This document shows positions 1 to 64,000 of a stretch of DNA of 64,000 bases, in pieces. The stretch is taken from assembly GCF_014851815.1 (NCBI RefSeq), contig NZ_JACVAJ010000002.1:1116001-1180000 (forward strand), written 5' to 3'. The stretch's first letter is position 1. Every line of letters starts with the position of its first letter. Origin of the DNA: Pseudoxanthomonas sp. PXM01 (GTDB lineage Bacteria > Pseudomonadota > Gammaproteobacteria > Xanthomonadales > Xanthomonadaceae). Under the pieces are notes generated by a model. That model was not told where the DNA came from, searched no databases, and saw only the letters and a program-made list of their open reading frames with translations. The translations under genes were made by a program, and so were the position numbers.

Positions 1-1
1 C

Positions 2-3000
2 GAGGTCAACGGCGATGCGACGCTGCTCTCATGGAGTGGCTCCATGTTCGAGTACCTGATGCCGCAGCTGGTCATGCCCAGCTATCCGGACACCCTGCTC
101 GACCAGACGTCCCGGCATGCGGTGGAAGCGCAGATCCTGCACGGTGAGCATCATGACGTGCCCTGGGGCATCTCCGAGTCGGGCTACAACACCGTCGACG
201 CACGCATGAACTACCAGTACCGCGCCTTCGGCGTACCCGGGCTGGGCCTCAAGCGCGGGCTGGGCCAGGACCTGGTCATCGCGCCCTACGCCACGATGAT
301 GGCGTTGATGGTGGCGCCGGAGGCGGCCTGCCAGAATCTGCAAAGACAGGAAGCCCTTGGCTTCGGTGGCCACTTCGGGCTGTACGAAGCGATCGATTAC
401 ACACCGGCTCGCGTCCCGCCAGGCCAGGACCACGTGGTGGTGCGCTCCTTCATGGCCCATCACCAGGGCATGGGATTCCTCTCGCTCGTTCACTTGCTGC
501 GGCAGCAGCCCATGCAGCGACGCTTCGTGGCCGATGCCGAGTTCCAGGCGACGCTGCTGCTGCTTCAGGAGCGCATCCCGCATACCGGCGTATTCCACCC
601 GCACGAAGCCGAAACGCTGGGTTCGCGCGCCGCGCCCACCGAAACCGAGACCCAGCTGCGCATCTTCCGCAATGCCGGGACGTCGCGTCCAGCAGTGCAA
701 CTGCTCTCCAATGGGCGTTACCACGGCCTGGTTACCAGCGCCGGCGGTGGCTACAGCCGCCACCGTGACCTGGCGGTCACGCGCTGGCGCGAGGACGGGA
801 CGCGCGACCACTGGGGCAACTTCTGCTACCTGCGTGACGTGGAAAGCGGTGAGTTCTGGTCCCCCTCGCTGCAGCCGGCGTGCGTGCCGGTGGACCACTA
901 CGAGGCGATCTTCTCCGATGCGAAGGCGGAGTTCCGCGGACGCAAGCGCGGCTACGAGAGCCATCTGGAGATCGCCATCTCCGCCGAGGACGACATCGAG
1001 CTGCGCCGACTGCGCCTGAGCAACCGCAGCCGGCTTACACGCACGATCGAGATCACGACCTATGCCGAGGTGGTGCTGGCGCCCGCCATCGCGGACGAGT
1101 TACACCCGGCCTTCAGCAATCTGTTCGTGCAATCCGAGATCGTGCGCGAGAAGCAGGCATTGCTGTGCACGCGCCGACCGCGCGCGCACGACGAGGTACC
1201 GCCATGGATGTTCCATCTGGTGGCAGTGCATGACGCCGACATCAGCGCGATCTCGTACGAGACCGATCGCGCACGCTTCCTCGGTCGCGGCAACACGCCG
1301 CGCACGCCGGTGGCGTTGGCCGAGCAGGACGCGCTGTCCGACAGCGAAGGCTCGGTACTGGACCCGATCGTGGCCATCCGTTGCCGGATCGAGCTGGCGC
1401 CGGGCCAGACCGCGATGATCGACATGGTGCACGGCGTGGGCGTGGACCGCGAAGCCTGCGCCGGACTGATCGACAAGTACCGCGATCGCCGGCTCGCCGA
1501 CCGCGTCTTCGACCTGGCCTGGACCCACAGCCAGGTCGTCCGCCGCCAGATCAACGCATCGCAGGCGGATGCGCAACTCTATGAACGGCTGGCCGGGCTG
1601 ATTGTCTATGCGCACCCACTGCTGCGCGCGGACGCCGATGTCCTGTTGCAGAACCAGCGCGGCCAGTCCGGTCTCTGGGGTCACGCGATCTCGGGCGACC
1701 TGCCCATCGCCCTCCTGCAGATCTCCGATGCCGACAACATCGAGCTGGTCCGCCAGATGGTGCAGGCACACGCCTACTGGCGCCTCAAAGGACTGCGCGC
1801 GGACCTGGTGATCTGGAACGAAAGCCAGGCCGGCTACCGGCAGCAGCTGCAGGACCTGATCCTGGGCATGATCTCGGCAGACCCGGAGGCGAATGTGCTG
1901 GATCGTCCGGGCGGCATCTTCGTGCGCCCGGGCCAGCAGATGTCGCAGGAGGACCGAATCCTGTTGCAGTCGGTGGCGCGGGTGATCATCAGCGACCAGC
2001 AGGGATCGCTGGCCGCACAGATCGGTCGCCGCGAGCCCGCCGAACGGATCATGCCGACGCTGTTGGCGGAGGGGCCACGCGAGGATCCTGTGGAGCTTCC
2101 CGCGCTCGACGAATCGACCGGGCTGCCACCACCGATGGAGGTAGATGAGGAAGACGACAGTTGGCCTTTCGAGGCCGTGTCCGGCACCTTCGTTCACGAC
2201 AACGGCACCGGCGCTTTCTCGGCTGATGGCCGCGAGTATGTGATCACCACCCGCGAAGGCAGCCCGACACCGGCGCCTTGGTCCAACGTGCTGGCCAACG
2301 AAAGGCTGGGCACGGTAGTCAGCGAAAGCATGGCGGGTTACACCTGGTTCGAGAACGCGCATGAGTTCCGCCTCACGCCCTGGCACAACGACCCGGTCGC
2401 TGACAGTGGTGGCGAAGCGTTCTATCTGCGCGACGAGGACACCGGACACGTGTGGTCGCCGCTTCCACTGCCACGCCGGGGCCGTGGGGCGTACCGGACG
2501 CGCCATGGCTTCGGCTACAGCGTGTACGAGCACATCGAAGATGGCATCGCCAGCGAATTGTGGGTGTATGTGGCGGTCGAGGATGCGGTCAAGTACTCGG
2601 TACTGAAGCTCCGGAATCTGTCCGGACGTGCACGCCGACTCTCTGCCACCGGTTACGTGGAATGGGTGCTGGGTGACCTGCGGGTCAAATCGCAGATGCA
2701 CATCATCACCGAGCAGGATGCTGCCAGCGGCGTCTTGACGGCACGCAATCCCTACAACACCGAGTTCAACGGCCGGGTTGCGTTCTTCGATACCGATGCC
2801 AGTGGCTGCAGCTTCACGGGCGACCGCACCGAATTTCTCGGCCGCAATGGCAGCATGGCCGATCCGGCGGCTCTGCAGCGCGAGCGTTTGTCCGGTCGCC
2901 TGGGCGTAGGTCTCGATCCGTGCGCCGCCATCCAAGTGCCGTTGTCGCTGCTCGATGGCGAGGCATCCGAGACGGTGTTCCGGCTCGGCATGGGCAAGGA

Positions 3001-4594
3001 CTATGAGGACGCCCTGTATCTGGCCCGTCGCGTGCAGGGCGCGCAGCGGGCGCACGACGCACTGGACGCCGTCCGCATCCACTGGCGTGGACTGCTGACG
3101 TCCGTGCAGGTCAGTACGCCGGAGCCCTCCGTCGATGCGTTGGTGAACGGCTGGCTGATGTACCAGACCCTCGCGTGCCGCTACGTGGCACGTAGTGGCT
3201 ACTACCAGTCCGGGGGTGCCTTCGGCTTCCGCGACCAGTTGCAGGACACCATGGCGACGCTGCACGTCAAGCCAGCGTTGACGCGCGCGCACCTGCTGCT
3301 GTCTGCGGCTCACCAGTTCCCGCAAGGGGACGTGCTGCATTGGTGGCACCCACCGCAGGGGCGCGGTGTACGCACGCGCTGCTCGGACGATTACCTCTGG
3401 CTGCCGTTGGCGGCATCCCGCTATCTGCGGGTAACGGGTGATGCCAGCGTGCTGGACGAGCAAGTCGGCTTCGTCGACGGCCGCCCGGTCGGTTTCGACG
3501 AAGAGTCGTACTACGACATGCCCGCAACGTCGTACCTGCGGCAGTCCTTCTACCAGCATTGCGTACTGGCCCTTCGCCGTGGCTGCAGTCTTCTGGGCGA
3601 ACGTGGACTCCCCCTGATCGGGACGGGCGACTGGAACGACGGCATGAACCGCGTTGGCGAGGCCGGTCGGGGGGAAAGCGTGTGGCTCGGCTTCTTCCTC
3701 TACGACACGCTGCAACGCTTTATCGACGTGGCGCGCATGCGTGGCGACGATGCATTCGCCGACGAATGCATAGAGCACGCCGAGCGCTTGCGCGAGAACC
3801 TCGAAGCCCATGCATGGGATGGCCAGTGGTACCGGCGGGCCTGGTTCGACGACGGTGCCCCGCTGGGCTCCAGCCAGAGCGATGAATGCCGGATCGATTC
3901 GATCTCGCAGAGCTGGTCGGTGTTGTCGGGGGCCGCGGATCCCGTGCGCGCACGCCAGGCGATGGCGTCACTGGATCGGTATCTCGTGAAGCGAGAGGCA
4001 GGACTGATCCAGTTGCTCGAGCCTCCCTTCGACAAGACCCCGAAGGATCCCGGCTACATCCGGGGTTACGTACCGGGCGTGCGCGAAAACGGTGGCCAGT
4101 ACACGCATGCCGCGGTATGGGCCGCAATGGCATTCGCGCATCAGGGCGACACGGAGCGGGCGTGGGAGCTGGCACGCATGATCAATCCGATCCATCACGC
4201 GCAGGATCCGGATGCCACCGCAGTCTACAAGGTGGAGCCCTACGTGCTCGCCGCCGATGTCTATGGCGTGGCGCCGCATGTCGGCCGGGGCGGCTGGACC
4301 TGGTACACCGGTTCCGCCGGCTGGATGTACCGTCTGCTGACCGAGTCGCTGCTGGGCCTGCAGCGCATCGGGGACGAGCTGGCACTGGACCCCTGCCTGC
4401 CGCGTGAATGGACGGAATACGAGCTGCGCTACCGCTTCGGGTCCAGCCTCTACGTCATCTCCATCACGCAACGGGACGCCCATGCGGCCACCCTGCAACT
4501 GGATGGCGTTGGCCAGGCAGGATTGCGCTTCCCACTCGTGGACGACGGCAACGTGCATCGGGTGAAAGCAAGCTGGCCGCGCGCTCCGATATGA
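2..4594 (+). CDS. Cyclic beta-1,2-glucan synthase-like protein, GH94 C-terminal part (5' end outside window)
   Basis: The frame is open from base 2, before the first ATG at 44, so the N-terminus lies outside the window; about 1,530 residues are visible. The first ~200 residues resemble the glucoamylase-like/transglycosylase domain of NdvB/Cgs enzymes (EYLMPQLVMPSYPDTLL, SFMAHHQGMGF). Two GH94-associated beta-sandwich regions follow at roughly 220-480 and 735-1000, then the (alpha/alpha)6 phosphorylase-like domain with the signature GTGDWNDGMN near residue 1210, which carries the general acid Asp. In the family these proteins make cyclic or linear beta-glucans of the periplasm, with the GH94 part setting chain length. 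The GT84 domain and membrane segments expected upstream cannot be checked. The stop overlaps the next start as ATGA. Confidence 0.9.
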   Translation, partial: EVNGDATLLSWSGSMFEYLMPQLVMPSYPDTLLDQTSRHAVEAQILHGEHHDVPWGISESGYNTVDARMNYQYRAFGVPGLGLKRGLGQDLVIAPYATMMALMVAPEAACQNLQRQEALGFGGHFGLYEAIDYTPARVPPGQDHVVVRSFMAHHQGMGFLSLVHLLRQQPMQRRFVADAEFQATLLLLQERIPHTGVFHPHEAETLGSRAAPTETETQLRIFRNAGTSRPAVQLLSNGRYHGLVTSAGGGYSRHRDLAVTRWREDGTRDHWGNFCYLRDVESGEFWSPSLQPACVPVDHYEAIFSDAKAEFRGRKRGYESHLEIAISAEDDIELRRLRLSNRSRLTRTIEITTYAEVVLAPAIADELHPAFSNLFVQSEIVREKQALLCTRRPRAHDEVPPWMFHLVAVHDADISAISYETDRARFLGRGNTPRTPVALAEQDALSDSEGSVLDPIVAIRCRIELAPGQTAMIDMVHGVGVDREACAGLIDKYRDRRLADRVFDLAWTHSQVVRRQINASQADAQLYERLAGLIVYAHPLLRADADVLLQNQRGQSGLWGHAISGDLPIALLQISDADNIELVRQMVQAHAYWRLKGLRADLVIWNESQAGYRQQLQDLILGMISADPEANVLDRPGGIFVRPGQQMSQEDRILLQSVARVIISDQQGSLAAQIGRREPAERIMPTLLAEGPREDPVELPALDESTGLPPPMEVDEEDDSWPFEAVSGTFVHDNGTGAFSADGREYVITTREGSPTPAPWSNVLANERLGTVVSESMAGYTWFENAHEFRLTPWHNDPVADSGGEAFYLRDEDTGHVWSPLPLPRRGRGAYRTRHGFGYSVYEHIEDGIASELWVYVAVEDAVKYSVLKLRNLSGRARRLSATGYVEWVLGDLRVKSQMHIITEQDAASGVLTARNPYNTEFNGRVAFFDTDASGCSFTGDRTEFLGRNGSMADPAALQRERLSGRLGVGLDPCAAIQVPLSLLDGEASETVFRLGMGKDYEDALYLARRVQGAQRAHDALDAVRIHWRGLLTSVQVSTPEPSVDALVNGWLMYQTLACRYVARSGYYQSGGAFGFRDQLQDTMATLHVKPALTRAHLLLSAAHQFPQGDVLHWWHPPQGRGVRTRCSDDYLWLPLAASRYLRVTGDASVLDEQVGFVDGRPVGFDEESYYDMPATSYLRQSFYQHCVLALRRGCSLLGERGLPLIGTGDWNDGMNRVGEAGRGESVWLGFFLYDTLQRFIDVARMRGDDAFADECIEHAERLRENLEAHAWDGQWYRRAWFDDGAPLGSSQSDECRIDSISQSWSVLSGAADPVRARQAMASLDRYLVKREAGLIQLLEPPFDKTPKDPGYIRGYVPGVRENGGQYTHAAVWAAMAFAHQGDTERAWELARMINPIHHAQDPDATAVYKVEPYVLAADVYGVAPHVGRGGWTWYTGSAGWMYRLLTESLLGLQRIGDELALDPCLPREWTEYELRYRFGSSLYVISITQRDAHAATLQLDGVGQAGLRFPLVDDGNVHRVKASWPRAPI

Positions 4595-4824
4595 AACCTC
4601 GCGTGCAGCTGGATGCGGAACTGGACAGACTGGCCATCATGTTGCCGCCCTGGCTGCAGCATCTCCGGCATGAAGCCCAGTTCTGGCCTCAGTTCAATGC
4701 GCTTGCGAAAGAGATCCTGGATCAGGCTGGCGACGAAGATATCCAGCATGTGAAGGGCCGCCTGGATTTCATGCTCAGGACACATGCATGCAGATTATCC
4801 GGAATCAGCCACCATCGACTTTAG
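4591..4824 (+). CDS. Small hypothetical protein coupled to the glucan synthase
   Basis: This 77-residue protein starts at an ATG that overlaps the stop of the glucan synthase gene (ATGA, 4591-4594), so translation is probably coupled. It has no signal peptide or membrane segment. The first ~60 residues look helical and amphipathic (LDAELDRLAIMLPPWLQHL, then a stretch rich in acidic residues and Gln), with a short basic, His-rich tail. I recognise no domain. The overlap suggests an accessory role to the upstream enzyme, which is inference. The tight coupling and helical composition favour a real gene over a chance frame. Confidence 0.6.
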   Translation: MKPRVQLDAELDRLAIMLPPWLQHLRHEAQFWPQFNALAKEILDQAGDEDIQHVKGRLDFMLRTHACRLSGISHHRL

Positions 4825-4839
4825 GCTGGCCGTCCGCCT

Positions 4840-4899
4840 GTTAGGACATTGCTTCCATGTACGCTTTGGGTCGGAAGCGGCAACACGTGATGTCCTAAC
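4840..4899. repeat. Nested inverted repeat containing a dispersed palindrome copy
   Basis: The outer arms GTTAGGACAT (4840-4849) and ATGTCCTAAC (4890-4899) are perfect complements. Inside, GCTTCC (4851-4856) pairs with GGAAGC (4873-4878). The dispersed palindrome copy at 4858-4885 lies within. The element sits between the small gene and the cupin gene and could form a long hairpin in RNA. Confidence 0.6.
4858..4885. repeat. Dispersed palindromic repeat, copy 1 (GGGTCGG-core subtype)
   Basis: The left arm TGTACGCTT, core GGGTCGG and right arm AAGCGGCAACA match the repeat family imperfectly. It is intergenic. Confidence 0.55.
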
Positions 4900-4946
4900 G
4901 CCCCTAGTCGTGCCGTTGGAAAGTGTACGGACCAAGGAGCCAGCGC

Positions 4947-5573
4947 ATGTCGCTTCTACTCGCAGTACTGCTCGCAACACAGGCTGCCGGCAACACCGTG
5001 CCTGGTCAGTGCACCGCGCCGGCCAGCGAGCACGTGGGAGAGCCCGGTTGCTACTTGTCCGCAGAGGTTGATATCGAGGCTCCCAGCGGCGAGCTCTACT
5101 GGCACATCTACTCTCTTTCGACGCTCATTGATGCCCGCGTCGCCGCGACGCACGCTGGGCAGGCCGTGGCTGCAGAAGCCCATGGAAAGGCATGGCTTCA
5201 CGTGATGGGTGATACCAGGCCCGGCCTCATCCATGGCGCCACTATCAGGGAGTCAATCGGACCCATCCGTGCACCGGCGAAGGGCCGTGTACGCTTGCTT
5301 GAGTCCTGGTTTCCGCCGGGTATGACGACGCGAGCTCACTCCCATCCGAGACCAGAAGTCTTCTATGTTCTGGAAGGAGAACAGTGCGTGGAAACGCGCG
5401 ATGGCATTGCCCTGGTGGCCGCAGGTGAGCACTACATTCTGGATGGAGGGCCGCACCTGCAGGCCTCACCCAAAGGGCGGCGAAGCCTGGTATTGCTGGT
5501 CATACCTGATGACACCCCTTGGATGAGTTTGGAGTCTGACTGGAGTCCGAAAGAAATTTGCTCAGGCAAGTAG
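4947..5573 (+). CDS. Secreted cupin-domain protein
   Basis: The 208-residue product starts at an ATG preceded by AAGGAG at 4933-4938; an in-frame upstream start at 4923 lacks such a site. Residues 1-15 (MSLLLAVLLATQAAG) form a signal peptide, so the protein is probably periplasmic. A single cupin barrel covers about 110-195, with HSHPRPEVFYVLEGEQ giving two His and a Glu as likely metal ligands. Two Cys near the mature N-terminus may form a disulfide. The substrate is not evident. The gene appears monocistronic, just downstream of the nested repeat. Related proteins include cupin_2 enzymes and sugar- or small-molecule-binding proteins. Confidence 0.75.
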   Translation: MSLLLAVLLATQAAGNTVPGQCTAPASEHVGEPGCYLSAEVDIEAPSGELYWHIYSLSTLIDARVAATHAGQAVAAEAHGKAWLHVMGDTRPGLIHGATIRESIGPIRAPAKGRVRLLESWFPPGMTTRAHSHPRPEVFYVLEGEQCVETRDGIALVAAGEHYILDGGPHLQASPKGRRSLVLLVIPDDTPWMSLESDWSPKEICSGK

Positions 5574-5642
5574 CTCGGCCGAGTAGCTGTCCTTTGCTGG
5601 AAGTTGCGGCAGCACCCGTCGCGCGGGCGCTCCCGCAATCAA

Positions 5643-6164
5643 TCAATTCTTACTAGCCTTCACAACCGCCTTGACGTTAGCTTTAGCTTTCTCGGCAGCC
5701 AGCGCGTCCTTAGCCGCGTCCGAGCTCTTCCAAGCCTCGTAGTCTTCATCCAACAGAGAGCGCTCTTCGGTAGTGAAGAGCTTCCGAGCCATCTTGAACA
5801 TTGTGTTTTCTTCTTCCTTCGCGTGGTGATCGATGAGTTCACCGAACACTTTGGTACGGCCTGCGAACTCAGGCGTTCCGATCGCTGCGGCATGCACCTA
5901 TGGAATTACAGAGTTTTCTACCGCGTGATGCTCCGCCAAGGCCTCCGCATGAGTCTGCAGGCCATCTCTATCCGCCCTTTCCTTGAATGCAGGATAGAAG
6001 ACTTTTTCTTCCCACTTTGCGTGAGGAACTAGCGCCGCCTCGATCTTTCCTAGAAGCTCCTCTCGTTTCTTTACGCCTCGGTCTGTGGTGCCCTTTAGCT
6101 CCTCGAAAAGGCCCCTCAAATCGTCGTGTTCTGATTTCAGCGTTTTTAAGATATCGCGTGCCAT
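5643..6164 (-). pseudogene. Hemerythrin (HHE) domain protein gene interrupted by an in-frame TAG
   Basis: Two minus-strand reading frames, 6164-5898 and 5897-5643, lie in the same frame and are separated only by a TAG at 5900-5898. Together they encode about 173 residues of a hemerythrin HHE cation-binding protein. The ligand motifs are SEHDDL near residue 11, PHAKWEEKVFYPAF near 48-61, and HAEALAEHHAVE and DHHAKEE further on. The stop falls right after VENSVIP and removes the last helices and the C-terminal HHxxEE pair, so a truncated product should lack the diiron site. The tail is rich in Lys and Ala. Base composition is lower in GC than the neighbours. A sequencing error is the main alternative to a true nonsense mutation. 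Confidence 0.8.
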
Positions 6165-6300
6165 GTGATTGCCTGCCTTAATAGGTGGGTGTTTTGGGCA
6201 TGTACCGGAACGGCGCAGACCCTAGATTGGCCCTGTCACAGGCCGCTGAGTTTTGCTCTGATTGCTTTACGCTCGCACTGGCTGGTGTTTCGCTCGAAAA

Positions 6301-6326
6301 CAAAGAGCTCCCGGGGGAGCTCTTTG
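6301..6326 (-). terminator. Rho-independent terminator of the 6376-6609 gene
   Basis: CAAAGAGCTCCC and GGGAGCTCTTTG form a perfect 12-bp stem with a 2-nt loop. On the minus strand it is followed by TTTT. It lies 50 bp after the end of the minus-strand gene at 6376. Confidence 0.75.
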
Positions 6327-6375
6327 AGTGCAGTAGCGGGACCCGAGCTGCGTGGGCAGTCGCGTGCCCGTCCCG

Positions 6376-6609
6376 CTATTGCTCGCCTCGGCCAGTCCCG
6401 GTCTCGTCGCCGTCACCTTCTTGTTCATCTTCTTCGTCAGGCGACGGGCCTTGATCTTCCTGATCCTCATCCTGTCCATCCTGACCTTGTCGCTGGTCAT
6501 CTCGCCGCTGAGCATCCTGGCCACCCTGATTCGGATTCTGGCCCTTACCGCCTTGGCCCTGATGTTCGTCTTCGGGATCGCGCGGTGTCTGGGTAGTGTT
6601 GTTGCCCAT
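6376..6609 (-). CDS. Small, extremely hydrophilic disordered protein
   Basis: The ATG at 6609 has a good ribosome site (GGAGAA six bases upstream), and a strong terminator follows the gene, so this is very likely a real single-gene unit. The 77-residue product is almost entirely Gly, Gln, Asp, Glu, Pro, Asn, Arg, Thr and Ser. It has one Ala and no Leu, Ile, Val, Phe, Trp, Tyr or Cys, and no Met after the initiator. It cannot form a hydrophobic core and must be disordered. The composition recalls hydrophilins and stress-linked disordered proteins, but I recognise no family and assign no function. The second half is strongly acidic (DEDQEDQ, DEEDEQE). Confidence 0.7.
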   Translation of the reverse strand: MGNNTTQTPRDPEDEHQGQGGKGQNPNQGGQDAQRRDDQRQGQDGQDEDQEDQGPSPDEEDEQEGDGDETGTGRGEQ

Positions 6610-7022
6610 CGGAATTCTCCAACTCGACTGAATGCCGAGGTGAAATCAACTTGCGCGCCGTGGCGAGACGACAGTGTGCCGGTCACCTGTACAGCACGAA
6701 GCGCTGCACACATGCCTAACTGACACCGAACAGCTCGTACTCCACGGCAACTAGTCTTTCAGAGCAGCCCCCCCCCTCGTCAAACGATGCGTGAGAGGTT
6801 TGGTGTTGCGCTTGCGAAGTCTGTGTCGGCTATGCGACTGCAAAGCACGTTGCCACTTGTGCCGACCAGCGGCGCCGGCCGATACAGCAACGTGCATAAC
6901 GCGTGAGGTCTTTTGAAACCCCGCTTACATTCGCCCTCTCCCTTGAATCTTCTCCCTCGGTCAGCGCGTAGCGGATTGGCTTACAGACAGTAAGCAGCTG
7001 ACTCAACCCCTGGGAGTGGCAC
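6610..7022 (+). other. Intergenic region: leader of outer-membrane copy 1
   Basis: I see no gene here. An inverted repeat with GCACGTTGC (6845-6853) and GCAACGTGC (6887-6895) is present. From about 6858 the sequence is similar to the upstream region of outer-membrane copy 2, including the word GCTTACAT. It ends in the conserved leader hairpin at 6979-6995. Confidence 0.5.
6979..6995 (+). promoter_or_regulatory. Conserved 5'-leader hairpin, copy 1
   Basis: GCTTAC-AGACA-GTAAGC forms a 6-bp stem 27 bases before the start codon. The same position in copies 2 and 3 has GCCTAC...GTAGGC, a compensated T-A to C-G change. This supports a selected hairpin or a dyad operator. Confidence 0.6.
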
Positions 7023-7805
7023 ATGAATACCAAGATTCTTGGCGCATTGATGTTGGTGGTGGCCGGCCCCGGCTACGCGGCAGGTCCAGAAGAAGGCAAG
7101 TTCTCCATGTCGGTTTCGGGCGGCGTTGACATGCCGGTCAGCGGCGACGTCCACTCCGGCGCCGTGGCGCAGGTGCCGGATCTCGCTCCGTTGAATCCCG
7201 CACTTGCAGGTGTCAGTGCGGAGTTGCGCATTCGCTCCCGTAGCCACGAGCAGATCTACGGCACGGCCAGGTCGTTGGGCTTGGAACTGGGCTATGGACT
7301 GAGTGATCGGAGCGAAGTATTCCTTCAGGCTAGGGAGACCAGCGCCGACGAAGGCCGCGTGCGCGTCGGTGCGGCATACGTGCCGGCGCTCGATGCCGAG
7401 CTCGACATCTTCGGAAGGTTCTCGAGCTATGACGCGTACACGTGGGAGGCGGGTTACCGGCGCTTCTTTCGCGACGGTGGCCGGGTCAGGCCGTTCTTTG
7501 CGGCACGCCTGGGTGCGACCGAAACCGATATCATCCGGGCCACCTTCGAGATCCCCGACGCTTCGATCTCGATCCCGAATGCGCGGTTCTACGAGAAGGG
7601 CTGGGCGCTGAGCGCCGGGCTTGAGGCCGGCGCACAGATCTCGTTCACCGAGCACTTCAGCATGACACTCGCTGCAGGGGTGAACTACATCGACGATCTT
7701 TCCGACGATGATTCCGCGATCGCCGGGCTCGGTCTGGCGGCCATCAACGACACCGGAAGTCGCGTCTCAATACCGCTGTCCATCACCGGCCGCTGGGACT
7801 TCTGA
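7023..7805 (+). CDS. Outer-membrane beta-barrel-like protein, paralogue 1 of 3
   Basis: The 260-residue protein begins with a signal peptide (MNTKILGALMLVVAGPGYA) and ends in Trp-Asp-Phe. That terminal aromatic residue and the alternating strand pattern (LELGYGLSDRSEVFLQARET, AGVNYIDDL) are typical of outer-membrane barrels. Two near-identical relatives lie at 12411 and 61900. This copy is the most diverged, differing at scattered positions such as PVSGDVHS for PVSGDVHT. Gene, leader hairpin and downstream hairpin are shared by all three. GGGAG precedes the ATG. Function is unknown; an OmpA/OprF-like or Ax21-like surface protein is possible but I see no defining motif. Confidence 0.8.
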   Translation: MNTKILGALMLVVAGPGYAAGPEEGKFSMSVSGGVDMPVSGDVHSGAVAQVPDLAPLNPALAGVSAELRIRSRSHEQIYGTARSLGLELGYGLSDRSEVFLQARETSADEGRVRVGAAYVPALDAELDIFGRFSSYDAYTWEAGYRRFFRDGGRVRPFFAARLGATETDIIRATFEIPDASISIPNARFYEKGWALSAGLEAGAQISFTEHFSMTLAAGVNYIDDLSDDDSAIAGLGLAAINDTGSRVSIPLSITGRWDF

Positions 7806-7818
7806 GAACGTCCAACGG

Positions 7819-7838
7819 CGGGCACGGCAACGTGCCCG
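7819..7838 (+). terminator. Downstream hairpin with GCAA tetraloop, copy 1
   Basis: CGGGCACG-GCAA-CGTGCCCG is a perfect 8-bp stem closed by a GNRA-type loop, just after the stop at 7805. It has no T-tract, so it may protect the 3' end or be a weak terminator. Copies 2 and 3 keep the loop. Confidence 0.55.
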
Positions 7839-7910
7839 TCGCCCTCGCTCGACGTCAACCACTGACGCAATGGAGGCCCACTAAGCTGGCGCCTCCACTC
7901 AAATAGATTT

Positions 7911-7938
7911 ATGTCCGCTATCGGCCAGAAGCGGACAT
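7911..7938. repeat. Dispersed palindromic repeat, copy 2
   Basis: ATGTCCGCT and AGCGGACAT arms flank the core ATCGGCCAGA. This is a near-consensus member of the GGCCAG-core subtype, between two convergent genes. Confidence 0.8.
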
Positions 7939-7955
7939 CGACCAACGTCTGAACT

Positions 7956-7983
7956 AAGCCGCTCCGCGAAGCGGCGTCGGCTT
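7956..7983. terminator. Likely bidirectional terminator hairpin
   Basis: AAGCCG (7956-7961) pairs with CGGCTT (7978-7983), and CCGC with GCGG inside. It is followed by TTAAT on the plus strand. It lies between convergent genes ending at 7805 and 8020. A smaller stem, TGGAGGC/GCCTCCA, lies at 7871-7897. Confidence 0.5.
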
Positions 7984-8019
7984 TAATGAACTGCTAGGCA
8001 GGCATGGTCACACCGCACC

Positions 8020-8532
8020 CTACTCTGGTGGATTAGTCGCTGCCTGTGACGGTGGAACTGAACTTGAGTGAGTTGTTGCAATTTTCCATTGCCCATTCTC
8101 TTTCACAGCCACCATGCTTGACACCAGTGTGCCGGTAAAGGCATATCCCTCTGCCGTGTGTCCACGCCAAATGCTTCGCCCTGTCAGCACTGCCACGTCG
8201 CCGTAGACACGCACCTTCAAGCCGCTTTCTCCGAACTCAGCAGCTTCGAACTCATTGGTCGCAGCTGGGGGGTTATTATACTCAGCGATGAATTGTGCTC
8301 TGGAACTGACTACGCCATCTGGATTTACGTCCATGTAGTCGTCGGCCAGTAGCTGCTCCATCGCGGCGACGTCTCGCCTGACAATGGCGCTTGCAAGTTC
8401 GTTGGCAAGAGCCTGTATGTATTTGGCGGTGGTCGTGTCGCTCGATTGTTGGTCGGCCACTTGGCCGAACACGTGGGGAGACAAAGGAAACGCTAAGGCT
8501 ATAAGCGTAGCGATGGCCAGTGCTCTAAACAT
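8020..8532 (-). CDS. Secreted DUF4440/SnoaL-like (NTF2 fold) protein
   Basis: The start at 8532 is chosen because GGGAGAGAG stands before it and a clear signal peptide follows (MFRALAIATLIALAFPLSPH); the frame is open 22 codons further up. The 170-residue product has an NTF2-like domain at about 45-155: LANELASAIVRRDVAAMEQL, DDYMDVNPDGVVSSR, then YGDVAVLTGRSIWRG and GQWKIATTHSSSV. Such domains bind small ligands or act as isomerases. The catalytic residues of the well-studied members are not obvious, so function is open. It is a single gene, convergent with outer-membrane copy 1. Confidence 0.75.
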   Translation of the reverse strand: MFRALAIATLIALAFPLSPHVFGQVADQQSSDTTTAKYIQALANELASAIVRRDVAAMEQLLADDYMDVNPDGVVSSRAQFIAEYNNPPAATNEFEAAEFGESGLKVRVYGDVAVLTGRSIWRGHTAEGYAFTGTLVSSMVAVKENGQWKIATTHSSSVPPSQAATNPPE

Positions 8533-9146
8533 AGTCTCTCTCCCTTTGATGTTGAGAAAAGCTGAACCGGGAACTGGTTGGACAGTCAGCCCGCCCAACT
8601 ATCTAACAGCCCGATCCTTGGGGCCGGTTATACGACTTGTCCTCAGCGCACCATGTAGTGGGCTCTCCCCCTTGGTGCGACTCGATCTTAGGGTGGCTGG
8701 GGCCGGCTAACAAGCCGAGGCATCACCGGACCCAGCAGGGTGCAGAGCGCGCGCTATGGCCAGCTCACGCACTAGCGAAGTCCCCCGCGGCCAGACATGC
8801 AAATCCGGCGCACATGCTGCCGTCCTCGTGCAGAGCGGAACCTCCATGGTGTTTCGCCCGCAAACAATTGCAATCTGTGTCTACCTCAGGGGGAGATAGT
8901 CACCCTGCCCCTGAGAACAGGGCGTACGCGGTGAGCCAACTTGACCATTCCGTACCCAGCAAGTCCGGCAGTCGGGATGTCTAGAGCATCGCGTGGGCGC
9001 TGCAATCAGGGCGGAGCGGATCGCGCAAGGCGCAGGCAGACGCGGTCCACTGGGCTGTCACAGATTGACCCGCTAGGCCGTCCAAGATAGGGATGGGCTA
9101 GCAACGTGCCAGCTTACCAACTTCAATTGCAAGGAATTCGACACAA
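8533..9146. other. Gene-poor intergenic region
   Basis: About 610 bp holds no frame I would call. It contains an inverted repeat, CTCAGGGG ... CCCCTGAG, around 8885-8914, and must hold the promoters of the two divergent flanking genes. Confidence 0.4.
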
Positions 9147-9602
9147 ATGAAACGAGCAAACTGGTTTACGGTTTCCCCCGAAGGGGCAAAGGCAATCGGA
9201 GCCATGCACCACTTCGTCACGAAGGACACGGCGCTTCCCGCCAAGCTGATCCATCTGGTCTTCTTGCGGGTCTCTCAGATCAACGGGTGTGCCCACTGCA
9301 TCGACATCCATACGCGCGACGTGATGAAAGAGGGTATGTCGGTGGATACCGTAGTTCTTGTTCCAGTCTGGCACGAAGCTGAGTACCTTTTTACGGAGCA
9401 GGAGCGAGCAGCACTAGCATGGGCGGAAGAAGTAACACGTGTCAGTGAAACGCATGCCTCCGATGAGGCATACGCTGCAGCAGCAGCCGTGTTCTCTGAA
9501 AAGGATCTAGTCGATCTTACATTGACTATCGCCGCAATGAACGCGATCAATCGCCTGGGGGTCAGTTTCCGACTGAAGCCCCGCGCCAAAGCAGACGCAT
9601 AA
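9147..9602 (+). CDS. Carboxymuconolactone decarboxylase (AhpD-like) family protein
   Basis: The 151-residue protein carries the CMD/AhpD core. The redox pair is CAHC in QINGCAHCIDIHTRD near residues 49-62, and the conserved helix is LFTEQERAALAWAEEVTRVS at about 85-104. In the family the CxxC plus nearby His reduce peroxides or accept electrons; many small members have no known partner. There is no signal peptide, so it is cytoplasmic and likely oligomeric. AAGGAAT precedes the ATG. No ahpC lies nearby. The product of the neighbouring arsenic operon is not obviously linked. Confidence 0.85.
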   Translation: MKRANWFTVSPEGAKAIGAMHHFVTKDTALPAKLIHLVFLRVSQINGCAHCIDIHTRDVMKEGMSVDTVVLVPVWHEAEYLFTEQERAALAWAEEVTRVSETHASDEAYAAAAAVFSEKDLVDLTLTIAAMNAINRLGVSFRLKPRAKADA

Positions 9603-9747
9603 GGCGACGGACGCAACTGGCAGCAACAAACTGAAGCCGCTGCCGTCGACTTGCATCATCCCGAAGCCGGAACTAAGCCGACTTACACCAGAAGCGTCGA
9701 TTTCACGTCCGGACGGTTCTCGTCCGCATCCAGTGGAAACAGCTGAA

Positions 9748-9769
9748 AAGGCCCGCGTTAGCGGGCCTT
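9748..9769. terminator. Bidirectional terminator between AhpD-like gene and arsH
   Basis: AAGGCCCGC-GTTA-GCGGGCCTT forms a perfect 9-bp stem. On the minus strand it runs into CTTTTC, so it best fits termination of the ars operon. The plus strand also has a T-rich tail. Confidence 0.65.
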
Positions 9770-9886
9770 GTTCGGTCTTGCTTGTAAACATCGCTTCGGA
9801 ACTGCGCTGGAGGCTTTACGAATGCGTCGGTCCTTCGCCGGAGCCGGGATGCCGGCGAGGACCGCCCCCATCCCAACCTGCCTCGC

Positions 9887-9912
9887 GACCGCTTCCGGCC
9901 AGAAGCGGACAT
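9887..9912. repeat. Dispersed palindromic repeat, copy 3
   Basis: GACCGCTTCCGGCCAGAAGC followed by GGACAT; GGCCAG-core subtype with a degraded left arm. It lies just downstream of arsH. Confidence 0.65.
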
Positions 9913-9950
9913 GGGCGCCGACCAGAGAGATCGGCAGGCCACTTCCGTAC

Positions 9951-10670
9951 CTAGATCGCGCGGAGGCTGACCCGCTTGGCGAGCTCTTCCGCGCTCTCCT
10001 TCCGTTCGCTATAGCGATCGACGAGGTAGGGCGAGACATCCCGGGTCAATAGCGTGAATTTCATGAGCTCTTCCATGACGTCCACGACGCGGTCATAGAA
10101 AGCGGAGGGCTTCATGCGCCCGTCTTCGTCGAACTCGTTGAACGCCTTTGCGACAGAGGACTGGTTGGGGATCGTGATCATGCGCATCCAACGCCCAAGC
10201 ACACGGAGCTGGTTCACCGCATTGAAGGACTGCGAACCGCCGGAGACCTGCATGACGGCCAGCGTCTTGCCTTGGGTTGGTCGTACGGAGCCTTGAGACA
10301 ACGGAATCCAATCGATCTGCGCTTTCATGATGCCGCTCATGGAACCGTGTCGCTCGGGTGAGCTCCAGACCATGCCCTCCGACCATTGCACCAGTTGCCG
10401 CAGTTCTTGGACCTTTGGATGGGTATCGGGCTCTCCATCTGGAAGCGGCAGGCCTGTCGGATCGAAGAGCCGGGTCTCGGCCCCCATCGCCTGAAGTAGT
10501 CGAGCCGCCTCCAGCGCGAGCAACTTGCTGTATGACCTCTTCCTCAGCGATCCGTAGAGCAGAAGGAAACGCGGGGCGTGCATAGCGCGCGGGGTCGAGG
10601 ATAGTCGGTCAACCTCGGGCAAATGGAACAGTTCGGCCGAGATGTTGGGCAGATCGCCAGGATTAGACAT
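9951..10670 (-). CDS. arsH: ArsH, NADPH-dependent FMN reductase / organoarsenical oxidase
   Basis: This 239-residue flavodoxin-like protein has the ArsH marks: [13 protein letters not shown] (FMN phosphate loop, near residue 40), [30 protein letters not shown], and the conserved C-terminal helices. ArsH oxidises trivalent organoarsenicals and reduces quinones or azo dyes with NADPH. It is the last gene of arsR-arsC-aqpS-arsH and overlaps the end of aqpS by 8 bases. I chose the ATG at 10670, with GGAAAG upstream, over a TTG at 10682. A terminator lies about 180 bp downstream. Confidence 0.92.
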
Positions 10671-11310
10671 GAGGCTTTCCAAGTAGCTTGTGGATCATGG
10701 CGCCCAGAGCAGCCCCAATGGCCTGCGCCACAACGAAGGCAGGCACGTCGCCAGGCGAAATGCCGGCGAAGCTGTCACTGAACATGCGACCGAAGGCTGC
10801 AGCAGGATTCGCGAAAGAAGTCGACGAAGTGAACCAGTAGGCCGCACCGATATACGCAGCCACCATCATGGCTACACGGGATGCGGGTGCCCGCAGCACC
10901 ACCAGCAGCAAACCCGCTGTCGCAACGATCTCGCCCAGCCATTGACCTGCGCCGGTCCGCACCTTCGCGGAGAACTCCAGCATCGGAAGATCGAACATGG
11001 CGTTCGCTAAGAGAGCACCGCTCACCGCGCCCGTGAGCTGGACCAGGATGTATGCCGGCAACAGGGCCTTGGGCAGTTCGCCACGCGCAGCCATCACGGC
11101 GCTGACTGCGGGATTCATGTGCGCACCACTGATCGGGCCAAACACCTCAATGAGAACGTAGAGTCCGCCAACGGTCGCGAGGGTATTTGCTAGCAAGGCG
11201 ACGACGTCGTTTCCGCCCGCAAGACGCTCGGCCATGATGCCCGAGCCCACCACCGTCACCAGAAGCAGGCCCGTGGCCAAGAACTCGGCAAAGAGGCGCT
11301 GGCGGATCAT
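10663..11310 (-). CDS. aqpS: MIP-family aquaglyceroporin of the ars operon (AqpS-like arsenite channel)
   Basis: The 215-residue protein has about six membrane segments and both channel NPA boxes, HMNPAVS and FANPAAAF, typical of the aquaporin fold. It sits between arsC and arsH and overlaps both (ATGA with arsC). No arsB or acr3 pump is present here. The layout matches the Sinorhizobium meliloti scheme, where arsenate is reduced by ArsC and arsenite leaves down its gradient through AqpS. Function by context is therefore arsenite efflux. The second NPA region ([19 protein letters not shown]) resembles AqpS-type proteins more than GlpF. Confidence 0.9.
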
Positions 11311-11810
11311 TCAGCGCCGACGCGTCCGATTTCGCCCAGCTTTGCCTGTGCGGCCAGACGGTCGAGGCTTTGCAGCGGCAGGGATAGCAATAGCTCGATA
11401 CGGCGGCGCAGTGTGGCGAACGCTGCGGTATAGGCTCGACGACGGTCTTCTTCATCGCCCGTGGCGGCTACCGGGTCGGGCACACCCCAGTGCGCGAGTG
11501 CAGGATGGCCCAGCCATACGGGGCACGCCTCTCCTGCAGCGTTGTCGCAGACCGTGATGACGATATCCATCTCAGGTGCGCCTTCCACGGCGAACTCGTC
11601 CCAGTTCTTGCTGCGCACCTGCCCGGCGTCATAGCCGATGGCCTCGGCAAGCTCCCGCGCCATCGGCTGGACGTGGCCGCTGGGGTGACTGCCAGCGCTA
11701 TAGGCCTTGAACCGGCCGTGGCCCAGCACGTTGAGGATCGCCTCGGCCATGATGCTGCGCGCGGAGTTGCCGGTGCACAGGAACAGTACGTTGTAGCTCT
11801 TGTCGGTCAT
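11307..11810 (-). CDS. arsC: Arsenate reductase, low-molecular-weight phosphatase type
   Basis: The 167-residue enzyme begins with the P-loop LCTGNSARS, with nucleophile Cys12 and Arg18 of the CX5R motif. Further conserved pieces are SAGSHPSGHVQP, VITVCDNAAGEACPVW with the resolving Cys pair, and HWGVPDPVAATG with the general acid Asp. It reduces As(V) to As(III) using thioredoxin or glutaredoxin-type electrons. The C-terminal ~40 residues continue past the usual length as a Leu-rich helix. It is second in the ars operon, 21 bp after arsR, and overlaps aqpS by ATGA. Confidence 0.95.
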   Translation of the reverse strand: MTDKSYNVLFLCTGNSARSIMAEAILNVLGHGRFKAYSAGSHPSGHVQPMARELAEAIGYDAGQVRSKNWDEFAVEGAPEMDIVITVCDNAAGEACPVWLGHPALAHWGVPDPVAATGDEEDRRRAYTAAFATLRRRIELLLSLPLQSLDRLAAQAKLGEIGRVGAE

Positions 11811-11831
11811 GTCGTATCTCTGGAATGCGGA

Positions 11832-12152
11832 TCAACGGAGCTTCTTCTTGACTGCCGGCGTGCAGGACTTCCCCCCGCAGCAGTTCTCCGTCAGGAAGCC
11901 GATCAGACCGTTCATGCGGTCGTAGTCGGCACGTATCCGGATGACCCGTCCTTCCCGCTCGTCAGTGACAAGCCCCGCGGCACGCAATTGATTCAAGTGC
12001 GCTGTCAGCGTGGCGGGCGGCAAATCGAGCTGATCCCGCAGCTCGCCCACGGCCATTCCGTCTGGGCCGGCCTGTACGAGCGCGCGGTAGGCAGCAAGCC
12101 GGTGGTCGTGCGCGAGCGCACGAAGTGCTTGAACGGTCTGGGGCGTATCCAT
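11832..12152 (-). CDS. arsR: ArsR-family repressor with C-terminal arsenite-binding cysteines
   Basis: From the ATG at 12152 the protein has 106 residues. A winged helix-turn-helix covers about 10-85 (ALAHDHRLAAYRALVQ, then LPPATLTAHLNQLRAAGLV as recognition helix). The classical CxC site in the recognition region is absent. Instead three Cys occur at the end in NCCGGKSC (Cys91, 92, 97), like the Acidithiobacillus-type ArsR whose inducer site is C-terminal. The frame extends 26 codons further up without a better start. It is first in the operon and should bind the dyad at 12155-12178 just ahead of its own start. Confidence 0.92.
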   Translation of the reverse strand: MDTPQTVQALRALAHDHRLAAYRALVQAGPDGMAVGELRDQLDLPPATLTAHLNQLRAAGLVTDEREGRVIRIRADYDRMNGLIGFLTENCCGGKSCTPAVKKKLR

Positions 12153-12154
12153 GC

Positions 12155-12178
12155 TTCTATATTTCCGGAATATTAGAA
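12155..12178. promoter_or_regulatory. Probable ArsR operator
   Basis: On the minus strand TTCTAATATT-CCGG-AAATATAGAA is an AT-rich imperfect dyad directly before the arsR start codon. Position and AT-richness fit an autoregulatory ArsR operator. The assignment is by context only. Confidence 0.6.
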
Positions 12179-12203
12179 GTATTGCAACCCATCGTTGCAG
12201 CTG

Positions 12204-12230
12204 GATGACCGCTTCGGGTCGGAAGCGCAC
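12204..12230. repeat. Dispersed palindromic repeat, copy 4 (GGGTCGG-core subtype)
   Basis: GATGACCGCTTCGGGTCGG followed by AAGCGCAC, between divergent arsR and outer-membrane copy 2. Confidence 0.6.
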
Positions 12231-12367
12231 GCCGAACTAGTCCCAAGCAGTGCCGACAAACGGCAAGCGCGTACAGCGACGTCGACGCAGCGTGAGTAAC
12301 TGTGAAAGGCTGCTTACATACGTCGTCCTGTTTGAATCCACCTCCATCACGGTTGCGTAGACCCCGT

Positions 12368-12384
12368 GCCTACAGTGGGTAGGC
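12368..12384 (+). promoter_or_regulatory. Conserved 5'-leader hairpin, copy 2
   Basis: GCCTAC-AGTGG-GTAGGC lies 26 bases before the start codon. It is equivalent to 6979-6995 with a compensated base-pair change. Confidence 0.6.
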
Positions 12385-12410
12385 GCTATCCGTACTGATG
12401 GGAGAGGCAC

Positions 12411-13193
12411 ATGCAGATCAAACTTCTTGGCGCCGCCTTGCTGATGGCGGCAGGGCCCGCGTTCGCGGCAGGTCCCGAGCAGGGAAAATTCTCGATGTCG
12501 GTATTCGGTGGCGTCGACAGGCCGGTTAGCGGCGACGTCCACACCGGCGCCGTGGCACCGGTGCCGGATCTCGGTCCCTTGAACCCCGCGCTGGCGGGCG
12601 TCAGCGCGGAGTTGCGCATTCGTTCCCGTAGCCATGAGCAGATCTACGGCACTGCCAAGTCATGGGGCCTGGAAGTGGGCTATGGACTGAGCGACCGGAG
12701 CGAAGTGTTCCTCCAGGCGAGGGAGACCAGCGCCGATGATGGTCGCGTGCGAGTCGGTGCCGCCTACGTGCCGACGCTCGACACCGAGCTCGACGTATTC
12801 GGGAGGTTCTCGGGCTATGACGCGTACGCGTGGGAGGCTGGGTACCGGCACTTCTTCCGCGACGGCAGCAGGGTCAGGCCATTCGTCGCGGCGCGACTGG
12901 GTGCGACCGAAACCGATGTCATACGGGCCACCTTCGATATTCCCGATGCCGCGATCACGATCCCTAATGCGCCGTTCTACGAGAAGGACTGGGCACTGAG
13001 TGGCGGTCTTGAGGCCGGTGCGCAGATCTCGTTCACCGACCGCTTCAGTATGAGGCTCACCGCAGGGGTGAACTACATCGACGATCTCTCGGACGACGAT
13101 TCCGCGATCGCCGGACTCGGCCTGGCTGCCATCAACGACACCGGTCGCCGCGTCTCGGTGCCGCTATCCATCACCGGCCGCTGGGACTTCTGA
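12411..13193 (+). CDS. Outer-membrane beta-barrel-like protein, paralogue 2 of 3
   Basis: This 260-residue protein is nearly identical to the one at 61900 and clearly related to the one at 7023. It has a signal peptide (MQIKLLGAALLMAAGPAFA), a mature start AGPEQGKFSMSVFGGVD, regular beta-strand alternation and the C-terminal GRWDF with the terminal Phe expected of barrel proteins. GGGAGAGGCAC precedes the ATG. The whole unit from about 12250 to 13300, including the leader hairpin and the dispersed repeat after it, is duplicated at 61785-62789. It is transcribed away from the ars operon. Function unknown. Confidence 0.8.
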   Translation: MQIKLLGAALLMAAGPAFAAGPEQGKFSMSVFGGVDRPVSGDVHTGAVAPVPDLGPLNPALAGVSAELRIRSRSHEQIYGTAKSWGLEVGYGLSDRSEVFLQARETSADDGRVRVGAAYVPTLDTELDVFGRFSGYDAYAWEAGYRHFFRDGSRVRPFVAARLGATETDVIRATFDIPDAAITIPNAPFYEKDWALSGGLEAGAQISFTDRFSMRLTAGVNYIDDLSDDDSAIAGLGLAAINDTGRRVSVPLSITGRWDF

Positions 13194-13203
13194 GAGCGTT
13201 CGA

Positions 13204-13229
13204 CGGCGGGCGCGGCAACGTGCCCGCCG
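13204..13229 (+). terminator. Downstream hairpin, copy 2
   Basis: CGGCGGGC ... GCCCGCCG around a GCAA-containing loop, 10 bases after the stop. It is equivalent to 7819-7838, with a G-U wobble replacing one pair. There is no T-tract. Confidence 0.5.
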
Positions 13230-13272
13230 CCCAGGCCCGACGTCAGCAGCCGAGATCAGGCTATCGCCATCG

Positions 13273-13300
13273 GTGTCCGCTACCGGCCAGAAACGGACAT
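13273..13300. repeat. Dispersed palindromic repeat, copy 5
   Basis: GTGTCCGCTACCGGCCAGAA followed by ACGGACAT. It lies 28 bp outside the left end of the xylan locus. Confidence 0.75.
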
Positions 13301-13327
13301 CCCCCCATTTGAAGGGGCATCCCGCTT

Positions 13328-14344
13328 TTACTCGAGGGGGGGAACAGATATGCCAGCATCAGTCTGCGCGACAGGCTTCAAACTTCCATCGACGTTGTAG
13401 CGGAGATGCTCAACGGTCACCGCGCGGCGGCCGATGGCGCCATTCTGGTCGCCGATGGCGAGGGCGGCGTTGTGCAGGAATAGATACCAGGCGCCCTTGA
13501 ACTCGACGATGCCGGGATGGATGGTGAAACTGTATTTTCCCGAACCCGTCAGTTCGCCGCGATACGTCCATGGGCCCTCTAGGGAGGGCGCAGTTGCATA
13601 CGATACCTTCTCATCGCGGTGGCTGGCGCGGTCGAGCGACGCGTAGGTGAGGTAGTAGATATCCCCACGTTTGTGCAGCCACGGCCCTTCCTCGAAATGC
13701 GGCGGCGTGATTTCGGTGATCGGCCCGTCGATCTCGATCATGTTGGGCTTGAGCCGGGCGATATAGCACTGGCGATTGCCCCACGCGATCCACGTGGTGC
13801 CATCGTCGTCGGTGAATACCGTGGGGTCGATGTCCTCCCAGCTGTGCGTGCCCTTGGGTGTCATCGCGTTGGTGATGAGGGCCGACCCCTTGGCATCACG
13901 GAACGGGCCGGTCGGGCTGTCCGCTACGGCGACGGCGATCGCCTTGCCGGGCTGCGTGCTGTTGTGCTCCACGGCGGCATAGAACCAGAACCGGCCGTCC
14001 TTCTCGATCGCCTGCGAGGCCCAGGCATCGGCTTTCGCCCAGGCGAAGTCGGCGACCTTCATGATCGGGCCGTGGTCGACCCAGGTCGCCATGTCGGTGG
14101 TCGAATACACCAGCCACTCGCGCATGTTGAACATCTCGTCGCGCTGCGCCTGGTCGTGCCCCACGTACAGATACAGCCGGTCACCCACCACCAGCGGCGC
14201 CGGATCGGCGGTGAACTTGTCGCGGATCAGCGGGTTCGACCGCGGTGCGGGGGGCGACGGTTCCTGTGCTTTCACCTCGCGTGCCCATGGCAGCGTGAGC
14301 AGGGCGGCAAAGCATGCGGCGAACACGACGCGGTACGGTGTCAT
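13328..14344 (-). CDS. Secreted GH43 beta-xylosidase / alpha-L-arabinofuranosidase
   Basis: The 338-residue protein starts at 14344 with a signal peptide (MTPYRVVFAACFAALLTLPW), so it acts in the periplasm or outside. The five-bladed GH43 propeller shows its three acids: Asp in TADPAPLV near residue 46, Asp in EDIDPTVFTDDDG near 170, and Glu in HFEEGPWLHKRG near 222. The enzyme should remove arabinose or xylose from xylo-oligosaccharides; the exact specificity cannot be read. It is the last gene of the nine-gene operon and overlaps the esterase gene as ATGA. The open frame continues upstream, but only inside the esterase gene. Confidence 0.9.
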   Translation of the reverse strand: MTPYRVVFAACFAALLTLPWAREVKAQEPSPPAPRSNPLIRDKFTADPAPLVVGDRLYLYVGHDQAQRDEMFNMREWLVYSTTDMATWVDHGPIMKVADFAWAKADAWASQAIEKDGRFWFYAAVEHNSTQPGKAIAVAVADSPTGPFRDAKGSALITNAMTPKGTHSWEDIDPTVFTDDDGTTWIAWGNRQCYIARLKPNMIEIDGPITEITPPHFEEGPWLHKRGDIYYLTYASLDRASHRDEKVSYATAPSLEGPWTYRGELTGSGKYSFTIHPGIVEFKGAWYLFLHNAALAIGDQNGAIGRRAVTVEHLRYNVDGSLKPVAQTDAGISVPPLE

Positions 14345-15318
14345 GGTGCCTGCTCCTTCGTGGGGGTGCGGTTCCCCTTCCCGCTCTGTTCCAGCCAGCC
14401 GTGCATCTTCATCCATGCAACGAAGGCATCGAACCAGCCCGTGCTCGTGGTCGGCTTGGCGTACATGCCGAAACCGTGCCCGCCCTGCTCGTACAGATGG
14501 AATTCGACAGGCCGGCGCGCCGCACGCCAGCGTTCGATCAAGCCGAATCCGCCATCGGCGAACAGGCCATCGTCGGCGGCGATCGCGACGAACAGCGGTG
14601 GCGCGTCGGCCGGCACATCGAGCCGCGCCAAGGGTCCATAGATATTCCCGACGAAGGCCGGCCTGGCGTCTTCGCCGGCGAGCACGGTGGCCAGCGTCAA
14701 CATGGCCCCCGCAGAGAAGCCGACCATGCCAATGCGCTGCGGGTCCACGCCCCATTCCGTCGCGCGGCGGCGCACCAGCGCGAACGCGGCGCGCGCATCG
14801 GCGATCTGCGGGCCAAGCTGCGCGACCGAGGCAGCCGGATCAAGACGATGCGCGGGGACCGGGACGGAAAGCATTCCGCGCATGGAGCGGGCGAAATCGT
14901 CCAGGTCGGCAGGCGTCGGTTCCAACCGGTACTTCAGCACAAAGGCGGCCACGCCGCGGTCGGCCAGCGCACGCGCCACATCCCAGCCCTCGTTCTGCAT
15001 CGAGAGCGAACGGAAGCCTCCGCCGGGTGCGACGATCACGGCCGTGCCAGTGGCCTTGGCCGGATCCGGCAGGAATGGGGTCAGCGTGGCCACGCTGACG
15101 TTGCGTGCGAACACGCTCCCGTACTGGCGATGCCAGGCTTCGGCTGGCGATGCCGTCGGCACGGACCCGCTGTGCAGCACGATCGCCGTCGGCTGATCCG
15201 GCGTGGCGATGGCGGTCATCGCATCGTCCTGCGCGTGGACCGGTGCAACACACATCACCGACAGGGCCACCAGGGCGATGCGTTGAAGGGAAGTCATGCG
15301 GGTGCGACCGGGGCGCAT
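14341..15318 (-). CDS. Exported alpha/beta-hydrolase, probable (acetyl)xylan esterase
   Basis: The 325-residue enzyme has an Arg-rich n-region and signal peptide, and the start at 15318 is supported by GGAGAA. The fold marks are the oxyanion-loop region IVAPGGGFRSLS, the nucleophile elbow MVGFSAGAML (GxSxG), an acid in AIAADDGLFADGG, and the His in EQGGHGFGMY. It resembles the BD-FAE/xylan esterase branch of alpha/beta-hydrolases. In this operon it most likely strips acetyl groups from xylan fragments before GH43/GH3 attack. It lies 16 bp after the epimerase gene and is coupled by ATGA to the GH43 gene. Confidence 0.85.
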   Translation of the reverse strand: MRPGRTRMTSLQRIALVALSVMCVAPVHAQDDAMTAIATPDQPTAIVLHSGSVPTASPAEAWHRQYGSVFARNVSVATLTPFLPDPAKATGTAVIVAPGGGFRSLSMQNEGWDVARALADRGVAAFVLKYRLEPTPADLDDFARSMRGMLSVPVPAHRLDPAASVAQLGPQIADARAAFALVRRRATEWGVDPQRIGMVGFSAGAMLTLATVLAGEDARPAFVGNIYGPLARLDVPADAPPLFVAIAADDGLFADGGFGLIERWRAARRPVEFHLYEQGGHGFGMYAKPTTSTGWFDAFVAWMKMHGWLEQSGKGNRTPTKEQAP

Positions 15319-15334
15319 CGTGCTTCTCCAGCAA

Positions 15335-16210
15335 TCAGGAAACAGCGTGGTCGTCTTCCTGCGACTCGTCGTCCGAGGACCATGCCAATTCGAAGGCGAG
15401 GCGGAGGCGCTGCCCCGGCTGCAACACGCGCGGCGCAAGCGTGAACGCGTCGGGTGGACCGGTCTGCGGTTCGACGCAGGTCGCATGGGCAGCGGCGTCG
15501 TACACCACCCAATGATCGGTATCGGCCTGCAAGCGGACACGCTGACCAGCGCGTGCGAGTGCGATCTCGCCCCCCGCGACGAAACAGTCGTCCCAGGGAC
15601 CGGGCACCGGCGACACGCGCGGCAGCGTGGCGATGCCTTCCGCATCCCGCGGATACATCGCCGCGGGCGAGAAGGTCAGGCAGTCGGGCTTGCGGAACCA
15701 CGGATGCCAGCCCAGCACCACCGGCATCGCGCGGTCGCCGGCCTGCACGTCCAGCTCGAGCTGCAGGCGATCTTCCAGCAGCCGCACCGATTGCGTCGTG
15801 GTGCCACCGAACGGCCAGTAGTCGTCGTGCGGAAGCGCCAGCGAGAGGGCGGCGCTGTCGGCCTCCAGCGCGTCGATCCGCCAGGGCCGCGAGAAGCCGA
15901 TGCCATGGATGGCGTGCCCACCGAAGTTCACCGGCAAGGCATACGCACGCCCCTCCAGACCGAAACGTCCGCCGCGCACGCGTCCTGCCCAGGGCACCAT
16001 CGGATAGCAGCCCCAGGCGATGGTGGCGGGAGGGACGTCGTCGGGCCCCACCAGCCAGTCCATGTCGTCGTAACGGATCTGTGCGATGCGCCCACCGGCC
16101 TCCGGCGCCAGCGCGACCTCCAGCCGTCCCGCACGCAACCAGTGAAGCGCGCCAGCGGGCATCGGCGCCAGCGCATCGTTCCAGGCGGCGCGAAGCGCAT
16201 CAGCCGCCAT
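15335..16210 (-). CDS. Aldose 1-epimerase family protein
   Basis: The 291-residue protein belongs to the galactose-mutarotase fold. Visible motifs are CYPMVPWAGRVRGGRF with the sugar-binding Asn/Arg region, NFGGHAIHGIGFSRPW with a conserved His, LGWHPWFRKPD with the catalytic His, and PQTGPPDAF near the end. It would interconvert the anomers of aldoses such as xylose or arabinose released by the locus. No signal peptide is seen, so it is cytoplasmic. The ATG at 16210 overlaps the stop of the preceding GH43 gene by 11 bases; the frame extends further up only within that gene. Confidence 0.87.
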   Translation of the reverse strand: MAADALRAAWNDALAPMPAGALHWLRAGRLEVALAPEAGGRIAQIRYDDMDWLVGPDDVPPATIAWGCYPMVPWAGRVRGGRFGLEGRAYALPVNFGGHAIHGIGFSRPWRIDALEADSAALSLALPHDDYWPFGGTTTQSVRLLEDRLQLELDVQAGDRAMPVVLGWHPWFRKPDCLTFSPAAMYPRDAEGIATLPRVSPVPGPWDDCFVAGGEIALARAGQRVRLQADTDHWVVYDAAAHATCVEPQTGPPDAFTLAPRVLQPGQRLRLAFELAWSSDDESQEDDHAVS

Positions 16211-17237
16211 AGGGATCGATCGTACGGATGCGTCCGTCCGCCTCATGGTGCAGCACCGTGCACTTGATGGTGCGCAGATGCGTGACGCCGCCGGAATGCA
16301 GGGCATCGTGGTAGAAGAGATACCACTGACCGTCGAACGCGCAGATCGAATGATGGGTGGTCCAGCCGACCACCGGCTTCAGGATCACGCCGCCATACGT
16401 GAACGGTCCGTAAGGACTGTCGCTCACCGCATAGCACAGCAGGTGCGTGTTGCCGGTGGAATAGGACAGGTAATAGCGGCCAGCGTACTTGTGCAGCCAC
16501 GGCCCCTCGAAGAACCGTCGCGCATGGTCGTCGGCGCGGAGCGGCTGCCCCTGCTCGTCGAAGATCACCACTTCGCGCGCAGGTTCGGCCAGCGTGGTCA
16601 TGCCGGCATCCAGCCGCGCCACGCGCGGGCCGAGCGCGGGGGCGTCGCCGGTCGGTTCCTCGTGCGAGGCGTGGTAGCGGTTGTCGCGATACTTCTGCAA
16701 CTGCCCGCCCCAGATGCCGCCGAAGTACAGGTAGTGCTCGCCGTCGTCGTCTCCGAACACGGCCGGATCGATCGAATAAGCGCCGGCGATCGGCTCGGGC
16801 TCGGCCGTGAACGGACCTTCCGGACGGTCGCCGACGGCCACACCGATGCGGAACAGTCCGCCGCCGTCCTTGGCGGGGAAATACAGGTAATAGCGGCCGT
16901 CGCGCGAGGCCGCGTCCGGCGCCCACATCTGGCGGTCGGCCCACGGCACGTCGCGCACGTGCAGCGCCATGCCGCAGTCGGTGGCCTCGCCGTCGGGCGT
17001 GTCCATCCGCAGCACGTGGTAGTCCTCCATGCCGAAATGCCCGCCGTCATCGTCGAACGGCGTGCCGGCATCGATGTCGTGCGAGGGATAGATGTAGAGC
17101 CGCCCTTCGAACACGTGCGCGGAGGGATCGGCGGTGTAGATGTGGGTCACCAGCGGCTTGGAGATGGCGCGCGCAGCAAGGTGATCCAGGTGGGCGTCCT
17201 GGGAGGACGCGTCGTCGTGGATGAGCGGGTCGGTCAT
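16200..17237 (-). CDS. Cytoplasmic GH43 glycosidase
   Basis: The 345-residue GH43 enzyme has no signal peptide and begins MTDPLIHDDASS, so it acts in the cytoplasm on imported oligosaccharides. Propeller and acids are clear: TADPSAHVFEGRLYIYPSHD near residue 35, AYSIDPAVFGDDDGEHY near 155, and RRFFEGPWLHKYAGRYY near 245. Close relatives are beta-xylosidases or arabinofuranosidases of oligosaccharide-import systems. It directly follows the symporter gene by 16 bp, which fits intracellular hydrolysis of the imported sugar. It overlaps the epimerase gene by 11 bases. Confidence 0.9.
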   Translation of the reverse strand: MTDPLIHDDASSQDAHLDHLAARAISKPLVTHIYTADPSAHVFEGRLYIYPSHDIDAGTPFDDDGGHFGMEDYHVLRMDTPDGEATDCGMALHVRDVPWADRQMWAPDAASRDGRYYLYFPAKDGGGLFRIGVAVGDRPEGPFTAEPEPIAGAYSIDPAVFGDDDGEHYLYFGGIWGGQLQKYRDNRYHASHEEPTGDAPALGPRVARLDAGMTTLAEPAREVVIFDEQGQPLRADDHARRFFEGPWLHKYAGRYYLSYSTGNTHLLCYAVSDSPYGPFTYGGVILKPVVGWTTHHSICAFDGQWYLFYHDALHSGGVTHLRTIKCTVLHHEADGRIRTIDPYGG

Positions 17238-17253
17238 GAAGGGGCGTCCGGAA

Positions 17254-18738
17254 TCACGCTGCCGCGCCGGAGGTGCGGCGGCGCTGGTCGAGTTCGTGTT
17301 CGATGCGCGTTTCCATGCGCTTGTCGATTTCGTAGATGAAAAGCAGGGCCACGGCCACCAGGAACGGGATGGAGCAATAGAGGCTCACCGTCATGCGGAT
17401 GCCGTCGACGACGGCCGCCGGCTGCTGATCGGCGCCGGCCTGGTAGCCGTAATGCGCCAGGATGCCGGCGACCAGTGCGCCGCCGACGCTCAGGCCGATC
17501 TTCAGGCCGCACAGCATGGCGGAGAAAATGATGGCGGTGGCACGGCGGTTGTTCTTCCATTCCGAGTAATCCGCCACGTCGGCGATCATCGCCCACAGCA
17601 GGGGGATGGTGATGCCGTAGCAGAACCCGTGCAGCATGAAGGCGCCGAACACCATCGGCACCGCGGTCGGCGGGAACACGTAGAACGCCAGCAGGAACAG
17701 CGTGGAGACGAACAGCGCGCCGCCGAACACATCGCGCTTGCCGAAACGGTCCGCCAGCCGGCGCGACACGCCGATCCCGAGGATCATGCAGACGATGCCG
17801 CTGCCGTTGAACAGGCTGAAGGCCGAGGTGGCCGGATCCTCCGGCCACTGGAACCCCGCCAGGCCTGCGCCGGTCAGCGCGGCGTTAAGGCCGGCGATGA
17901 ACGCGTTGAATCCCGACGCCTGCAGGAACGACGCCAGCGCCGCCTCGCTCATGTAGTACTGGAAATAGTAGATGTACGTACCGCCCTTCAGGGCGAGGTT
18001 CACGAAAACCAGCACCGTCAACACCAGCATCACCTGCCAGGGCCGGTTGCGCATCAGGTCGGCGAGGTCCTGCAGGACGCCGGAGGACTGCTCCTTCGTA
18101 GGCACCACGCGCTCGCGCGTCATCAGGAAGGTGATGAGGAAGAACACCGTGCCGACGATCGCAAACACCGTCATGACCCGTTCGAAACCCACGACGCGGT
18201 CGCCATCGCCCAGGATGAGCACCAGCGGCATCAGCAGCACCTGGATGATGAACTGCGCGATCATCACCGCGACGAACCGGTACGCCGACAGGCTGTTGCG
18301 CTGGGCCATGCTGCCGGTGAGCACGCCGCTCAGCGCGGAGTACGGCAGGTTGTTGGCCGCGTACACCAGCACCAGCAGGCTGTAGGTCGCCAGCGCGTAG
18401 GCGATCTTGCCGCGTTCACCGAAGTCCGGCGTGCTGAACGCCAGCAGCGACAGCACGCCGAACGGAATCGCCGTCCACAGGATCCACGGCCGGAACTTGC
18501 CCCAGCGCGTCGCGGTGCGATCGGCCACGATGCCGATCAACGGCGTGAAGACGAACGCCCCCAGCAGCCCCACCACGAAGATGATCGTCGCCGCCGTCGC
18601 CGGCGGCAGTCGGTAAACGTCCGTGTAGAAGAACGCCAGGTAGGTGATCAGCGTCTGGAAGATCAGGTTCGCGGCGAGGTCGCCCAGGCTGTAGCCCAGC
18701 TTTTCGCGGATCGAGAGGCGGTGGTCAGCGCTGGCCAT
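17254..18738 (-). CDS. GPH-family sugar:cation symporter (xyloside/oligosaccharide importer)
   Basis: The 494-residue protein has about 12 membrane segments and matches the glycoside-pentoside-hexuronide family. The N-terminus is REKLGYSLGDLAANLIFQ, the cytoplasmic signature is GIVADRTATRWGKFRPWIL, and WAMIADVADYSEWKNNRRAT is the conserved loop between helices. In the family it imports sugars with H+ or Na+. Placement between a periplasmic GH3 and a cytoplasmic GH43 points to xylobiose or other short xylo-oligosaccharides. A long periplasmic loop (SQSGFNAF..FQWPEDP region, ~285-335) is larger than in MelB-type members. The start at 18738 is chosen over upstream in-frame codons. Confidence 0.88.
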   Translation of the reverse strand: MASADHRLSIREKLGYSLGDLAANLIFQTLITYLAFFYTDVYRLPPATAATIIFVVGLLGAFVFTPLIGIVADRTATRWGKFRPWILWTAIPFGVLSLLAFSTPDFGERGKIAYALATYSLLVLVYAANNLPYSALSGVLTGSMAQRNSLSAYRFVAVMIAQFIIQVLLMPLVLILGDGDRVVGFERVMTVFAIVGTVFFLITFLMTRERVVPTKEQSSGVLQDLADLMRNRPWQVMLVLTVLVFVNLALKGGTYIYYFQYYMSEAALASFLQASGFNAFIAGLNAALTGAGLAGFQWPEDPATSAFSLFNGSGIVCMILGIGVSRRLADRFGKRDVFGGALFVSTLFLLAFYVFPPTAVPMVFGAFMLHGFCYGITIPLLWAMIADVADYSEWKNNRRATAIIFSAMLCGLKIGLSVGGALVAGILAHYGYQAGADQQPAAVVDGIRMTVSLYCSIPFLVAVALLFIYEIDKRMETRIEHELDQRRRTSGAAA

Positions 18739-18801
18739 GCGGCGGTGTTCCCGGGGTTGGAGAAGATGACGGATCAAGCTTACGGAGGTGCCGGGACTCA
18801 C

Positions 18802-21504
18802 TCACGGCGCTTCCACCTCGAAGGTGGCGCGGGCACGCACGTCGGCGCTCGAAGCCCCGACGCGCAGTTCGTAACGCCCGGGCTTCACCCCATAGCCACC
18901 GGATGCCTCGTCATAGCGGCGAAGGGCGCTGGCCGGCGCAAGGTCGAACGACAGGGTGCGCCGTTCGCCGGGCGCGAGATGAACGCGCTGGAAGCCACGC
19001 AAGTCCTGCTGCGCATCGCCTGCGTCGGCCTGCAATGGACGCACGTAGAGCTGCACCACCTCCTCGCCCGCACGCCGGCCGGTGTTGGCCACTTCCACCT
19101 CGACGCGCAGGCGGCCGTTGGCGGCAACCTTGCGCGTATCGGCGCGCAATCCGCGATAGTCGAAGCGCGTATACGAAAGACCATGCCCGAACGGATACAG
19201 CGGCGTGCCGTGGAAGTACCGGTAGGTACGGCCTTCCATCGTGTAGTCGTCGAAGGCCGGCATCGCCTGATCGGCCTTGTAGAACGTCACCGGCAGGCGG
19301 CCGGCCGGGTTGGTGTCGCCGAACAAGGCTTCACCCACCGCCGTGCCACCGCGCTGCCCTGGGTACCAGCTCATCAGGATGGCGGGCAGGTTCGCATCGG
19401 CCCAGTCCACCGCCAGCGCGGAGCCGCCGGTCAACACCAGCACCACCGGCTTGCCGGTGGCGTGCAGCGCTTCGAGCAGGGCGCGCTGCGTGGCGGGCAG
19501 GCGCAGGTCGGTGCGGTCGCCACCGGCAAAACCCGGGTAGTTGACCGTCATCTCCTCGCCTTCGACATCGCCGGTCAGGCCGCCGACGAAAACCACTGCA
19601 TCGGCGTTGCGCGCGATCTCCAGCGCTTCCTCGAACGGTGGCTTCGCACCGGGCATGCGCCAGGCCAGACGGACCGCCGCATCGCGCTGGGCATCGTAGT
19701 ACTCCAGGCGCAGGTCGTAGGCGCGCCCGGCCTGCAGGTCGAGCTCCACGCCATCGCTGCGCAGGCGGTCGCTGCCGGTCCAGTGGTCGAGCACGCGCTT
19801 GCCGTCCACGTACAGGCGGAAGCCATCGTCCGCGGCCGCTTCGATCCGGTAGCGGCCGGAGACGGGCGGCAGCAGCTGTCCGCTCCAGCGGATGCTGAAG
19901 CCGTCATTCGGCACGCCTTGTCCGGGCCCTGCCTCGCCGCGCGCCTGCAGGTTGTCGGTCGGCGAACCGCGGTCCCAGCGGAACCCGATCTGCGCATCGG
20001 TGCGTACCAGCGCGGGCGATCCGGACAGATCCTGCGTGCGGAAGTACTCGCCGCGCAGGCCGCGCTCGGGCGAGTCGGCCGACGGCCGCAGGTAGGCGGC
20101 TTCGATCAGCGGCGTCGCCGCGGGATCGTCGCGGCCTTCCACCAGGTCCACGCCGCGGGCGTAAGCGACCTCGACGCCCTTGGCGGCATCGCGGATGCCC
20201 TGGAGGATGGTCAACGGTGCCGCCGGCGTGCCGTAGTAATTGCCCAGCAGCGCCATGGTGTCGTCGGCGGTGGGACCGATCACCGCGATGCGCTTCAGCT
20301 CGCGCGATAGCGGCAGGAGGCCGTCGTTCTTCAGCAGCACCAGCGACGAACGCGCGGCCTTCAGTGCCAGCGCATCGTGCGCCGGCGCCTGGTTGACCGT
20401 GTACGGAATGCGCGCCCAGCGCACGCGCTCGGGCGGATCGAACATGCCCAGCCGCATGCGTGCGGCGAACAGGCGGGTGACGGCATCGTCGATCTCGGCT
20501 TCGCTGATCAGGCCCTGGCGCACGGCCGCAGGCAGCGTGGAATACTCCTCGCCGCATTCCAGTTCGGTGCCGTTCTTCACCGCCAGCGCGGCCGCCTCTT
20601 CACGGGTGGCGACGATCTTGTGGTTCTTCCAGATGTCGACGATGGCCCAGCAGTCGGAAACCACGTAGCCCTTGAAGCCCCAATCGCGACGCAGCACGTC
20701 GCGCAGCAGGAACTTGCTGGCACTGGCCGATTCGCCGTACACGCGGTTGTAGGCACCCATCACCGCGTCCACGTCGCCTTCCTTCACCAGCGCCTCGAAT
20801 GCGGGCAGGTAGGTGTCGTACAGGTCGCGCTTGCTTGGCTTCGCATCGAAGTGGTGGCGGTCGGCTTCGGGGCCGCTGTGCACGGCCAAGTGCTTGGCGG
20901 TGGCATCCAGCTTGCGGTACACCGGGTCGTCGCCCTGCAGGCCGCGCACGAAGGCCACGCCCATGCGGGCTGTGAGGTACGGATCCTCGCCATAGGTTTC
21001 CTGGCCGCGGCCCCAGCGCGGATCGCGGAAGATGTTGATGTTCGGCGACCAGAACGTCAGGCCCTGGTAGCGGCCGTGCTGGCCATCGCGGACGAACTGA
21101 TGGTGCTTGGCGCGCGCCTCGTCGCTGATCGTGGTGGCCACCTCGCCCATCAACGGCACATCGAAGGTCGCCGCCAGGCCGATCGCCTGCGGGAACACCG
21201 TCGCCTGCCCCGCGCGGGCCACGCCGTGCAGCGCCTCGTTCCACCAGTCATAGGCCGGCACGCCCAGCCGCGCGATGGCAGGGGCGGCGCTCTGCATCTG
21301 CGCCGCCTTCTCCTCCAGCGTCATCTCCGCGACGAGCGAAGCGGCGCGCGCCTCGAAGCTGCGCGACGTGTCGAGCCACGGCTTCTCATCGGCCGCGTGC
21401 GCGACGGTGGCGATTGCCGAGAGCGCCAGGGCGCCGGCCAGCATGCGCACGCTCGGAACCCAACGACGGTTGATCGAAACGGAAGGCATCGGGATCTTCA
21501 TCAC
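18802..21504 (-). CDS. Secreted GH3 beta-xylosidase/beta-glucosidase with PA14 domain
   Basis: The 900-residue protein has a signal peptide (residues ~15-37), a GH3 TIM barrel (about 45-330), an alpha/beta sandwich, a PA14 insert (about 465-610; LRGEYFRTQDLSGSP, YRIEAAADDGFRLYVDGKRV) and a fibronectin-III-like C-terminal domain (about 790-895). The nucleophile Asp is in VVSDCWAIVDI. KHLAVHSGPE carries the substrate-binding KH. The layout fits bacterial family-3 beta-xylosidases acting on xylo-oligosaccharides in the periplasm. Its first ATG overlaps the stop of the GH43 gene above. The PA14 insert probably shapes substrate choice. Confidence 0.92.
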   Translation of the reverse strand: MMKIPMPSVSINRRWVPSVRMLAGALALSAIATVAHAADEKPWLDTSRSFEARAASLVAEMTLEEKAAQMQSAAPAIARLGVPAYDWWNEALHGVARAGQATVFPQAIGLAATFDVPLMGEVATTISDEARAKHHQFVRDGQHGRYQGLTFWSPNINIFRDPRWGRGQETYGEDPYLTARMGVAFVRGLQGDDPVYRKLDATAKHLAVHSGPEADRHHFDAKPSKRDLYDTYLPAFEALVKEGDVDAVMGAYNRVYGESASASKFLLRDVLRRDWGFKGYVVSDCWAIVDIWKNHKIVATREEAAALAVKNGTELECGEEYSTLPAAVRQGLISEAEIDDAVTRLFAARMRLGMFDPPERVRWARIPYTVNQAPAHDALALKAARSSLVLLKNDGLLPLSRELKRIAVIGPTADDTMALLGNYYGTPAAPLTILQGIRDAAKGVEVAYARGVDLVEGRDDPAATPLIEAAYLRPSADSPERGLRGEYFRTQDLSGSPALVRTDAQIGFRWDRGSPTDNLQARGEAGPGQGVPNDGFSIRWSGQLLPPVSGRYRIEAAADDGFRLYVDGKRVLDHWTGSDRLRSDGVELDLQAGRAYDLRLEYYDAQRDAAVRLAWRMPGAKPPFEEALEIARNADAVVFVGGLTGDVEGEEMTVNYPGFAGGDRTDLRLPATQRALLEALHATGKPVVLVLTGGSALAVDWADANLPAILMSWYPGQRGGTAVGEALFGDTNPAGRLPVTFYKADQAMPAFDDYTMEGRTYRYFHGTPLYPFGHGLSYTRFDYRGLRADTRKVAANGRLRVEVEVANTGRRAGEEVVQLYVRPLQADAGDAQQDLRGFQRVHLAPGERRTLSFDLAPASALRRYDEASGGYGVKPGRYELRVGASSADVRARATFEVEAP

Positions 21505-23231
21505 TCGCTCCTGGAACTACGTTCATCGCGCGCGAAGGGGCCGAGCAGCGCACCGACGAAACCGCCCGCACGATCGGTGCTCAGCACGGTGCCATCGACC
21601 TTGCTGGCCACGCTCTGCCAGCCGCGGCCGTCGCCGACGTCGATGGAGAATCCATACTCCCCCTCGTCGCCATCGACCTTCAGACGCAGCGTGTCGGCGG
21701 CAGCGAGCTCGCGCGTGGCCAGCGTCCGCGTGGATCCGCTGCCGTCGCGGGCTTCGAGGAAGACCGCCATCCGGCCATCATCGATGCGCCGCACGCCGAG
21801 GAAGTACCAGTAGGCTTCGCTCTGAAACGCAGCCAATCCCGCCGCCACGCCGGACGCAGGCAGGGTCATCGACGTGCTGGCTTCGAAGCGCAGATGCTGC
21901 TGGCGGCGGCCGAGGAACGCCGGGTTGCGCAAGGTCTCCAGGCCTTCGGCGAGCGGATGCACCGCCAGCGCCCCGGGCCGCGTGGCCAGGTCGGCCCATG
22001 CAGTCTTGGGCACACGCACGCGCAGCCATTCCAACGCCAGCGCCGCTCCGTCGAACTCGTCGCGATGCACGAAGTTGCCGGTGGACGGTGCCTGTGCGGC
22101 CTCGCCACGCATCCACGATGGCGCCTTCACGACGTAGGGGATGGTCTTTCCCGCCGGCAGGATCTCGGGCCAGCCGTCGCGCCACTGCACCGGCAGCAGG
22201 TAGGTTTCGCGCCCGGTGTTGTAATGCCGCAGCTGGTAGTTGCGGCTGGCGAGGAACACCGCCCACCACGTGCCGTCCGGCCCCTCCACCAGGTCGGCGT
22301 GGCCGGCATTGGTGATCGGCAGCGGCCGGTCCGCCGGCAGGTCGCGCTGGGTCAGGATGGGATTGCCCGCGTATGGCACGTACGGACCCCAGACCTCGCG
22401 GCTGCGCAACACCACCTGCGAATGCTGGGGCCCGGTGCCGCCCTCCGCATCGGAGAGGTAGTACCAACCCTCGCGCTTGTAGATGTGCGGGCCTTCGATC
22501 CAGATCGGGTTCTTCTCCGGTTCCACGCCGCCGTCGATCAGCACCTTGCGCGGACCGACCGGCTGGAAGCGGGCCAGGTCGATCTCCTGCATCCAGATGG
22601 CGCGGTGGCCGTCGTAGCGGGCCGGTCCCGGCGGCTCGTCGTTGTTGAGCAGGTAGACCTTGCCGTCGTCGTCGAAGAACAGCGAAGGATCGATGCCGCC
22701 GATGGTCGGCAGCCAGTGCGGATCGGACCACGGCCCGGCCGGATCGCGGGCCGTGCTGATGAAGTTGCCGCCACTGTCGGTCGCGGTGGTCACCAGGTAG
22801 AAGGTGCCATCGTGGAACTCGATGGTCGGCGCGAAGATGCCGCGCGATACGCTCAGGCCGTCGAAGTCCAGTTGCGTGGGCCGGTCGATGACGTTGCCGA
22901 TCTGCTTCCAGTGCACCAGGTCCGTGCTTTCGAACACGGGAATGCCCGGGAAATAGGTGAAGCTGGAGTTGACCAGATAGAACTTGCCGTTCGCCGCGAC
23001 GATGCTGGGGTCGGCGTGGAAGCCGGCGAGCACCGGGTTGCGGTAATGCCCGGCGGGCAGCGGCGTCTCGAAGGCGGCATCGCGACCGCTGTATTGGAAC
23101 CAGTCGAAATAGACCGGCGGCGCGGCGGGCGCGGCGGCGGCCGGCAGCAGCGCGGCCGCCAGCATAGTGCCCGCGATGCCGGCGAGCGCTTTGCGGCGAC
23201 AGGCATGGAGACGTTGCAGCAACGGATTCAT
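21501..23231 (-). CDS. Secreted two-domain GH43 enzyme
   Basis: The 576-residue protein has a signal peptide ending near AAAAPAAP. The GH43 propeller at about 55-370 has Asp in GFHADPSIVAANG, Asp in TIGGIDPSLFFDDDG and Glu in IWIEGPHIYKREG. The C-terminal half (about 395-565) is a concanavalin-like beta-sandwich of the type found behind beta-xylosidase/arabinofuranosidase GH43 domains (NFVHRDEFDGAALALEW). It should remove side chains or terminal xylose from xylan fragments in the periplasm. The start at 23231 overlaps the previous stop as ATGA; the frame is open further up without a ribosome site. Confidence 0.9.
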   Translation of the reverse strand: MNPLLQRLHACRRKALAGIAGTMLAAALLPAAAAPAAPPVYFDWFQYSGRDAAFETPLPAGHYRNPVLAGFHADPSIVAANGKFYLVNSSFTYFPGIPVFESTDLVHWKQIGNVIDRPTQLDFDGLSVSRGIFAPTIEFHDGTFYLVTTATDSGGNFISTARDPAGPWSDPHWLPTIGGIDPSLFFDDDGKVYLLNNDEPPGPARYDGHRAIWMQEIDLARFQPVGPRKVLIDGGVEPEKNPIWIEGPHIYKREGWYYLSDAEGGTGPQHSQVVLRSREVWGPYVPYAGNPILTQRDLPADRPLPITNAGHADLVEGPDGTWWAVFLASRNYQLRHYNTGRETYLLPVQWRDGWPEILPAGKTIPYVVKAPSWMRGEAAQAPSTGNFVHRDEFDGAALALEWLRVRVPKTAWADLATRPGALAVHPLAEGLETLRNPAFLGRRQQHLRFEASTSMTLPASGVAAGLAAFQSEAYWYFLGVRRIDDGRMAVFLEARDGSGSTRTLATRELAAADTLRLKVDGDEGEYGFSIDVGDGRGWQSVASKVDGTVLSTDRAGGFVGALLGPFARDERSSRSE

Positions 23232-25210
23232 CGGGGCACCTCGGCAGGGGTGAGAAGGAGTTCGAAGGGACCGGCGGGCAGTCCCGCGGTATCGCGCAGC
23301 GTGCACACCGGGCCATCAGCCCAGCAGTAGCGCACCCGGTCGGCGCGACCGTCGTGGTCGCCACGCAGGACGACGGCGTGTCCATCGATGACGGCATCGG
23401 CATACATGCAGTGACGCTCGGTGTCGCAAAGTTCGAAGCCGATCGGACCGTTCGCTCCGGTGGTCACCAGCGCGCCGGTGACGTCGTCGAAGACGACCTT
23501 CACGCCCTCCGACGCGCGCGATGCGGTACGCGCGACCGGGCCGGACGGCGACAATGTCCGCTCGCCATAGACGACATGGCGCGCGGCACGCGCCAGGCGG
23601 CGGCCGAGTTCCTGTTTGTTGGGCGGATGGATGTCGTAGGCATCGCCGATGTCGATGGCGACCACGAGACCGGAGCGCGCATCTTCCCCTACCACGCGCC
23701 GCTGGGCCTCGCGCAGCGTCGCCCAGCCGCTTTCGACAGGGGCCGTGGGCGGCATGCCATAGCCCGCCAACTGGACCACCAGCATCGGCAGATCGCGTCC
23801 GAAGCGCTCGCGCCAGTCGCTGCGCAACGCGCGCAGGCGCGCGACATAGGCCTCGCCCTCACCCGTGTTGGATTCGCCCTGGTACCACAGCATGCCGCGC
23901 AGGCCATAGCGGCCCAGCGGCGCGATCATGCCGTTGTAGAGCGTCGACAGACCGGTGGCTGCCTGCCAGGGCGCGCGGGGCGGTTCGCCGGCGTCGCGCG
24001 CAGGACGGTACTGCCATGCAGCGTCCAGCATCACGCGTGTTCCGTCGTCGAAACGCAGCGCCTGTGCGTCGACGGGCCCGGCCAGGCCACCATCGCGATA
24101 GGTATCGATTACGTTGACCACCACAGTGTTGGCGCCGGCCTTGAGCAGTCCGGCCGGCAGCGCGTAGCGCCGCCCTTCGCCCGCACCGTATCCGCTGCCC
24201 ACGACCGTCCCGTTCACCCAGGTCATGTCCATCTCGTCGGCCGCGCCGAGCTCCAGCGTGGCGGCGCGCACGGCCTGCGCCGCCGTCAGCGTCACCTCGG
24301 TGCGGTACCACATCATGCCGTTGTAGTCGGCCAGGTCCGGTACGCCCCAACGCTCCCACGCGCCCAGCGCGGGTGGCGCTGCGCGCCACCCGGCGCCAGG
24401 CGCATCGGCGCGCCACGGCCTGTCGTCAGGGACGGCGCCGGGGCGGCGCGCCCACCACTGCTCCCAATGGCGTCCCCAGCGCGCGACGGATGCTGACGTA
24501 TCGGTGGCGTGGAGCGACAGCACGTCGAGGGCTTCATCCAGGTCGCCGCCGGACCGCAGCGCGGCGGCGCTCGTCCACGCCTCGATGCGTGAACCACCCC
24601 ACGCCGCCTGGATCAGTCCCATCGGCACGTCCACGGTCTTGCGCAGTTCGCGCGCGAAGTACAGGCACGCCGCCGAGAAATCGCGCGCGCTATCGGGCGA
24701 GGCAGTCTGCCAGCGCACCTCCCCGGCGAAGCGCGGTTGCGGTGTCACCGCGCTGGCTTGCGGAACGACGAACAGGCGGATGGCCGGATCCGCGGCGGAG
24801 GCGATCTCGTTGCTGGCATCGAGCGCACGCCAGACGGGCAGTTCCATGTTGGACTGTCCGGAGCACAGCCACACGTCGCCCACCTGTACATCCTGCACCA
24901 CCTGGGTGGCGTGGCCGGCCTCCACCACCAGCGTATGCGGACCACCGGCGGGCCTCGCAGGCAGGACGATCTCCCACCGCCCATCCGTACCGGCGCGCGC
25001 GTTGGCGGTCTTGTCTGCGAACGTCACCGACACAGGGCTGCCCGGCAGCGCCTGACCCCATAGCCGAATGGGCGCGCCGCGCTGCAACACCGCGTGGTCC
25101 TGGAACAACGGATGCAGCAGGGGTGCCTGCGTGGCTTCCTGCGCCTGCGCCCTGCCTGCGACGAGCAGCCACAGCGCAACGCCCGCCCAACGCGTGATCG
25201 GTGTTCTCAT
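23228..25210 (-). CDS. Exported SGNH/GDSL-type esterase (sialate O-acetylesterase family)
   Basis: The 660-residue protein has a signal peptide (residues 1-23). The SGNH hydrolase is split by a jelly-roll insert. Blocks visible are WLCSGQSNMELP (nucleophile Ser), GLIQAAWGGSRIEAW (oxyanion Gly), MLWYQGESNTGEG (Asn block) and AYDIHPPNKQELG (catalytic Asp/His). The insert around residues 355-440 looks like a carbohydrate-binding beta-sandwich (MDMTWVNGTVVGSG). Relatives near GH67 genes act as acetylxylan or glucuronoyl-side esterases. Here it probably deacetylates glucuronoxylan fragments for AguA. It overlaps both neighbours as ATGA. Confidence 0.88.
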   Translation of the reverse strand: MRTPITRWAGVALWLLVAGRAQAQEATQAPLLHPLFQDHAVLQRGAPIRLWGQALPGSPVSVTFADKTANARAGTDGRWEIVLPARPAGGPHTLVVEAGHATQVVQDVQVGDVWLCSGQSNMELPVWRALDASNEIASAADPAIRLFVVPQASAVTPQPRFAGEVRWQTASPDSARDFSAACLYFARELRKTVDVPMGLIQAAWGGSRIEAWTSAAALRSGGDLDEALDVLSLHATDTSASVARWGRHWEQWWARRPGAVPDDRPWRADAPGAGWRAAPPALGAWERWGVPDLADYNGMMWYRTEVTLTAAQAVRAATLELGAADEMDMTWVNGTVVGSGYGAGEGRRYALPAGLLKAGANTVVVNVIDTYRDGGLAGPVDAQALRFDDGTRVMLDAAWQYRPARDAGEPPRAPWQAATGLSTLYNGMIAPLGRYGLRGMLWYQGESNTGEGEAYVARLRALRSDWRERFGRDLPMLVVQLAGYGMPPTAPVESGWATLREAQRRVVGEDARSGLVVAIDIGDAYDIHPPNKQELGRRLARAARHVVYGERTLSPSGPVARTASRASEGVKVVFDDVTGALVTTGANGPIGFELCDTERHCMYADAVIDGHAVVLRGDHDGRADRVRYCWADGPVCTLRDTAGLPAGPFELLLTPAEVPR

Positions 25211-27390
25211 CGACCGTCCCCCGGCGCGTACGGAAACTGCAGCGATTGGTAGTACGCCAGCGGATGTGGCGGCGGTGCTTCGCCCGCCGGCAGCGGCAGG
25301 CCGTTGATCGACTGGAAGTACGCCACGCTCGCATCGCGCCACCAATGCGCCTCGTCGCGCTGGATGCGCAGAAACGCCGCGACGTGTGCGTGGCGTGGTG
25401 CGTCGATCTTCCCGCGCAGTCCTTCCCACGTCGCCTGCATGCGCTCCACGTAGGCCACGCCACGGGTGTAACGGTGCACCAGTTCGCCCCACAGCGGACG
25501 GCCGGAATGCAGGCGGTGTTGCCACGGCACGTGGTGGAACCAGAGCAGCAACGTGTCCGGCACCTGTGCGAGGTCATCGAGCGTGCGGGCTACCGCGGGC
25601 GCGTATTGGGACACCGCATCGCTGCCGCGCGTGCCGCGGTCGAAGCCGATGCCATCGCGGTCGGCCCGGTGGTAGTAGACCGAGGTCCAGTCCGCGCGGG
25701 GTCCGCCGACGACCCAGGGCCCGGGCCCGTAGTGGTGGCCGCGCGCCATCAGGTGATGCAATCCGAGGGGTGTCATGTAGTCCACCGCGGCCTCGCGCGA
25801 GCCCATCATCATCGCGACGATGGGCGCCACCACGTCGGGCGCAGGGGAGAACGTCATCGCCACCCAGTCGACGGCGATGTCGCGAGCGGACTGGTTCGGG
25901 TTCCAGGCCAGGCGGCCGAACGCGTACCAGTTGGCCTGATCGAAATGGGAGCCGCTCCACGTGCGGTCGTCGCCGATGTTCGCCACGCCGGCGATGCCGC
26001 TGAGCGCGTGGGATTCCAGCGAGCCGTCGACTACGCGCGCCACCGTGGAGCCGGGGCCGCGCGCGTGCGTGTCCGCGCGCAGGACCTCTTCGTACAGCGG
26101 CCCGAGGTAGACCAGATGGGTCGCGAAACCCAGGTACTCCTTCGTGATCTGGAACTCCATCATCAGCGGCGTGCGCGGCATCGCGCCGAACAGCGGATGG
26201 AAGGGCTCGCGCGGCTGGAAGTCGATCGGTCCATTCTTGACCTGGACTACGACGTTGTCGCGGAAGGCGCCATCCAGCCCCACGAACTCGTTGTAGGCCT
26301 GCTTGGCCCGGTCCTCCGGCACGTCGTGCGCATACACGAAGGCCCGCCACATCACCACGCCACCGTGAGGCGCCAATGCGTCGGCAAGCAGGTTCGCGCC
26401 GTCGGCGTGCGTGCGGCCGTAGTCCTGAGGACCGGGTTGTCCCTCCGAGTTCGCCTTCACCAGGAAGCCGCCGAAATCCGGGATCAGCGCGTAGATCTCT
26501 TCGGCCTTGGTGCGCCACCACTGCCTGACGTCGGGATTCAGCGGATCCGCGGTGTCCAGTCCGCCCAGTTCCATCGGCGCGCTGAAGCGCGCGCTCAGGT
26601 AGACGCGGATTCCGTACGGCCGGAAGACGTCCGCCAGCGCCGCCGCCTTGCGCAGGTACGCGGGCGAGAGGCTGAGCGCGTCGGCGTTGACGTTGTTCAG
26701 GACGGTGCCGTTGATGCCGATGGAAGCATTCGCGCGCGCGTAATCCGTATACCGGGGATCCTCCCAGCCCGGCAGCGTATGCCAGTCCCACAGCGACGCG
26801 CCTGCGTATCCGCGCTCGACGTAGCCGTCCAGGTTGTCCCAGTGATTGAGCAACCTCAGCTTGACGCGCGGCACCTCACTGACGTCGAGTCCATCGAGCG
26901 AGGCGCCGGCCTGCACCAGGCGCAGCAGGTGGAACACGCCGTACAGCACGCCGATGTCGCGACGGGCGGCGACTACCAGCGCGTCCCGCCCATCAAGGCG
27001 CGTCCGACGGAGGAGATAGCCCTCGTCGCCCAAGCCCTCGAGCTCGTGCACTAGCGGCGCAAGCCACGGCGCTGACGTCGGCGTACCGAGAACCAATGCC
27101 GCATCACCGGCAGGCGAAGCGCGAAACCTCGGCTCGCTTCCTAGCAGACCTGCCACGCCCCGCCGCAGTTCTTCACGGGCAACGCGTTGGGTGGGCGTGC
27201 GGTCGGGTGCGACGACATTGCCCAGCGCCGAACGATAACCCTCGACCTTCGAAGGGCCGACCGGCGCATAGCGCAACCAGAGGTCGTGTCCGTCCTCAGC
27301 CCTGGCCGGGGAGATACAGCAGAGCAGCGCCAGGATGCCTGCCAGGAACACCCGCCCAACGTCGCCTCGACGCCGGGTTAGCGTTAACAT
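25207..27390 (-). CDS. aguA: GH67 alpha-glucuronidase
   Basis: The 727-residue enzyme has an export signal (MLTLTRRRGDVGRVFLAGIL). The GH67 hallmarks follow: LRLLNHWDNLDGYVERGYAG, INGTVLNNVNAD, GGFLVKANSEGQPGPQDYGR with one acid, MMEFQITKEYLG with the catalytic Glu, and YHRADRDGIGFDR near the C-terminus. It removes (4-O-methyl)glucuronic acid from the non-reducing end of xylo-oligosaccharides. It is the first gene of the nine-gene operon. The XylR-box-like site at 27376-27390 overlaps the chosen start codon. A GTG at 27351, with a GAGG upstream, would place the box ahead of the gene but would lose the Arg-rich n-region. Confidence 0.93.
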   Translation of the reverse strand: MLTLTRRRGDVGRVFLAGILALLCCISPARAEDGHDLWLRYAPVGPSKVEGYRSALGNVVAPDRTPTQRVAREELRRGVAGLLGSEPRFRASPAGDAALVLGTPTSAPWLAPLVHELEGLGDEGYLLRRTRLDGRDALVVAARRDIGVLYGVFHLLRLVQAGASLDGLDVSEVPRVKLRLLNHWDNLDGYVERGYAGASLWDWHTLPGWEDPRYTDYARANASIGINGTVLNNVNADALSLSPAYLRKAAALADVFRPYGIRVYLSARFSAPMELGGLDTADPLNPDVRQWWRTKAEEIYALIPDFGGFLVKANSEGQPGPQDYGRTHADGANLLADALAPHGGVVMWRAFVYAHDVPEDRAKQAYNEFVGLDGAFRDNVVVQVKNGPIDFQPREPFHPLFGAMPRTPLMMEFQITKEYLGFATHLVYLGPLYEEVLRADTHARGPGSTVARVVDGSLESHALSGIAGVANIGDDRTWSGSHFDQANWYAFGRLAWNPNQSARDIAVDWVAMTFSPAPDVVAPIVAMMMGSREAAVDYMTPLGLHHLMARGHHYGPGPWVVGGPRADWTSVYYHRADRDGIGFDRGTRGSDAVSQYAPAVARTLDDLAQVPDTLLLWFHHVPWQHRLHSGRPLWGELVHRYTRGVAYVERMQATWEGLRGKIDAPRHAHVAAFLRIQRDEAHWWRDASVAYFQSINGLPLPAGEAPPPHPLAYYQSLQFPYAPGDGR
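27376..27390. promoter_or_regulatory. XylR-box-like operator at aguA
   Basis: On the minus strand ATGTTAACGCTAACC is a degenerate version of the box seen at 33022 and 40812 (core G/AGCGCTA to AACGCTA). It lies in the 110-bp gap between aguA and the divergent LacI gene, overlapping the chosen aguA start codon. Confidence 0.55.
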
Positions 27391-27500
27391 CGTCTCGCCC
27401 GGCCGACACGGGGCCCCAAGGAGTCGCATCACCAGCCCTCGTCCCCGTGTCGCGTCGGATGGCCGCCTTGCGGTGTCGCCACAGAGGACGAAGAGAACGC

Positions 27501-28565
27501 GTGTTGGACAAGCCAAGAAAATCGCTTCGACGCAAGACCAGTGGCGTGACGATCGATGAGGTAGCTGCTCTGGCCGGTGTGTCGCCCATGACGGTTTCGC
27601 GGGTGATCAACAACCAGGGCAAGGTCCGCGATGTCACCCGTGAACGGGTCATGCGCGCGGTACGCGAGCTGGACTACACCCCTAATCTGGCGGCCAGTTC
27701 GCTGGCGGCGGCGCAGCACACGCGCATTGCCCTGATTTACACGAATCCGAGCGGCGCGTACTTGCGTGAGCTGCTGGTGGGACTGCTGCGGGTGGCCTCG
27801 CGTACCGCGGTGCAGTTGGTCATTGACTACTGGGAAGACCTGGATGCCGAGGCCGAGCGAAAAGCCGCACGCGCCCTCGGCAGTCGGGTGGACGGTGTGA
27901 TCCTGCCGCCCCCCCTGTGCGAATCCCGGGCGGCGGTGACCGAACTGATCAAGGCCGGCATCCCGGTGGTCGCCATCGCATCCGGGCGATTCAGTGACGA
28001 TATCTCCTGCGTCCGTATCGACGACTTTCGCGCTGGCAAAGAAATGGCCGAGCACCTTATCCAGCAAGGCCATACCCGGATCGGATTCATCCGCGGCCGT
28101 AAGGATCTCAGCGCCAGCGCCCGACGCTACGACGGCTTCGTCACCGCACTGCATGAAGCCGGCCTTCGCGCGGAGAGCGAACTCGTGCAGCAGGGCGACT
28201 ACACCTACCGCTCCGGACTGGAGGCCGCGGAGAAGCTGCTGGCGCTGCGCAAGCCGCCCACCGCGATCTTTGCGAGCAACGACGACATGGGCGCGGCCGC
28301 GATCTCGGTCGCGCATCGCCGGGGACTCGACGTGCCGCGCGATCTGTCGGTGGTCGGCTTCGACGACACCTCGGCCGCGACCACCGTGTGGCCCGAACTG
28401 ACCACCATCCACCAGCCCATCGCATCGATGGCCGACGCCGCCATCGACATCCTGCTGCGCGGCATCCGCCGCAAGACCGACGGCACGCGCGTGCTGATGG
28501 ACCATGTGGTCCCGCACCGGCTGGTCATCCGCGACTCCGTGGCCACCCCGTCCAAACGGCGCTAG
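27501..28565 (+). CDS. xylR: LacI-family regulator, XylR-like, paralogue 1
   Basis: The 354-residue protein starts at a GTG (27501) with AGAGAA nearby. The N-terminal helix-turn-helix is VTIDEVAALAGVSPMTVSRV (about 16-35) with the hinge LAASSLAAA. A periplasmic-binding-protein-like effector domain follows (RIALIYTNPSG, VDGVILPPPLCESR, FASNDDMGAAAISVAHRRG, VVGFDDTSAAT). It is divergent from aguA and should repress the xylan genes until a xylose-related sugar binds, as Xanthomonas XylR does. A very similar paralogue lies at 41015. Which of the two controls which operator cannot be read. Confidence 0.88.
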   Translation: MLDKPRKSLRRKTSGVTIDEVAALAGVSPMTVSRVINNQGKVRDVTRERVMRAVRELDYTPNLAASSLAAAQHTRIALIYTNPSGAYLRELLVGLLRVASRTAVQLVIDYWEDLDAEAERKAARALGSRVDGVILPPPLCESRAAVTELIKAGIPVVAIASGRFSDDISCVRIDDFRAGKEMAEHLIQQGHTRIGFIRGRKDLSASARRYDGFVTALHEAGLRAESELVQQGDYTYRSGLEAAEKLLALRKPPTAIFASNDDMGAAAISVAHRRGLDVPRDLSVVGFDDTSAATTVWPELTTIHQPIASMADAAIDILLRGIRRKTDGTRVLMDHVVPHRLVIRDSVATPSKRR

Positions 28566-28615
28566 CGCCGCGTGCGGGTTCGCCATAAGGACGGGGCGGG
28601 TGCCGGTCATCGCGC

Positions 28616-30043
28616 TCACCCTTCCATCTGCTCCAGTTCCTTGCCGCGCGTCTCGTGGACGAACCTCAGCACGAAGAAGACCGAAATGATCGCGGCCAGC
28701 GTGTAGAAACCATAGGCGCCGGCCAGACCGATGCTGCCCAGCAGGATCGGGAAGGTCACCGTGATGGCGAAGTTCGATGTCCACTGCGCTGCGCCTGCCA
28801 CGGCCAGCGCCGAGCCCCGGATCTGGTTCGGGAACATCTCGCCCAGCATCACCCACATCACTGGGCCCCACGACATGTTGAAGAAGATGACGTAGAGGTT
28901 CGCGGCCACCAGCGCCAGCGTGCCCATGCCTTCGGGCAGCTGCAGGTGGCCGTCGACCAGCGAACCGCTGGCGAACGCCCACACCACCAGCGCCAGCGAT
29001 ACCGCCATGCCGGCCGAGCCGATCCACAGCAGCGGTTTGCGGCCGATGCGATCGATCAGCAGCACCGTGACGAGGCATGCGCCAATGCTGAGTGCACCCG
29101 AGAGCACGTTGATCAACAGCGCATCGCTCTCGGAGAACCCGACCGCCTGCCACAGCACCGCGCCGTAGTAGAACACCACGTTGATGCCGACCAGCTGCTG
29201 GAACGTCGCCAGGCCGATGCCCACCCAGACGATGCGGCGGATCCTGCCGGTCGCCTTGTCCTTCAGGTCGGACAGTTGTGGGCGATGGTGATCCTGCGAC
29301 AGCGATGCGTCGATCTCCGCGAGCTTGGCCTGGGCCTCGGCGCCGCCGAAAAGACGCTGGAGCACGCGCAGCGCTTCATCCTTGCGCCGCTTGACGACCA
29401 GGTAGCGCGGGCTTTCAGGGATGACCAGCAGCAGCACCAGGAACAGCAACGACGGGACGGCCTGCATCCAGAACATCCAGCGCCAGGCCGCGTATCCGCC
29501 CCATAACGCTTCCGTGGAAGCGCCTGCGGCCTTGGCCAGCAGGTAATTGCTCAGGAAAGCCGCGAACAAGCCACTGATGATGGCGATCTGCTGGACCGTG
29601 GCGAGGCGACCGCGATAGCGCGCCGGCGCGACCTCGGCGATGTAGGCCGGCGAGATCACGCTGGCGGCACCGACCGCGAATCCACCCAGCACGCGCGCAG
29701 CGATGAACAGCAGCGACGTATGGGCGGCGCCCGCACCGAGGGCGGACAACAGGAACAGTACCGCCGAGATGATCAGCACGGTGCGACGTCCCCACTGGTC
29801 GGCCAGGCGCCCGGCGATGAAGGCGCCGAGCGCGCATCCCAGCAGCATGGAAGCGACTTCGAAGCCGATGCCTGCGGAACTGGACTGGAAGGTCTGCTTC
29901 AGACCGTCGATCGTGCCGTTGATCACGCCGCTGTCGAAGCCGAACAGGAAGCCGCCGATGGTGGCCACGCAGCTGATCAGGATGATGAAACGGGTGTTCT
30001 CGCCACGGGCGATGCCGCCGCCTTCAAGCGTGGTGCTGTTCAT
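28616..30043 (-). CDS. xylE: MFS sugar porter, probable D-xylose:H+ symporter
   Basis: The 475-residue, 12-helix protein shows the sugar-porter signatures: GFLFGFDSGVINGTI in helix 1, GRLADQWGRRTVL after helix 2, RVLGGFAVGAASVISPAYIAE with PESPRYL at the central loop, QQLVGINVVFYYG in helix 7, and the repeat DRIGRKPLL. It imports a monosaccharide with a proton; its place behind xylB-xylA makes xylose the likely substrate. GGAGG precedes the ATG at 30043. It is the last gene of xylB-xylA-xylE, 80 bp after xylA, with a hairpin between them. It converges with the XylR gene. Confidence 0.88.
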   Translation of the reverse strand: MNSTTLEGGGIARGENTRFIILISCVATIGGFLFGFDSGVINGTIDGLKQTFQSSSAGIGFEVASMLLGCALGAFIAGRLADQWGRRTVLIISAVLFLLSALGAGAAHTSLLFIAARVLGGFAVGAASVISPAYIAEVAPARYRGRLATVQQIAIISGLFAAFLSNYLLAKAAGASTEALWGGYAAWRWMFWMQAVPSLLFLVLLLVIPESPRYLVVKRRKDEALRVLQRLFGGAEAQAKLAEIDASLSQDHHRPQLSDLKDKATGRIRRIVWVGIGLATFQQLVGINVVFYYGAVLWQAVGFSESDALLINVLSGALSIGACLVTVLLIDRIGRKPLLWIGSAGMAVSLALVVWAFASGSLVDGHLQLPEGMGTLALVAANLYVIFFNMSWGPVMWVMLGEMFPNQIRGSALAVAGAAQWTSNFAITVTFPILLGSIGLAGAYGFYTLAAIISVFFVLRFVHETRGKELEQMEG

Positions 30044-30086
30044 TCGTTGCGCCCCTCCAGGCTCCGAATCGACCTGCTGCCTGCTC

Positions 30087-30106
30087 CCGCCCGCCATCGC
30101 GGGCGG
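30087..30106. other. Intercistronic hairpin between xylA and the xylose porter
   Basis: CCGCCCGC-CATC-GCGGGCGG is a perfect 8-bp stem in the 80-bp gap. It has no T-tract. It may stabilise the xylBA message or lower porter expression. Confidence 0.5.
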
Positions 30107-30123
30107 AAGCCGTTCTCGCGCGC

Positions 30124-31458
30124 TCAGCGCAGCAGGTACTGGTTGAGCAGGTTCTCGTAACGCTCCTGCTTGCCGCTGACCTGTTTCGGCTCGCCGAGCC
30201 GCGTGGCCAGACCGGCCAGGCCGGCCAGGTCCAGCGCGCCGTTCTCGAAATCCTTGCCCTGGCCGCTGTCGAAGCTGGCGTAGCGCTCGCGGCGCCACTG
30301 TTCCCACGGCGAGTCGGTCAGCAGCGCGTGCGCGACTTCCAGGCCGCGCGCGAACGCGTCCATACCGCCGATGTGGGCGATGAACAGGTCTTCCAGGTCG
30401 GTGGATTCGCGACGCACCTTGGCATCGAAGTTCAGCCCCCCCTCCAGCCCGCCCTGCCGCAGCACCACCAGCATCGCGCCGACGGTGTCGTACAGGTCGG
30501 TGGGGAACTGGTCGGTATCCCAGCCGTTCTGCGCGTTGCCACGGTTGGCATCGATGCTGCCGAGCAGGCCGTGGTCGGAGGCGACCTGCAGGTCGTGCTC
30601 GAACGTGTGGCCGGAGAGCGTGGCGTGATTGGCTTCGATGTTGAGCTTGAAGTCCTTCTCCAGCCCGTGCTCCTTCAGGAAGCCGGCCACGGTGGCGCTG
30701 TCGAAATCGTACTGGTGCTTCATCGGCTCCATCGGCTTGGGCTCGATCAGGAAGTTGCCGGTCAGCCCGATGCTGCGGCCGTAGTCGCGCGCCATCGTCA
30801 GGAAGCGGGCGAAGTGCGCGACCTCGCGCTTCATGTCGGTGTTGACCAGCGAGGCGTAGCCTTCACGGCCGCCCCAGAACACGTAGTGCTCGCCGCCGAG
30901 TTCGACGGTGGCGTCCAGCGCGGCCTTCACCTGCACGGCCGCACGGGCGACGACGGCGAAATCGGGATTGGTCGACGCACCATTCATGTAGCGCGGATGC
31001 GAGAACAGGTTGGCCGTGCCCCACAGCAGCTTGATGCCGGTGGCGTCCTGGCGCGCCTTGGCCAGGCCGACCATGTGCGTGAGGTTCTTCTCGTACTGGC
31101 CGATGTCGTCGGCGTCCGGGGCCAGGTCGATGTCGTGGAAGCACCAGTACGACACGCCGAGCTTGGTGAAGAACTCGAATGCCGCGTCGACCTTAGCCTC
31201 GGCCGTGGCCATCGGCGCGCCGGCCTCCCACGGGAAGTGGCGGGTGCCCGGACCGAACGGATCGTGGCCGGCGTTGCAGAAGGTGTGCCAGTAGCAGACC
31301 GCGAAGCGCAGGTGCTCCTGCATGGTCTTGCCGCCGATCGTCTTCTGCGCGTCGTAGACCTTGAACGCCAACGGATTGTCCGAGCCGCGGCCCTCGAACG
31401 GGATGCGGCCGATGCCGGGGAAGTATTCCTTGGCGCCGATGAAGGGTTGCGTGCTCAT
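30124..31458 (-). CDS. xylA: Xylose isomerase
   Basis: The 444-residue enzyme has the group II xylose isomerase sequence. [12 protein letters not shown] carries the catalytic His (about 108) and Asp. [19 protein letters not shown] has the metal-binding Glu and nearby Lys. [19 protein letters not shown] supplies further metal ligands, and [20 protein letters not shown] is the conserved end of the site. It converts D-xylose to D-xylulose in the cytoplasm using two divalent metals. It follows xylB by 44 bp. The ATG at 31458 starts the conserved [16 protein letters not shown]; the frame upstream runs only inside xylB. Confidence 0.96.
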
Positions 31459-31502
31459 GGTGCGGTGTTCCTGTGGTTGTGCGAGGTGTCGCGTGGGGGA
31501 CG

Positions 31503-32996
31503 TCAGCCGCGTTGCAGCGGGGTGACGGCATCGAGGTACTGGAGGAAGCGGCGATAGGCCGTCGCGTAGGCCGGCGCGCGGGACGCATCGGGCATGGCGG
31601 ACAACGCGGGATCGACCGCGACGTGCGCGCGGGCGACCTCGGCGATGGACGCGTTGCGGCCGCGCGCCTTGTCCCATGCCCACAGCGCCTGCAACGCCGC
31701 ACCGAAAGCCGCACCTTCGGACTGCGCCGGCACATCGACCGGCAGGCCGAACACATCGGCGACCAATTGCCGCCACGCCGCACTGTTGCTGCCGCCACCG
31801 GTCAGCACGATGCGCTCGAAGCGCATGCCGGCGCGGACGAAGGCATCGAAGCCGTACTTCAGGCTGTAGGTCGCGCCTTCCATCGCCGCGCGATACAGAT
31901 GCGCCGGCGAGAAGTTCGTCGCGTCCAGCCCGGCCAGCACGCCCTTGCCCAGCGGCAGGTCCGGCGTGCGCTCGCCGTTGAGGAAGGGCAGCATCACCAG
32001 GCCGTCAGCGCCGGGCGGCGTCGCCTGCAGGTGCGCATCGCCATCGCGCGTGCTGAAGCCGAAGGCCTTGGCCACCTGCTCGGTCGCCACCGTGCAGTTC
32101 ATCGTGCAGATCAGCGGCAGCCAGCCGCCGGTCGACGAACAGAACGCAGCCCACGCGCCGGCCGGATCGACCACCGGCGTATCCGAGTACGCGAACAGCG
32201 TGCCGGAGGTGCCCAGGCTCATCGCCAGACGGCCCTCCTCTACGCAGCCGGTGCCGATGGCCGCCATCATGTTGTCGCCGCCGCCGACGGCGACCTTCGC
32301 CGTGGCCGGCACACCCAGTCGTGCCGCCGCGGCCGGATCGATGTCGAACAGCGCGTCGGGCGCCGCGATCGGCGGCAGGCACGCGGCCAGGTCGCGCTCC
32401 GCATCGGTCGCACGCAACAGCGCGGCCGACCAGGTCCGGGTGCGCACATCGAGCCAGCCGGTGCCGGAGGCATCGCCCCACTCGCAGAAGCGTTGGCCGG
32501 TCAGCACGAAGTTGAGGTAGTCGTGCGGCAGCAGGATCGTCGCCAGCTGCGCGTAGGCCTCCGGGCGATGCGTCTTCGTCCACGGCAGCTTCGAGGCGGT
32601 GTAGCCGGCGAGGATGGGATTGCCGGCCAGCGCGATGGTGCGCGCCGCGCCGCCCACGACGTCCATGATCTGCCCGCACTCGGCGGTCGTGCTGGTGTCG
32701 CACCACAGCTTGGCCGGAGCCAGCACCTCGCCGGCGGCATCGACCGGTACGAAACCGTGCTGCTGCCCGGACACCGCCAGCGCCGCGATGCGCGAGCGCA
32801 CGACCCGGTCGATGCGATCGAAGCACGCCTGCATCGCGGCGACCCAGTCGGCGGCGTGTTGCTCGCGACGGCCGTCGTCACCGCTGATCAGGTCGAGCGG
32901 CGCACTGGCCGTGGCCACGAGAGCGCGCGTGGCCGGGTCGTAGACCACCACTTTCAGGCTCTGCGTGCCTGCGTCTATGCCAGCGGTAAAAGCCAT
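31503..32996 (-). CDS. xylB: Xylulokinase
   Basis: The 497-residue FGGY-family kinase has the phosphate loop [16 protein letters not shown] at the start, [13 protein letters not shown], the catalytic Asp in [10 protein letters not shown] / [12 protein letters not shown], the FGGY-type [13 protein letters not shown], and [18 protein letters not shown] near the C-terminus. It phosphorylates D-xylulose to xylulose-5-phosphate for the pentose phosphate pathway. It heads the xylB-xylA-xylE operon. GGGAGG lies before the ATG at 32996. An XylR-box-like site lies 26 bases further up. Confidence 0.95.
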
Positions 32997-33021
32997 TGAC
33001 CGGTTGCCTCCCACACAAAAA

Positions 33022-33035
33022 GTTAGCGCTACCAT
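33022..33035. promoter_or_regulatory. XylR-box-like operator upstream of xylB
   Basis: Read on the minus strand it is ATGGTAGCGCTAAC, differing from the published Xanthomonas box (TGGTAGCGCTAACA, from memory) only at its last base. It lies 26-39 bases before the xylB start. Confidence 0.8.
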
Positions 33036-33189
33036 TTCTCCAGGTAAAAAAAGGCGAACCCCTGAATCGCCTCTCCACCGACACGATCAGGGTGCCCCGA
33101 TCCGATGCCACGACACTCTAACCAGCACCAAAGAAAAAAGCGTGCTGCACCGCAGAATCCCATTAAAAACAGTCACTTGCTAATCATCC

Positions 33190-33213
33190 GCAACCCGTGT
33201 TCCTGCGGGCTGC
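33190..33213 (-). terminator. Weak hairpin after the halogenase operon
   Basis: GCAACCCG and CGGGCTGC form an 8-bp stem with one G-T pair, 12 bp after the stop at 33225. There is no T-tract, so termination is uncertain. Confidence 0.3.
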
Positions 33214-33224
33214 CACATCGCCCT

Positions 33225-33923
33225 TCAGTACGTGACGTCGATAAAGGCGTTGATGGACAAACGACCGGTGGCGGGGTCGGCCGAGAGCGCCCGCTCGTTT
33301 TTGATACGCCCCGAATGCAGCGAGTTCCGGCGGTACACGATCAGCCGATTGAACACGCCTTCGACGCTCGCCACGCGCTCGAACATAGACGTATCGCCAT
33401 CGATGTACCCCGCGTGCGTTTCTTCTTCGAGACGACGCTCCTGCGCGAGGCACTCGAAGTACGTGCCATGACGTTGCTCATCGACGTACTCAAATCCGCT
33501 GCGCCGATGGCGGTAGAAATCCGTACCGCCCCATCCGCCGCGGAAAAGGTAATGCACGGTCGCCAGTCCGTTCCTGCTGACCGAATCGATATGCGGAATG
33601 CGCTGCAGGAAATGAAGACGCGCCGCGGGCTGCGTGACCAGCGAGAAGTGGCACATCGGGAACACGAAGCGGCCTGGCTCCATATCGAAGCACTCGCGCA
33701 GCAGGGGAGCGAGCGTCGCCTGCAGGAAAGCTTCATAGGAAGCGGGCGCCGGTGCGCGAATACCGGGGAACATCGTGGCCATTTTGACGTACTGCCGCGT
33801 CGCGGCCTTGCGCACCATGCGCTCCGGATCCGCCAGCAGATTGTCGATGACTAGCAGCGGCGCACCCTCGCGTCCGATCGCCTGCCGCGCGATCCGGATA
33901 TCTGGATGTTTGTGCATCAGCAT
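33225..33923 (-). CDS. DUF6445-like protein of the halogenase block
   Basis: The 232-residue protein has no signal peptide. Its features recall iron/2-oxoglutarate-type double-stranded beta-helix proteins: HYLFRGGWGGTDFYRHRRSG, then NRLIVYRRNSLHSGRI with a late His and Arg, and a final NAFIDV strand. A definite HxD pair is not clear, so enzymatic activity is uncertain. The family is, to my recollection, DUF6445, regularly found beside flavin-dependent halogenases and TonB receptors. It is the last gene of sapC-jmjC-halogenase-DUF6445, 21 bp after the halogenase gene. An ATG at 33917 is an alternative start. Confidence 0.7.
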   Translation of the reverse strand: MLMHKHPDIRIARQAIGREGAPLLVIDNLLADPERMVRKAATRQYVKMATMFPGIRAPAPASYEAFLQATLAPLLRECFDMEPGRFVFPMCHFSLVTQPAARLHFLQRIPHIDSVSRNGLATVHYLFRGGWGGTDFYRHRRSGFEYVDEQRHGTYFECLAQERRLEEETHAGYIDGDTSMFERVASVEGVFNRLIVYRRNSLHSGRIKNERALSADPATGRLSINAFIDVTY

Positions 33924-33944
33924 GGGGCGATCCCGTCCACCGGG

Positions 33945-35474
33945 TCACCGCGGCACAGGACGGTTTCCCCAAACTTCGGGTCCAGCCTTGCAATAGCGAT
34001 CGATGAACGCTTGTTGCGACGGCATTGTCGCGACCGCGCTCTCGATGGGGCGGCGGATGGAAGCCAAGAGCGTACGCAGGTCGTCGTCGGCCAACGCGCG
34101 CGCCAAAGGATGGGGCGGCCCGGGCTGGATACCCTGGCCCAGCAGCACGTGCGTCCAGGAATCGACCCGGAAAAGCTCGTTCGGGTCCTGCCAGGCATGG
34201 GCGCGCTCGCGCCACGCGCGCAAGCGTATCTCCAGCGATTCGGGCAGCGCCATTTCGCGGCACGCCTTCCACATGGGCTCGTCCCGTTGCGTGGCGTGGT
34301 AGTGCAGGATGATGAAGTCGCGCACATGCTCCATCTCGGCGCGGCTGACCTCGTTGTACAGCTCGACCAGCGACGACGCGATGCCGTCGAACGGGAACAG
34401 CTGCACCAGGCGCACCACGGCGCTGATGGCCAGATGGATGCTGGTCGACTCCAGGGGTTCGATGAATCCGCTGGCCAGTCCCAGCGCCACCACGTTCTTG
34501 TTCCAGGCCTTTAGCCGGCGCCCGGTGCGGAAGGGCACCAGCCACGGCTCGCGGATCGCGGGCGCACCGACATCCCGCAACAGCTTGGCGCGCGCTTCGT
34601 CATCGGACATGTGGCGGCTGGAGAACACCAGCCCGCAACCCACGCGGTGCTGCAGCGGGATGTGCCAGCGCCAGCCGGCCTCGTGCGCGATCGCGCGCGT
34701 GTACGGCACCGGCGGCCCGACGGATTCGGTCTGTACCGCCACGGCACGGTCGCTGGGCAGCCACTCGTTCCAGTCCTCATAGCCTGTCCGCAGCGTCTGC
34801 TCGATCAGCAAGCCGCGGAAGCCGGTACAGTCAATGAACAGATCGCCTTCGATGATCTGGCCGTCCTCGAGCACGAGCGAGGCGACCGACCCGTCGTGCG
34901 CATCCTGCGTGACTTCGCGGATCTTGCCTTCCACGCGCCGCAATCCATAGCCCTCGGCGATGCGGCGGAGGAGCCTCGCGTACAGCCCCGCGTCGAAGTG
35001 GTACGCGTAGTTGACCTGCGGTTGCGTCTGCAGGGAGAACTGGTCGCCGCGCGAGGCGACCGTCTCCAGGCAGAAATCGCCGAGTTCCGAAGGCGTGCCG
35101 CGGCGCAGGCTGTCCAGCCAGAAGTGATGGAAGGCCGCTGCCCAGGTGCCCTGCCCGGTGATCCCGAACGGGTGGATGTAACGCTCGCCCGGCCGCCGCC
35201 AGTTCTCGAACGAGATGGAGAGCTTGAACGTGCCCGCCACCGCCCGCAGGAATTCCTGCTCGTCGATCTGGAGGAAACGATGGAACGTGCGGATCGGCGG
35301 TACCGTCGATTCGCCGACACCCACGGTGCCGATCTGTTCCGACTCCACTAGCGTGATCCGCAGCCTGTCACGGAACTGGTGAGACAGCGCGCAGGCCGCT
35401 AGCCAACCGGCGGTGCCGCCGCCGGCGATCACCACGTTGCGGATATGTCCTTCTGGCCCGTCTGGAGAATCCAC
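33945..35474 (-). CDS. Flavin-dependent tryptophan halogenase family protein
   Basis: From the GTG at 35474 (GGGAG eight bases upstream) the protein has 509 residues. The FAD motif GGGTAG is at 18-23. The halogenase signature GWRWHIP is at 267-273. The two catalytic residues of PrnA-type enzymes are present: Lys84 in GTFKLSIS and Glu342 in EPLESTSIH. In the family, FADH2 and O2 make HOCl, which is relayed through a channel to the Lys. The substrate here is unknown; relatives in TonB-receptor loci are mostly uncharacterised. A partner flavin reductase is not seen in the block. A GTG at 35483 is an alternative start. Confidence 0.88.
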   Translation of the reverse strand: MDSPDGPEGHIRNVVIAGGGTAGWLAACALSHQFRDRLRITLVESEQIGTVGVGESTVPPIRTFHRFLQIDEQEFLRAVAGTFKLSISFENWRRPGERYIHPFGITGQGTWAAAFHHFWLDSLRRGTPSELGDFCLETVASRGDQFSLQTQPQVNYAYHFDAGLYARLLRRIAEGYGLRRVEGKIREVTQDAHDGSVASLVLEDGQIIEGDLFIDCTGFRGLLIEQTLRTGYEDWNEWLPSDRAVAVQTESVGPPVPYTRAIAHEAGWRWHIPLQHRVGCGLVFSSRHMSDDEARAKLLRDVGAPAIREPWLVPFRTGRRLKAWNKNVVALGLASGFIEPLESTSIHLAISAVVRLVQLFPFDGIASSLVELYNEVSRAEMEHVRDFIILHYHATQRDEPMWKACREMALPESLEIRLRAWRERAHAWQDPNELFRVDSWTHVLLGQGIQPGPPHPLARALADDDLRTLLASIRRPIESAVATMPSQQAFIDRYCKAGPEVWGNRPVPR

Positions 35475-35491
35475 TGCGGTCACTCCCGTGA

Positions 35492-36511
35492 TCAGCGGTT
35501 GAGGCGGTTGATGAGCATGGCGCGGATGCGCCTGGCTCGTGTCTCGTCGATGGGGCCCAGCAGGTCGCGGCCAGGCTCCGGCAGATGCTCGCCCGCGCGC
35601 GCGGCTGGGCCGAACACGTAATAGTCGAAGATCTCCGCCCATGCGCGCTTTTCGCGTTCGGGCAGATCGCGCAACGTCCACAACGCGTGGTGCAGCGCCG
35701 GCAGCGGCGACGACAGGAATGCGGGGGACCGGCGCCACCAGTAGTTCACCAGCACGTTGAACGGCTCGAGGCTGCGCACGTGGTGCCACCACATGCTGGG
35801 GATGAAGATCGCATCGCCCGGTTCCAGCGTCGCGGTCTGCGCCGTGGCAAGCGCATCGCGGAACCGGGGATGGCGCTCGAAGTCCGGCCGGTCGAAATCG
35901 ACCACGCTGACCACCTGTCCGCCCGGCGTCGGCTCGAGCGGACCGGGATACAGGTTGCCGATCTGATCCGGCGGGAACAGGGTGAAGTGGCGCCGGCCGA
36001 CGGCGCAGCATGCGAGGTTGTTCGGGGCGTCGAAATGGCAGGAGGCGACGACGCGGTTGCCGATCCAGATGCTCGGCGGCGCGTCGATGCCGTAGCGTGC
36101 CAGCGGCAGTCCGTTCACCGCCGTGAACCCCGGCAACGAACGCTCGATCAACAGTGAGGCCACGTAGTACGTCGGCGGATGCGGATCGTCGAGGTGGGCC
36201 GCGATGCCCTCCAGCACCTCGGCGAAGCGCCCCCGCCGCACGTCGAAATTCAACTGTGTGAAGTCTTTGTTGTAAAACGGACGCCCCTGGATGTCCGCGT
36301 CACCGAATGAGTACTGGACCGGGGCGCCCGCATCCAGGCCACGTAGGTATGCCATAGCATTGTCGACGGAGCGCAGGCCTGCCTGGACCAGGCCCCAGTC
36401 GCGCGCGATCCCCTTCAGTACGACGGGTTGGCCGGCGTCTAGCAGCGCGTCCAGCGGCAGCGCATCGACACTGATATCGTGCAGCACACGCATTGCCTGG
36501 CCGTCCACCAT
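35492..36511 (-). CDS. JmjC-like cupin (Fe(II)/2-oxoglutarate-dependent oxygenase family)
   Basis: The 339-residue protein is of the cupin_8/JmjC type. Residues around 15-30 (PLDALLDAGQPVVLKGIARD) form the typical start. Metal ligands are probably His and Asp in SCHFDAPNN near 160 and His in PSMWWHHVRS near 245. FTLFPPDQIGNLYPGPLEP is the conserved strand between them. Such proteins hydroxylate proteins or small molecules. Its position between sapC and the halogenase gene suggests joint action on a shared target, which is inference. It starts 4 bp after the sapC stop. Confidence 0.82.
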   Translation of the reverse strand: MVDGQAMRVLHDISVDALPLDALLDAGQPVVLKGIARDWGLVQAGLRSVDNAMAYLRGLDAGAPVQYSFGDADIQGRPFYNKDFTQLNFDVRRGRFAEVLEGIAAHLDDPHPPTYYVASLLIERSLPGFTAVNGLPLARYGIDAPPSIWIGNRVVASCHFDAPNNLACCAVGRRHFTLFPPDQIGNLYPGPLEPTPGGQVVSVVDFDRPDFERHPRFRDALATAQTATLEPGDAIFIPSMWWHHVRSLEPFNVLVNYWWRRSPAFLSSPLPALHHALWTLRDLPEREKRAWAEIFDYYVFGPAARAGEHLPEPGRDLLGPIDETRARRIRAMLINRLNR

Positions 36512-36515
36512 CGCG

Positions 36516-37271
36516 TCAATGCCCGCCGGATGTCGGAGATTCCTGGGCGCGCAAGCGACGCTGCTTCTCGGCCATCAGGCGACGCACGTTGTGCAGCGAA
36601 GCGAGCATCAGGTAGGCGCCTTCGAGGTAGCCGGCCCGGTGGAGCGCATGCAGCGTCGACGCGTCGAGCGCACCCAGCCGCTCCCGGTCGATGCCGTGCA
36701 GGCCATTGACCGCAACCCGGTGCTGGCCATCCAGTTGAACGTCGAGGCTGACCGGCTGGATTAGACCGGCAGCATCCAGGGCCGCGAACATCTCGCTACC
36801 GAACGCGCTGCCGTCGCGGATGCCCCGCAGCACGTCCACCATGTGATCGAGATACGGCGTATTGCCGCCCTGCGGCAGGAACATCGGCTCCCCGACGACG
36901 AAGTTCACCCGCGGATGCTCCACATCCACATGCATCACCGCTTCCTGCCGAAGCTCGCCGTCGATCCGCTGCTCCTGGAAACCGATCAGGAAGGGACCCT
37001 TCGCGGCGGCGCCGGGGAGATAGCTCGCATTCCAGTGGCCGTCGCGCAGGAAGAGATTTTCACGCTGCTCGAAGCCCAGCAACGCGACCGACTGCCACGT
37101 CCCGTCGGCGGGGTCCTTGCGAAGGAAGATCGGGTACTCCCGCTGCAACTCGGCGAATTCGCTGGGAAACGCCGGCACCATCCCGACATCGTCTCCGAAC
37201 TCGGGCCCGAAGCCGGTGGCGATACGGAGGTCTTTGTGCGACACATTATTGAGAAGTTCGTAACGGGCCAT
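36516..37271 (-). CDS. SapC family protein
   Basis: The 251-residue protein matches the SapC family known next to TonB receptors and halogenases: MARYELLNNVSHKDLRIATG at the start, EYPIFLRKDPADG, LGFEQRENLFL, and a conserved AYLMLASLHNVRRLMAEKQ helix near the end. It has no signal peptide or membrane segment. The name comes from an S-layer-linked protein and says little about role here. It heads the four-gene halogenase block, about 160 bp downstream of the TonB-receptor gene, from which a strong terminator separates it. Confidence 0.87.
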   Translation of the reverse strand: MARYELLNNVSHKDLRIATGFGPEFGDDVGMVPAFPSEFAELQREYPIFLRKDPADGTWQSVALLGFEQRENLFLRDGHWNASYLPGAAAKGPFLIGFQEQRIDGELRQEAVMHVDVEHPRVNFVVGEPMFLPQGGNTPYLDHMVDVLRGIRDGSAFGSEMFAALDAAGLIQPVSLDVQLDGQHRVAVNGLHGIDRERLGALDASTLHALHRAGYLEGAYLMLASLHNVRRLMAEKQRRLRAQESPTSGGH

Positions 37272-37363
37272 CGTCTGCCTGTATCGGGAGTCGTGAGTCG
37301 TCAGGCAATACTAACGCCGGCCGCTGACATCCGCGCCAGTCCGCCGCATGCGTTGGTCTCGTG

Positions 37364-37392
37364 AAAAAGGACCGCTGCTCGCGCAGCGGTCC
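37364..37392 (-). terminator. Rho-independent terminator after the TonB-receptor gene
   Basis: GGACCGCTGC-TCGC-GCAGCGGTCC is a perfect 10-bp stem followed on the minus strand by TTTTT. It lies 39 bp past the receptor stop and before sapC, so the halogenase block is either attenuated or has its own promoter. Confidence 0.85.
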
Positions 37393-37430
37393 CGCTCGGC
37401 GACATCCAGAGAGGGTGGTTATCGCCTAAC

Positions 37431-40400
37431 TCAGAACTTGTAGCGCATGCCGAGCATGAACCTCGGATCCTGGTCGGCCAGCTTCACGATCATCTGGTCG
37501 GTGCGCGCGCGCCAACGGACATCCTCGCCCGTCAGGTTGATCGCTTCGAGGCCGAAGGACCAGTGGTCATCGAGCGTGTAGTTGACGCTGAGGTCCCACT
37601 GCTCGTACTCCTCCACGTAGTAGGGATTGCGGCTCGCGCCCTGGTTGGCGAGGATCAGGTATTCATCGCGCCAGTTCCACGCCAGGCGCACCGACCACCC
37701 GTATTTTTCGTACATGAGCATGGCGTTGGCCGTATCGCTCAGGCCCGTCAGCGCGAACTGGTCGATGGCCGGATCACCGCCATCGTCGTAGCCCACGTCG
37801 CCGCGCACGACGGTGTAGTTGGCCAGGATGCCGAAGCCCGTGTCACCGAAGAAGTACTGCCCACCCAGTTCCCACCCGTGCAGCTTGGACTGGTTCTGGT
37901 TGATCGGCCGGTTGACGTTGAATTGATACAGCGGATCGTCGGCTTCACCATAGAGGTTGTACGCCGCCTCAGTCGCCAGTATCTGCGCGCCGGTGCCGTT
38001 GAACGCCGCCAGGCCGGCCGGATCGTTGCGCAGCAACGCCAGTGCCGTGAACAGCGAGGTGTCGTTCGCCGAACAGGCCGCCGCGTTGGCCGCACCGACC
38101 TGGGCGACGCACGCTGCGCTGGTCAGGAACGCCAATGCCGTCTGGGCATCCGGTCCGGACGTGGGATCCCGCAGACCGTACAGGGACTCCTGGCCCACCG
38201 TGTTGCCGATGAAGTTGTCGACCGACTTGTTCCAGTACGTCAATGACACATAGCTCGCATCGGCGAAGTACCACTCAAGCGCGAGGTCCAGATTGTCCGA
38301 TTCCAGCGGCTTCAGGCTGGGGTTCTGCGCGTTGCCACTCGCACGCACGGACGGGTCGAGCAGGACGGAACCGAAGGGCTGCTGAGCGCCCGGGCCGGCA
38401 TAGAGGTTGCCATACGGGGCGCGGGCGATAGTCTTGCCGAACGACGCACGACCCTTCAGCTCATCGGTGAAATCGATGCTGAAGTCGAGGTTGGGCAGGA
38501 TGTAGCTATAGCTGGCCTTCTCGCTGAAGGGCTGCTGCTCGTCCGACAGCACGATGCGGAAGTCGTTGTTGGCCTGCCACTCGATGGCTTCGGGGATCGC
38601 AATCACGGAGGTAGACACGACATCCGTCGTCTCGTACCTGACGCCCAGCCGGGTGTTGGTACGCATGCCGCCCAACTCGCCATCGAGTTCGATCTGGAAG
38701 TAGGCCGAGTTGGTCTTCTCCTCCACGCGGTTGTCGGCCGCACGCTGCGGGCTGACACCCAGCCCCACGCCATATTGGCCCGCGGCCCACTGGGCGAGTT
38801 CGGCAGCATTGCCACGCCAAGCCGGCCAGCTGACCGCGCTGTAGTCGTCGAACATACCGACGATGTTCACAGGACGCAGCAGATCCACCAGACCGGCCGC
38901 CGTGTCCGAATCGACGTTGGCCACGCCCCAGTCGCCAAGCGTGGAATACGCTTCTGCCGCTTGGATGCGATGGGTAGTGGACTTGTTGGTGTCCACGCCG
39001 AACTGGAAGCGACCCTGGTCGAAACTCCACTCACCGTCGATGCGGGCCTGTTTGATCTCGCTGACCTGTGTCTGCGCATTGATGCGAAGCACTTGGGAGC
39101 CGATCTCGCCTTCCACGAATCCGGGGTTGACCACGCCGTTGGTCCCCGCGATCGCATCGCCATCGGTGGGGTACCAGGTCTGCGTACCGACCGGCAGGCC
39201 ATTATTGAACGCCAGCTCCTGCACCCAGGTGCCGCCGCAGTGCGGTCCGGTCGTGCAGTTGTTGGTGCCGGCGATGCTCATGAAGATCGAGCCACCGCCG
39301 GTCAGCGGATCGTTCGGCCGGCTCTCATTCTTCGAATTGTGGGCGTCGAAGGTGAGGCGGAAGTTGTCGTTCACGTCCCAGGCCGCGTTGAGGCCCAGCG
39401 AACCCAGCTTGTACTTCTGCATGCTGCGCTGCTGTTCCAGGCCGAAATCCTTGGTGCCGGCGATTTCGCGGATGTACACCGGCACAGCGACCGCGCCGCT
39501 GGTATCGAACTCGATATCGGTGTAGTTGCTGTTCTGCAGCCACATCGCCTGCTCACCGCGGTTCTCGGTGATCTCGTTTGTCGAATAGGTGTAGTCCAGC
39601 GTCAGGGTCAGGCTGTCGGTCGGCGCGAATTGCACCACGGCCTGGCCGTTTACGCGCTCGCGTTCGAATTCCGAGAACGCATAGCGGAGATCGTTCGGGC
39701 GCGCATACAGGTCACCGACCGCAGGCGCATTGACCACGTTGGGATTGCCCGGCATGGTTCCGGTCCAGGGCTGCACGTTCCAGTAGTTCTCGGTCGCCTG
39801 CACCGAGCCGCCCTTGCGCTTCTGCTGACTCGCACTCAGGCTGACACCGAACGTCTTGTCCGGATTGGTGTAGCTGAAGATGCCCGACAACTCCGGTGTG
39901 ATGCTGTTGTCGAACGGCTCGCTCTGGTCCGAGACGGCTTTCATGCCCGCGTTCGCGACGACACCTTCATAGTTGAAGGGCCGTGCTGTGAGGATGTTGA
40001 TGGTCGCACCGATGCCTCCGCTTGGCACCTGTGCCTGGGCGGTCTTATAGACTTCGATGCCGTTGATCGCCTCTGCCGCGAGCTGCGCAAAGTTGAACGC
40101 ACGCGTGCCACCATCCACGCCGCCGATCGCGACCTGACCGGACGCGCCGAATGCATCGGCACCAGGCATCTGGCGCCCGTTGAGGGTCACCATGTTGAAC
40201 TGCGGACCGAAACCACGCGCCGTTACCTGCGCACCTTCGCCGTCCCGGCGCTCGATCGAGATGCCGGTGATACGCTGGAGCGACTCGGCGAGGTTCGTAT
40301 CGGGGAACTTGCCGATGTCCTCGGCACTGATGGCGTCGACGACGCCGGCCGAGTCGCGCTTGATGTCCATCGCTTGGCTGAGGCTACCGCGGATGCCGGT

Positions 40401-40577
40401 CACGACCACCGAATCCAGTGTCGTGGCATCGCGCGCCGCCTGCGCCTGCTCTTGTTGGGGAGCCTGGGCTTGCGCCTGGGTTTGCGTTTCCTGGCCAAAC
40501 GCGGGGTTGATGACCAGCACGCCCCCGACGAAGGTGAACATGGCCTTCGATTTGAATTTCGCCAACTTCCGGCTCAT
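37431..40577 (-). CDS. TonB-dependent receptor of the xylan locus
   Basis: The 1,048-residue outer-membrane protein has a signal peptide (about 1-28), a Gln/Ala-rich linker (TQAQAQAPQQEQAQAA), a TonB box-like stretch LDSVVVTGIR, a plug domain (DAISAEDIGKFPDTNLAESL, GFGPQFNMVTLNGRQMPG) and a large barrel ending in LGMRYKF with terminal Phe. The plug motifs are those of the Caulobacter/Xanthomonas carbohydrate TonB receptors, so it should import xylo-oligosaccharides with TonB energy. An XylR-box palindrome lies about 235 bp upstream. It heads the second xylan block. Confidence 0.92.
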   Translation of the reverse strand: MSRKLAKFKSKAMFTFVGGVLVINPAFGQETQTQAQAQAPQQEQAQAARDATTLDSVVVTGIRGSLSQAMDIKRDSAGVVDAISAEDIGKFPDTNLAESLQRITGISIERRDGEGAQVTARGFGPQFNMVTLNGRQMPGADAFGASGQVAIGGVDGGTRAFNFAQLAAEAINGIEVYKTAQAQVPSGGIGATINILTARPFNYEGVVANAGMKAVSDQSEPFDNSITPELSGIFSYTNPDKTFGVSLSASQQKRKGGSVQATENYWNVQPWTGTMPGNPNVVNAPAVGDLYARPNDLRYAFSEFERERVNGQAVVQFAPTDSLTLTLDYTYSTNEITENRGEQAMWLQNSNYTDIEFDTSGAVAVPVYIREIAGTKDFGLEQQRSMQKYKLGSLGLNAAWDVNDNFRLTFDAHNSKNESRPNDPLTGGGSIFMSIAGTNNCTTGPHCGGTWVQELAFNNGLPVGTQTWYPTDGDAIAGTNGVVNPGFVEGEIGSQVLRINAQTQVSEIKQARIDGEWSFDQGRFQFGVDTNKSTTHRIQAAEAYSTLGDWGVANVDSDTAAGLVDLLRPVNIVGMFDDYSAVSWPAWRGNAAELAQWAAGQYGVGLGVSPQRAADNRVEEKTNSAYFQIELDGELGGMRTNTRLGVRYETTDVVSTSVIAIPEAIEWQANNDFRIVLSDEQQPFSEKASYSYILPNLDFSIDFTDELKGRASFGKTIARAPYGNLYAGPGAQQPFGSVLLDPSVRASGNAQNPSLKPLESDNLDLALEWYFADASYVSLTYWNKSVDNFIGNTVGQESLYGLRDPTSGPDAQTALAFLTSAACVAQVGAANAAACSANDTSLFTALALLRNDPAGLAAFNGTGAQILATEAAYNLYGEADDPLYQFNVNRPINQNQSKLHGWELGGQYFFGDTGFGILANYTVVRGDVGYDDGGDPAIDQFALTGLSDTANAMLMYEKYGWSVRLAWNWRDEYLILANQGASRNPYYVEEYEQWDLSVNYTLDDHWSFGLEAINLTGEDVRWRARTDQMIVKLADQDPRFMLGMRYKF

Positions 40578-41014
40578 GAACTTGCCCTCAGGTCTGGAGT
40601 TCTACGGAAACTGCACGCACTCATGGATGTCCCCTCTCGCTACGATCAGTTGGATGTACCGCCCCCCCCGGGGCGCCCACGGGCATGGCCCGCCTTCCAG
40701 CCCCGACACTGCAAGACCTAACTGGGCTCGCCACCTATGCCGGACTTCTCACGTATTCAGACGACGACGCGGCGGGCTAGCGTTCCCAGAAATCCGGTTA
40801 GCTCTGGAATAATGGTAGCGCTACCATCGCGTTGGAGCGCAGACTAATCACGCACATTCCCGGTTGTCACCATGCAGCGCAGCAAAGTCCCAGCAGATCA
40901 ATGCGTGAGGGCGGTCTTACCGACCACCCGGCAGCCCGAGAAAACGGTTTCAGCTCCGGGCGTGCGCAAGTAACCGCAATTTCAGCCCGGCAGGACCCAT
41001 CGAGAGCACCGAGA
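40578..41014. other. Divergent regulatory region between the TonB receptor and LacI paralogue 2
   Basis: No gene seen. A run of eight C followed by GGGG lies near 40663-40674 and the perfect XylR-box palindrome at 40812-40827. The LacI frame is open upstream of its GTG, but the extension has no recognisable domain. Confidence 0.5.
40812..40827. promoter_or_regulatory. XylR-box palindrome between TonB receptor and LacI paralogue 2
   Basis: ATGGTAGCGCTACCAT is a perfect 16-bp palindrome centred on GCGC, the strongest LacI-type operator in the window. It can serve both divergent genes. Confidence 0.85.
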
Positions 41015-42124
41015 GTGAACAAGACATCGAAAGCCGTTCGCCGCAAAGGGCGGGCTGTCACCATCGACGAGGTCGCACAGCACGCCCGCGTGTCCCCCAT
41101 GACGGTCTCGCGAGTCATCAATGGTCACACGGGCGTGCGCGAAGCCAATCGCGAGCGCGTGCGACGTAGTGTGAAGGAGCTCGGCTACCGCCCCAATGCT
41201 GCGGCGAGCGCGCTTGCCGCGGCGCAGAGCACCTCTATCGCGCTCATCTACACGAACCCAAGTTCGAACTACCTGCGTGAGCTCCTCGTCGGCGCATTGC
41301 GGGGTTCCGCACGTGCCGCTGCACAGCTGACGATCGCCGCGTGGGATGGACTAGATCCGCGGGGCCGTCGCGATGCCGCACGCCAGCTGGCAAACAGCGT
41401 TTCTGGCGTGATACTGCCTCCGCCCTTGTGCGAGTCAAAAGTGATCGTTTCCGAGTTCGCGAAAGCCGGAGTGCCCGTAGTCGCGATCGCATCGGGCGAA
41501 TTCAGCAGCACCATCTCCTGCGTGCGTATCGACGACCATCGAGCGAGTCATGACATGGTCGCCCACCTGATCGCGCACGGGCACTCGAGAATTGGGTATA
41601 TCAAGGGCGATCCAAACCAGACCGCCAGCGCGCACCGGTGGCAGGGTTACAGGGACGCGTTGACTGAAGCGGGCATCACTTATGACGACAAGCTGGTCCA
41701 GCCCGGACATTTCACCTATCGATCGGGACTGGAGGCAGCTGAGCGACTCTTAGCGTTGCGGAATCCTCCAACCGCTATTTTCGCGAGCAATGACGACATG
41801 GCATCGGCGGTGGTATCGGTCGCGCACCGGCGAGGCCTCGACGTGCCCCGAGATCTTTCGGTGGTCGGGTTTGACGACACTTCGGCCGCAACAATGGTGT
41901 GGCCAGAGCTGACTACGATCCATCAACCTATCGCCGCAATGGCAGACGCGGCCATTGATATTCTGCTTCGCCAGCTGCGAAACGCGCCTCGATCAACGCG
42001 TGTGGTGGTCAATCACGTGGTTCCGCATCAACTCGTAAAGCGTGATTCTGTCGCCAACGCCGAGATTCTTGCGGGGGCGAGTGGAGTACGTCCATGCTCC
42101 AGGACGACGAGCAGTCATAAGTGA
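41015..42124 (+). CDS. LacI-family regulator, XylR-like, paralogue 2
   Basis: The 369-residue protein starts at a GTG with GAGAGCACC upstream. It is a close paralogue of the regulator at 27501: VTIDEVAQHARVSPMTVSRV in the helix-turn-helix, and shared long stretches in the effector domain such as SGVILPPPLCES, SVAHRRGLDVPRDLSVVGFD and TTIHQPIA. The recognition helix is identical in key positions (SPMTVSRVIN), so both should bind the same box. It is divergent from the TonB-receptor gene, with a perfect operator between them. The C-terminal ~20 residues are a unique tail. Confidence 0.87.
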   Translation: MNKTSKAVRRKGRAVTIDEVAQHARVSPMTVSRVINGHTGVREANRERVRRSVKELGYRPNAAASALAAAQSTSIALIYTNPSSNYLRELLVGALRGSARAAAQLTIAAWDGLDPRGRRDAARQLANSVSGVILPPPLCESKVIVSEFAKAGVPVVAIASGEFSSTISCVRIDDHRASHDMVAHLIAHGHSRIGYIKGDPNQTASAHRWQGYRDALTEAGITYDDKLVQPGHFTYRSGLEAAERLLALRNPPTAIFASNDDMASAVVSVAHRRGLDVPRDLSVVGFDDTSAATMVWPELTTIHQPIAAMADAAIDILLRQLRNAPRSTRVVVNHVVPHQLVKRDSVANAEILAGASGVRPCSRTTSSHK

Positions 42125-42202
42125 ACGCTACTGCCACGACTTCGTGAACGGGCATTGCAACTTTAGACCACCGTACGACTTGAGTGATTCGAGGCTTTGA
42201 GT

Positions 42203-42230
42203 CACGTCCGCTTTGGGTCGGAAGCAGACA
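42203..42230. repeat. Dispersed palindromic repeat, copy 6 (GGGTCGG-core subtype)
   Basis: CACGTCCGCTTTGGGTCGG followed by AAGCAGACA, just outside the right end of the xylan locus. Confidence 0.7.
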
Positions 42231-42246
42231 ATCTCCAGAGCGCCAG

Positions 42247-42717
42247 CTAAGCGCCCGGCAGTCGCCTAACCCCATAAGTCGCTTCCGCCGCCTCGATCTG
42301 CGATGACTCCGATGTGCTCTCTCCGAAAAGCAGGTAGCTTGGCGCTACAATCTCGACCGTCCTTTCCACTTGGATCACAAAGACACTCCGGACCGGGAAC
42401 CGATCTCCTACGATCGGAAGCAGAGGCGTCACCCATTTTCGATAGTCTTCCGTATGCCGCCTGACGTTGATGGCTGAGCCCATCATCTTGTGGCCCTTCT
42501 GTACGAGGATGTCCACCAGGCTCACGCATACGCGCGGATTCTCTTCGATGTTCTTCGCACTGACAGGAGACGCGATGTTCGCGATGACCACATGTCGATC
42601 ATCGAAGGCTCGGAAAACCTCCTTGGGGGACACGTTGGGCTGACCATTCGCGTCCGCCGTGGCCAGCCAGCAGAGTACGCTGGCTTCCATCGACGTTCGG
42701 ACCTTATCGGTCAACAT
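42247..42717 (-). CDS. Pyridoxamine 5'-phosphate oxidase-like flavoprotein
   Basis: The 156-residue protein has the split-barrel FMN-binding fold. CWLATADANGQPNVSPKEVF near residues 15-34 is the typical start, VIANIASPVSAKNIEENPRV the FMN-phosphate region, and FVIQVERTVEIVAPSYLLF the final strand. Members oxidise or reduce varied small molecules, often with F420 or FMN; PdxH-specific residues are not evident. GGGAGAGG precedes the ATG at 42717. It lies downstream of a LysR gene and overlaps its end by 14 bases, so the two are cotranscribed. Confidence 0.82.
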   Translation of the reverse strand: MLTDKVRTSMEASVLCWLATADANGQPNVSPKEVFRAFDDRHVVIANIASPVSAKNIEENPRVCVSLVDILVQKGHKMMGSAINVRRHTEDYRKWVTPLLPIVGDRFPVRSVFVIQVERTVEIVAPSYLLFGESTSESSQIEAAEATYGVRRLPGA

Positions 42718-43657
42718 GGACCTCTCCCTCGGGTTCACTTGGCGTCGGTGCCGACAGTCTGATCGCCTCGCTCTTAATCCAATCCGCAACCTGTTGCACC
42801 TGCTGTCGTGGCCGAGGCTCGGCCTCTATGAGCCAGAACCCGTGGTGGCTAGTAGGCGTCACCTTGGCAGACTCGATGACTACAAGCCGACCTTCTTCAA
42901 TCATGGGTCGGATCAGTTCGTAGCGCCCCAGCGCGACGCCCTGTCCCGCCAATGCCGCCTGGATCACCAGGTCGTATTGGTTGAAGTGCAGAAGCGTCCG
43001 TGGCTTGACCTTTTCGCCCACGTGGGCATCCAGCCAAGGGCGCCATTGCAGCCATGGGTAGCGCTCGTCATCGAACTCCAGAAGAGTCAACGCGGATACA
43101 GCTCCCGCCGAGCGCAAGCTCGCGGCACCAAACGACGGGCTGGCCACGGGCACGACGGTTTCTGCAAAAAGCAGCTTCGCACCTGATGGGGCACGATCGG
43201 TAGACGTATAGCGGATGGCCAAGTCGATGCCATCGTTGCGCAGGTCGACCAGTCGATTGTGCGCCGCCACGCGGACATCGATGTCGGGATACAGGGCTTG
43301 CAGTTTTCCCAAGCGCGGAAGCAACCACAGTCCGGTAAAGCCGATCGTCGCGCTGATGGTCACGGGCCTGTTCCTAGTGCGGGCCTGCAGCTCACCCAAC
43401 ACGTCCTGTAATTGCTGGAGCGCCCCGTCCGCGCTTCGATATAGCCGCTCACCTTCGGGGGTAAATTCGATGGTGCGATGACCGCGGACCAGAAGCTTCA
43501 CCCCCAACTGTTCTTCCAGCGCGTGGATCTGGCGACTGACGGCCGACTGGGTCAGGTGCAGATCCTTCGCCGCGAGCGTGATGCTCATGCGCCGCCCCAC
43601 CGCGACGAAGCCGCGAACTAGGTCCAACGAGGGCATTCTTGCGAAATCCATTGGCAT
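42704..43657 (-). CDS. LysR-family transcriptional regulator
   Basis: The 317-residue protein has the LysR helix-turn-helix (MPSLDLVRGFVAVGRRMSIT, LTQSAVSRQIHALEEQLGVK) and a substrate-binding domain of the GcvA/AmpR type (TISATIGFTGLWLLPRLG, VDLRNDGIDLAIRYTSTD, LVIQAALAGQGVALGRYELI). It lies divergent from the MFS operon with about 98 bp between starts, the usual arrangement for a LysR activator of the neighbouring unit. The inducer is unknown. Starts at 43657 and 43651 are both possible; neither has a strong ribosome site. Confidence 0.88.
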   Translation of the reverse strand: MPMDFARMPSLDLVRGFVAVGRRMSITLAAKDLHLTQSAVSRQIHALEEQLGVKLLVRGHRTIEFTPEGERLYRSADGALQQLQDVLGELQARTRNRPVTISATIGFTGLWLLPRLGKLQALYPDIDVRVAAHNRLVDLRNDGIDLAIRYTSTDRAPSGAKLLFAETVVPVASPSFGAASLRSAGAVSALTLLEFDDERYPWLQWRPWLDAHVGEKVKPRTLLHFNQYDLVIQAALAGQGVALGRYELIRPMIEEGRLVVIESAKVTPTSHHGFWLIEAEPRPRQQVQQVADWIKSEAIRLSAPTPSEPEGEVHVDR

Positions 43658-43755
43658 GCGCCCGAGGAATGCGAACGTTCCGAAAAGTAGGTTGAAGCGG
43701 CAAAGCGCATCGCCCCTAATAGCGACACTATCCCACTGTCGCAGCGAGCGCCAGC

Positions 43756-45024
43756 ATGTCGCACCCGCAGGAAACGAATTCCAAGGATGCATGCATTCGG
43801 ACGATCGACCACGGCCCGCGTCGCCTTTGGGGCGTGGTGATCGCGGCCGGTCTGGTGATGGGCCTAGCCTTGGGCGTGCGCCATGTCCAGGGCTTGTTCC
43901 TGCTTCCCGTCACGGGTGAACAGGGTTGGTCGCGCGAGCTGTTCGGCTTCGCTCTGGCGGTGCAGAACCTGACCTGGGGCATCGCACAGCCGTTCACCGG
44001 CATGTTGGCGGATCGCTATGGAGCAAGACGCGTGGTCGTCTTCGGTGTCGTGCTGTATGCATTGGGACTGGCGGCCATGACGCAAGCAAGCAGTCCGGCG
44101 ATGTTCGTGGCGGCCTGCGGCGTGGCGTTGGGCGTGGCGCTGTCGTGTACCGCATTCGGCGTCATCTACGCCGCAGTTAGCCGACTCGTGGCGCCTGGTC
44201 AGCGCCCCTGGGCCATTGCGGTGACCGGGGCAATAGGTGGACTGGGCCAGTTCGTCATGGTGCCGCTCGTGCAGGAGCTCATTGCGTCCCTCGACTGGAA
44301 AGCGAGCTTGTGGATCCTGGCCATTGCCATGGCGGCGTTGGCGCCGCTGGCGCTGCCCCTGAAGGATCGCACTGCGTATGCCATCACCGAACATGAGGAT
44401 GGCGACCGGGGCGTTGTCCATGCGGTCCGGGAAGCGATCTCGCACAGCGGCTTCTGGCTCCTCAACCTGGGCTTTCTGGCATGCGGGTTCCAGTTGGCTT
44501 TCATCGCCACCCACCTACCTGCCTATCTGATCGATCAGGGCCTGGGACCGATGGCCGGCGTCGGCGCTTTGGCGACGATCGCGCTGACCAACATTGTCGG
44601 CATCTACGTATGCGGCATGCTGGGCGGCAAATGGCGGCAGAAGAACCTGTTGGCCACCCTATATCTGGCGCGCACCGTCGCCATCGGGCTATTCATTCTG
44701 CTGCCGCTGAGCCTGTGGACGGTCTATGGGTTCGCGGCGGTCATGGGATTCCTCTGGCTGGGCACCGTCCCGCTCACCAACGGTGTGCTGACGCGTGTGT
44801 TCGGCGTGCGCTATCTGGCCACCCTGTTCGGCTTCGTCTTCTTCGGCCACCAACTGGGATCGTTCCTGGGCGTCTGGCTGGGCGGTTATGTCTTCGACGA
44901 GATGGGTTCTTATCAACCGATCTGGCTCGTCGCGATGGCCCTGGGGCTGATCGCCGCCGCACTTCACTGGCCGATCGATGACCGACAACGGCACCGGCCA
45001 CTGGTGGCGGGGGCGGCGCCATGA
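43756..45024 (+). CDS. MFS transporter, oxalate/formate-antiporter-like
   Basis: The 422-residue protein has about 12 membrane segments. Signatures are GVRHVQGLFLLPVTGEQGWS in helix 1, the loop GMLADRYGARRVVVFG after helix 2, and a second-half repeat GGKWRQKNLLA. It resembles the YbfB/OFA-like monocarboxylate transporters. The substrate is not readable. It heads an operon with a 46-residue membrane protein, a DsbA-like isomerase and an SDR, under a divergent LysR gene, which suggests uptake of an aromatic or organic acid. Its stop overlaps the next start as ATGA. Confidence 0.85.
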   Translation: MSHPQETNSKDACIRTIDHGPRRLWGVVIAAGLVMGLALGVRHVQGLFLLPVTGEQGWSRELFGFALAVQNLTWGIAQPFTGMLADRYGARRVVVFGVVLYALGLAAMTQASSPAMFVAACGVALGVALSCTAFGVIYAAVSRLVAPGQRPWAIAVTGAIGGLGQFVMVPLVQELIASLDWKASLWILAIAMAALAPLALPLKDRTAYAITEHEDGDRGVVHAVREAISHSGFWLLNLGFLACGFQLAFIATHLPAYLIDQGLGPMAGVGALATIALTNIVGIYVCGMLGGKWRQKNLLATLYLARTVAIGLFILLPLSLWTVYGFAAVMGFLWLGTVPLTNGVLTRVFGVRYLATLFGFVFFGHQLGSFLGVWLGGYVFDEMGSYQPIWLVAMALGLIAAALHWPIDDRQRHRPLVAGAAP

Positions 45025-45161
45025 GCGTGCCCCGGCTGCTGTCACGGACAGCACTCGGTTTACTGGGCTTCGGCTTGGCCGCGTGCGTATTCAGGGCTTG
45101 GCTTGAGCCGGCCGATCCCAGTCTGTGGCTCGGCGCCTGGCTGACGGGCTTGTGCACATGA
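45021..45161 (+). CDS. 46-residue single-span membrane protein
   Basis: This short gene starts at an ATG overlapping the MFS stop (ATGA) and ends at TGA 45159-45161, 16 bp before the next gene. The product MSVPRLLSRTALGLLGFGLA... has one hydrophobic stretch at about 10-25 and a second partly hydrophobic end (LWLGAWLTGL), with basic residues at the start. Tight coupling to the transporter suggests a small partner of it. I recognise no family. Confidence 0.6.
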   Translation: MSVPRLLSRTALGLLGFGLAACVFRAWLEPADPSLWLGAWLTGLCT

Positions 45162-45177
45162 CAAGGATCACCAGGTC

Positions 45178-45777
45178 ATGAAGCCACATCGGACGATCGA
45201 ACTCTGGTTCGACTTCAGCAGCAACTATTGTTATCCCACCATCATGCGGGTCGAATCGCTGGCGGCATTGCACGGCATTGCCGTGCAATGGAGACCCTTC
45301 CTGCTCGGCCCCATCTTCAAGGCAATCGGGTGGTCGTCGTCGCCGCTTTTCCTGCATGAAGCGAAATCCCGTTATGTATGGCGGGACATGTGCCGGCGCG
45401 CAGAGCGCTTCGGCCTGCCCTTCGTGCAGCCCAGCGTCTTTCCACGGCGAACCTTGCTGCCGATGAGGATCGCCACACTGGCCAGCGAGTCATCCTGGAT
45501 CGGCGAATTCTGCAGGCTGTCGATGCTGGCCCATTTCGGCGCCAATCGCGACATAGACACTTACGAGGCCATGCGAGGCATTCTTGATCACCTGGCACTC
45601 CCGAGCGCGGGACTGATGGCAGACGCCGAGTCTGAGACGAACAAGGCGCTGCTGCGACGGCGCACGGAGCAGGCCATGGTGCGAGGGGTGTTCGGAGCGC
45701 CCATGATCTTCGTCGGACAAGAAATGTTCTGGGGCGATGATCGCCTGGAAGACGCCCTTGAATGGGCAACATGCTGA
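45178..45777 (+). CDS. DsbA-family 2-hydroxychromene-2-carboxylate isomerase-like protein
   Basis: The 199-residue protein has the kappa-class thioredoxin fold: ELWFDFSSNYCYPTIMRVE at the start with the conserved Ser of the isomerase site, WRPFLLGPIFKAIG, the helical insert, and GVFGAPMIFVGQEMFWGDDRL near the end. HCCA isomerases use glutathione in naphthalene and related aromatic breakdown; homologues without that pathway are common. No dioxygenase is nearby. It belongs to the MFS-small protein-isomerase-SDR operon. Confidence 0.87.
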   Translation: MKPHRTIELWFDFSSNYCYPTIMRVESLAALHGIAVQWRPFLLGPIFKAIGWSSSPLFLHEAKSRYVWRDMCRRAERFGLPFVQPSVFPRRTLLPMRIATLASESSWIGEFCRLSMLAHFGANRDIDTYEAMRGILDHLALPSAGLMADAESETNKALLRRRTEQAMVRGVFGAPMIFVGQEMFWGDDRLEDALEWATC

Positions 45778-45784
45778 GGACCGA

Positions 45785-46540
45785 ATGACAACACCATCTC
45801 CATCAAGCTCCATCATCATCGTTACCGGCGGCACGCGCGGCATAGGCAGGTGCATCGTGGAGCGCCTCCACACGGATGGCTACGGCATCCTGTTCACGCA
45901 CTCCTCCTCGGTCCAGGATGCGGCATCGCTGGAACGGGGGCTGCACTCGCCCGAAAGGCCCTGCCGTGGCGTCCGGATCGATATCGCCGAGCCGGATGCT
46001 GCCCAGCGCATCTTCGACGCCGCGGTGGCGCTCGGCCATGTTATCGGCTTGGTGAACAATGCCGGGGTCACGGGAAAGCTCGGACCCTTGGTAGACCTGA
46101 GCGACGACGACCTGGACCGCGTGATCGCCGTCAATCTGACGGCCACGATCCGGCTCTGCCGGGAGGCAGCCCGTCGCTGGTCCGCCAGGACAGAGCGCTC
46201 GTCCATCGTGAATATCTCCTCCGTGGCCGCGCGCACGGGCTCGCCGAACGAGTACGTCGGCTACGCAGCGACGAAGGCGGCGGTGGAAACACTCACGATC
46301 GGCTTGGCCAAAGAACTCGCGCCACGCAACATCCACGTCAGCGCCGTATCGCCGGGGACCATCGACACCACGATCCATGCGCGCGCCGGCCAGCCGGATC
46401 GTGCGCAGCGCGTGGCCGAGAGGATACCCATGAAGCGTCCAGGGAGGCCGGAGGAGATCGCCGGTGCTGTCGCCTGGCTCGTCTCCGCAGACGCTTCCTA
46501 CGCCACGGGCTGCGTGCTCAATGTCGCAGGAGGACTATAG
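45785..46540 (+). CDS. Short-chain dehydrogenase/reductase
   Basis: The 251-residue enzyme is a classical SDR. The cofactor motif TGGTRGIG is near residues 16-23, NNAG follows at about 93-96 (GLVNNAGVTGK), the catalytic Ser is in NISSVAART and the Tyr/Lys pair in YVGYAATKAAVE. The end has the usual PGRPEEIAGAVAWLVS and TGCVLNVAGGL. No acidic residue stands where NADH-type enzymes have one after strand 2, so NADPH is plausible. GAGG precedes the ATG at 45785. It is the last gene of the MFS operon and ends 2 bp from the convergent NTF2-like gene. Confidence 0.88.
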   Translation: MTTPSPSSSIIIVTGGTRGIGRCIVERLHTDGYGILFTHSSSVQDAASLERGLHSPERPCRGVRIDIAEPDAAQRIFDAAVALGHVIGLVNNAGVTGKLGPLVDLSDDDLDRVIAVNLTATIRLCREAARRWSARTERSSIVNISSVAARTGSPNEYVGYAATKAAVETLTIGLAKELAPRNIHVSAVSPGTIDTTIHARAGQPDRAQRVAERIPMKRPGRPEEIAGAVAWLVSADASYATGCVLNVAGGL

Positions 46541-46542
46541 CT

Positions 46543-46959
46543 TCAGCGCTTGCGCTGACTGGCGATCTCCGCCAGCAAGTTCGACCGGTCGAAGTAGACC
46601 TCGTTGCGCCGGATCTTTCCTTGCGCATCCAACTGCACGAGACAGACGCCGGTGATCGACAAGATCTTGTCTCCGACAGGAATTGTGGCGTGCCATTTGT
46701 TCAAGAACCCGTCTTCCATGGGGATGCCCTCTACCTGCGTCCAGACCCAGTGCGGGTTGTAAGCCAGCAGCCGGGAAAAGTAGGCGAGCAGCGCAGGCTT
46801 TCCGTTGATGCCATCAGGCACGCCGGGGTCCAGATAGTACGCATCGTCCGCGTAGAAGCTCACCAGACGCTCAGGATCGTTGCCGGTCCACGCAGGGAGC
46901 CAGGACAACGCGAACTGTCGCGCTTCGTCCTTGCCGAGTGATCGCATGTTGAACCTCAT
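46543..46959 (-). CDS. NTF2/SnoaL-like protein
   Basis: The 138-residue protein is a cytoplasmic NTF2-fold domain: ALSWLPAWTGNDPERLVSFY, ADDAYYLDPGVPDGINGKPA, then HATIPVGDKILSITGVCLVQ and IRRNEVYFDRSNLL. These folds bind small ligands or act as isomerases; the catalytic Asp/Tyr pair cannot be assigned. Starts at 46959 or 46947 are both possible. Its start is only 27 bp from that of the divergent rhodanese gene, so each promoter must reach into the other's gene or start. The 3' end faces the SDR gene. Confidence 0.75.
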   Translation of the reverse strand: MRFNMRSLGKDEARQFALSWLPAWTGNDPERLVSFYADDAYYLDPGVPDGINGKPALLAYFSRLLAYNPHWVWTQVEGIPMEDGFLNKWHATIPVGDKILSITGVCLVQLDAQGKIRRNEVYFDRSNLLAEIASQRKR

Positions 46960-46986
46960 GCTGTGCCAGATAACGAGGAAATTTTT

Positions 46987-47400
46987 ATGCCCAAGAATGC
47001 CGTAACGCAAGTGGCCGCAGCGACGTCCGACGAGGCGCAGTTGCACTTCGCGCGTAAATTCCAGTTTGAAACCGATTGTTGGGACGTGCACGAGGCTATC
47101 GAACGTGGAAATCCAGGCTTCGTGCTGCTGGACGCGCGTTCGCACGAGCTCTATGGCGCAGGTCATGTTCCAGGCGCGACAAGCCTTCCCCATCGGAAGA
47201 TCACCGAAGCCTCGATGCGCCACTATCCGGATGGCACGCTGTTTGTGACCTACTGCGCAGGGCCACACTGCAATGGCGCGGACAGAGCGGCCCGTCGTCT
47301 TGCCGAGTTGGGACGGCCGGTCAAAGTCATGGTCGGCGGCATTACGGGCTGGCAGGACGAGGGATTCGATCTGGCGACCACAGTTTCGGCGAGCGTATAA
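46987..47400 (+). CDS. Rhodanese-like domain protein
   Basis: The 137-residue protein is a single rhodanese domain: FVLLDARSHELYGAGHVPGATSL (reading on in two parts around residues 40-60) with DARS and GHVPGA, and the active-site loop VTYCAGPHCNGADRAAR near 93-107 with Cys as nucleophile. The loop has six residues after Cys, as in sulfurtransferases. No second domain is present. GAGGAA precedes the ATG. It transfers sulfur from a thiosulfate or thiol donor in the family; the partner is unknown. It is followed 1 bp later by a GNAT gene. Confidence 0.85.
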   Translation: MPKNAVTQVAAATSDEAQLHFARKFQFETDCWDVHEAIERGNPGFVLLDARSHELYGAGHVPGATSLPHRKITEASMRHYPDGTLFVTYCAGPHCNGADRAARRLAELGRPVKVMVGGITGWQDEGFDLATTVSASV

Positions 47401-47401
47401 G

Positions 47402-47860
47402 GTGCACGTTCGCCGCGCCCTTCCCGCCGACGCGGCAGCGATGGTTCCGCTGTGCGTTGCGCACGCAGCCTACGAGGGCGCCACGCTTCCGGGGCCACCG
47501 TCCCCAGATGCGCTGCAGGCGGCGTTATGGGGACCTTTCCCTCGACTTTATGCGTGGATAGCGTTCGTCAACGACGAGATGGTCGGATATGGCTCTGGAT
47601 CACTAACTTATTGCACGTGGAGCGCTTCGACCTACTTCTTGATGGATGCCCTTTTCATCGAAGAAGCCTACCGCGGTGTCGGTCTTGGTTCTGACCTGCT
47701 AGGCGCAATGCGTGACTTCGCTTGCTCCAAGCAGTGCACGCGAATGGAGTGGCTTACGCCCACCGAGAACACGAGCGCTCTCGGTTTCTACGAGTCCAGG
47801 GGTGCTGTGTGTCAGGAGCGCATCCGTCTAAAGCTTTCGCTCGATCGCGACCCCCTCTGA
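47402..47860 (+). CDS. GNAT N-acetyltransferase
   Basis: The 152-residue protein starts at a GTG one base after the rhodanese stop. It has the GNAT core: HVRRALPADAAAMVPLCV at the start, FLMDALFIEEAYRGVGLGSD with the acetyl-CoA loop (RGVGLG) at about 84-103, and TRMEWLTPTENTSALGFYES, the late strand with the usual Asn-x-x-Ala-x-x-x-Tyr pattern. It probably acetylates an amine or antibiotic-like molecule. The start has only a weak ribosome site within the preceding stop, suggesting coupling. Confidence 0.82.
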   Translation: MHVRRALPADAAAMVPLCVAHAAYEGATLPGPPSPDALQAALWGPFPRLYAWIAFVNDEMVGYGSGSLTYCTWSASTYFLMDALFIEEAYRGVGLGSDLLGAMRDFACSKQCTRMEWLTPTENTSALGFYESRGAVCQERIRLKLSLDRDPL

Positions 47861-47882
47861 AGAGCAGCCATGGGAGTGTGAG

Positions 47883-48359
47883 ATGCCAAGAGAAGTATGG
47901 CCAACCGCCCTTAATTCGGATGATGTAGCGCCAAATTCGGGAACGAACTACCCGAAGCCCTACTCGGGCCGCGTGGCAGGAAGGAGCAAGCGCAGGCTTG
48001 GCGACGCCTTCGGCCTGAGCAACTTCGGCGTGAACTTGACTCGTCTTGAACCAGGCGCGATATCGGCACTGAGACACGCCCATACCAAGCAAGATGAGTT
48101 CGTCTATGTACTGGAGGGGACACCCACGCTCGTCAACGATCGAGGGAATCACCTGTTGGAGCCCGGCATGTTTGCAGGCTTCAAGGCTGGTCATAGCGAT
48201 GCGCATCATTTAGTGAATCGCACCAATCGTCCTGTCGTCTATCTCGAAATCGGGGACCGATCTAAAAGAGACCACGTGCTGTACCCTGATGACGACCTTG
48301 AAGCGCGTTCTCATGGTGGAAGCTGGCATTTCACGCGCAAGAATGGCGAGCCCTACTGA
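47883..48359 (+). CDS. Cupin-domain protein
   Basis: The 158-residue protein has one cupin barrel. The first motif is LRHAHTKQDEFVYVLEGTPT with His, His, Glu as metal ligands, and the second is GFKAGHSDAHHLVNRTNRPV with a further His. The N-terminal ~35 residues carry a basic stretch (GRSKRRLGDAFG). It resembles cupins reported near sugar or amino-acid processing genes, but the substrate is not readable. GGGAGTGTG precedes the ATG. It lies last in the rhodanese-GNAT-cupin group and is followed by a dispersed repeat. Confidence 0.85.
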   Translation: MPREVWPTALNSDDVAPNSGTNYPKPYSGRVAGRSKRRLGDAFGLSNFGVNLTRLEPGAISALRHAHTKQDEFVYVLEGTPTLVNDRGNHLLEPGMFAGFKAGHSDAHHLVNRTNRPVVYLEIGDRSKRDHVLYPDDDLEARSHGGSWHFTRKNGEPY

Positions 48360-48386
48360 GCCGCTACCGGCGATTGCTCGAAGCCG

Positions 48387-48414
48387 ATGTCCGCTATCGG
48401 CCAGAAGCGGACAT
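48387..48414. repeat. Dispersed palindromic repeat, copy 7
   Basis: ATGTCCGCTATCGGCCAGA followed by AGCGGACAT, near-identical to copy 2, between convergent genes. Confidence 0.8.
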
Positions 48415-48445
48415 CATCTCCTCGAGAGCAACACCATTGCCGAAT

Positions 48446-49120
48446 TCAGAACCCAGTGGCAGCCGCTTCGTCGCAGCTCATTCGCAGGAACTTCGCGGCG
48501 TACTCGACGCGGTCGGCCAGTTCGGAATCGCCCGGTACGAAGGAAAGAATGTTCGTTGGAAAGGCCTGACCCTTTGCCCGCACGTCGATGCGACTGCCGT
48601 CGTTGCTCCGTACGACCTGCGCCTGCCGCCAGTCGATGAAGTGGGGGCCGGCGAATTTCTTGAAGTCTTCCGTGTAGTTCCACGACTCATTCTTCAGCAC
48701 CGTCACCGAGGTCAGGAACCCGGGCTCCTCCCATGACGTGCTGTTGTGTTCGAAGGCGCTCGCCGGCATCTGCACGCCGTCGATGCGGGTCGTGCAGACA
48801 TCGGCGGCGCCCTGGGCGTCGCCGTAGGATAGGTCGGGCACCGGGAACTCGCCCAGCGATTTCTCCACCGTGTCGGTGCTCTTCTCTTCCTTGATCGAAA
48901 GCTTGATGCGGCTGATCTCCACCGTGTGGGTGCCGGTGACGTGGTTGGGGCGGCCCAGCGCATCGACGAACGTGGCGCGGGCGAAGCCTTGCTTGGCCAT
49001 GGCCGCGAGAAACGCCTGCGCCCCCTCAGCCGTCTGCGCGGACTGGGCCAGGGCGACCGGCGATATCGACAGCGACACAGTGGAAAGCGCCAAGCCAAGC
49101 ACGAGGGCGGCTCTGATCAT
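48446..49120 (-). CDS. Exported protein of unknown function (Cys-containing)
   Basis: The 224-residue product has a signal peptide (MIRAALVLGLALSTVSLSIS). After cleavage it is a mixed alpha/beta protein with a helical start (AQAFLAAMAKQGFARATFVD), VCTTRIDGVQMP and a C-terminal FLRMSCDEAAAT with one Cys each, able to form a disulfide in the periplasm. I recognise no family. It follows the coiled-coil protein gene by 38 bp in the same direction and is probably cotranscribed with it. The start at 49120 lies before the strong signal peptide. Confidence 0.65.
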   Translation of the reverse strand: MIRAALVLGLALSTVSLSISPVALAQSAQTAEGAQAFLAAMAKQGFARATFVDALGRPNHVTGTHTVEISRIKLSIKEEKSTDTVEKSLGEFPVPDLSYGDAQGAADVCTTRIDGVQMPASAFEHNSTSWEEPGFLTSVTVLKNESWNYTEDFKKFAGPHFIDWRQAQVVRSNDGSRIDVRAKGQAFPTNILSFVPGDSELADRVEYAAKFLRMSCDEAAATGF

Positions 49121-49158
49121 GGATCGTCTCGATGGGGAAGAGAAGTCGGCGCGCGGCG

Positions 49159-50670
49159 TCACAGCGACACCGACACGTCTTCACGGAAGCGAGGTCGCAC
49201 GCCCTGCAAGGTCTGCTCGTCGCTACTGGTCTGGTTCCAGACGTAGTTGAAGTTGCCATCGCTTGTGATCTCACGGCCACTGGCGCGGCAGCGGGCGATA
49301 AAGGCGTCCTTCAACGCGTAGACCGCCGCACGCGCCTGCTCGCCCGATCCCTGCGGGAGGAAACCTGGCGCACCCCATCCTGGCGGTCCCGGCCGGGTGA
49401 TGACGTTGGAGTAGCAGGTGGGATTGACGGTATCGCCCGGCTTGTTGAGCAGGCCGATGGTCAGGATGAACCGCAGCGGCTTGACCGCTGCGGTGGCGGA
49501 CGCGGTGCCCGACGACCCCGTCGTGGGCGCGGTCGTCTGCTGCTGCGCGCGCACCTGCTGCAGGCGTTGCCGTTCGGCCGCTGCCTGCGCGGCGAGTTCG
49601 CGGTCGCGTGCCGCGGCCTGGGCCTGCCGCGCCTGCGCGGCCGCGTCGGGCACCGCGGGCGCGGCCGGTGACGGGGCCTGCGCGTACTGCGTCTGGCGCG
49701 CGCGCTCGGCTTCCGCGCGCCGGCGTTGTTCTTCGCGCTCGCGGCGTTGGGCGGCGGCCGCCTGCTGGCGCTGGATGTCTTGAATGAAGGCATCCTGCGC
49801 TTCGCGCTCGGCCTGGTTTTTGGCCATCTCGTTGCCGAGCGTGGTCAGGAACACCTCGGCCAGGTTCGGTGCGGGTGCGGACGGCTCCTCGTCCTCCCAG
49901 GCTTCCTCCTCGACGGTGGCCATCTGCTCCATCTGCTGGCGCAGCTGTTCGGCCGCCGCCTGCTCCTGGCTCAACGCCTGCGCACGCCGCGCCTTGTCGC
50001 TCTGCATGCGCTCGCGCAGCCTCGCCAAGTCGGCCTCGGACAGGGTGCGCGGGCCCGACTTTGGCGCCGGTGGCGGGGAAGCGGACGGTGGAGCCGGCGT
50101 CGCGGTGGGTGATCGTGCGGCGACCGTGCCCGCTGTCATGACATCGGCGGGTAACGACGCGGCCGGTGGCGGCACGACCACCGAGCGCTCCGTGGAGACC
50201 GGCGCCGATGCCGTCTGCGCGAGTGGCCCGTAGGTCCGCGTGCCGGTGACCTTCACCACCTGGCGGGCGTCATCGATCTTGACCGACTCCGCCACCACTC
50301 GGCCGTCTCTCAGCGACAGCCGCATCGGCGTCTTGAACGGGCCGCGCCGCAGCCACAGCACCGAGCCGTCCGCGGCGACATACCCGTCGTAGGTGTACAA
50401 CGCGCCGCTTTCCTGGACCAGTTGGCCCGGCTGTTCGCCCAGCCGTATGACGCTGGTCGAGCCGGCGTCCGACTGCCTCAGCGTGCCGTCGGCCTCCCAA
50501 GCCCACGCGACGGCGCCCTGTTCCCCTTTCCAAGTCTTGCCCGCGACCTCGGCATACACGCCCCACGCCGCCGGATTGGCCGGTGCCTCCGCCGCCGCGC
50601 CCTGCGCGATGGCCACGATCCACAGCACAGCGGCCAGCCAGGGCCGGACCGCCTTCTTCGCTAACGACAT
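49159..50670 (-). CDS. Exported coiled-coil protein of unknown function
   Basis: The 503-residue protein has a signal peptide (about 1-27; AVLWIVAIAQGAAAEA). Residues 30-145 form a beta-rich N-terminal domain (AWEADGTLRQSDAGS, LWLRRGPFKTPMRL). A Pro/Ala/Ser linker follows, then a long Gln/Ala/Glu/Arg coiled coil at about 215-400. A C-terminal domain at about 410-500 (ILTIGLLNKPGDTVNPTCYS) has two Cys. GGGGAGAG precedes the ATG at 50670. The coiled coil recalls envelope or septum-linked proteins, but the partner is unknown. A shadow reading frame on the plus strand is caused by the repetitive codons. Confidence 0.65.
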   Translation of the reverse strand: MSLAKKAVRPWLAAVLWIVAIAQGAAAEAPANPAAWGVYAEVAGKTWKGEQGAVAWAWEADGTLRQSDAGSTSVIRLGEQPGQLVQESGALYTYDGYVAADGSVLWLRRGPFKTPMRLSLRDGRVVAESVKIDDARQVVKVTGTRTYGPLAQTASAPVSTERSVVVPPPAASLPADVMTAGTVAARSPTATPAPPSASPPPAPKSGPRTLSEADLARLRERMQSDKARRAQALSQEQAAAEQLRQQMEQMATVEEEAWEDEEPSAPAPNLAEVFLTTLGNEMAKNQAEREAQDAFIQDIQRQQAAAAQRREREEQRRRAEAERARQTQYAQAPSPAAPAVPDAAAQARQAQAAARDRELAAQAAAERQRLQQVRAQQQTTAPTTGSSGTASATAAVKPLRFILTIGLLNKPGDTVNPTCYSNVITRPGPPGWGAPGFLPQGSGEQARAAVYALKDAFIARCRASGREITSDGNFNYVWNQTSSDEQTLQGVRPRFREDVSVSL

Positions 50671-50790
50671 GGCTCTCCCCAGAGCATCCCAACCCGCGAA
50701 GCTTAGCAACTGCGCGATGAGCATCGATAGCGCTCAGGTAGGTCGACGCAAAGGCGTCTCTCCGGGGCGATCCCGGCCCGATATCTGGGC

Positions 50791-50815
50791 ATGTCTCCTT
50801 TGGGTCGGAAGCAGT
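50791..50815. repeat. Dispersed palindromic repeat, copy 8 (GGGTCGG-core subtype, degraded)
   Basis: ATGTCTCCTTTGGGTCGG followed by AAGCAGT; the palindrome has decayed. It lies between two minus-strand units. Confidence 0.5.
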
Positions 50816-50834
50816 CGTCGATTGAAACCCAGCG

Positions 50835-51212
50835 TCACCGCCCCGCGGTACCACCCTCCCACGAGTGGGCCCGTCGACGCACGAAGGTGCTGGCGGTCAT
50901 GAGAGAGAACGCCGTCACCAGTATCGACAGCGCGACCCAGTGGAGCTGAAGGGTCGATGCCTTCGCGGATAGGCCGGCCAGCCATGTCTGAAGCGCCTGC
51001 ACCGGGCCGTCCCCTGCGATGCCGACGCTGCCGGCAACCAGGCAGGCGACCAGCGCCACCCATCCCGGCAATGCCTGCCTCCAAGGAAAAGCGAGTGGCG
51101 GCAGGGTCCGCGTCTCCCGCTCGATGGCCCACATGACCGATGCGGTGAACGCCGGCGAGGGTGCGATCCCGATCTCGCTGGCCAGAATGCGGTCGATATC
51201 GTCGGGACTCAT
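50835..51212 (-). CDS. Membrane-anchored anti-sigma factor-like protein
   Basis: The 125-residue protein begins with a short cytoplasmic helix (MSPDDIDRILASEIGI) followed by two hydrophobic spans at about 50-70 and 90-110. Its start overlaps the end of the ECF sigma gene as ATGA, the usual arrangement for a cognate anti-sigma factor. It lacks the zinc motif of ZAS-type proteins. That it binds the sigma factor is inferred from context and size. No regulator of the pair is visible nearby. Confidence 0.75.
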   Translation of the reverse strand: MSPDDIDRILASEIGIAPSPAFTASVMWAIERETRTLPPLAFPWRQALPGWVALVACLVAGSVGIAGDGPVQALQTWLAGLSAKASTLQLHWVALSILVTAFSLMTASTFVRRRAHSWEGGTAGR

Positions 51213-51745
51213 ATCCGGTTCCTCAGTTTCGATGCCAGCAGATCGCGGCCACGCGAGAGTCGAGCCTTCACCGTGCCTTCGGGCAACCCGAGGCTGTGGG
51301 CCGTTGCGGCGACATCCTGCTCATGGAAGTAGAACAGAACCATGGGTTCGCGGTACTTCGGCGGCAGGGACTGCACGGCACGCTTTACCAGCGCACGGCG
51401 GTCGGTATCGACGGCGCCCTCCTCAACCGATCCTGCTGCGGCTGCCTCGACGTCGATAGGCACGGTCTCGGGCGAGGCCCGGCGTAGTTCATCGCGATAG
51501 ACATTGGTTGCCAGGGCGAATAACCAGGTCGAGAAGGTGGCGTCGCGCCGCCATGTACTCAGTCGACGGAAGACGCGCAGGAACGCCTCCTGCGCCATGT
51601 CCTCGGCGCGCGCATGATCGCGGCAGAAGCGGTACGCCAGGTTCACCATCGGTCCTTGCCAACGCGCAACGAGCACGGCGAAGGCGGCGGTGTCGCCTGC
51701 CAGCACCCGGTCAACGGTCGCCTCGTCTTCTCCACTCATGCTCAT
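51209..51745 (-). CDS. ECF-subfamily RNA polymerase sigma factor
   Basis: The 178-residue protein has sigma region 2 (about 20-90; ARAEDMAQEAFLRVFRRLST, TFSTWLFALATNVYRDELRR) and sigma region 4 (about 115-170; LPPKYREPMVLFYFHEQDVA, LGLPEGTVKARLSRGRDLL). It is an ECF sigma factor controlled with the membrane protein that overlaps its end. AGGAG stands five bases before the ATG at 51745. Its own promoter is likely the CGCAACC-N16-CGTCC element at 51766-51792, the mirror of the one facing the other way. Confidence 0.93.
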   Translation of the reverse strand: MSMSGEDEATVDRVLAGDTAAFAVLVARWQGPMVNLAYRFCRDHARAEDMAQEAFLRVFRRLSTWRRDATFSTWLFALATNVYRDELRRASPETVPIDVEAAAAGSVEEGAVDTDRRALVKRAVQSLPPKYREPMVLFYFHEQDVAATAHSLGLPEGTVKARLSRGRDLLASKLRNRI

Positions 51746-51765
51746 CCCTGCTCCTCTCACCTCTT

Positions 51766-51792
51766 GGACGGAGGGAGCGGATCGGCGGTTGC
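51766..51792 (-). promoter_or_regulatory. Putative ECF promoter driving the sigma gene
   Basis: On the minus strand CGCAACC is followed by 16 bases and CGTCC, with AAGAAAA ahead. The -10 lies about 20 bases before the start codon. It mirrors the element at 51825-51852. Confidence 0.6.
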
Positions 51793-51832
51793 GTTTTCTT
51801 CGCTGCCGGGCCGAGTCAAGAAAATGCAACCG
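51786..51832. repeat. 15-bp inverted repeat between the sigma gene and 51895
   Basis: CGGTTGCGTTTTCTT (51786-51800) and AAGAAAATGCAACCG (51818-51832) are complementary at 14 of 15 positions with a 17-bp spacer. The arms contain the -35 elements of the two divergent promoters. Confidence 0.7.
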
Positions 51833-51852
51833 GCCGGGCCGGACCGCCGTCT
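51825..51852 (+). promoter_or_regulatory. Putative ECF promoter driving the 51895 gene
   Basis: TGCAACC (51825-51831), 16 bases, then CGTCT (51848-51852). AAGAAAA precedes it. The start codon follows 42 bases later. Confidence 0.6.
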
Positions 51853-51894
51853 GACGGACCACACATTCGGCAATCCCAGGAACGGAGGATTCTC

Positions 51895-52278
51895 ATGGCG
51901 GCACTCTGGATGATCGCAATCATTGTCACGGCCAGCCTAGCGTTCGTTTCAGTCGTCATCTGGCTCGAAAACCGCCGCAAGGAACGGGAAGCGCATTATC
52001 GCAACGAGATGGCGCACCGCATCGCAGAGGCGAAAGACCCGGAGCCCCTACTCGCCTACGTGCGGGAGATCGAACGGATCGACGCCGGCAGGAGCCGGAC
52101 GAAGGCGCGGACCGCCGGCCTCATCGTCCTTGCCGTCGGCCTGGCGATGGCGATCTTCTTCTACTGGGCGACGCCGGGGACTGCCACCTTCCTCGTGGGT
52201 CTGATCCCTTGCTTGGTGGGCGCAGCCTTGCTGCTGCTATCCGAGGTCGTCATGCGCCCCCGTCCGCGGACCGATTGA
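51895..52278 (+). CDS. Small membrane protein, probable ECF sigma target
   Basis: The 127-residue protein has a membrane span at the N-terminus (WMIAIIVTASLAFVSVVIWL), a charged, helical middle (ENRRKEREAHYRNEMAHRIA, then LAYVREIERID), and two more spans at about 75-115. It resembles DUF6249-type proteins, but that call is weak. GGAGGA precedes the ATG at 51895. It is divergent from the ECF sigma gene and shares a mirror-image promoter with it, so it is likely part of the same regulon, perhaps sensing or feedback. Confidence 0.75.
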   Translation: MAALWMIAIIVTASLAFVSVVIWLENRRKEREAHYRNEMAHRIAEAKDPEPLLAYVREIERIDAGRSRTKARTAGLIVLAVGLAMAIFFYWATPGTATFLVGLIPCLVGAALLLLSEVVMRPRPRTD

Positions 52279-52286
52279 TGTCTTTT

Positions 52287-52340
52287 GCCGGCCTGCAGGT
52301 GGGTGTGGAGCCCTCCCATCCAGACCGACCGCAGGCCGGC
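52287..52340 (+). terminator. Long-stem hairpin after the 51895 gene
   Basis: GCCGGCCTGC (52287-52296) pairs perfectly with GCAGGCCGGC (52331-52340) around a 34-base loop, just after the stop at 52278. There is no T-tract; it could be a terminator or a structured 3' end. Confidence 0.45.
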
Positions 52341-52370
52341 GCTCCAATGGATGATCTATCGCCACAAGCC

Positions 52371-52391
52371 ATGTCCGCTGTCGGCCGCGGA
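52371..52391. repeat. Dispersed palindromic repeat, copy 9 (truncated)
   Basis: ATGTCCGCTGTCGGCCGCGG keeps the left arm and core but has lost the right arm. It lies 56 bp before the IS30 relic. Confidence 0.5.
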
Positions 52392-52446
52392 TTCATATGA
52401 TCGATGCAACACACGGAGAGCTGCATAGGCAGTGGGAGTGTTGCAG

Positions 52447-52530
52447 ATGAAGCACAGGAAGAGGATCTACTACACCAATACCCAGAAGGCGCTGATGTGG
52501 GATCGCTGGCAGCAGGGCGAGTCCCTGCAC
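52447..52530 (+). pseudogene. Relic of an IS30-family transposase N-terminus
   Basis: The 28 codons starting at the ATG read MKHRKRIYYTNTQKALMWDR and on to WQQGESLH, which matches the N-terminal end of IS30-type transposases (R-I-Y-Y/S-x-x-Q-K-A/x-M-W-x-R-W-x-x-G-E-S-L). After GESLH the similarity stops and no DDE domain follows. The frame runs on into the end of the convergent AsmA-like gene. No inverted ends are seen. This is a deletion remnant of an insertion sequence. Confidence 0.7.
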
Positions 52531-52550
52531 CCGCTGCGCCGCGCGACCGA

Positions 52551-54746
52551 CTACTCGCTCTCCGTCAGCAGGGCCGGGCGAGCGTCGTACCAGTCGCGCG
52601 CACCGACGATGTGCATCTTTCGCTGTCCGTCATGCAGCTCCATGCCCATCCCGAGCAAGCCCCAGCGTGCGTAGAGGTCGCCCGCTGACGCGCCGGCGGC
52701 AATGCGCATGCGCGCCTTCAGGTCGAAGCGTTTGTTGCTGGCTTCGACGCGGTCCAGCACGATCTCGCCGCCGCGGATGCGCAGATCGCCAGTGGCCCGT
52801 GCTTGGCCAGCATCGACCAGGTTGCCTACCCATCCGGGGAAAGCGTCGCGCTCTGCGAACAGGCCCAGCAGCACGCTGGCGTCGCGCATCTCCACTTGGC
52901 CGCAGCCGGCAACTTTGAACGGTTCCTGCCAGTCGATCTCCCCTTGCGTTAGCCGCATGCGCGCCCACCAGCCGGCATCGGCGCCGGACGATTCCAACCG
53001 CACGCCGTCCAGGCGCACCGCCATTTCGTCGAGGGCATAGCGACGCCCGCCCTTCGCAACCCGCGACAGACGGCTGTCCAAGACTAGGTTGCCGCCCAAG
53101 CGCGACGGACCCAGCACAAAGCGCACGTCCTGGCCGCGCATTTGCATGCGTCCACCGAGCATCTCGCCGGCATGGTCCAGGTGGATGTCGGCGCTGGCGC
53201 TGGCGCTGCCACCGAGCAGTTGCGCGCTCTGGGTGGGCAGGTAGCGGTTGTAGCTGCGCAGGTCCGGCACCTGCGCGTCGTCGAAATGCAGGTGTGCATC
53301 CAGGTTCTCGTGGAACTGGGCCAGCGGACCGGTGGACACCAGATCCAAGCGCAGGTCACGGCCGCGCAGGTCGATGCTCTCCGGAGCCACGATGGGAGCT
53401 AAGGTGAATTGCTGCATCACAATCGCGATGGTGGTGTGCCGTGAGGCGTCGTCCTCGCCACGCATGCGCAGGCGTGCCCGGGCCTGCCCACTGAACCGGT
53501 TGTCGAGGACGCGCGCCTGCAGCTGCGCATCCTCCACGTCGACGCGGCTGCTCGCCTGCATTGCGCCGGCGTCCAGAGACACGTCGGCATCCAGGTTGGC
53601 GCGGCCGTTGAGCTCCAGCCACGGGATGTCGTCCAGGAACACGTCGATCCAGCGCAGCGGCATCGCCGGCCAGCGGGTGCGCACGGTGCCACCCAACGCG
53701 CGCAGCGGCCGCAGCCAGTCGTCTGGGCCAAGGCGCCGATCGTCCACGCGCAGGTCGGCCGCCAGCCAAGGCGCGCCCTCGGAGGTGGGCGGTATCCGTG
53801 CCGCCAACGTGATCGCTTCGCGCCGAGTGCGCAGGGCCACGCCCAGCGGATGCCGCACTGCCTCCCCGTCGAGGCCGCGCGAGAAGACCGGCGCCGACCA
53901 GTCCAGCCAGCTGTCCGGCATCAGCGCGCCGCGACTCAGGGTCAGGTCGGCTCGCAAACGGCCAGCGGAGGCGCGGGCACCCAGCGGTAATGCCTGGCCG
54001 TGGTGGGCGACCAGGTCGATGCCCGGCGCCGGGCCGTCCACCCGCATGCGTGCGTGCATGAGTCCCACTTTCTCGGCCCCCTGCGCGCGCTCGCGCGTGT
54101 GCAGGGGCAGCGAGATCTCCAAGTCCAGCCGCCCGTCGCGCATCAGCTCGACCTCGCCCACCTCCAGGATCGCATCGGGCATATGCAGGGTAGACGGGCC
54201 CACTTCCATCGCCCCGCCCTGCAGCCGCTTGCGGAAGACAAAGCGCGCCTGCCCATGCCCGCGTACGCGGGCATCGTAGAAATCCATGCGCAGCAGGCTG
54301 GGGGTGGTGATCGCGTCGAAACTCAGCTCCCACGGCGGCTTGCCCGGACGTTTGATGGTGGGTTTATCCTCGGCCACGCGCTGCACGTGCACCGAGACGT
54401 CCGCGGCACGGATAGTGCCGAAACCCACTTCGCGCCACAGCAGCGGTACCAGCTTAATCCGTCCGTCGGCACGGGGACTGGCGACAAACCAGCGGTTGGT
54501 ACGTGCATGGCCGCCCAGGACCACGCCGTGGGCATGGATGTGTCCCGGGTAGGCACTAAGTGCCCAGTCCCAGCGTGCCTGGAATCGATCCGGCTTGCGG
54601 TTGATGACCTGCTCGCCAATGGACGTGTTGAGGAACACATTGGCGGCCAGCAGGTACAACAGGTACAGCATCAGAAGCACAAAGCCAGCGCGGCGCAACG
54701 GACGGCGGTGGCTGGCGCACCACGAGTTGAAGGATTCCATGGACAT
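52551..54746 (-). CDS. AsmA/DUF748-like inner-membrane protein
   Basis: The 731-residue protein has one N-terminal membrane anchor (about 20-42; FVLLMLYLLYLLAANVFL) followed by a large beta-rich periplasmic part with repeating strands (MRVDGPAPGIDLVAHHG, LNGRANLDADVSLDAGAMQA, RGGEIVLDRVEASNKRFDLK). This layout is that of the AsmA-like/bridge-type proteins linked to phospholipid transport to the outer membrane. The C-terminal part holds the AsmA-typical LRIRGGEIVLDRVEAS. Starts at 54746 and 54740 are both possible. The 3' end overlaps nothing but lies 20 bp from the IS30 relic. Confidence 0.75.
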   Translation of the reverse strand: MSMESFNSWCASHRRPLRRAGFVLLMLYLLYLLAANVFLNTSIGEQVINRKPDRFQARWDWALSAYPGHIHAHGVVLGGHARTNRWFVASPRADGRIKLVPLLWREVGFGTIRAADVSVHVQRVAEDKPTIKRPGKPPWELSFDAITTPSLLRMDFYDARVRGHGQARFVFRKRLQGGAMEVGPSTLHMPDAILEVGEVELMRDGRLDLEISLPLHTRERAQGAEKVGLMHARMRVDGPAPGIDLVAHHGQALPLGARASAGRLRADLTLSRGALMPDSWLDWSAPVFSRGLDGEAVRHPLGVALRTRREAITLAARIPPTSEGAPWLAADLRVDDRRLGPDDWLRPLRALGGTVRTRWPAMPLRWIDVFLDDIPWLELNGRANLDADVSLDAGAMQASSRVDVEDAQLQARVLDNRFSGQARARLRMRGEDDASRHTTIAIVMQQFTLAPIVAPESIDLRGRDLRLDLVSTGPLAQFHENLDAHLHFDDAQVPDLRSYNRYLPTQSAQLLGGSASASADIHLDHAGEMLGGRMQMRGQDVRFVLGPSRLGGNLVLDSRLSRVAKGGRRYALDEMAVRLDGVRLESSGADAGWWARMRLTQGEIDWQEPFKVAGCGQVEMRDASVLLGLFAERDAFPGWVGNLVDAGQARATGDLRIRGGEIVLDRVEASNKRFDLKARMRIAAGASAGDLYARWGLLGMGMELHDGQRKMHIVGARDWYDARPALLTESE

Positions 54747-55242
54747 GCGCCAAGTATTGCCGAGCCGCCGTGAGGATGGCCTGCAAAAGGGCGTTCGCAC
54801 GGCGATCACCCCTCTTTGCGGTGCAGGCGACGGGGATGGGCATGTGGACGCCGCTAGTGGATACGTAACCTCCCCGCCCGAAACCCCTGTCTCCGCTCAG
54901 TAAAGGGCTTGGTTCGCGAGGCTGCGTCCGACCCGCGCCTCGGACCATGGCTCTCGGACTGGATCATTACCCTGCATTTCGGTTCAGTGTGGGGCCTACC
55001 CATGAAACTATTCGTCAGCGCAAGCGGAGTCATCATTCGCATACTGAGTTTGACCAGCGTTGTCGTTTGGTGGCGAGAGGCGCACGGTCGGAGACGAAGG
55101 CTGGAAGGTTCAAGCTGGGAGGAGCTCGCCGATATGTGTATCTGGCTATCGGCCAGAAGCAGACATCGCCCCAGCCTGAGATTCTCTTCAGTGGCTCAGT
55201 AACGGGAGGCCGGAGCGCCCTTTTTGTCATCGGAAAGTAGCG
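54747..55242. other. Intergenic region with dispersed repeat
   Basis: No gene seen in about 500 bp. It contains dispersed repeat copy 10 at 55135-55166 and otherwise no clear structure. Confidence 0.4.
55135..55166. repeat. Dispersed palindromic repeat, copy 10
   Basis: GGCTATCGGCCAGAAGCAG followed by ACAT, with a degraded left arm (TGTATCT). Intergenic, next to cho. Confidence 0.6.
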
Positions 55243-56088
55243 CTAGAGCTCCCAAAGCTTGAAGTCGCTTTGTAGGATTGGCTTTGCAAGGATGTAGTAG
55301 TCGTCTCTGTCGAACTCGCAATCTGCGATTTTCAGCTTCCGCGCTTCCCTAAGCGATCCAGCGCTGCCGCAGTAGCGCCAGTGATCGATCACGTGGAGCT
55401 GTCGCCCGCCGTCATCGCGCTCTTCAATTGCGACTCGTCCGGGGTATGGCCACTTTGCTACTTCGATGGAGGCAAGTGCTCCCCTAAGACGCAGGTCGTG
55501 GGCCAGTCCGTCCTCCTTGCCGCAGCAAACACCCGCGCAGCGGCCGGTCGCATGCCGGAAGCAGGGCCTTCCGCGTACGGTTCGCTCGATCCCAATGCGC
55601 GCATAACACAGGCCGTGTTCGTCGGCCAACGTGCGCAGCGCCTCGACTGCTCGCACCTTGCTTCCGAACAACCCGTACAGGCTTTCGCGTACTCGAAAGT
55701 CTGGTTCATTCGAGTAGACGAATCTAACGCCAGCTAGGTCGAGGGCGATCGAACAGAGTCGCTGCAGTCGACGCAGCTTCTTGTTGTACAAAGGTTGAAG
55801 CGCTTTGATCTGCTGCGCTTCAAGCAGCTGCGCCCCGATGTCCCCCGCCGTTCGCACATGGGTGATCGTTCTGGTCTGCATCAGCATCCGTGCCTCTTCT
55901 GGAGTGCGCAGATGGTTCAACACACGCGTGCGGATATTGACGCTCTTGCCAATGTAGAGAGGCACGGACTGCCCTTCCCCATGGAAGTAATAGACGCCGG
56001 CGGCCCGAGGGAGATCTTCAGTCTGCGACTGCAAATGAGCCGGATACTCGTAGGGAAAGCGCGGGCGTTCTTGCGATCTGAACAACAT
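55243..56088 (-). CDS. cho: Cho-type endonuclease (UvrC homologue), GIY-YIG
   Basis: The 281-residue protein has a GIY-YIG nuclease at about 25-115: GVYYFHGEG and PLYIGKSVNIRTRVLNHL with the conserved Tyr, Gly-Lys and Arg, and LLEAQQIKALQPLYNKKLRR with the catalytic Glu and Asn. The rest matches the UvrC-like C-terminal part of Cho (SIALDLAGVRFVYSNE, GRCAGVCCGKED with a Cys cluster). Cho makes the 3' incision at bulky lesions that UvrC cannot cut. It begins 6 bp after umuC, in an SOS-type operon. Length fits Cho (~295). Confidence 0.9.
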   Translation of the reverse strand: MLFRSQERPRFPYEYPAHLQSQTEDLPRAAGVYYFHGEGQSVPLYIGKSVNIRTRVLNHLRTPEEARMLMQTRTITHVRTAGDIGAQLLEAQQIKALQPLYNKKLRRLQRLCSIALDLAGVRFVYSNEPDFRVRESLYGLFGSKVRAVEALRTLADEHGLCYARIGIERTVRGRPCFRHATGRCAGVCCGKEDGLAHDLRLRGALASIEVAKWPYPGRVAIEERDDGGRQLHVIDHWRYCGSAGSLREARKLKIADCEFDRDDYYILAKPILQSDFKLWEL

Positions 56089-56094
56089 GGCGGG

Positions 56095-57342
56095 CTAGCA
56101 AGTAGCGCGAGGCAGGTCACGCACGGAAGTCGTGTAGCAAGGAGACAGCATCTGTTGCCGCATGCCCCACGCGGGTTTGGGCTTCCAACCACTGGCGCCG
56201 AGGCCTGCCACTCCGCGTCCAAACTTGCGATTGATCTGATCGAGGGTGGCCATGAGGCGGTCGTCCCCCACCGCGGCAGGCGAGAACAGGTCGCCCTGCA
56301 GTTCTGACGGCCTGGCCAGGTCAGTCAGAGTGACACCGGCTTTCTTGTAGCCATAGTCCGGGCGGAGCAGACCCGTCATCAATCTACGAACGGTGCCCAG
56401 AACCACGCGGGAGTCAGAGGTGGCTGCAGGCAGGCTGATCATGCGAGTGGGGCTGTGCTGCTTGAGTTCGGGACGGAACGCGTCCGTGTGGGCAAACACC
56501 CCGACCGCCGAGGCGACCAGACCGCGGCGCCTGAGCTTCTCGCACGCTCGCACGGCGAACGTCGCCACGGCTTGAGCTACCGCGTCGTGGTCCTCCACAC
56601 GCTCGGCGAAGGAGCGGCTGACCAGGATCTGCTGTCGATCGGGCTCCACCTCTTCCAAATCCATGCAAGTCTGACCTTGCAGCTCCCGTTGAGTACGCGT
56701 CATTACGATGCCGAAGCGCTGCAAGATTAGATCGGTGGGCGCATCCCGCAGCTGCGCTGCCGAGAAGATCCCTAGGCTCGCCAGCTTCTCTGACCAGCGC
56801 TTGCCCACGCCCCACACGTCACCGACAGGAAAGTTCTGCAGTGCTATTTCCTGTTGTTGCCTGGACGCGAGGGTGACCACGCCCTGACCGCTCTTGGCCA
56901 GCTTGTTGGCAAGTTTAGCCAACGTCTTGGTAGGCGCGATGCCAATGCAATTGGGGATACCCGTCCAACGATGGATACGCTCGCGTAGGTCGCGGCAGAA
57001 GCCTTCGCGATCCCGGATCCCCGACATGTCCAGAAAGGACTCATCAATCGAGTAAACCTCGACCCGCGGCGAGGCATCGCGCAGGATCGAGACCACGCGC
57101 GCACTCATGTCGCCATATAGCGTGAAGTTGGCCGAGCGCACGACCAGCTGACGGCGCATCGCAGGCTCCACCAAGTGAATGGGGTGGCCCATACGAATCC
57201 CTAAGGCCTTGGCCTCTGCACTGCGGGCGATGGCGCAGCCATCGTTATTGCTCAGCACCACCACCGGCTTGTGGCGAATGGACGGGTCGAATACACGCTC
57301 ACAGCTTGCGTAGAAATTGTTGCCATCAACCAGAGCGAACAC
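56095..57342 (-). CDS. umuC: UmuC-like Y-family DNA polymerase subunit
   Basis: The 415-residue protein starts MFALVDGNNFYASCERVF with the first Asp, has the polymerase motif YSIDESFLD with the Asp/Glu pair, the helix-hairpin-helix region VWGVGKRWSEKLASLGI, and the little-finger domain. The end (GWKPKPAWGMRQQMLSPCYT) matches the C-terminal tail of UmuC proteins. With cleaved UmuD it forms error-prone DNA polymerase V. Its start overlaps the end of umuD by 17 bases. Length fits the family (~420). Confidence 0.93.
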   Translation of the reverse strand: MFALVDGNNFYASCERVFDPSIRHKPVVVLSNNDGCAIARSAEAKALGIRMGHPIHLVEPAMRRQLVVRSANFTLYGDMSARVVSILRDASPRVEVYSIDESFLDMSGIRDREGFCRDLRERIHRWTGIPNCIGIAPTKTLAKLANKLAKSGQGVVTLASRQQQEIALQNFPVGDVWGVGKRWSEKLASLGIFSAAQLRDAPTDLILQRFGIVMTRTQRELQGQTCMDLEEVEPDRQQILVSRSFAERVEDHDAVAQAVATFAVRACEKLRRRGLVASAVGVFAHTDAFRPELKQHSPTRMISLPAATSDSRVVLGTVRRLMTGLLRPDYGYKKAGVTLTDLARPSELQGDLFSPAAVGDDRLMATLDQINRKFGRGVAGLGASGWKPKPAWGMRQQMLSPCYTTSVRDLPRATC

Positions 57343-57805
57343 GGTTTCGCCCTCGATTAATCTGACGGGCCACGCTCACCACGGCGAAGACCTCGGCCTC
57401 CGTACAAGGCGCCAGAATGATGGGGGGGAAATGTGGATTGCGGCTGTGCAGTTCGATGTGGTCGCTGCAAACCTTGAGCACCTTGCAGGCGGGCTGGTTG
57501 CCCTCCCACGTCGCAATCACCAGATCGCCGTCGATCGGGGTCACCGAGCGATCAACGACCAGCAGGTCCCCATCGCAAATACCCGCATGGAGCATGGACC
57601 ATCCCTCCGCGCGGTAGAGGAACGTGGCCAGCGGATTCCGCACCAGCATGTCGTTCAGGTCGATCGAGTCGTCCTGAAAGTCTTCGGCGGGAGATGGAAA
57701 GCCGGCGCGTGCGGCCGCGGCGCCCAGCGGAAGGGCCAGCTGGGGAGGATCAATAGCCGCAGGGCCAATCAGATGGGTAAAGGTTTCGTGAGCGGGGTTC
57801 AGCAT
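57326..57805 (-). CDS. umuD: UmuD-like S24 self-cleaving protein
   Basis: From the ATG at 57805 (GAGG eight bases up) the protein has 159 residues. The self-cleavage site is AARAGFPSPAEDF, cutting at Ala34-Gly35. The catalytic Ser70 is in EGWSMLHAGI and Lys108 in PACKVLKV, the spacing seen in UmuD (60/97). RecA* triggers cleavage to UmuD', the active partner of UmuC. An in-frame ATG at 57814 has no ribosome site of its own. It heads umuD-umuC-cho. A LexA-like half-site lies about 80 bp upstream. Confidence 0.93.
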   Translation of the reverse strand: MLNPAHETFTHLIGPAAIDPPQLALPLGAAAARAGFPSPAEDFQDDSIDLNDMLVRNPLATFLYRAEGWSMLHAGICDGDLLVVDRSVTPIDGDLVIATWEGNQPACKVLKVCSDHIELHSRNPHFPPIILAPCTEAEVFAVVSVARQINRGRNRVRSG

Positions 57806-57885
57806 GGTCGGCATCCTCTAGCGCCCCCGTCGCACGGTGCGAGACCGGGCGAAGAAGCCTAGACCTGCGGCCGCCGCTCTCGCTA

Positions 57886-57901
57886 TTAGTATTTCGCTGA
57901 A
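57886..57901 (-). promoter_or_regulatory. Imperfect LexA-box-like site upstream of umuD
   Basis: On the minus strand TTCAGCGAAATACTAA keeps the right half TACTAA of the Xanthomonad LexA box TTAG-N6-TACTAA but has TTCA for TTAG. It lies about 80 bp before umuD and also faces the 58050 gene. Confidence 0.4.
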
Positions 57902-58049
57902 CGCGCCCAACCCATTGATCAAGGTTCTACGATCTTGCGCGTGGAACGATTTCTCACACTTGGACATGCCGTTTCACGCGCAGACAGCAGATTTACACAA
58001 CGTCCACACCGCGCTTCCTAGCGTGCTCACGCATGTCAGGAGGTGCCCC

Positions 58050-58355
58050 ATGGCCGGCTACGAGCGCTTGCCCGAAGAATTCAGTTGGCGGGACGACGGA
58101 CATCGTCACACGTTGTCTCTGGCCGAGGTCCCGCTGGCGCATGTGGAGCCCACCGGCAGCGGCTGGGTCGTGCGGACGCTGGTGCATCAGATCGAACCCG
58201 CAGGGGAGCCACCCTCAAGGATCTCGGTGCCCTCCCTGCATCATGGCAAGGCGTGGCTGACCCGATGGGCCCAGTGTCGCAGACCGAAGCTCATGCGCGC
58301 GGTGACGCAGCGCCTTGCGCAGGCGGACACCGCCGAGGTTCCGGCGCTGCACTAG
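58050..58355 (+). CDS. Small protein, paralogue A of an unknown family
   Basis: The 101-residue protein has a strong ribosome site (AGGAGG, seven bases before ATG). It shares a pattern with the products at 59063 and 59708: [28 protein letters not shown], then [14 protein letters not shown], that is F-x-W-R, a Pro-x-Gly-x-Gly-Trp turn, and W-x-x-R-W with basic residues. It looks like a small beta-rich domain with a basic helix. No signal peptide. It is first in a plus-strand string that includes a DNA-glycosylase gene, 9 bp before it. Function unknown. Confidence 0.7.
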
Positions 58356-58363
58356 GGCGGACC

Positions 58364-58963
58364 ATGAAGTCGACGCTCCCTAGGGGCTTCTACCGTCGAG
58401 ACCCCCGGCTTGTCGCCCCGGATCTACTAAACAAGCTGATCGTGGTTGCCGACGGACGGGCGGGCAGAATCGTGGAGGTCGAGGCGTACTGCGGCGCAGA
58501 TGATCCGGCGGCCCACACCTACCGAGGGCGCACGCAGCGCAATGCCACCATGTTTGGCGAGGCTGGGCATCTGTATGTCTACTTTAGCTATGGCATCCAC
58601 TGGTGCGCCAATACGGTGTGCGGCGAAGTGGGCGAAGGCGTAGGGGTTCTACTGCGCGCGATCGAGCCCGTCCAGCGCCTGGACGTTATCCGTACCGCGC
58701 GGGGAGAGCCACGCCGGGAGGCAGACATAGGGAATGGTCCGGGCAAGCTGGCGCAAGCCCTGGGCATCACCTGAGCGTTGAACGGCGCAGATTTGGTCAA
58801 TAACGAGCTTGGAATCACCATTGTCGATGATGGGGTTCCCCCGCCGGCAACACCCGTCGCAACGCCACGCATCGGCATTTCAAAAGCGCGCGAGCATCCA
58901 TGGCGCTGGCACGTGCATGGAAATGCCTACGTGTCTCGAGTCCGGCAGCAAGCGGCTAAATAG
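58364..58963 (+). pseudogene. 3-methyladenine DNA glycosylase (Aag/MPG) with in-frame TGA
   Basis: The frame from 58364 encodes an Aag-type glycosylase: [36 protein letters not shown] with the catalytic Glu, [20 protein letters not shown] with the base-flipping Tyr/His region, and [18 protein letters not shown] at 58772-58774 interrupts it, after which the same frame continues ALNGADLVNNELGITIVDDG and ends with HVHGNAYVSRV, the expected C-terminus. The normal residue is most likely Arg (CGA to TGA). If real, the product lacks about 63 residues including part of the active-site fold. It follows paralogue A by 9 bp. Confidence 0.85.
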
Positions 58964-59062
58964 TTCATGAAGGGCAAGCAGGACACCCGTCATCATTGAC
59001 GTGGCATCGACGGCCGATGCGTAACTTACGTTCTCCCAGCCACTACACGGAGGTCCGATGCG

Positions 59063-59398
59063 ATGCCTTTCAGCTCTAAGCTCCCGCTTGACTTCCTCTG
59101 GCGAGAAGACGATGGCCATCCGACGCTGTACTTGGATGCTCACGCGGTAGCGCGTATTCGCCCGGTCGGCAACGGGTGGATTGTAGAGACGCTTCTCGAG
59201 GCGTCCGGTCTGAATCGCCAGCAGGTCGCGATTCGTGGGGTGGAGTACGGTCGCGGTTGGGCTCACCGATGGGTACGGCAGCGCTTGCGGCTGGTCGCAA
59301 ACGCCTGCCACCGCCCCGATCTGGCGCCTCCGATCGTCCATGGTCCCATACGACGTACCTACCGCTGGCAGTTGCCTAGCTGGGCCAAGGCCGGCTGA
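59063..59398 (+). CDS. Small protein, paralogue B of an unknown family
   Basis: The 111-residue protein is the second member of the family: FLWREDDGHPTLYL, ARIRPVGNGWIVET, YGRGWAHRWVRQRLRL. GGAGG lies ten bases before the ATG at 59063. It shares F-x-W-R-x-D-x-G-H, the Pro-x-Gly-x-Gly-Trp turn and G-x-x-W-x-x-R-W with paralogue A, and has a longer basic C-terminus (PIRRTYRWQLPSW). Its stop overlaps the start of the next small gene by one base. Function unknown. Confidence 0.7.
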   Translation: MPFSSKLPLDFLWREDDGHPTLYLDAHAVARIRPVGNGWIVETLLEASGLNRQQVAIRGVEYGRGWAHRWVRQRLRLVANACHRPDLAPPIVHGPIRRTYRWQLPSWAKAG

Positions 59399-59619
59399 TG
59401 ACAACGGTTTGGTCGGACGATGCCTGGGCTGCCTTCAAGTACGAGGCACGCTCGCTCCATGCCTACGGTCTGCGCGGCGATGCGCTCTGGAAACGACTCG
59501 ATCAGGCGATGACCGAGCTTTATACCTCGGCGGAGCCGATGGACCAAGCACAGGTCTATGAGGACGCGATGCGTCATCTCGTCGCCTGCGGCTATCTCCC
59601 GACATCGATGGCCCCCTAG
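59398..59619 (+). CDS. Small helical protein in the paralogue string
   Basis: The 73-residue protein starts at the ATG that shares a base with the TGA of paralogue B (TGATG), so it is translationally coupled. It is predicted helical: MTTVWSDDAWAAFKYEARSL, ALWKRLDQAMTELYTS, QVYEDAMRHLVACGYL. It has no membrane span or signal. I recognise no domain. The tight coupling suggests it acts with paralogue B. Confidence 0.6.
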   Translation: MTTVWSDDAWAAFKYEARSLHAYGLRGDALWKRLDQAMTELYTSAEPMDQAQVYEDAMRHLVACGYLPTSMAP

Positions 59620-59666
59620 CGTCACCAAGTCGTCAAGGCTACCCCTCATTCTTGTTGCCGTTGTTC

Positions 59667-59685
59667 GCCCGCACCACCTGCGGGC
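59667..59685. other. Hairpin between small genes
   Basis: GCCCGC-ACCACCT-GCGGGC is a perfect 6-bp stem in the 88-bp gap between the 59398 and 59708 genes. It may be an attenuator or a simple spacer. Confidence 0.35.
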
Positions 59686-59707
59686 CCATTACTCGTAGGA
59701 CGCAGTC

Positions 59708-60067
59708 ATGTCATTCGCCACTCAAGACGGCTTTCATTGGCGAGAAAGCCCCCATCAAGCTGATCTGTTCCACATCAATCCACATCGAAAGGCATATACC
59801 TACTTCTACGAAGATCTGCCGATCGCCCGCATTGAGCCATCAGGTCGCGGTCTGATCGCGCGATTCAGCTCATCACTGTTGGACACGCCCGGTCGACCCG
59901 TGGCAGTGTCCAGCGTGCCCAGGGGCAAGATCTTCGTTGAGAACTGGATCCGGCCCCGCCAAACGGCCGTCATCGCCGCTTGTCGGCAGGCGCAGATTGC
60001 CGATCAGATCGACATGGCGAGCATGCTTAGTGGGCCGTCACGGCCCGAGAACTCCGCCAGCCTATAG
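59708..60067 (+). CDS. Small protein, paralogue C of an unknown family
   Basis: The 119-residue protein is the most diverged member: DGFHWRESPHQ, then DLPIARIEPSGRGLIARF (matching [14 protein letters not shown] and AVARIRPVGNGWIV of A and B), and GKIFVENWIRPRQ. It keeps F-x-W-R, the P-x-G-x-G turn and the basic Trp-Ile-Arg stretch but has an insert of Tyr/Phe-rich residues (YTYFYED). GGAC before ATG is a weak ribosome site. It ends 7 bp before the next gene. Function unknown. Confidence 0.65.
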   Translation: MSFATQDGFHWRESPHQADLFHINPHRKAYTYFYEDLPIARIEPSGRGLIARFSSSLLDTPGRPVAVSSVPRGKIFVENWIRPRQTAVIAACRQAQIADQIDMASMLSGPSRPENSASL

Positions 60068-60074
60068 TCGCTCC

Positions 60075-60503
60075 ATGCTCACGCGCGAAGAAATTGCCGC
60101 CCGCCTAGATGAAGCCGAGAATGCCATTCGCGATGGCCAGGTAGGCAGCAACCCGCACGAGTTCATCGAAACTTTATGGGCACAGGTGCAGGGGCAGACA
60201 CCGCCTGACCTGCGGATTGAAGTCCATGATCGACTCTTGGAATTGACCGGATTGCTGGGGATCCGCAGCGGCTCGCTGGCGCAGGAAAGGTTGGGCAGTC
60301 CGCGGTGGGACATGTTCCTGGCCGCGCTTGAAGACCTTCCCGACGCAACGCAAGATGACTCCGCCTTCTGGCGTGCCGTGGAAGATGTGAAGGCTCCACT
60401 GCTCGAGGGATGTACCGAAGAGTGTAGTGCCGAGATCGAAGCCGCTGTCCAAGCCGAATTGAACAAGCGTGGGTTGGCGACACTGGGCGACTTCGAGCCT
60501 TAA
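60075..60503 (+). CDS. Helical protein at the end of the small-gene string
   Basis: The 142-residue protein starts at an ATG 7 bp after paralogue C. It is acidic and mostly helical (LTREEIAARLDEAENAIRDG, EFIETLWAQVQG, DRLLELTGLLGIRSG, FWRAVEDVKAPLLEGCTEE). Two Cys lie near the end. I recognise no family. It closes the plus-strand run that begins at 58050. Because the run is tight and one-directional it may be one transcript. Confidence 0.65.
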   Translation: MLTREEIAARLDEAENAIRDGQVGSNPHEFIETLWAQVQGQTPPDLRIEVHDRLLELTGLLGIRSGSLAQERLGSPRWDMFLAALEDLPDATQDDSAFWRAVEDVKAPLLEGCTEECSAEIEAAVQAELNKRGLATLGDFEP

Positions 60504-60831
60504 TCTCTGACGGGCTGCCTCCTGCCTCAACGGACACTCCCCTCTCGACTCGCATATAGGTATTCTTGCGCTGATTCCGATCGAGGGGCGGCCAAGCCAT
60601 GAAGCGACTTGCCGCACGCCGAGAATCACAGGCGTCCGTTTGAGCAGGTGCTGGGCACCTTCTGCATGCCAACCATAATCTGCCATCAAAGTCCGCACCC
60701 CACGCCCAAAGGAATCCAATCATCAGACAGGCCGCGTCCGGCAGATGACGTTTGGACGATTGGGTACGACGTACAAGAATCCGATCGGAAGGGGCGAATG
60801 AGCTGACTGTCAGGCGTCGCTTACCCCTTAC
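60504..60831. other. Intergenic region between convergent genes
   Basis: About 330 bp without a convincing gene, repeat or hairpin. Confidence 0.4.
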
Positions 60832-61455
60832 TCAATGCTTTTGGCGACCCAGCATCTCATCGCGGCTTTGTTCCGCTCGCGATGCTCCGATGGCCGTTTC
60901 AACTTTCTTGACCTCCTCAGGCGGGGGCAAGACGGCAGGCATGCCAAGCGACTGAATCCACAGTTCCCGACACCAGCCCATCGTGTGATAGAGGTGGTGA
61001 TCCTCGTCACTTTCGACAGCTTTGTAGGCTGGTTCCAGCACCTTCGCCAGAGCGCCTCCCTGCTCGACAACTTTGCCGATTAGCTCCCAGTTTTGGTGAT
61101 CTTTGGTTTCGGCCAGTACCACACATTCAGCAGCCACCAGTTCGGCCGCTTCGGGAGCGTCGTTCTTCATCGCCATCTCAATGGCCTTGACCAAGGAGGA
61201 GCCTAGATGCGCAACAACTTTTCGTCCGGGTGATTGTTCCTCCGTGTCCATCTCCAACTGCTCGAACACTCGGGTCAATACCTGCTCATGGGTGCGGGTC
61301 TCTTCCAGATACTCGCCCCATTCCTTCTTGAGGTCCTCGTTGACGGCTGCCTTTACCGCGGCCGTGTAGATCTGGATGCCGCCGCGCTCAGTCTCGAGTG
61401 CCTGGAGCAGGAGTTCGTGAACTTGTTCGGTCTTTACTTTTGAGGAACGGGCCAT
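60832..61455 (-). CDS. Ferritin-like diiron protein
   Basis: The 207-residue protein is a four-helix ferritin-like bundle: LLLQALETERGGIQIYTAAV with the first Glu, EETRTHEQVLTRVFEQLEMD with the Glu-x-x-His type pair, LVAAECVVLAETKDHQNWEL with another Glu and His, and a final helix near the C-terminus. It resembles the YciE/YciF and DUF892 stress group. It probably stores iron or handles peroxide in the cytoplasm; the true ligand set needs structure. The start is the ATG at 61455. It is a single gene, away from other iron genes. Confidence 0.75.
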   Translation of the reverse strand: MARSSKVKTEQVHELLLQALETERGGIQIYTAAVKAAVNEDLKKEWGEYLEETRTHEQVLTRVFEQLEMDTEEQSPGRKVVAHLGSSLVKAIEMAMKNDAPEAAELVAAECVVLAETKDHQNWELIGKVVEQGGALAKVLEPAYKAVESDEDHHLYHTMGWCRELWIQSLGMPAVLPPPEEVKKVETAIGASRAEQSRDEMLGRQKH

Positions 61456-61899
61456 GCGGGTGAATCCTATGCTGGGTTTAAGCCTCTAATTACGCCGCCA
61501 CGCGAGAAGCCGATGTGACAGCGGCGTCGGTGACGCCTTCACAAAGCACACCCGGGTGCGTTCCTGCTAGCGCCATGATCACCCTTGTGACCCTAGACAA
61601 GGTCGATCTGCTCGACCTCGTGGGTGGCGGAGGTTTGGGGCGGCCGCGTTGAAAGTCGCTGTCCAATTTCTCAAACTGCGTTCCTGCTTTGATTGGGTCT
61701 AGGCGCCCACGATCTATGCCAATGACAACCTCGCCCATTGGCAGGGCCATCTGCAGATCTACTGGGCGCGTGCACGCGGCGTGAGTAGCAGTGAAAGGCC
61801 GCTTACATACTTCGTCCTGTTTGAATCCACCTCCATCACGCGTGCGTAGAGCACGTGCCTACAGTAGGTAGGCGCTATCCGTACTGATGGGAGAGGCAC
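61456..61899 (+). other. Intergenic region: leader of outer-membrane copy 3
   Basis: No gene seen; a minus-strand frame near 61490-61750 has no recognisable domain. From 61785 the sequence is nearly identical to 12296-12410, marking the left end of the duplicated unit. The leader hairpin is at 61857-61873. Confidence 0.5.
61857..61873 (+). promoter_or_regulatory. Conserved 5'-leader hairpin, copy 3
   Basis: GCCTAC-AGTAG-GTAGGC lies 26 bases before the start codon, as in copy 2, with only the loop changed. Confidence 0.6.
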
Positions 61900-62682
61900 A
61901 TGCAGATCAAACTTCTTGGCGCCGCCTTGCTGATGGCGGTAGGGCCCGCGTTTGCGGCAGGTCCCGAACAGGGAAGATTCTCGATGTCGGTGTTCGGCGG
62001 CGTCGACAGGCCGGTCAGCGGGGACGTCCACACCGGCGCGGTGGCACCGGTGCCGGATCTCGGTCCCTTGAACCCCGCGCTGGCGGGCGTCAGCGCGGAG
62101 TTGCGCATTCGTTCCGGTAGCCATGAGCAGATCTACGGCACCGCCAATTCATGGGGCCTGGAACTGGGCTACGGACTGAGCGACCGGAGCGAAGTGTTCC
62201 TCCAGGCGAGGGAGACCAGCGCCGATGATGGTCGCGCGCGAGTCGGTGCCGCGTACGTGCCGGCGCTCGACACCGAGCTCGACGTCTTCGGAAGGTTCTC
62301 GGGCTATGACGCGTACGCGTGGGAGGCTGGGTACCGGCACTTCTTCCGCGACGGCAGCCGGGTCAGACCATTCGTCGCGGCGCGACTGGGTGCGACCGAA
62401 ACCGATGTCATCAGGGCCATCTTCGAGATTCCCGATGCCGCGATCACGATCCCGAATGCGCCGTTCTACGAGAAGGACTGGGCACTGAGTGGTGGTCTTG
62501 AGGCCGGCGCGCAGATCTCGTTTACCGAGCGCTTCAGTATGAAGCTCACCGCAGGGGTGAACTACATCGACGATCTTTCGGACGACGACTCAGCGATCGC
62601 CGGGCTCGGCTTGGCTGCCATCAACGACACTGGTAGCCGCATCTCAGTGCCGATTTCCATAATGGGCCGCTGGGACTTCTGA
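61900..62682 (+). CDS. Outer-membrane beta-barrel-like protein, paralogue 3 of 3
   Basis: This 260-residue protein is almost identical to the one at 12411 (for example SWGLELGYGLSDRSEVFLQA in place of SWGLEVGYGL), with a signal peptide, barrel-like strands and C-terminal GRWDF. Differences are scattered single residues (RFSMSV for KFSMSV, ANS for AKS, SIMGRWDF for SITGRWDF). The leader and downstream hairpins are conserved, so the whole unit was copied within this region. Function is unknown; tandem dosage or antigenic variation are ideas, not evidence. Confidence 0.8.
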   Translation: MQIKLLGAALLMAVGPAFAAGPEQGRFSMSVFGGVDRPVSGDVHTGAVAPVPDLGPLNPALAGVSAELRIRSGSHEQIYGTANSWGLELGYGLSDRSEVFLQARETSADDGRARVGAAYVPALDTELDVFGRFSGYDAYAWEAGYRHFFRDGSRVRPFVAARLGATETDVIRAIFEIPDAAITIPNAPFYEKDWALSGGLEAGAQISFTERFSMKLTAGVNYIDDLSDDDSAIAGLGLAAINDTGSRISVPISIMGRWDF

Positions 62683-62694
62683 GAACGTTCGACG

Positions 62695-62716
62695 GCGGGC
62701 GCAGCAACGTGCCCGC
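62695..62716 (+). terminator. Downstream hairpin, copy 3
   Basis: GCGGGC and GCCCGC flank a loop containing GCAA after the stop. It matches copies 1 and 2, but here the pair next to the loop is a mismatch. Confidence 0.45.
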
Positions 62717-62761
62717 TGCCAAGGCCTGACGTCAGCAACCAGGACCAGGCTGTCGTCATCG

Positions 62762-62789
62762 GTGTCCGCTACCGGCCAGAAGCGGACAT
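62762..62789. repeat. Dispersed palindromic repeat, copy 11
   Basis: GTGTCCGCTACCGGCCAGA followed by AGCGGACAT; very close to copy 5, with which it shares its flanks, so it was copied along with the outer-membrane gene. Confidence 0.8.
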
Positions 62790-62829
62790 GCCGCCTGGCG
62801 CCTAATACGTTCATTCATTCAGCGATGAT

Positions 62830-63999
62830 CTATCTCTGAATCAGAGGCTCGAGAGGCATCTGAAATTCGAAGATCGTGCCGCTGTCTTCAGCGGACGTGA
62901 CATGTAAGGTGCCGTCGTGCGCGATGGCGATCTGGGATGCGATGTACAAGCCAAGACCCAAACCCTCTTCGGGTCGAGCGGCCCCCTGGCGATCGAATGG
63001 TTCGAATATGCGTCCAATCTTGGTTGGCGGAATCGCCCCGCGATTGGCGACACTGAGACGGAGCACGCCGTCTTCCGTGCTACTGATGACTTGTATGACT
63101 GACTCCGGGCTCCCATGGATCACCGCATTGATAAGCAAGTTGCTCAACAGCTGGGAAATTCGATACTGATCGCACAAGACCCTCTCCGTAATGTCAGTCG
63201 ATGAGGTGAATGTGCGCTCAGGATGTGCCTGCCTGATCTCGTCGATTACCGCATCCAGGCTACGTGCGAGATCTTCGTTCACTTCCTTGCGCACGAGCAT
63301 TCCCCCGCCTAGACGCCCGCGCGCAAAGTCCATGGTGACTTCAATGAGCTCGTGTATGCGCGCCGCACTTTGCTTGACATGACCAACAAGCTTGAGCTGC
63401 TTCTTGTCCAGCTTGCTTGTCCCGATGATCTCGGCCGCCATGGTTATTGACTGCAATGGGTTGCGGAGATCATGAGCCAGGACAGCAATGAACTCTTCGC
63501 GGAGTTTTGCTACCCCGTTGGCAAGCAATAGGCTGTTTTCCGACTCGTCGAGATCTAGTCTTGACTGCGCGAGCGACATCTCGCGTGACGTTGCCTCCGA
63601 ACTCGCGCGTGTCCGATCATCCTCACTGTCGACATGCAAGCTGTACAGGTTGGCAAGCCTCTGCATGGATTCCACCTCTTTCAAAGAGATGAGGCGAGGA
63701 TCCGGATCGAAGGCGCATAGCGTTCCGAATAGCGTGCCATCGCGAGTGACCAAAGGCACGGCCACATAACTCCGAAAGCCCATAGTCGCGGGAATGTAGT
63801 CATGATCCAGACTTGCGCCTTTCTCCGCATCGGAAATGCAGATGGGAGTGCGCGTATCTTTTACCTTCTTGCATAAAGTAAGTCCGGCATCGAGTCGGGT
63901 CCCCTTCCGGATGCCGTAACCGGCTTGATCAATAGCGTCGAGCGCGATCCAGCTTTCGCGTGTGACGCGAGCGGCCACCGCGCACCGCATCCCGGTAAT
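62830..63999 (-). CDS. GAF-domain sensor histidine kinase (5' end outside window)
   Basis: The frame is open to the right edge (codons read ...ITGMRCAVAARVT), so the start lies beyond base 64000; about 390 residues are visible. A GAF domain covers about the first 125 (PICISDAEKGASLDHDYIPA, YVAVPLVTRDGTLFGTLCAF). A coiled coil leads to the HisKA box FIAVLAHDLRNPLQSITM with the phosphorylated His, then the ATPase domain with NAVIHGS (N box), IGRIFEPF (F box) and GLGLGLYIASQIA (G2). The G1 box reads VANRGAIPP without the usual Asp. No response regulator is visible. Confidence 0.88.
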   Translation of the reverse strand: MTGMRCAVAARVTRESWIALDAIDQAGYGIRKGTRLDAGLTLCKKVKDTRTPICISDAEKGASLDHDYIPATMGFRSYVAVPLVTRDGTLFGTLCAFDPDPRLISLKEVESMQRLANLYSLHVDSEDDRTRASSEATSREMSLAQSRLDLDESENSLLLANGVAKLREEFIAVLAHDLRNPLQSITMAAEIIGTSKLDKKQLKLVGHVKQSAARIHELIEVTMDFARGRLGGGMLVRKEVNEDLARSLDAVIDEIRQAHPERTFTSSTDITERVLCDQYRISQLLSNLLINAVIHGSPESVIQVISSTEDGVLRLSVANRGAIPPTKIGRIFEPFDRQGAARPEEGLGLGLYIASQIAIAHDGTLHVTSAEDSGTIFEFQMPLEPLIQR

Positions 64000-64000
64000 G

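Follow-up and report, generated by a model that had tools for sequence, protein, structure and literature searches.

The genes for a TonB-dependent receptor (TBDR), a SapC family protein, a JmjC-like cupin and a flavin-dependent halogenase form a real module in Pseudoxanthomonas sp. PXM01. They were studied in a stretch of 64,000 nucleotides, here called the window, and receptor, SapC and cupin genes accompany the halogenase in all 80 close halogenase loci. Tentatively, we read this block as a conserved set of genes for oxidative modification that serves one class of TonB receptors for sugar uptake. Its most likely substrate would be a protein or peptide, with the cognate receptor as first candidate, since of the proteins encoded at every close locus it is the one with a known role that is not an enzyme. 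To our knowledge, no halogenated or hydroxylated product of the module has been described.

Organization and setting of the locus

The features of the window used below are as follows.

25207..27516, minus strand: GH67 alpha-glucuronidase, a xylan-locus marker (profile match)
28616..30064, minus strand: sugar porter, start assumed, best model D-xylose transporter XylE (382 bits, under the cut-off of 608)
30124..31464, minus strand: xylA, xylose isomerase, start assumed, ORF extends to 31776 (TIGR02630, 671 bits, cut-off 533)
31503..32993, minus strand: xylB, xylulokinase, start at 32993 assumed, ORF extends to 33035 (TIGR01312, 503.6 bits, cut-off 380)
33021..33034, unstranded: palindrome copy with 2 mismatches, ahead of xylB (sequence scan)
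33225..33923, minus strand: DUF6445 protein (PF20043), predicted 2OG-Fe(II) oxygenase of OGFOD1/P4H fold, His111, Asp113, His203, Arg221 (Pfam, predicted structure, alignment)
33945..35474, minus strand: flavin-dependent halogenase, 509 aa, BrvH/Xcc4156 type, Lys84 and Glu342, 13-residue loop (Pfam, alignment)
35492..36511, minus strand: Cupin_8/JmjC-like 2OG-Fe(II) oxygenase, FIH-like, triad His159, Asp161, His243 (Pfam, alignment)
36516..37271, minus strand: SapC family protein (PF07277) of the halogenase-linked SapC clade (Pfam, tree, predicted structure)
37371..37387, minus strand: GC-rich hairpin followed by a T run in the TBDR/SapC gap, possible partial terminator (sequence scan)
37431..40577, minus strand: TBDR, 1048 aa, TIGR01782 (TonB-Xanth-Caul) (Pfam plug and barrel, NCBIfam)
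40813..40826, unstranded: palindrome TGGTAGCGCTACCA, likely LacI-type operator of the TBDR block (sequence scan)
40832..42124, plus strand: divergent LacI-family regulator, start codon uncertain (ORF list, Pfam)

An earlier note on this DNA had described five genes in one direction, and the five ORFs at 33225-40577 indeed all lie on the minus strand. The gaps between SapC and cupin, cupin and halogenase, and halogenase and DUF6445 are short (4, 17 and 21 bases), and the TBDR-SapC gap measures 159 bases. Since the latter contains a GC-rich hairpin followed by T's, a single transcript for the five genes is not a given. In a generic scan, terminator-like sites showed no excess over chance (4 observed, mean of 5.1 in shuffles). 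The hairpin type of the TBDR-SapC gap was found in 28 of 89 related loci by a crude detector that had no shuffled control. Between the TBDR gene and the divergent LacI gene lies the exact palindrome TGGTAGCGCTACCA, which is likely a LacI-type operator for the TBDR block. Counted with the two-mismatch copy ahead of xylB, there are 2 sites where 0.13 were expected.

The xylan setting proposed in the earlier note was borne out: xylan enzymes lie upstream of the block (GH67, a SASA-type esterase, GH3 and GH43, together with MFS_2), and xylose catabolism and the sugar porter lie downstream. The locus thus combines a TBDR, a sugar transporter, a regulator and degrading enzymes, as carbohydrate utilisation (CUT) loci do. 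As a counterpoint to a receptor target, the recognised glycan enzymes of the window's receptor group are xylan types.

This setting would also suit enzymes that act on the cargo of the receptor, i.e. on aromatic groups such as ferulate on imported xylan fragments. Within the window's receptor group, GH67 is found at locus L089 and both GH43 and GH3 at L182; furthermore, L084 carries two GH3 genes and an IlvD/Edd-type dehydratase. However, halogenase-receptor pairs also lie beside GH13 alpha-amylase genes, as confirmed at L176, L179, L185 and L200. In all, 9 of 115 neighbour proteins of halogenase loci are of the GH13 type. The located GH13 genes belong to another receptor group than the window's, and in that other group the halogenases stand alone or with DUF6445, so they say little about an aromatic cargo for the SapC/cupin version of the window. 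A further argument against it comes from L196 and L201 in the window's own receptor group, where the few singly mapped neighbours are housekeeping or peptidase genes. We consider an action on cargo quite improbable.

Conservation of the gene set

Receptor relatives were counted at at least 40% identity over 700 residues. In the phylum and class samples all 13 of them lie beside a halogenase and SapC, and 12 lie beside a cupin. This linkage holds at receptor identities of 40-45% and in genomes of two classes of the phylum. Together with the 80 close loci, it makes a dedicated pathway likely. The earlier note had combined halogenase, cupin and DUF6445 protein into one tailoring pathway. This part of its proposal is likely, with DUF6445 as a second oxygenase by predicted structure. 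A strict four-gene set, on the other hand, was rejected, because DUF6445 is present in only 23 of the 80 close loci and the cupin is absent from one of the 13 receptor loci (L196). Nor are halogenase and neighbours found apart as often as together, which the note had named as evidence against itself; receptor, SapC and cupin are in place in 80/80 loci.

Across 15 genomes that carry halogenases, a TBDR gene lies at most 6 kb away from 49 of the 56 halogenase genes (30 of 36 loci), while the other 7 have none inside this distance. In the wider sample many halogenases occur with a TBDR yet without SapC or cupin. Over all pairs, distances between halogenases correlate with those between their own receptors (Mantel r 0.41, reached in 0 of 5000 within-genome shuffles). 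For receptor pairs of the same genome no correlation was detected (r 0.03, 38 pairs).

The SapC of the window is a clear member of PF07277 (Pfam, E 7.1e-65), and the SapCs of the blocks form a single clade, separate from 55 stand-alone SapCs. Its fold is confidently predicted, yet neither Foldseek nor VIA gave a usable PDB match, which does not establish a new fold. SapC in general was rejected as a marker of the module: the surroundings of 69 of the 88 SapC matches were inspected, and only 14 of these 69 genes have a halogenase nearby. Sixty SapC anchors were chosen from the 88, with most SapCs already seen in blocks omitted. Five of these stretches contain a halogenase, one of which (L051) is divergent and without the Lys/Glu pair. 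Nine further SapC matches, from the window, L001 and other loci, are all halogenase-linked. Among 13 SapC-only stretches, taken from 13 of the 15 halogenase-bearing genomes, a single one holds a TBDR.

Could the neighbourhood simply reflect a sugar-uptake operon that is inherited together with unrelated enzymes under the same regulation? The uncorrelated distances within genomes are in line with this, and the TBDR may be terminated separately. Nevertheless, linkage in 13/13 cases at 40-45% receptor identity and in two classes, a dedicated SapC clade and the persistence of the linkage despite differing neighbour genes all argue against it, and we regard co-inheritance as improbable.

The halogenase

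The halogenase (Trp_halogenase, PF04820; Pfam, E 9.1e-189, 628 bits) starts with GTG at 35474, with GGGAG nine bases upstream, which results in 509 residues. It carries GGGTAGW at 18, Lys84, GWRWHIP at 267 and Glu342, and thereby all sequence features of PF04820 (GxGxxG, WxWxIP, Lys, Glu). The PrnA-type Lys84/Glu342 pair, FAD motif and GWRWHIP listed in the earlier note are therefore kept, with the same numbering. The pair is present in 142 of 147 distinct homologues. The three closest solved relatives by sequence are Xcc4156 (6y1w, 556 bits), 9luq (501 bits) and BrvH (6frl, 446 bits). In the alignment with BrvH, residues 422-434 of the enzyme pair without a gap with residues 432-444, the 13-residue loop that, according to PMC5945002, takes the place of the Trp-covering lid; the loop limits are taken from the same text. 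By sequence, the enzyme is of the BrvH/Xcc4156 type, and its short loop predicts an open active site as in the open-site indole halogenases.

As far as the accessible text of the BrvH and Xcc4156 papers goes, these enzymes have an open site, brominate indoles in vitro and show no activity on free Trp, and peptides were suggested as substrates. BrvH is described there as converting indole to 3-bromoindole, Xcc4156 as acting on indole and derivatives, and the Xanthomonas enzymes as brominating exclusively. The 2020 structure paper (PMC7336383), in its accessible part, declares the native substrates unknown.

Another possibility is that the flavoprotein works in vivo as a monooxygenase on a protein Trp, and that halogenation is a side activity seen in vitro. 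LodB and QhpG relatives carry out such a Trp hydroxylation. Weak NCBIfam matches of the window enzyme to both families exist, and a preference for bromide in low-bromide habitats is a hint in the same direction, as is the exclusive bromination reported in the accessible text for the Xanthomonas enzymes. However, with 25 bits for LodB and 28 for QhpG the matches are far under the cut-offs of 400 and 240 bits, so membership in LodB/QhpG was set aside, and the retention of the halogenase Lys/Glu pair in nearly all homologues likewise argues against this reading. A monooxygenase has, in our estimate, a low probability.

The two predicted oxygenases

The cupin (Cupin_8, PF13621; Pfam, E 8.3e-69) has the metal triad His-x-Asp...His (His159, Asp161, His243) in 99/99 alignment rows and 95/95 distinct homologues. 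FIH binds 2OG through a Lys. At the position that appears to correspond by sequence, the cupin has Arg174, which is Arg in 98 of 99 rows.

The DUF6445 protein (PF20043; Pfam, E 5.8e-81) has no sequence match in the PDB. Its AlphaFold2 model (pLDDT 94.7) shows a predicted double-stranded beta-helix fold, and VIA placed 553 of 999 chains at Z of at least 8. The best VIA matches are protein-acting enzymes, i.e. OGFOD1 (Z 14.8), lysyl hydroxylases, Tpa1 and PHD2. Foldseek, in contrast, ranks two small-molecule oxygenases, HygX and AndA, at the top (best E 4e-5), and the small-molecule oxygenases PasI and PolD also occur in the VIA list; the four together are a counterpoint to a receptor target. 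Triad and 2OG-binding Arg (His111, Asp113, His203, Arg221) are found in 46 of 49 distinct homologues and 58 of 63 rows. Consequently, DUF6445 is predicted to be a 2OG/Fe(II) oxygenase of OGFOD1/prolyl-lysyl-hydroxylase fold, and the family thereby gains a predicted enzyme class. The conservation of the halogenase pair (142/147), the cupin triad (95/95) and the DUF6445 triad with Arg (46/49) indicates that catalysis is under selection.

The receptor as candidate target

The TBDR scores 774 bits against TIGR01782 (cut-off 310) and contains the TonB plug and barrel of Pfam. In otherwise variable regions it has four invariant Trp residues, Trp266, Trp346, Trp550 and Trp667. An invariant Trp of a sugar receptor could merely stack on the sugar. 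Trp667 is present in 12/12 linked receptors and absent from the nearest unlinked ones, and Trp443 in the receptor of L190 behaves in the same way (10/10); as the unlinked receptors are two only in either case, both residues are leads only. In the receptor group between these two, no Trp separates linked from unlinked receptors, and no Trp is common to every halogenase-linked receptor group. Nor did any receptor residue track DUF6445 in an all-or-none manner (25 receptors with, 56 without; largest frequency difference 0.74).

Our best guess, which is tentative, is that the module acts on the cognate receptor. The open-site halogenase would halogenate or otherwise oxidise an aromatic side chain, most likely Trp, and further side chains may be hydroxylated by the FIH-like cupin and, at loci that have it, by the P4H/OGFOD1-like DUF6445 protein. 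SapC would be their dedicated partner, binding the substrate or presenting it. A protein or peptide target is favoured by the kinship of the cupin with FIH and JMJD5, by the protein-acting VIA matches of DUF6445, and by the open site of BrvH and Xcc4156 with its inactivity on free Trp. This substrate would most likely be a protein or peptide, in the first place the co-encoded receptor before export, with Trp266, Trp346, Trp550 and Trp667 as candidate sites. In a more specific version, the nascent TonB sugar receptor would be halogenated and hydroxylated by the SapC-guided halogenase and the FIH-like and prolyl/lysyl-hydroxylase-like oxygenases, which would tune ligand binding or guard against phages or bacteriocins that use the receptor. 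This version is unlikely in its full form; if true, it would be an enzymatic halogenation of an outer-membrane protein.

Alternatively, the enzymes could make a small diffusible product that is imported by the linked receptor or signals sugar availability. Examples would be a halogenated indole or a short peptide that is encoded at another place and modified here. The activity of BrvH and Xcc4156 on indole, as given in the accessible text of the papers, and the resemblance of DUF6445 to HygX and AndA are compatible with it. Moreover, one halogenase/SapC/DUF6445 set lies next to genes for an ECF sigma factor and FecR, arranged as for receptor signalling, and at two halogenase loci (L184, L193) DUF6445 occurs without a TBDR within 6 kb. 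However, the genes of the block include no recognisable synthase or exporter, and this reading offers no easy explanation for the sugar receptor beside the enzymes. In L119, L130 and L172 the TBDR-SapC gap is only about 36-55 bases (an estimate that takes SapC at its window length), so a precursor gene in this gap is not obligatory there. A small product is, in our view, rather unlikely.

Comparison with known systems

In searches of open-access literature, we recognised no description of a TonB receptor-halogenase-SapC set. The Xanthomonas CUT loci and the xytA xylan locus share the TBDR, LacI regulator, sugar porter and xylan enzymes with the window, whereas the words halogenase and SapC are absent from the main texts of the corresponding papers (PMC1790865, PMC3826837). 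Xanthomonas loci with close halogenases are among those recovered here, and these presumably correspond to the xytA locus.

Among PDB entries, the cupin is most similar to FIH and JMJD5 (E 1e-20 and 4e-17), with matches that span only its residues ~147-281. Among the best 50 rows for the DUF6445 model, OGFOD1/Tpa1, LH3, PHD2 and P4H reach Z scores of 14.8 to 12.0 with rmsd values of 2.7-3.5 over 151-180 residues, at only 10-19% identity.

Peptide-bound Trp, the substrate of MibH-type peptide halogenases, was also proposed for BrvH and Xcc4156 in the accessible text of their papers. By sequence MibH (5uao) is more remote from the window halogenase (202 bits). According to the accessible part of its description, it chlorinates a Trp of its cognate peptide deschloro NAI-107, whereas no precursor peptide gene was recognised at the window block.

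BrvH and Xcc4156 share the Lys, FAD and WxWxIP motifs with the window halogenase, and the 13-residue loop is gapless in the BrvH alignment. Against Xcc4156 the window enzyme scores 556 bits, and a halogenase that lies in this genome's second block comes closer, with 698 bits. In their accessible text, the papers on both enzymes treat single enzymes and mention TonB 0 times. In the window's version the halogenase goes with a single receptor group, with two predicted 2OG oxygenases and with a SapC clade of its own. With enzymes of the BrvH/Xcc4156 type tied to TonB receptors, the question of their native substrate narrows to a short list of targets.

Gene order and locus

The module, that is, a halogenase, SapC and one or more predicted oxygenase genes beside a TonB-dependent receptor (TBDR), is real and conserved, and we predict that it is probably functional. 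The window carries it as a block of five genes:

40577-37431, minus strand, TBDR
37271-36516, minus strand, SapC
36511-35492, minus strand, Cupin_8
35474-33945, minus strand, halogenase
33923-33225, minus strand, DUF6445

The block is flanked by a divergent LacI gene on one side and by xylB, xylA and a sugar porter gene on the other; GH67, acetylesterase, GH3, GH43 and MFS_2 genes lie farther out. Beyond LacI, a small PNPOx-type flavoprotein gene (window:42247-42789) could encode a flavin reductase. Between LacI and TBDR is a perfect palindrome, of which a copy with two mismatches precedes xylB (0.13 expected). Its presence at both sites suggests that the receptor block and xylB are probably under a common regulator.

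The genes from SapC to DUF6445 are tightly spaced (gaps of 4, 17 and 21 bases). TBDR and SapC are separated by 159 bases containing a GC-rich hairpin plus T's. Such hairpins occur at chance level in a generic scan, and a crude detector, used with no shuffled control, found the hairpin in 28 of 89 related loci; one of the 89 (L001, from the window's own genome) has a halogenase between TBDR and SapC. Partial termination after TBDR is possible in those 28 loci and is not general.

Co-occurrence across genomes

The earlier note had called for a test of whether the four-gene set strictly co-occurs. TBDR, SapC and cupin are kept in 80/80 loci found by their halogenase (67-94% identity; the best 80 of 109, which are related and not independent), but DUF6445 occurs in only 23 of them; in each of the other 57, no fewer than 900 bases of sequence follow the halogenase. 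On a halogenase tree of 83 loci six changes explain the DUF6445 pattern.

Of 150 genomes sampled from the phylum, 15 have the halogenase (E of at most 1e-60), 49 have SapC (at most 0.001), 10 have Cupin_8 (at most 1e-30) and 6 have DUF6445 (at most 1e-8). The halogenase genomes include 6/6 with DUF6445 (Fisher 4e-7), 8/10 with cupin (5e-8) and 14/49 with SapC (4e-7), kinship being ignored in all three values. The genes are also close in place. Leaving aside two weak DUF6445 matches and three weak cupins, a halogenase lies no more than 6 kb from seven of nine DUF6445 genes scoring over 160 bits (exceptions in L033 and L204) and from 13 of 17 cupins scoring over 190 bits. The remaining cupins are those of L205, L206 (TBDR adjoins), L207 (between GH3 and GH5) and L208.

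Altogether 56 halogenase genes in 36 loci were considered, comprising 53 search matches and three weaker degenerate copies (own profile). A TBDR lies within 6 kb of 49 of the 56 (46 of the 53 matches) and in 30/36 loci; those without are in L051, L177, L184, L189, L193 and L203, together with the second gene of L185 (7.1 kb). As a control, stretches of 12-20 kb with SapC but no halogenase were taken from 13 of these genomes; 1/13 contained a TBDR. In L193 (8715-15110) halogenase, SapC and DUF6445 precede genes for an ECF sigma factor, FecR and a sugar porter, and the stretch showed no TBDR; this suggests a receptor-signalling version.

The receptor points to the same linkage. At least 40% identity to the window TBDR over at least 700 residues was found for at least 10 receptors in the phylum sample (best five candidates per genome scored) and at least three more in a class sample of 370 genomes (best two scored); more may exist. 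Halogenase and SapC adjoin 13/13 of the receptors found, cupin 12/13 (not L196) and DUF6445 3/13. The DNA surrounding three weaker phylum-sample receptors (35% over 751 residues; 44% and 42% over about 400; L214, with short flanks, L252 and L253) holds no module gene. The linked genomes belong to the window's class and to another class of its phylum, at a guess Alphaproteobacteria.

Distance matrices of receptors and nearest halogenases correlate (33 pairs, r 0.41; reached in 0/5000 shuffles), also above the values obtained when the shuffling of halogenases was confined to each genome (mean 0.095, highest 0.31). Same-genome pairs alone (38) gave r 0.03, and thus fine receptor/halogenase matching inside one genome is not supported. 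In the receptor tree, most halogenase-linked receptors cluster in three groups, and some unlinked receptors lie within these groups or next to them.

Halogenase

Lys84, Glu342, the FAD motif and WxWxIP are all present in the window halogenase, whose closest named relatives are from Pseudoxanthomonas sp. (93-94% identity). Lys and Glu are both kept in 157/163 homologous frames of at least 380 aa, or 142/147 once same-gene duplicates are dropped. From their kept residues, halogenase and cupin look like active enzymes.

The best PDB relatives are Xcc4156 (6y1w), 9luq and BrvH (6frl). Loop 422-434 (13 residues) aligns ungapped with BrvH 432-444, the short loop that, according to the available text of PMC5945002, leaves the BrvH site open. 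For Xcc4156, the available text of PMC7336383 describes exclusive bromination of test substrates and no activity on free Trp; the native substrate is stated to be unknown, perhaps peptides.

The genome of the window has a second block (L001:11282-19334) in the order TBDR-halogenase-SapC-cupin-halogenase. The last of its two halogenases outscores the window enzyme against Xcc4156 (698 bits), and the best match of the first is 2pyx. Paralogues without Lys and Glu (R/G or S/T) adjoin intact halogenases in genomes of another class (L175:7994-9478, L178:9044-10528, L181:5481-7211, L197:11038-12531) and are perhaps their non-halogenating partners. A long halogenase-like frame with Arg/His replacing Lys/Glu lies near an unrelated SapC (L051:13924-16740). 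In the Xanthomonas phaseoli record (L173) the block looks broken, as both TBDR and halogenase are spread over two frames each.

Predicted oxygenases

The best PDB matches of the cupin are FIH and JMJD5, and His159, Asp161 and His243 are kept in 99/99 rows (95/95 distinct). DUF6445 had no PDB match by sequence. Its AlphaFold2 model (alignment of 34, pLDDT 94.7) reached Z of at least 8 with 553 of the 999 chains compared by VIA-align, headed by OGFOD1 (Z 14.8, rmsd 2.9, 177 residues); mimivirus lysyl hydroxylase, LH3, Trichoplax prolyl hydroxylase, PasI, Tpa1 and PHD2 are also among the top rows. The first Foldseek hits were HygX (E 4e-5), AndA and OGFOD1, and DUF6445 is thus near both protein and small-molecule oxygenases. 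By prediction from this model, DUF6445 is an oxygenase. His111-x-Asp113, His203 and Arg221 occur together in 58/63 rows (46/49 distinct); the exceptions are a gene with Pro at 203 (L021 and L107, one gene), a contig-shortened gene (L029 and L101, likewise one) and the triad-less copy of L033.

That copy (L033:8432-9283), the second DUF6445 in the window's genome, has RQR for His-Asp-His and no halogenase nearby. In L107 (Pseudoxanthomonas sacheonensis) Pro replaces the distal metal His, which probably makes the protein inactive; the rest of the block is complete.

SapC

SapC is a widespread family, and its confident model (pLDDT 96.5) has no usable PDB match: Foldseek gave none with E below 0.001, and VIA a single chain of 998 at Z of at least 2 (2.2). 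Where seen in the phylum sample (49/150 genomes), it is mostly apart from the module. Module linkage changes twice in a SapC tree of 77 sequences, midpoint-rooted and lacking support values, for which every tenth of the 80 close loci was used and identical frames and those below 200 aa were removed. The 21 block SapCs form one clade and 55 stand-alone ones fall elsewhere; the sole linked outlier (L051) is beside a divergent halogenase. In Pseudoxanthomonas sp. J31 (L172:13071-16988) a second, similar TBDR and a second SapC directly follow a full block. This tandem copy consists of receptor and SapC alone, with no second halogenase within the stretch, and is absent from the tree.

Possible substrates

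From 121 neighbour frames picked near linked receptors, 115 frames from 24 loci were scanned (six removed by hand). Among the 25 commonest of the 73 and 81 Pfam families listed were GH13 (9), GH3 (8) and GH97 (3), and in one of the two lists GH10 (3), GH43, GH67, GH42 and melibiase. Thirty frames scanned singly assigned families to loci. GH13 was placed in L176, L179, L185 and L200, whose receptors belong to a group other than the window's; hence the halogenase family is not tied to xylan. For the SapC/cupin version, carried by the window's receptor group, a xylan-borne aromatic is a possible, though less likely, substrate. Neighbours in this group include GH67 (L089), GH43 and GH3 (L182) and two GH3 (L084); in L196 and L201 three neighbours were mapped, namely DNA polymerase III, UvrD and a DPP-IV peptidase.

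Our best-supported guess, a tentative one, is modification of a protein or peptide, with the receptor as first candidate. Across ten diverse members of the window's receptor group, six Trp are invariant. Four of them, Trp346, Trp266, Trp550 and Trp667, have variable surroundings and are candidates for modification; sugar stacking would fit equally. No receptor residue tracks DUF6445 presence. The enzymes would be cytosolic and act before export, as no signal sequence was recognisable by eye.

Comparison with known systems

Carbohydrate utilisation loci with a TonB receptor and Xanthomonas xylan loci are already known (PMC1790865, PMC3826837); "halogenase" and "SapC" are absent from the main texts of both papers. 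The available text of the BrvH and Xcc4156 papers (PMC5945002, PMC7336383) has no mention of TonB, and in the former a second halogenase gene adjoins brvH. The available portions of PMC8269204, PMC11340318, PMC10919026 and PMC11337851 contain no such gene linkage; the last speculates on a halogenase and virus-host receptor redox control. The enzyme family itself is known. This analysis adds the systematic gene linkage, the clade of block SapCs and the predicted fold of DUF6445; an earlier Xanthomonas xylan figure with these genes may exist. The module is ordinary as an enzyme family and unusual as a system.
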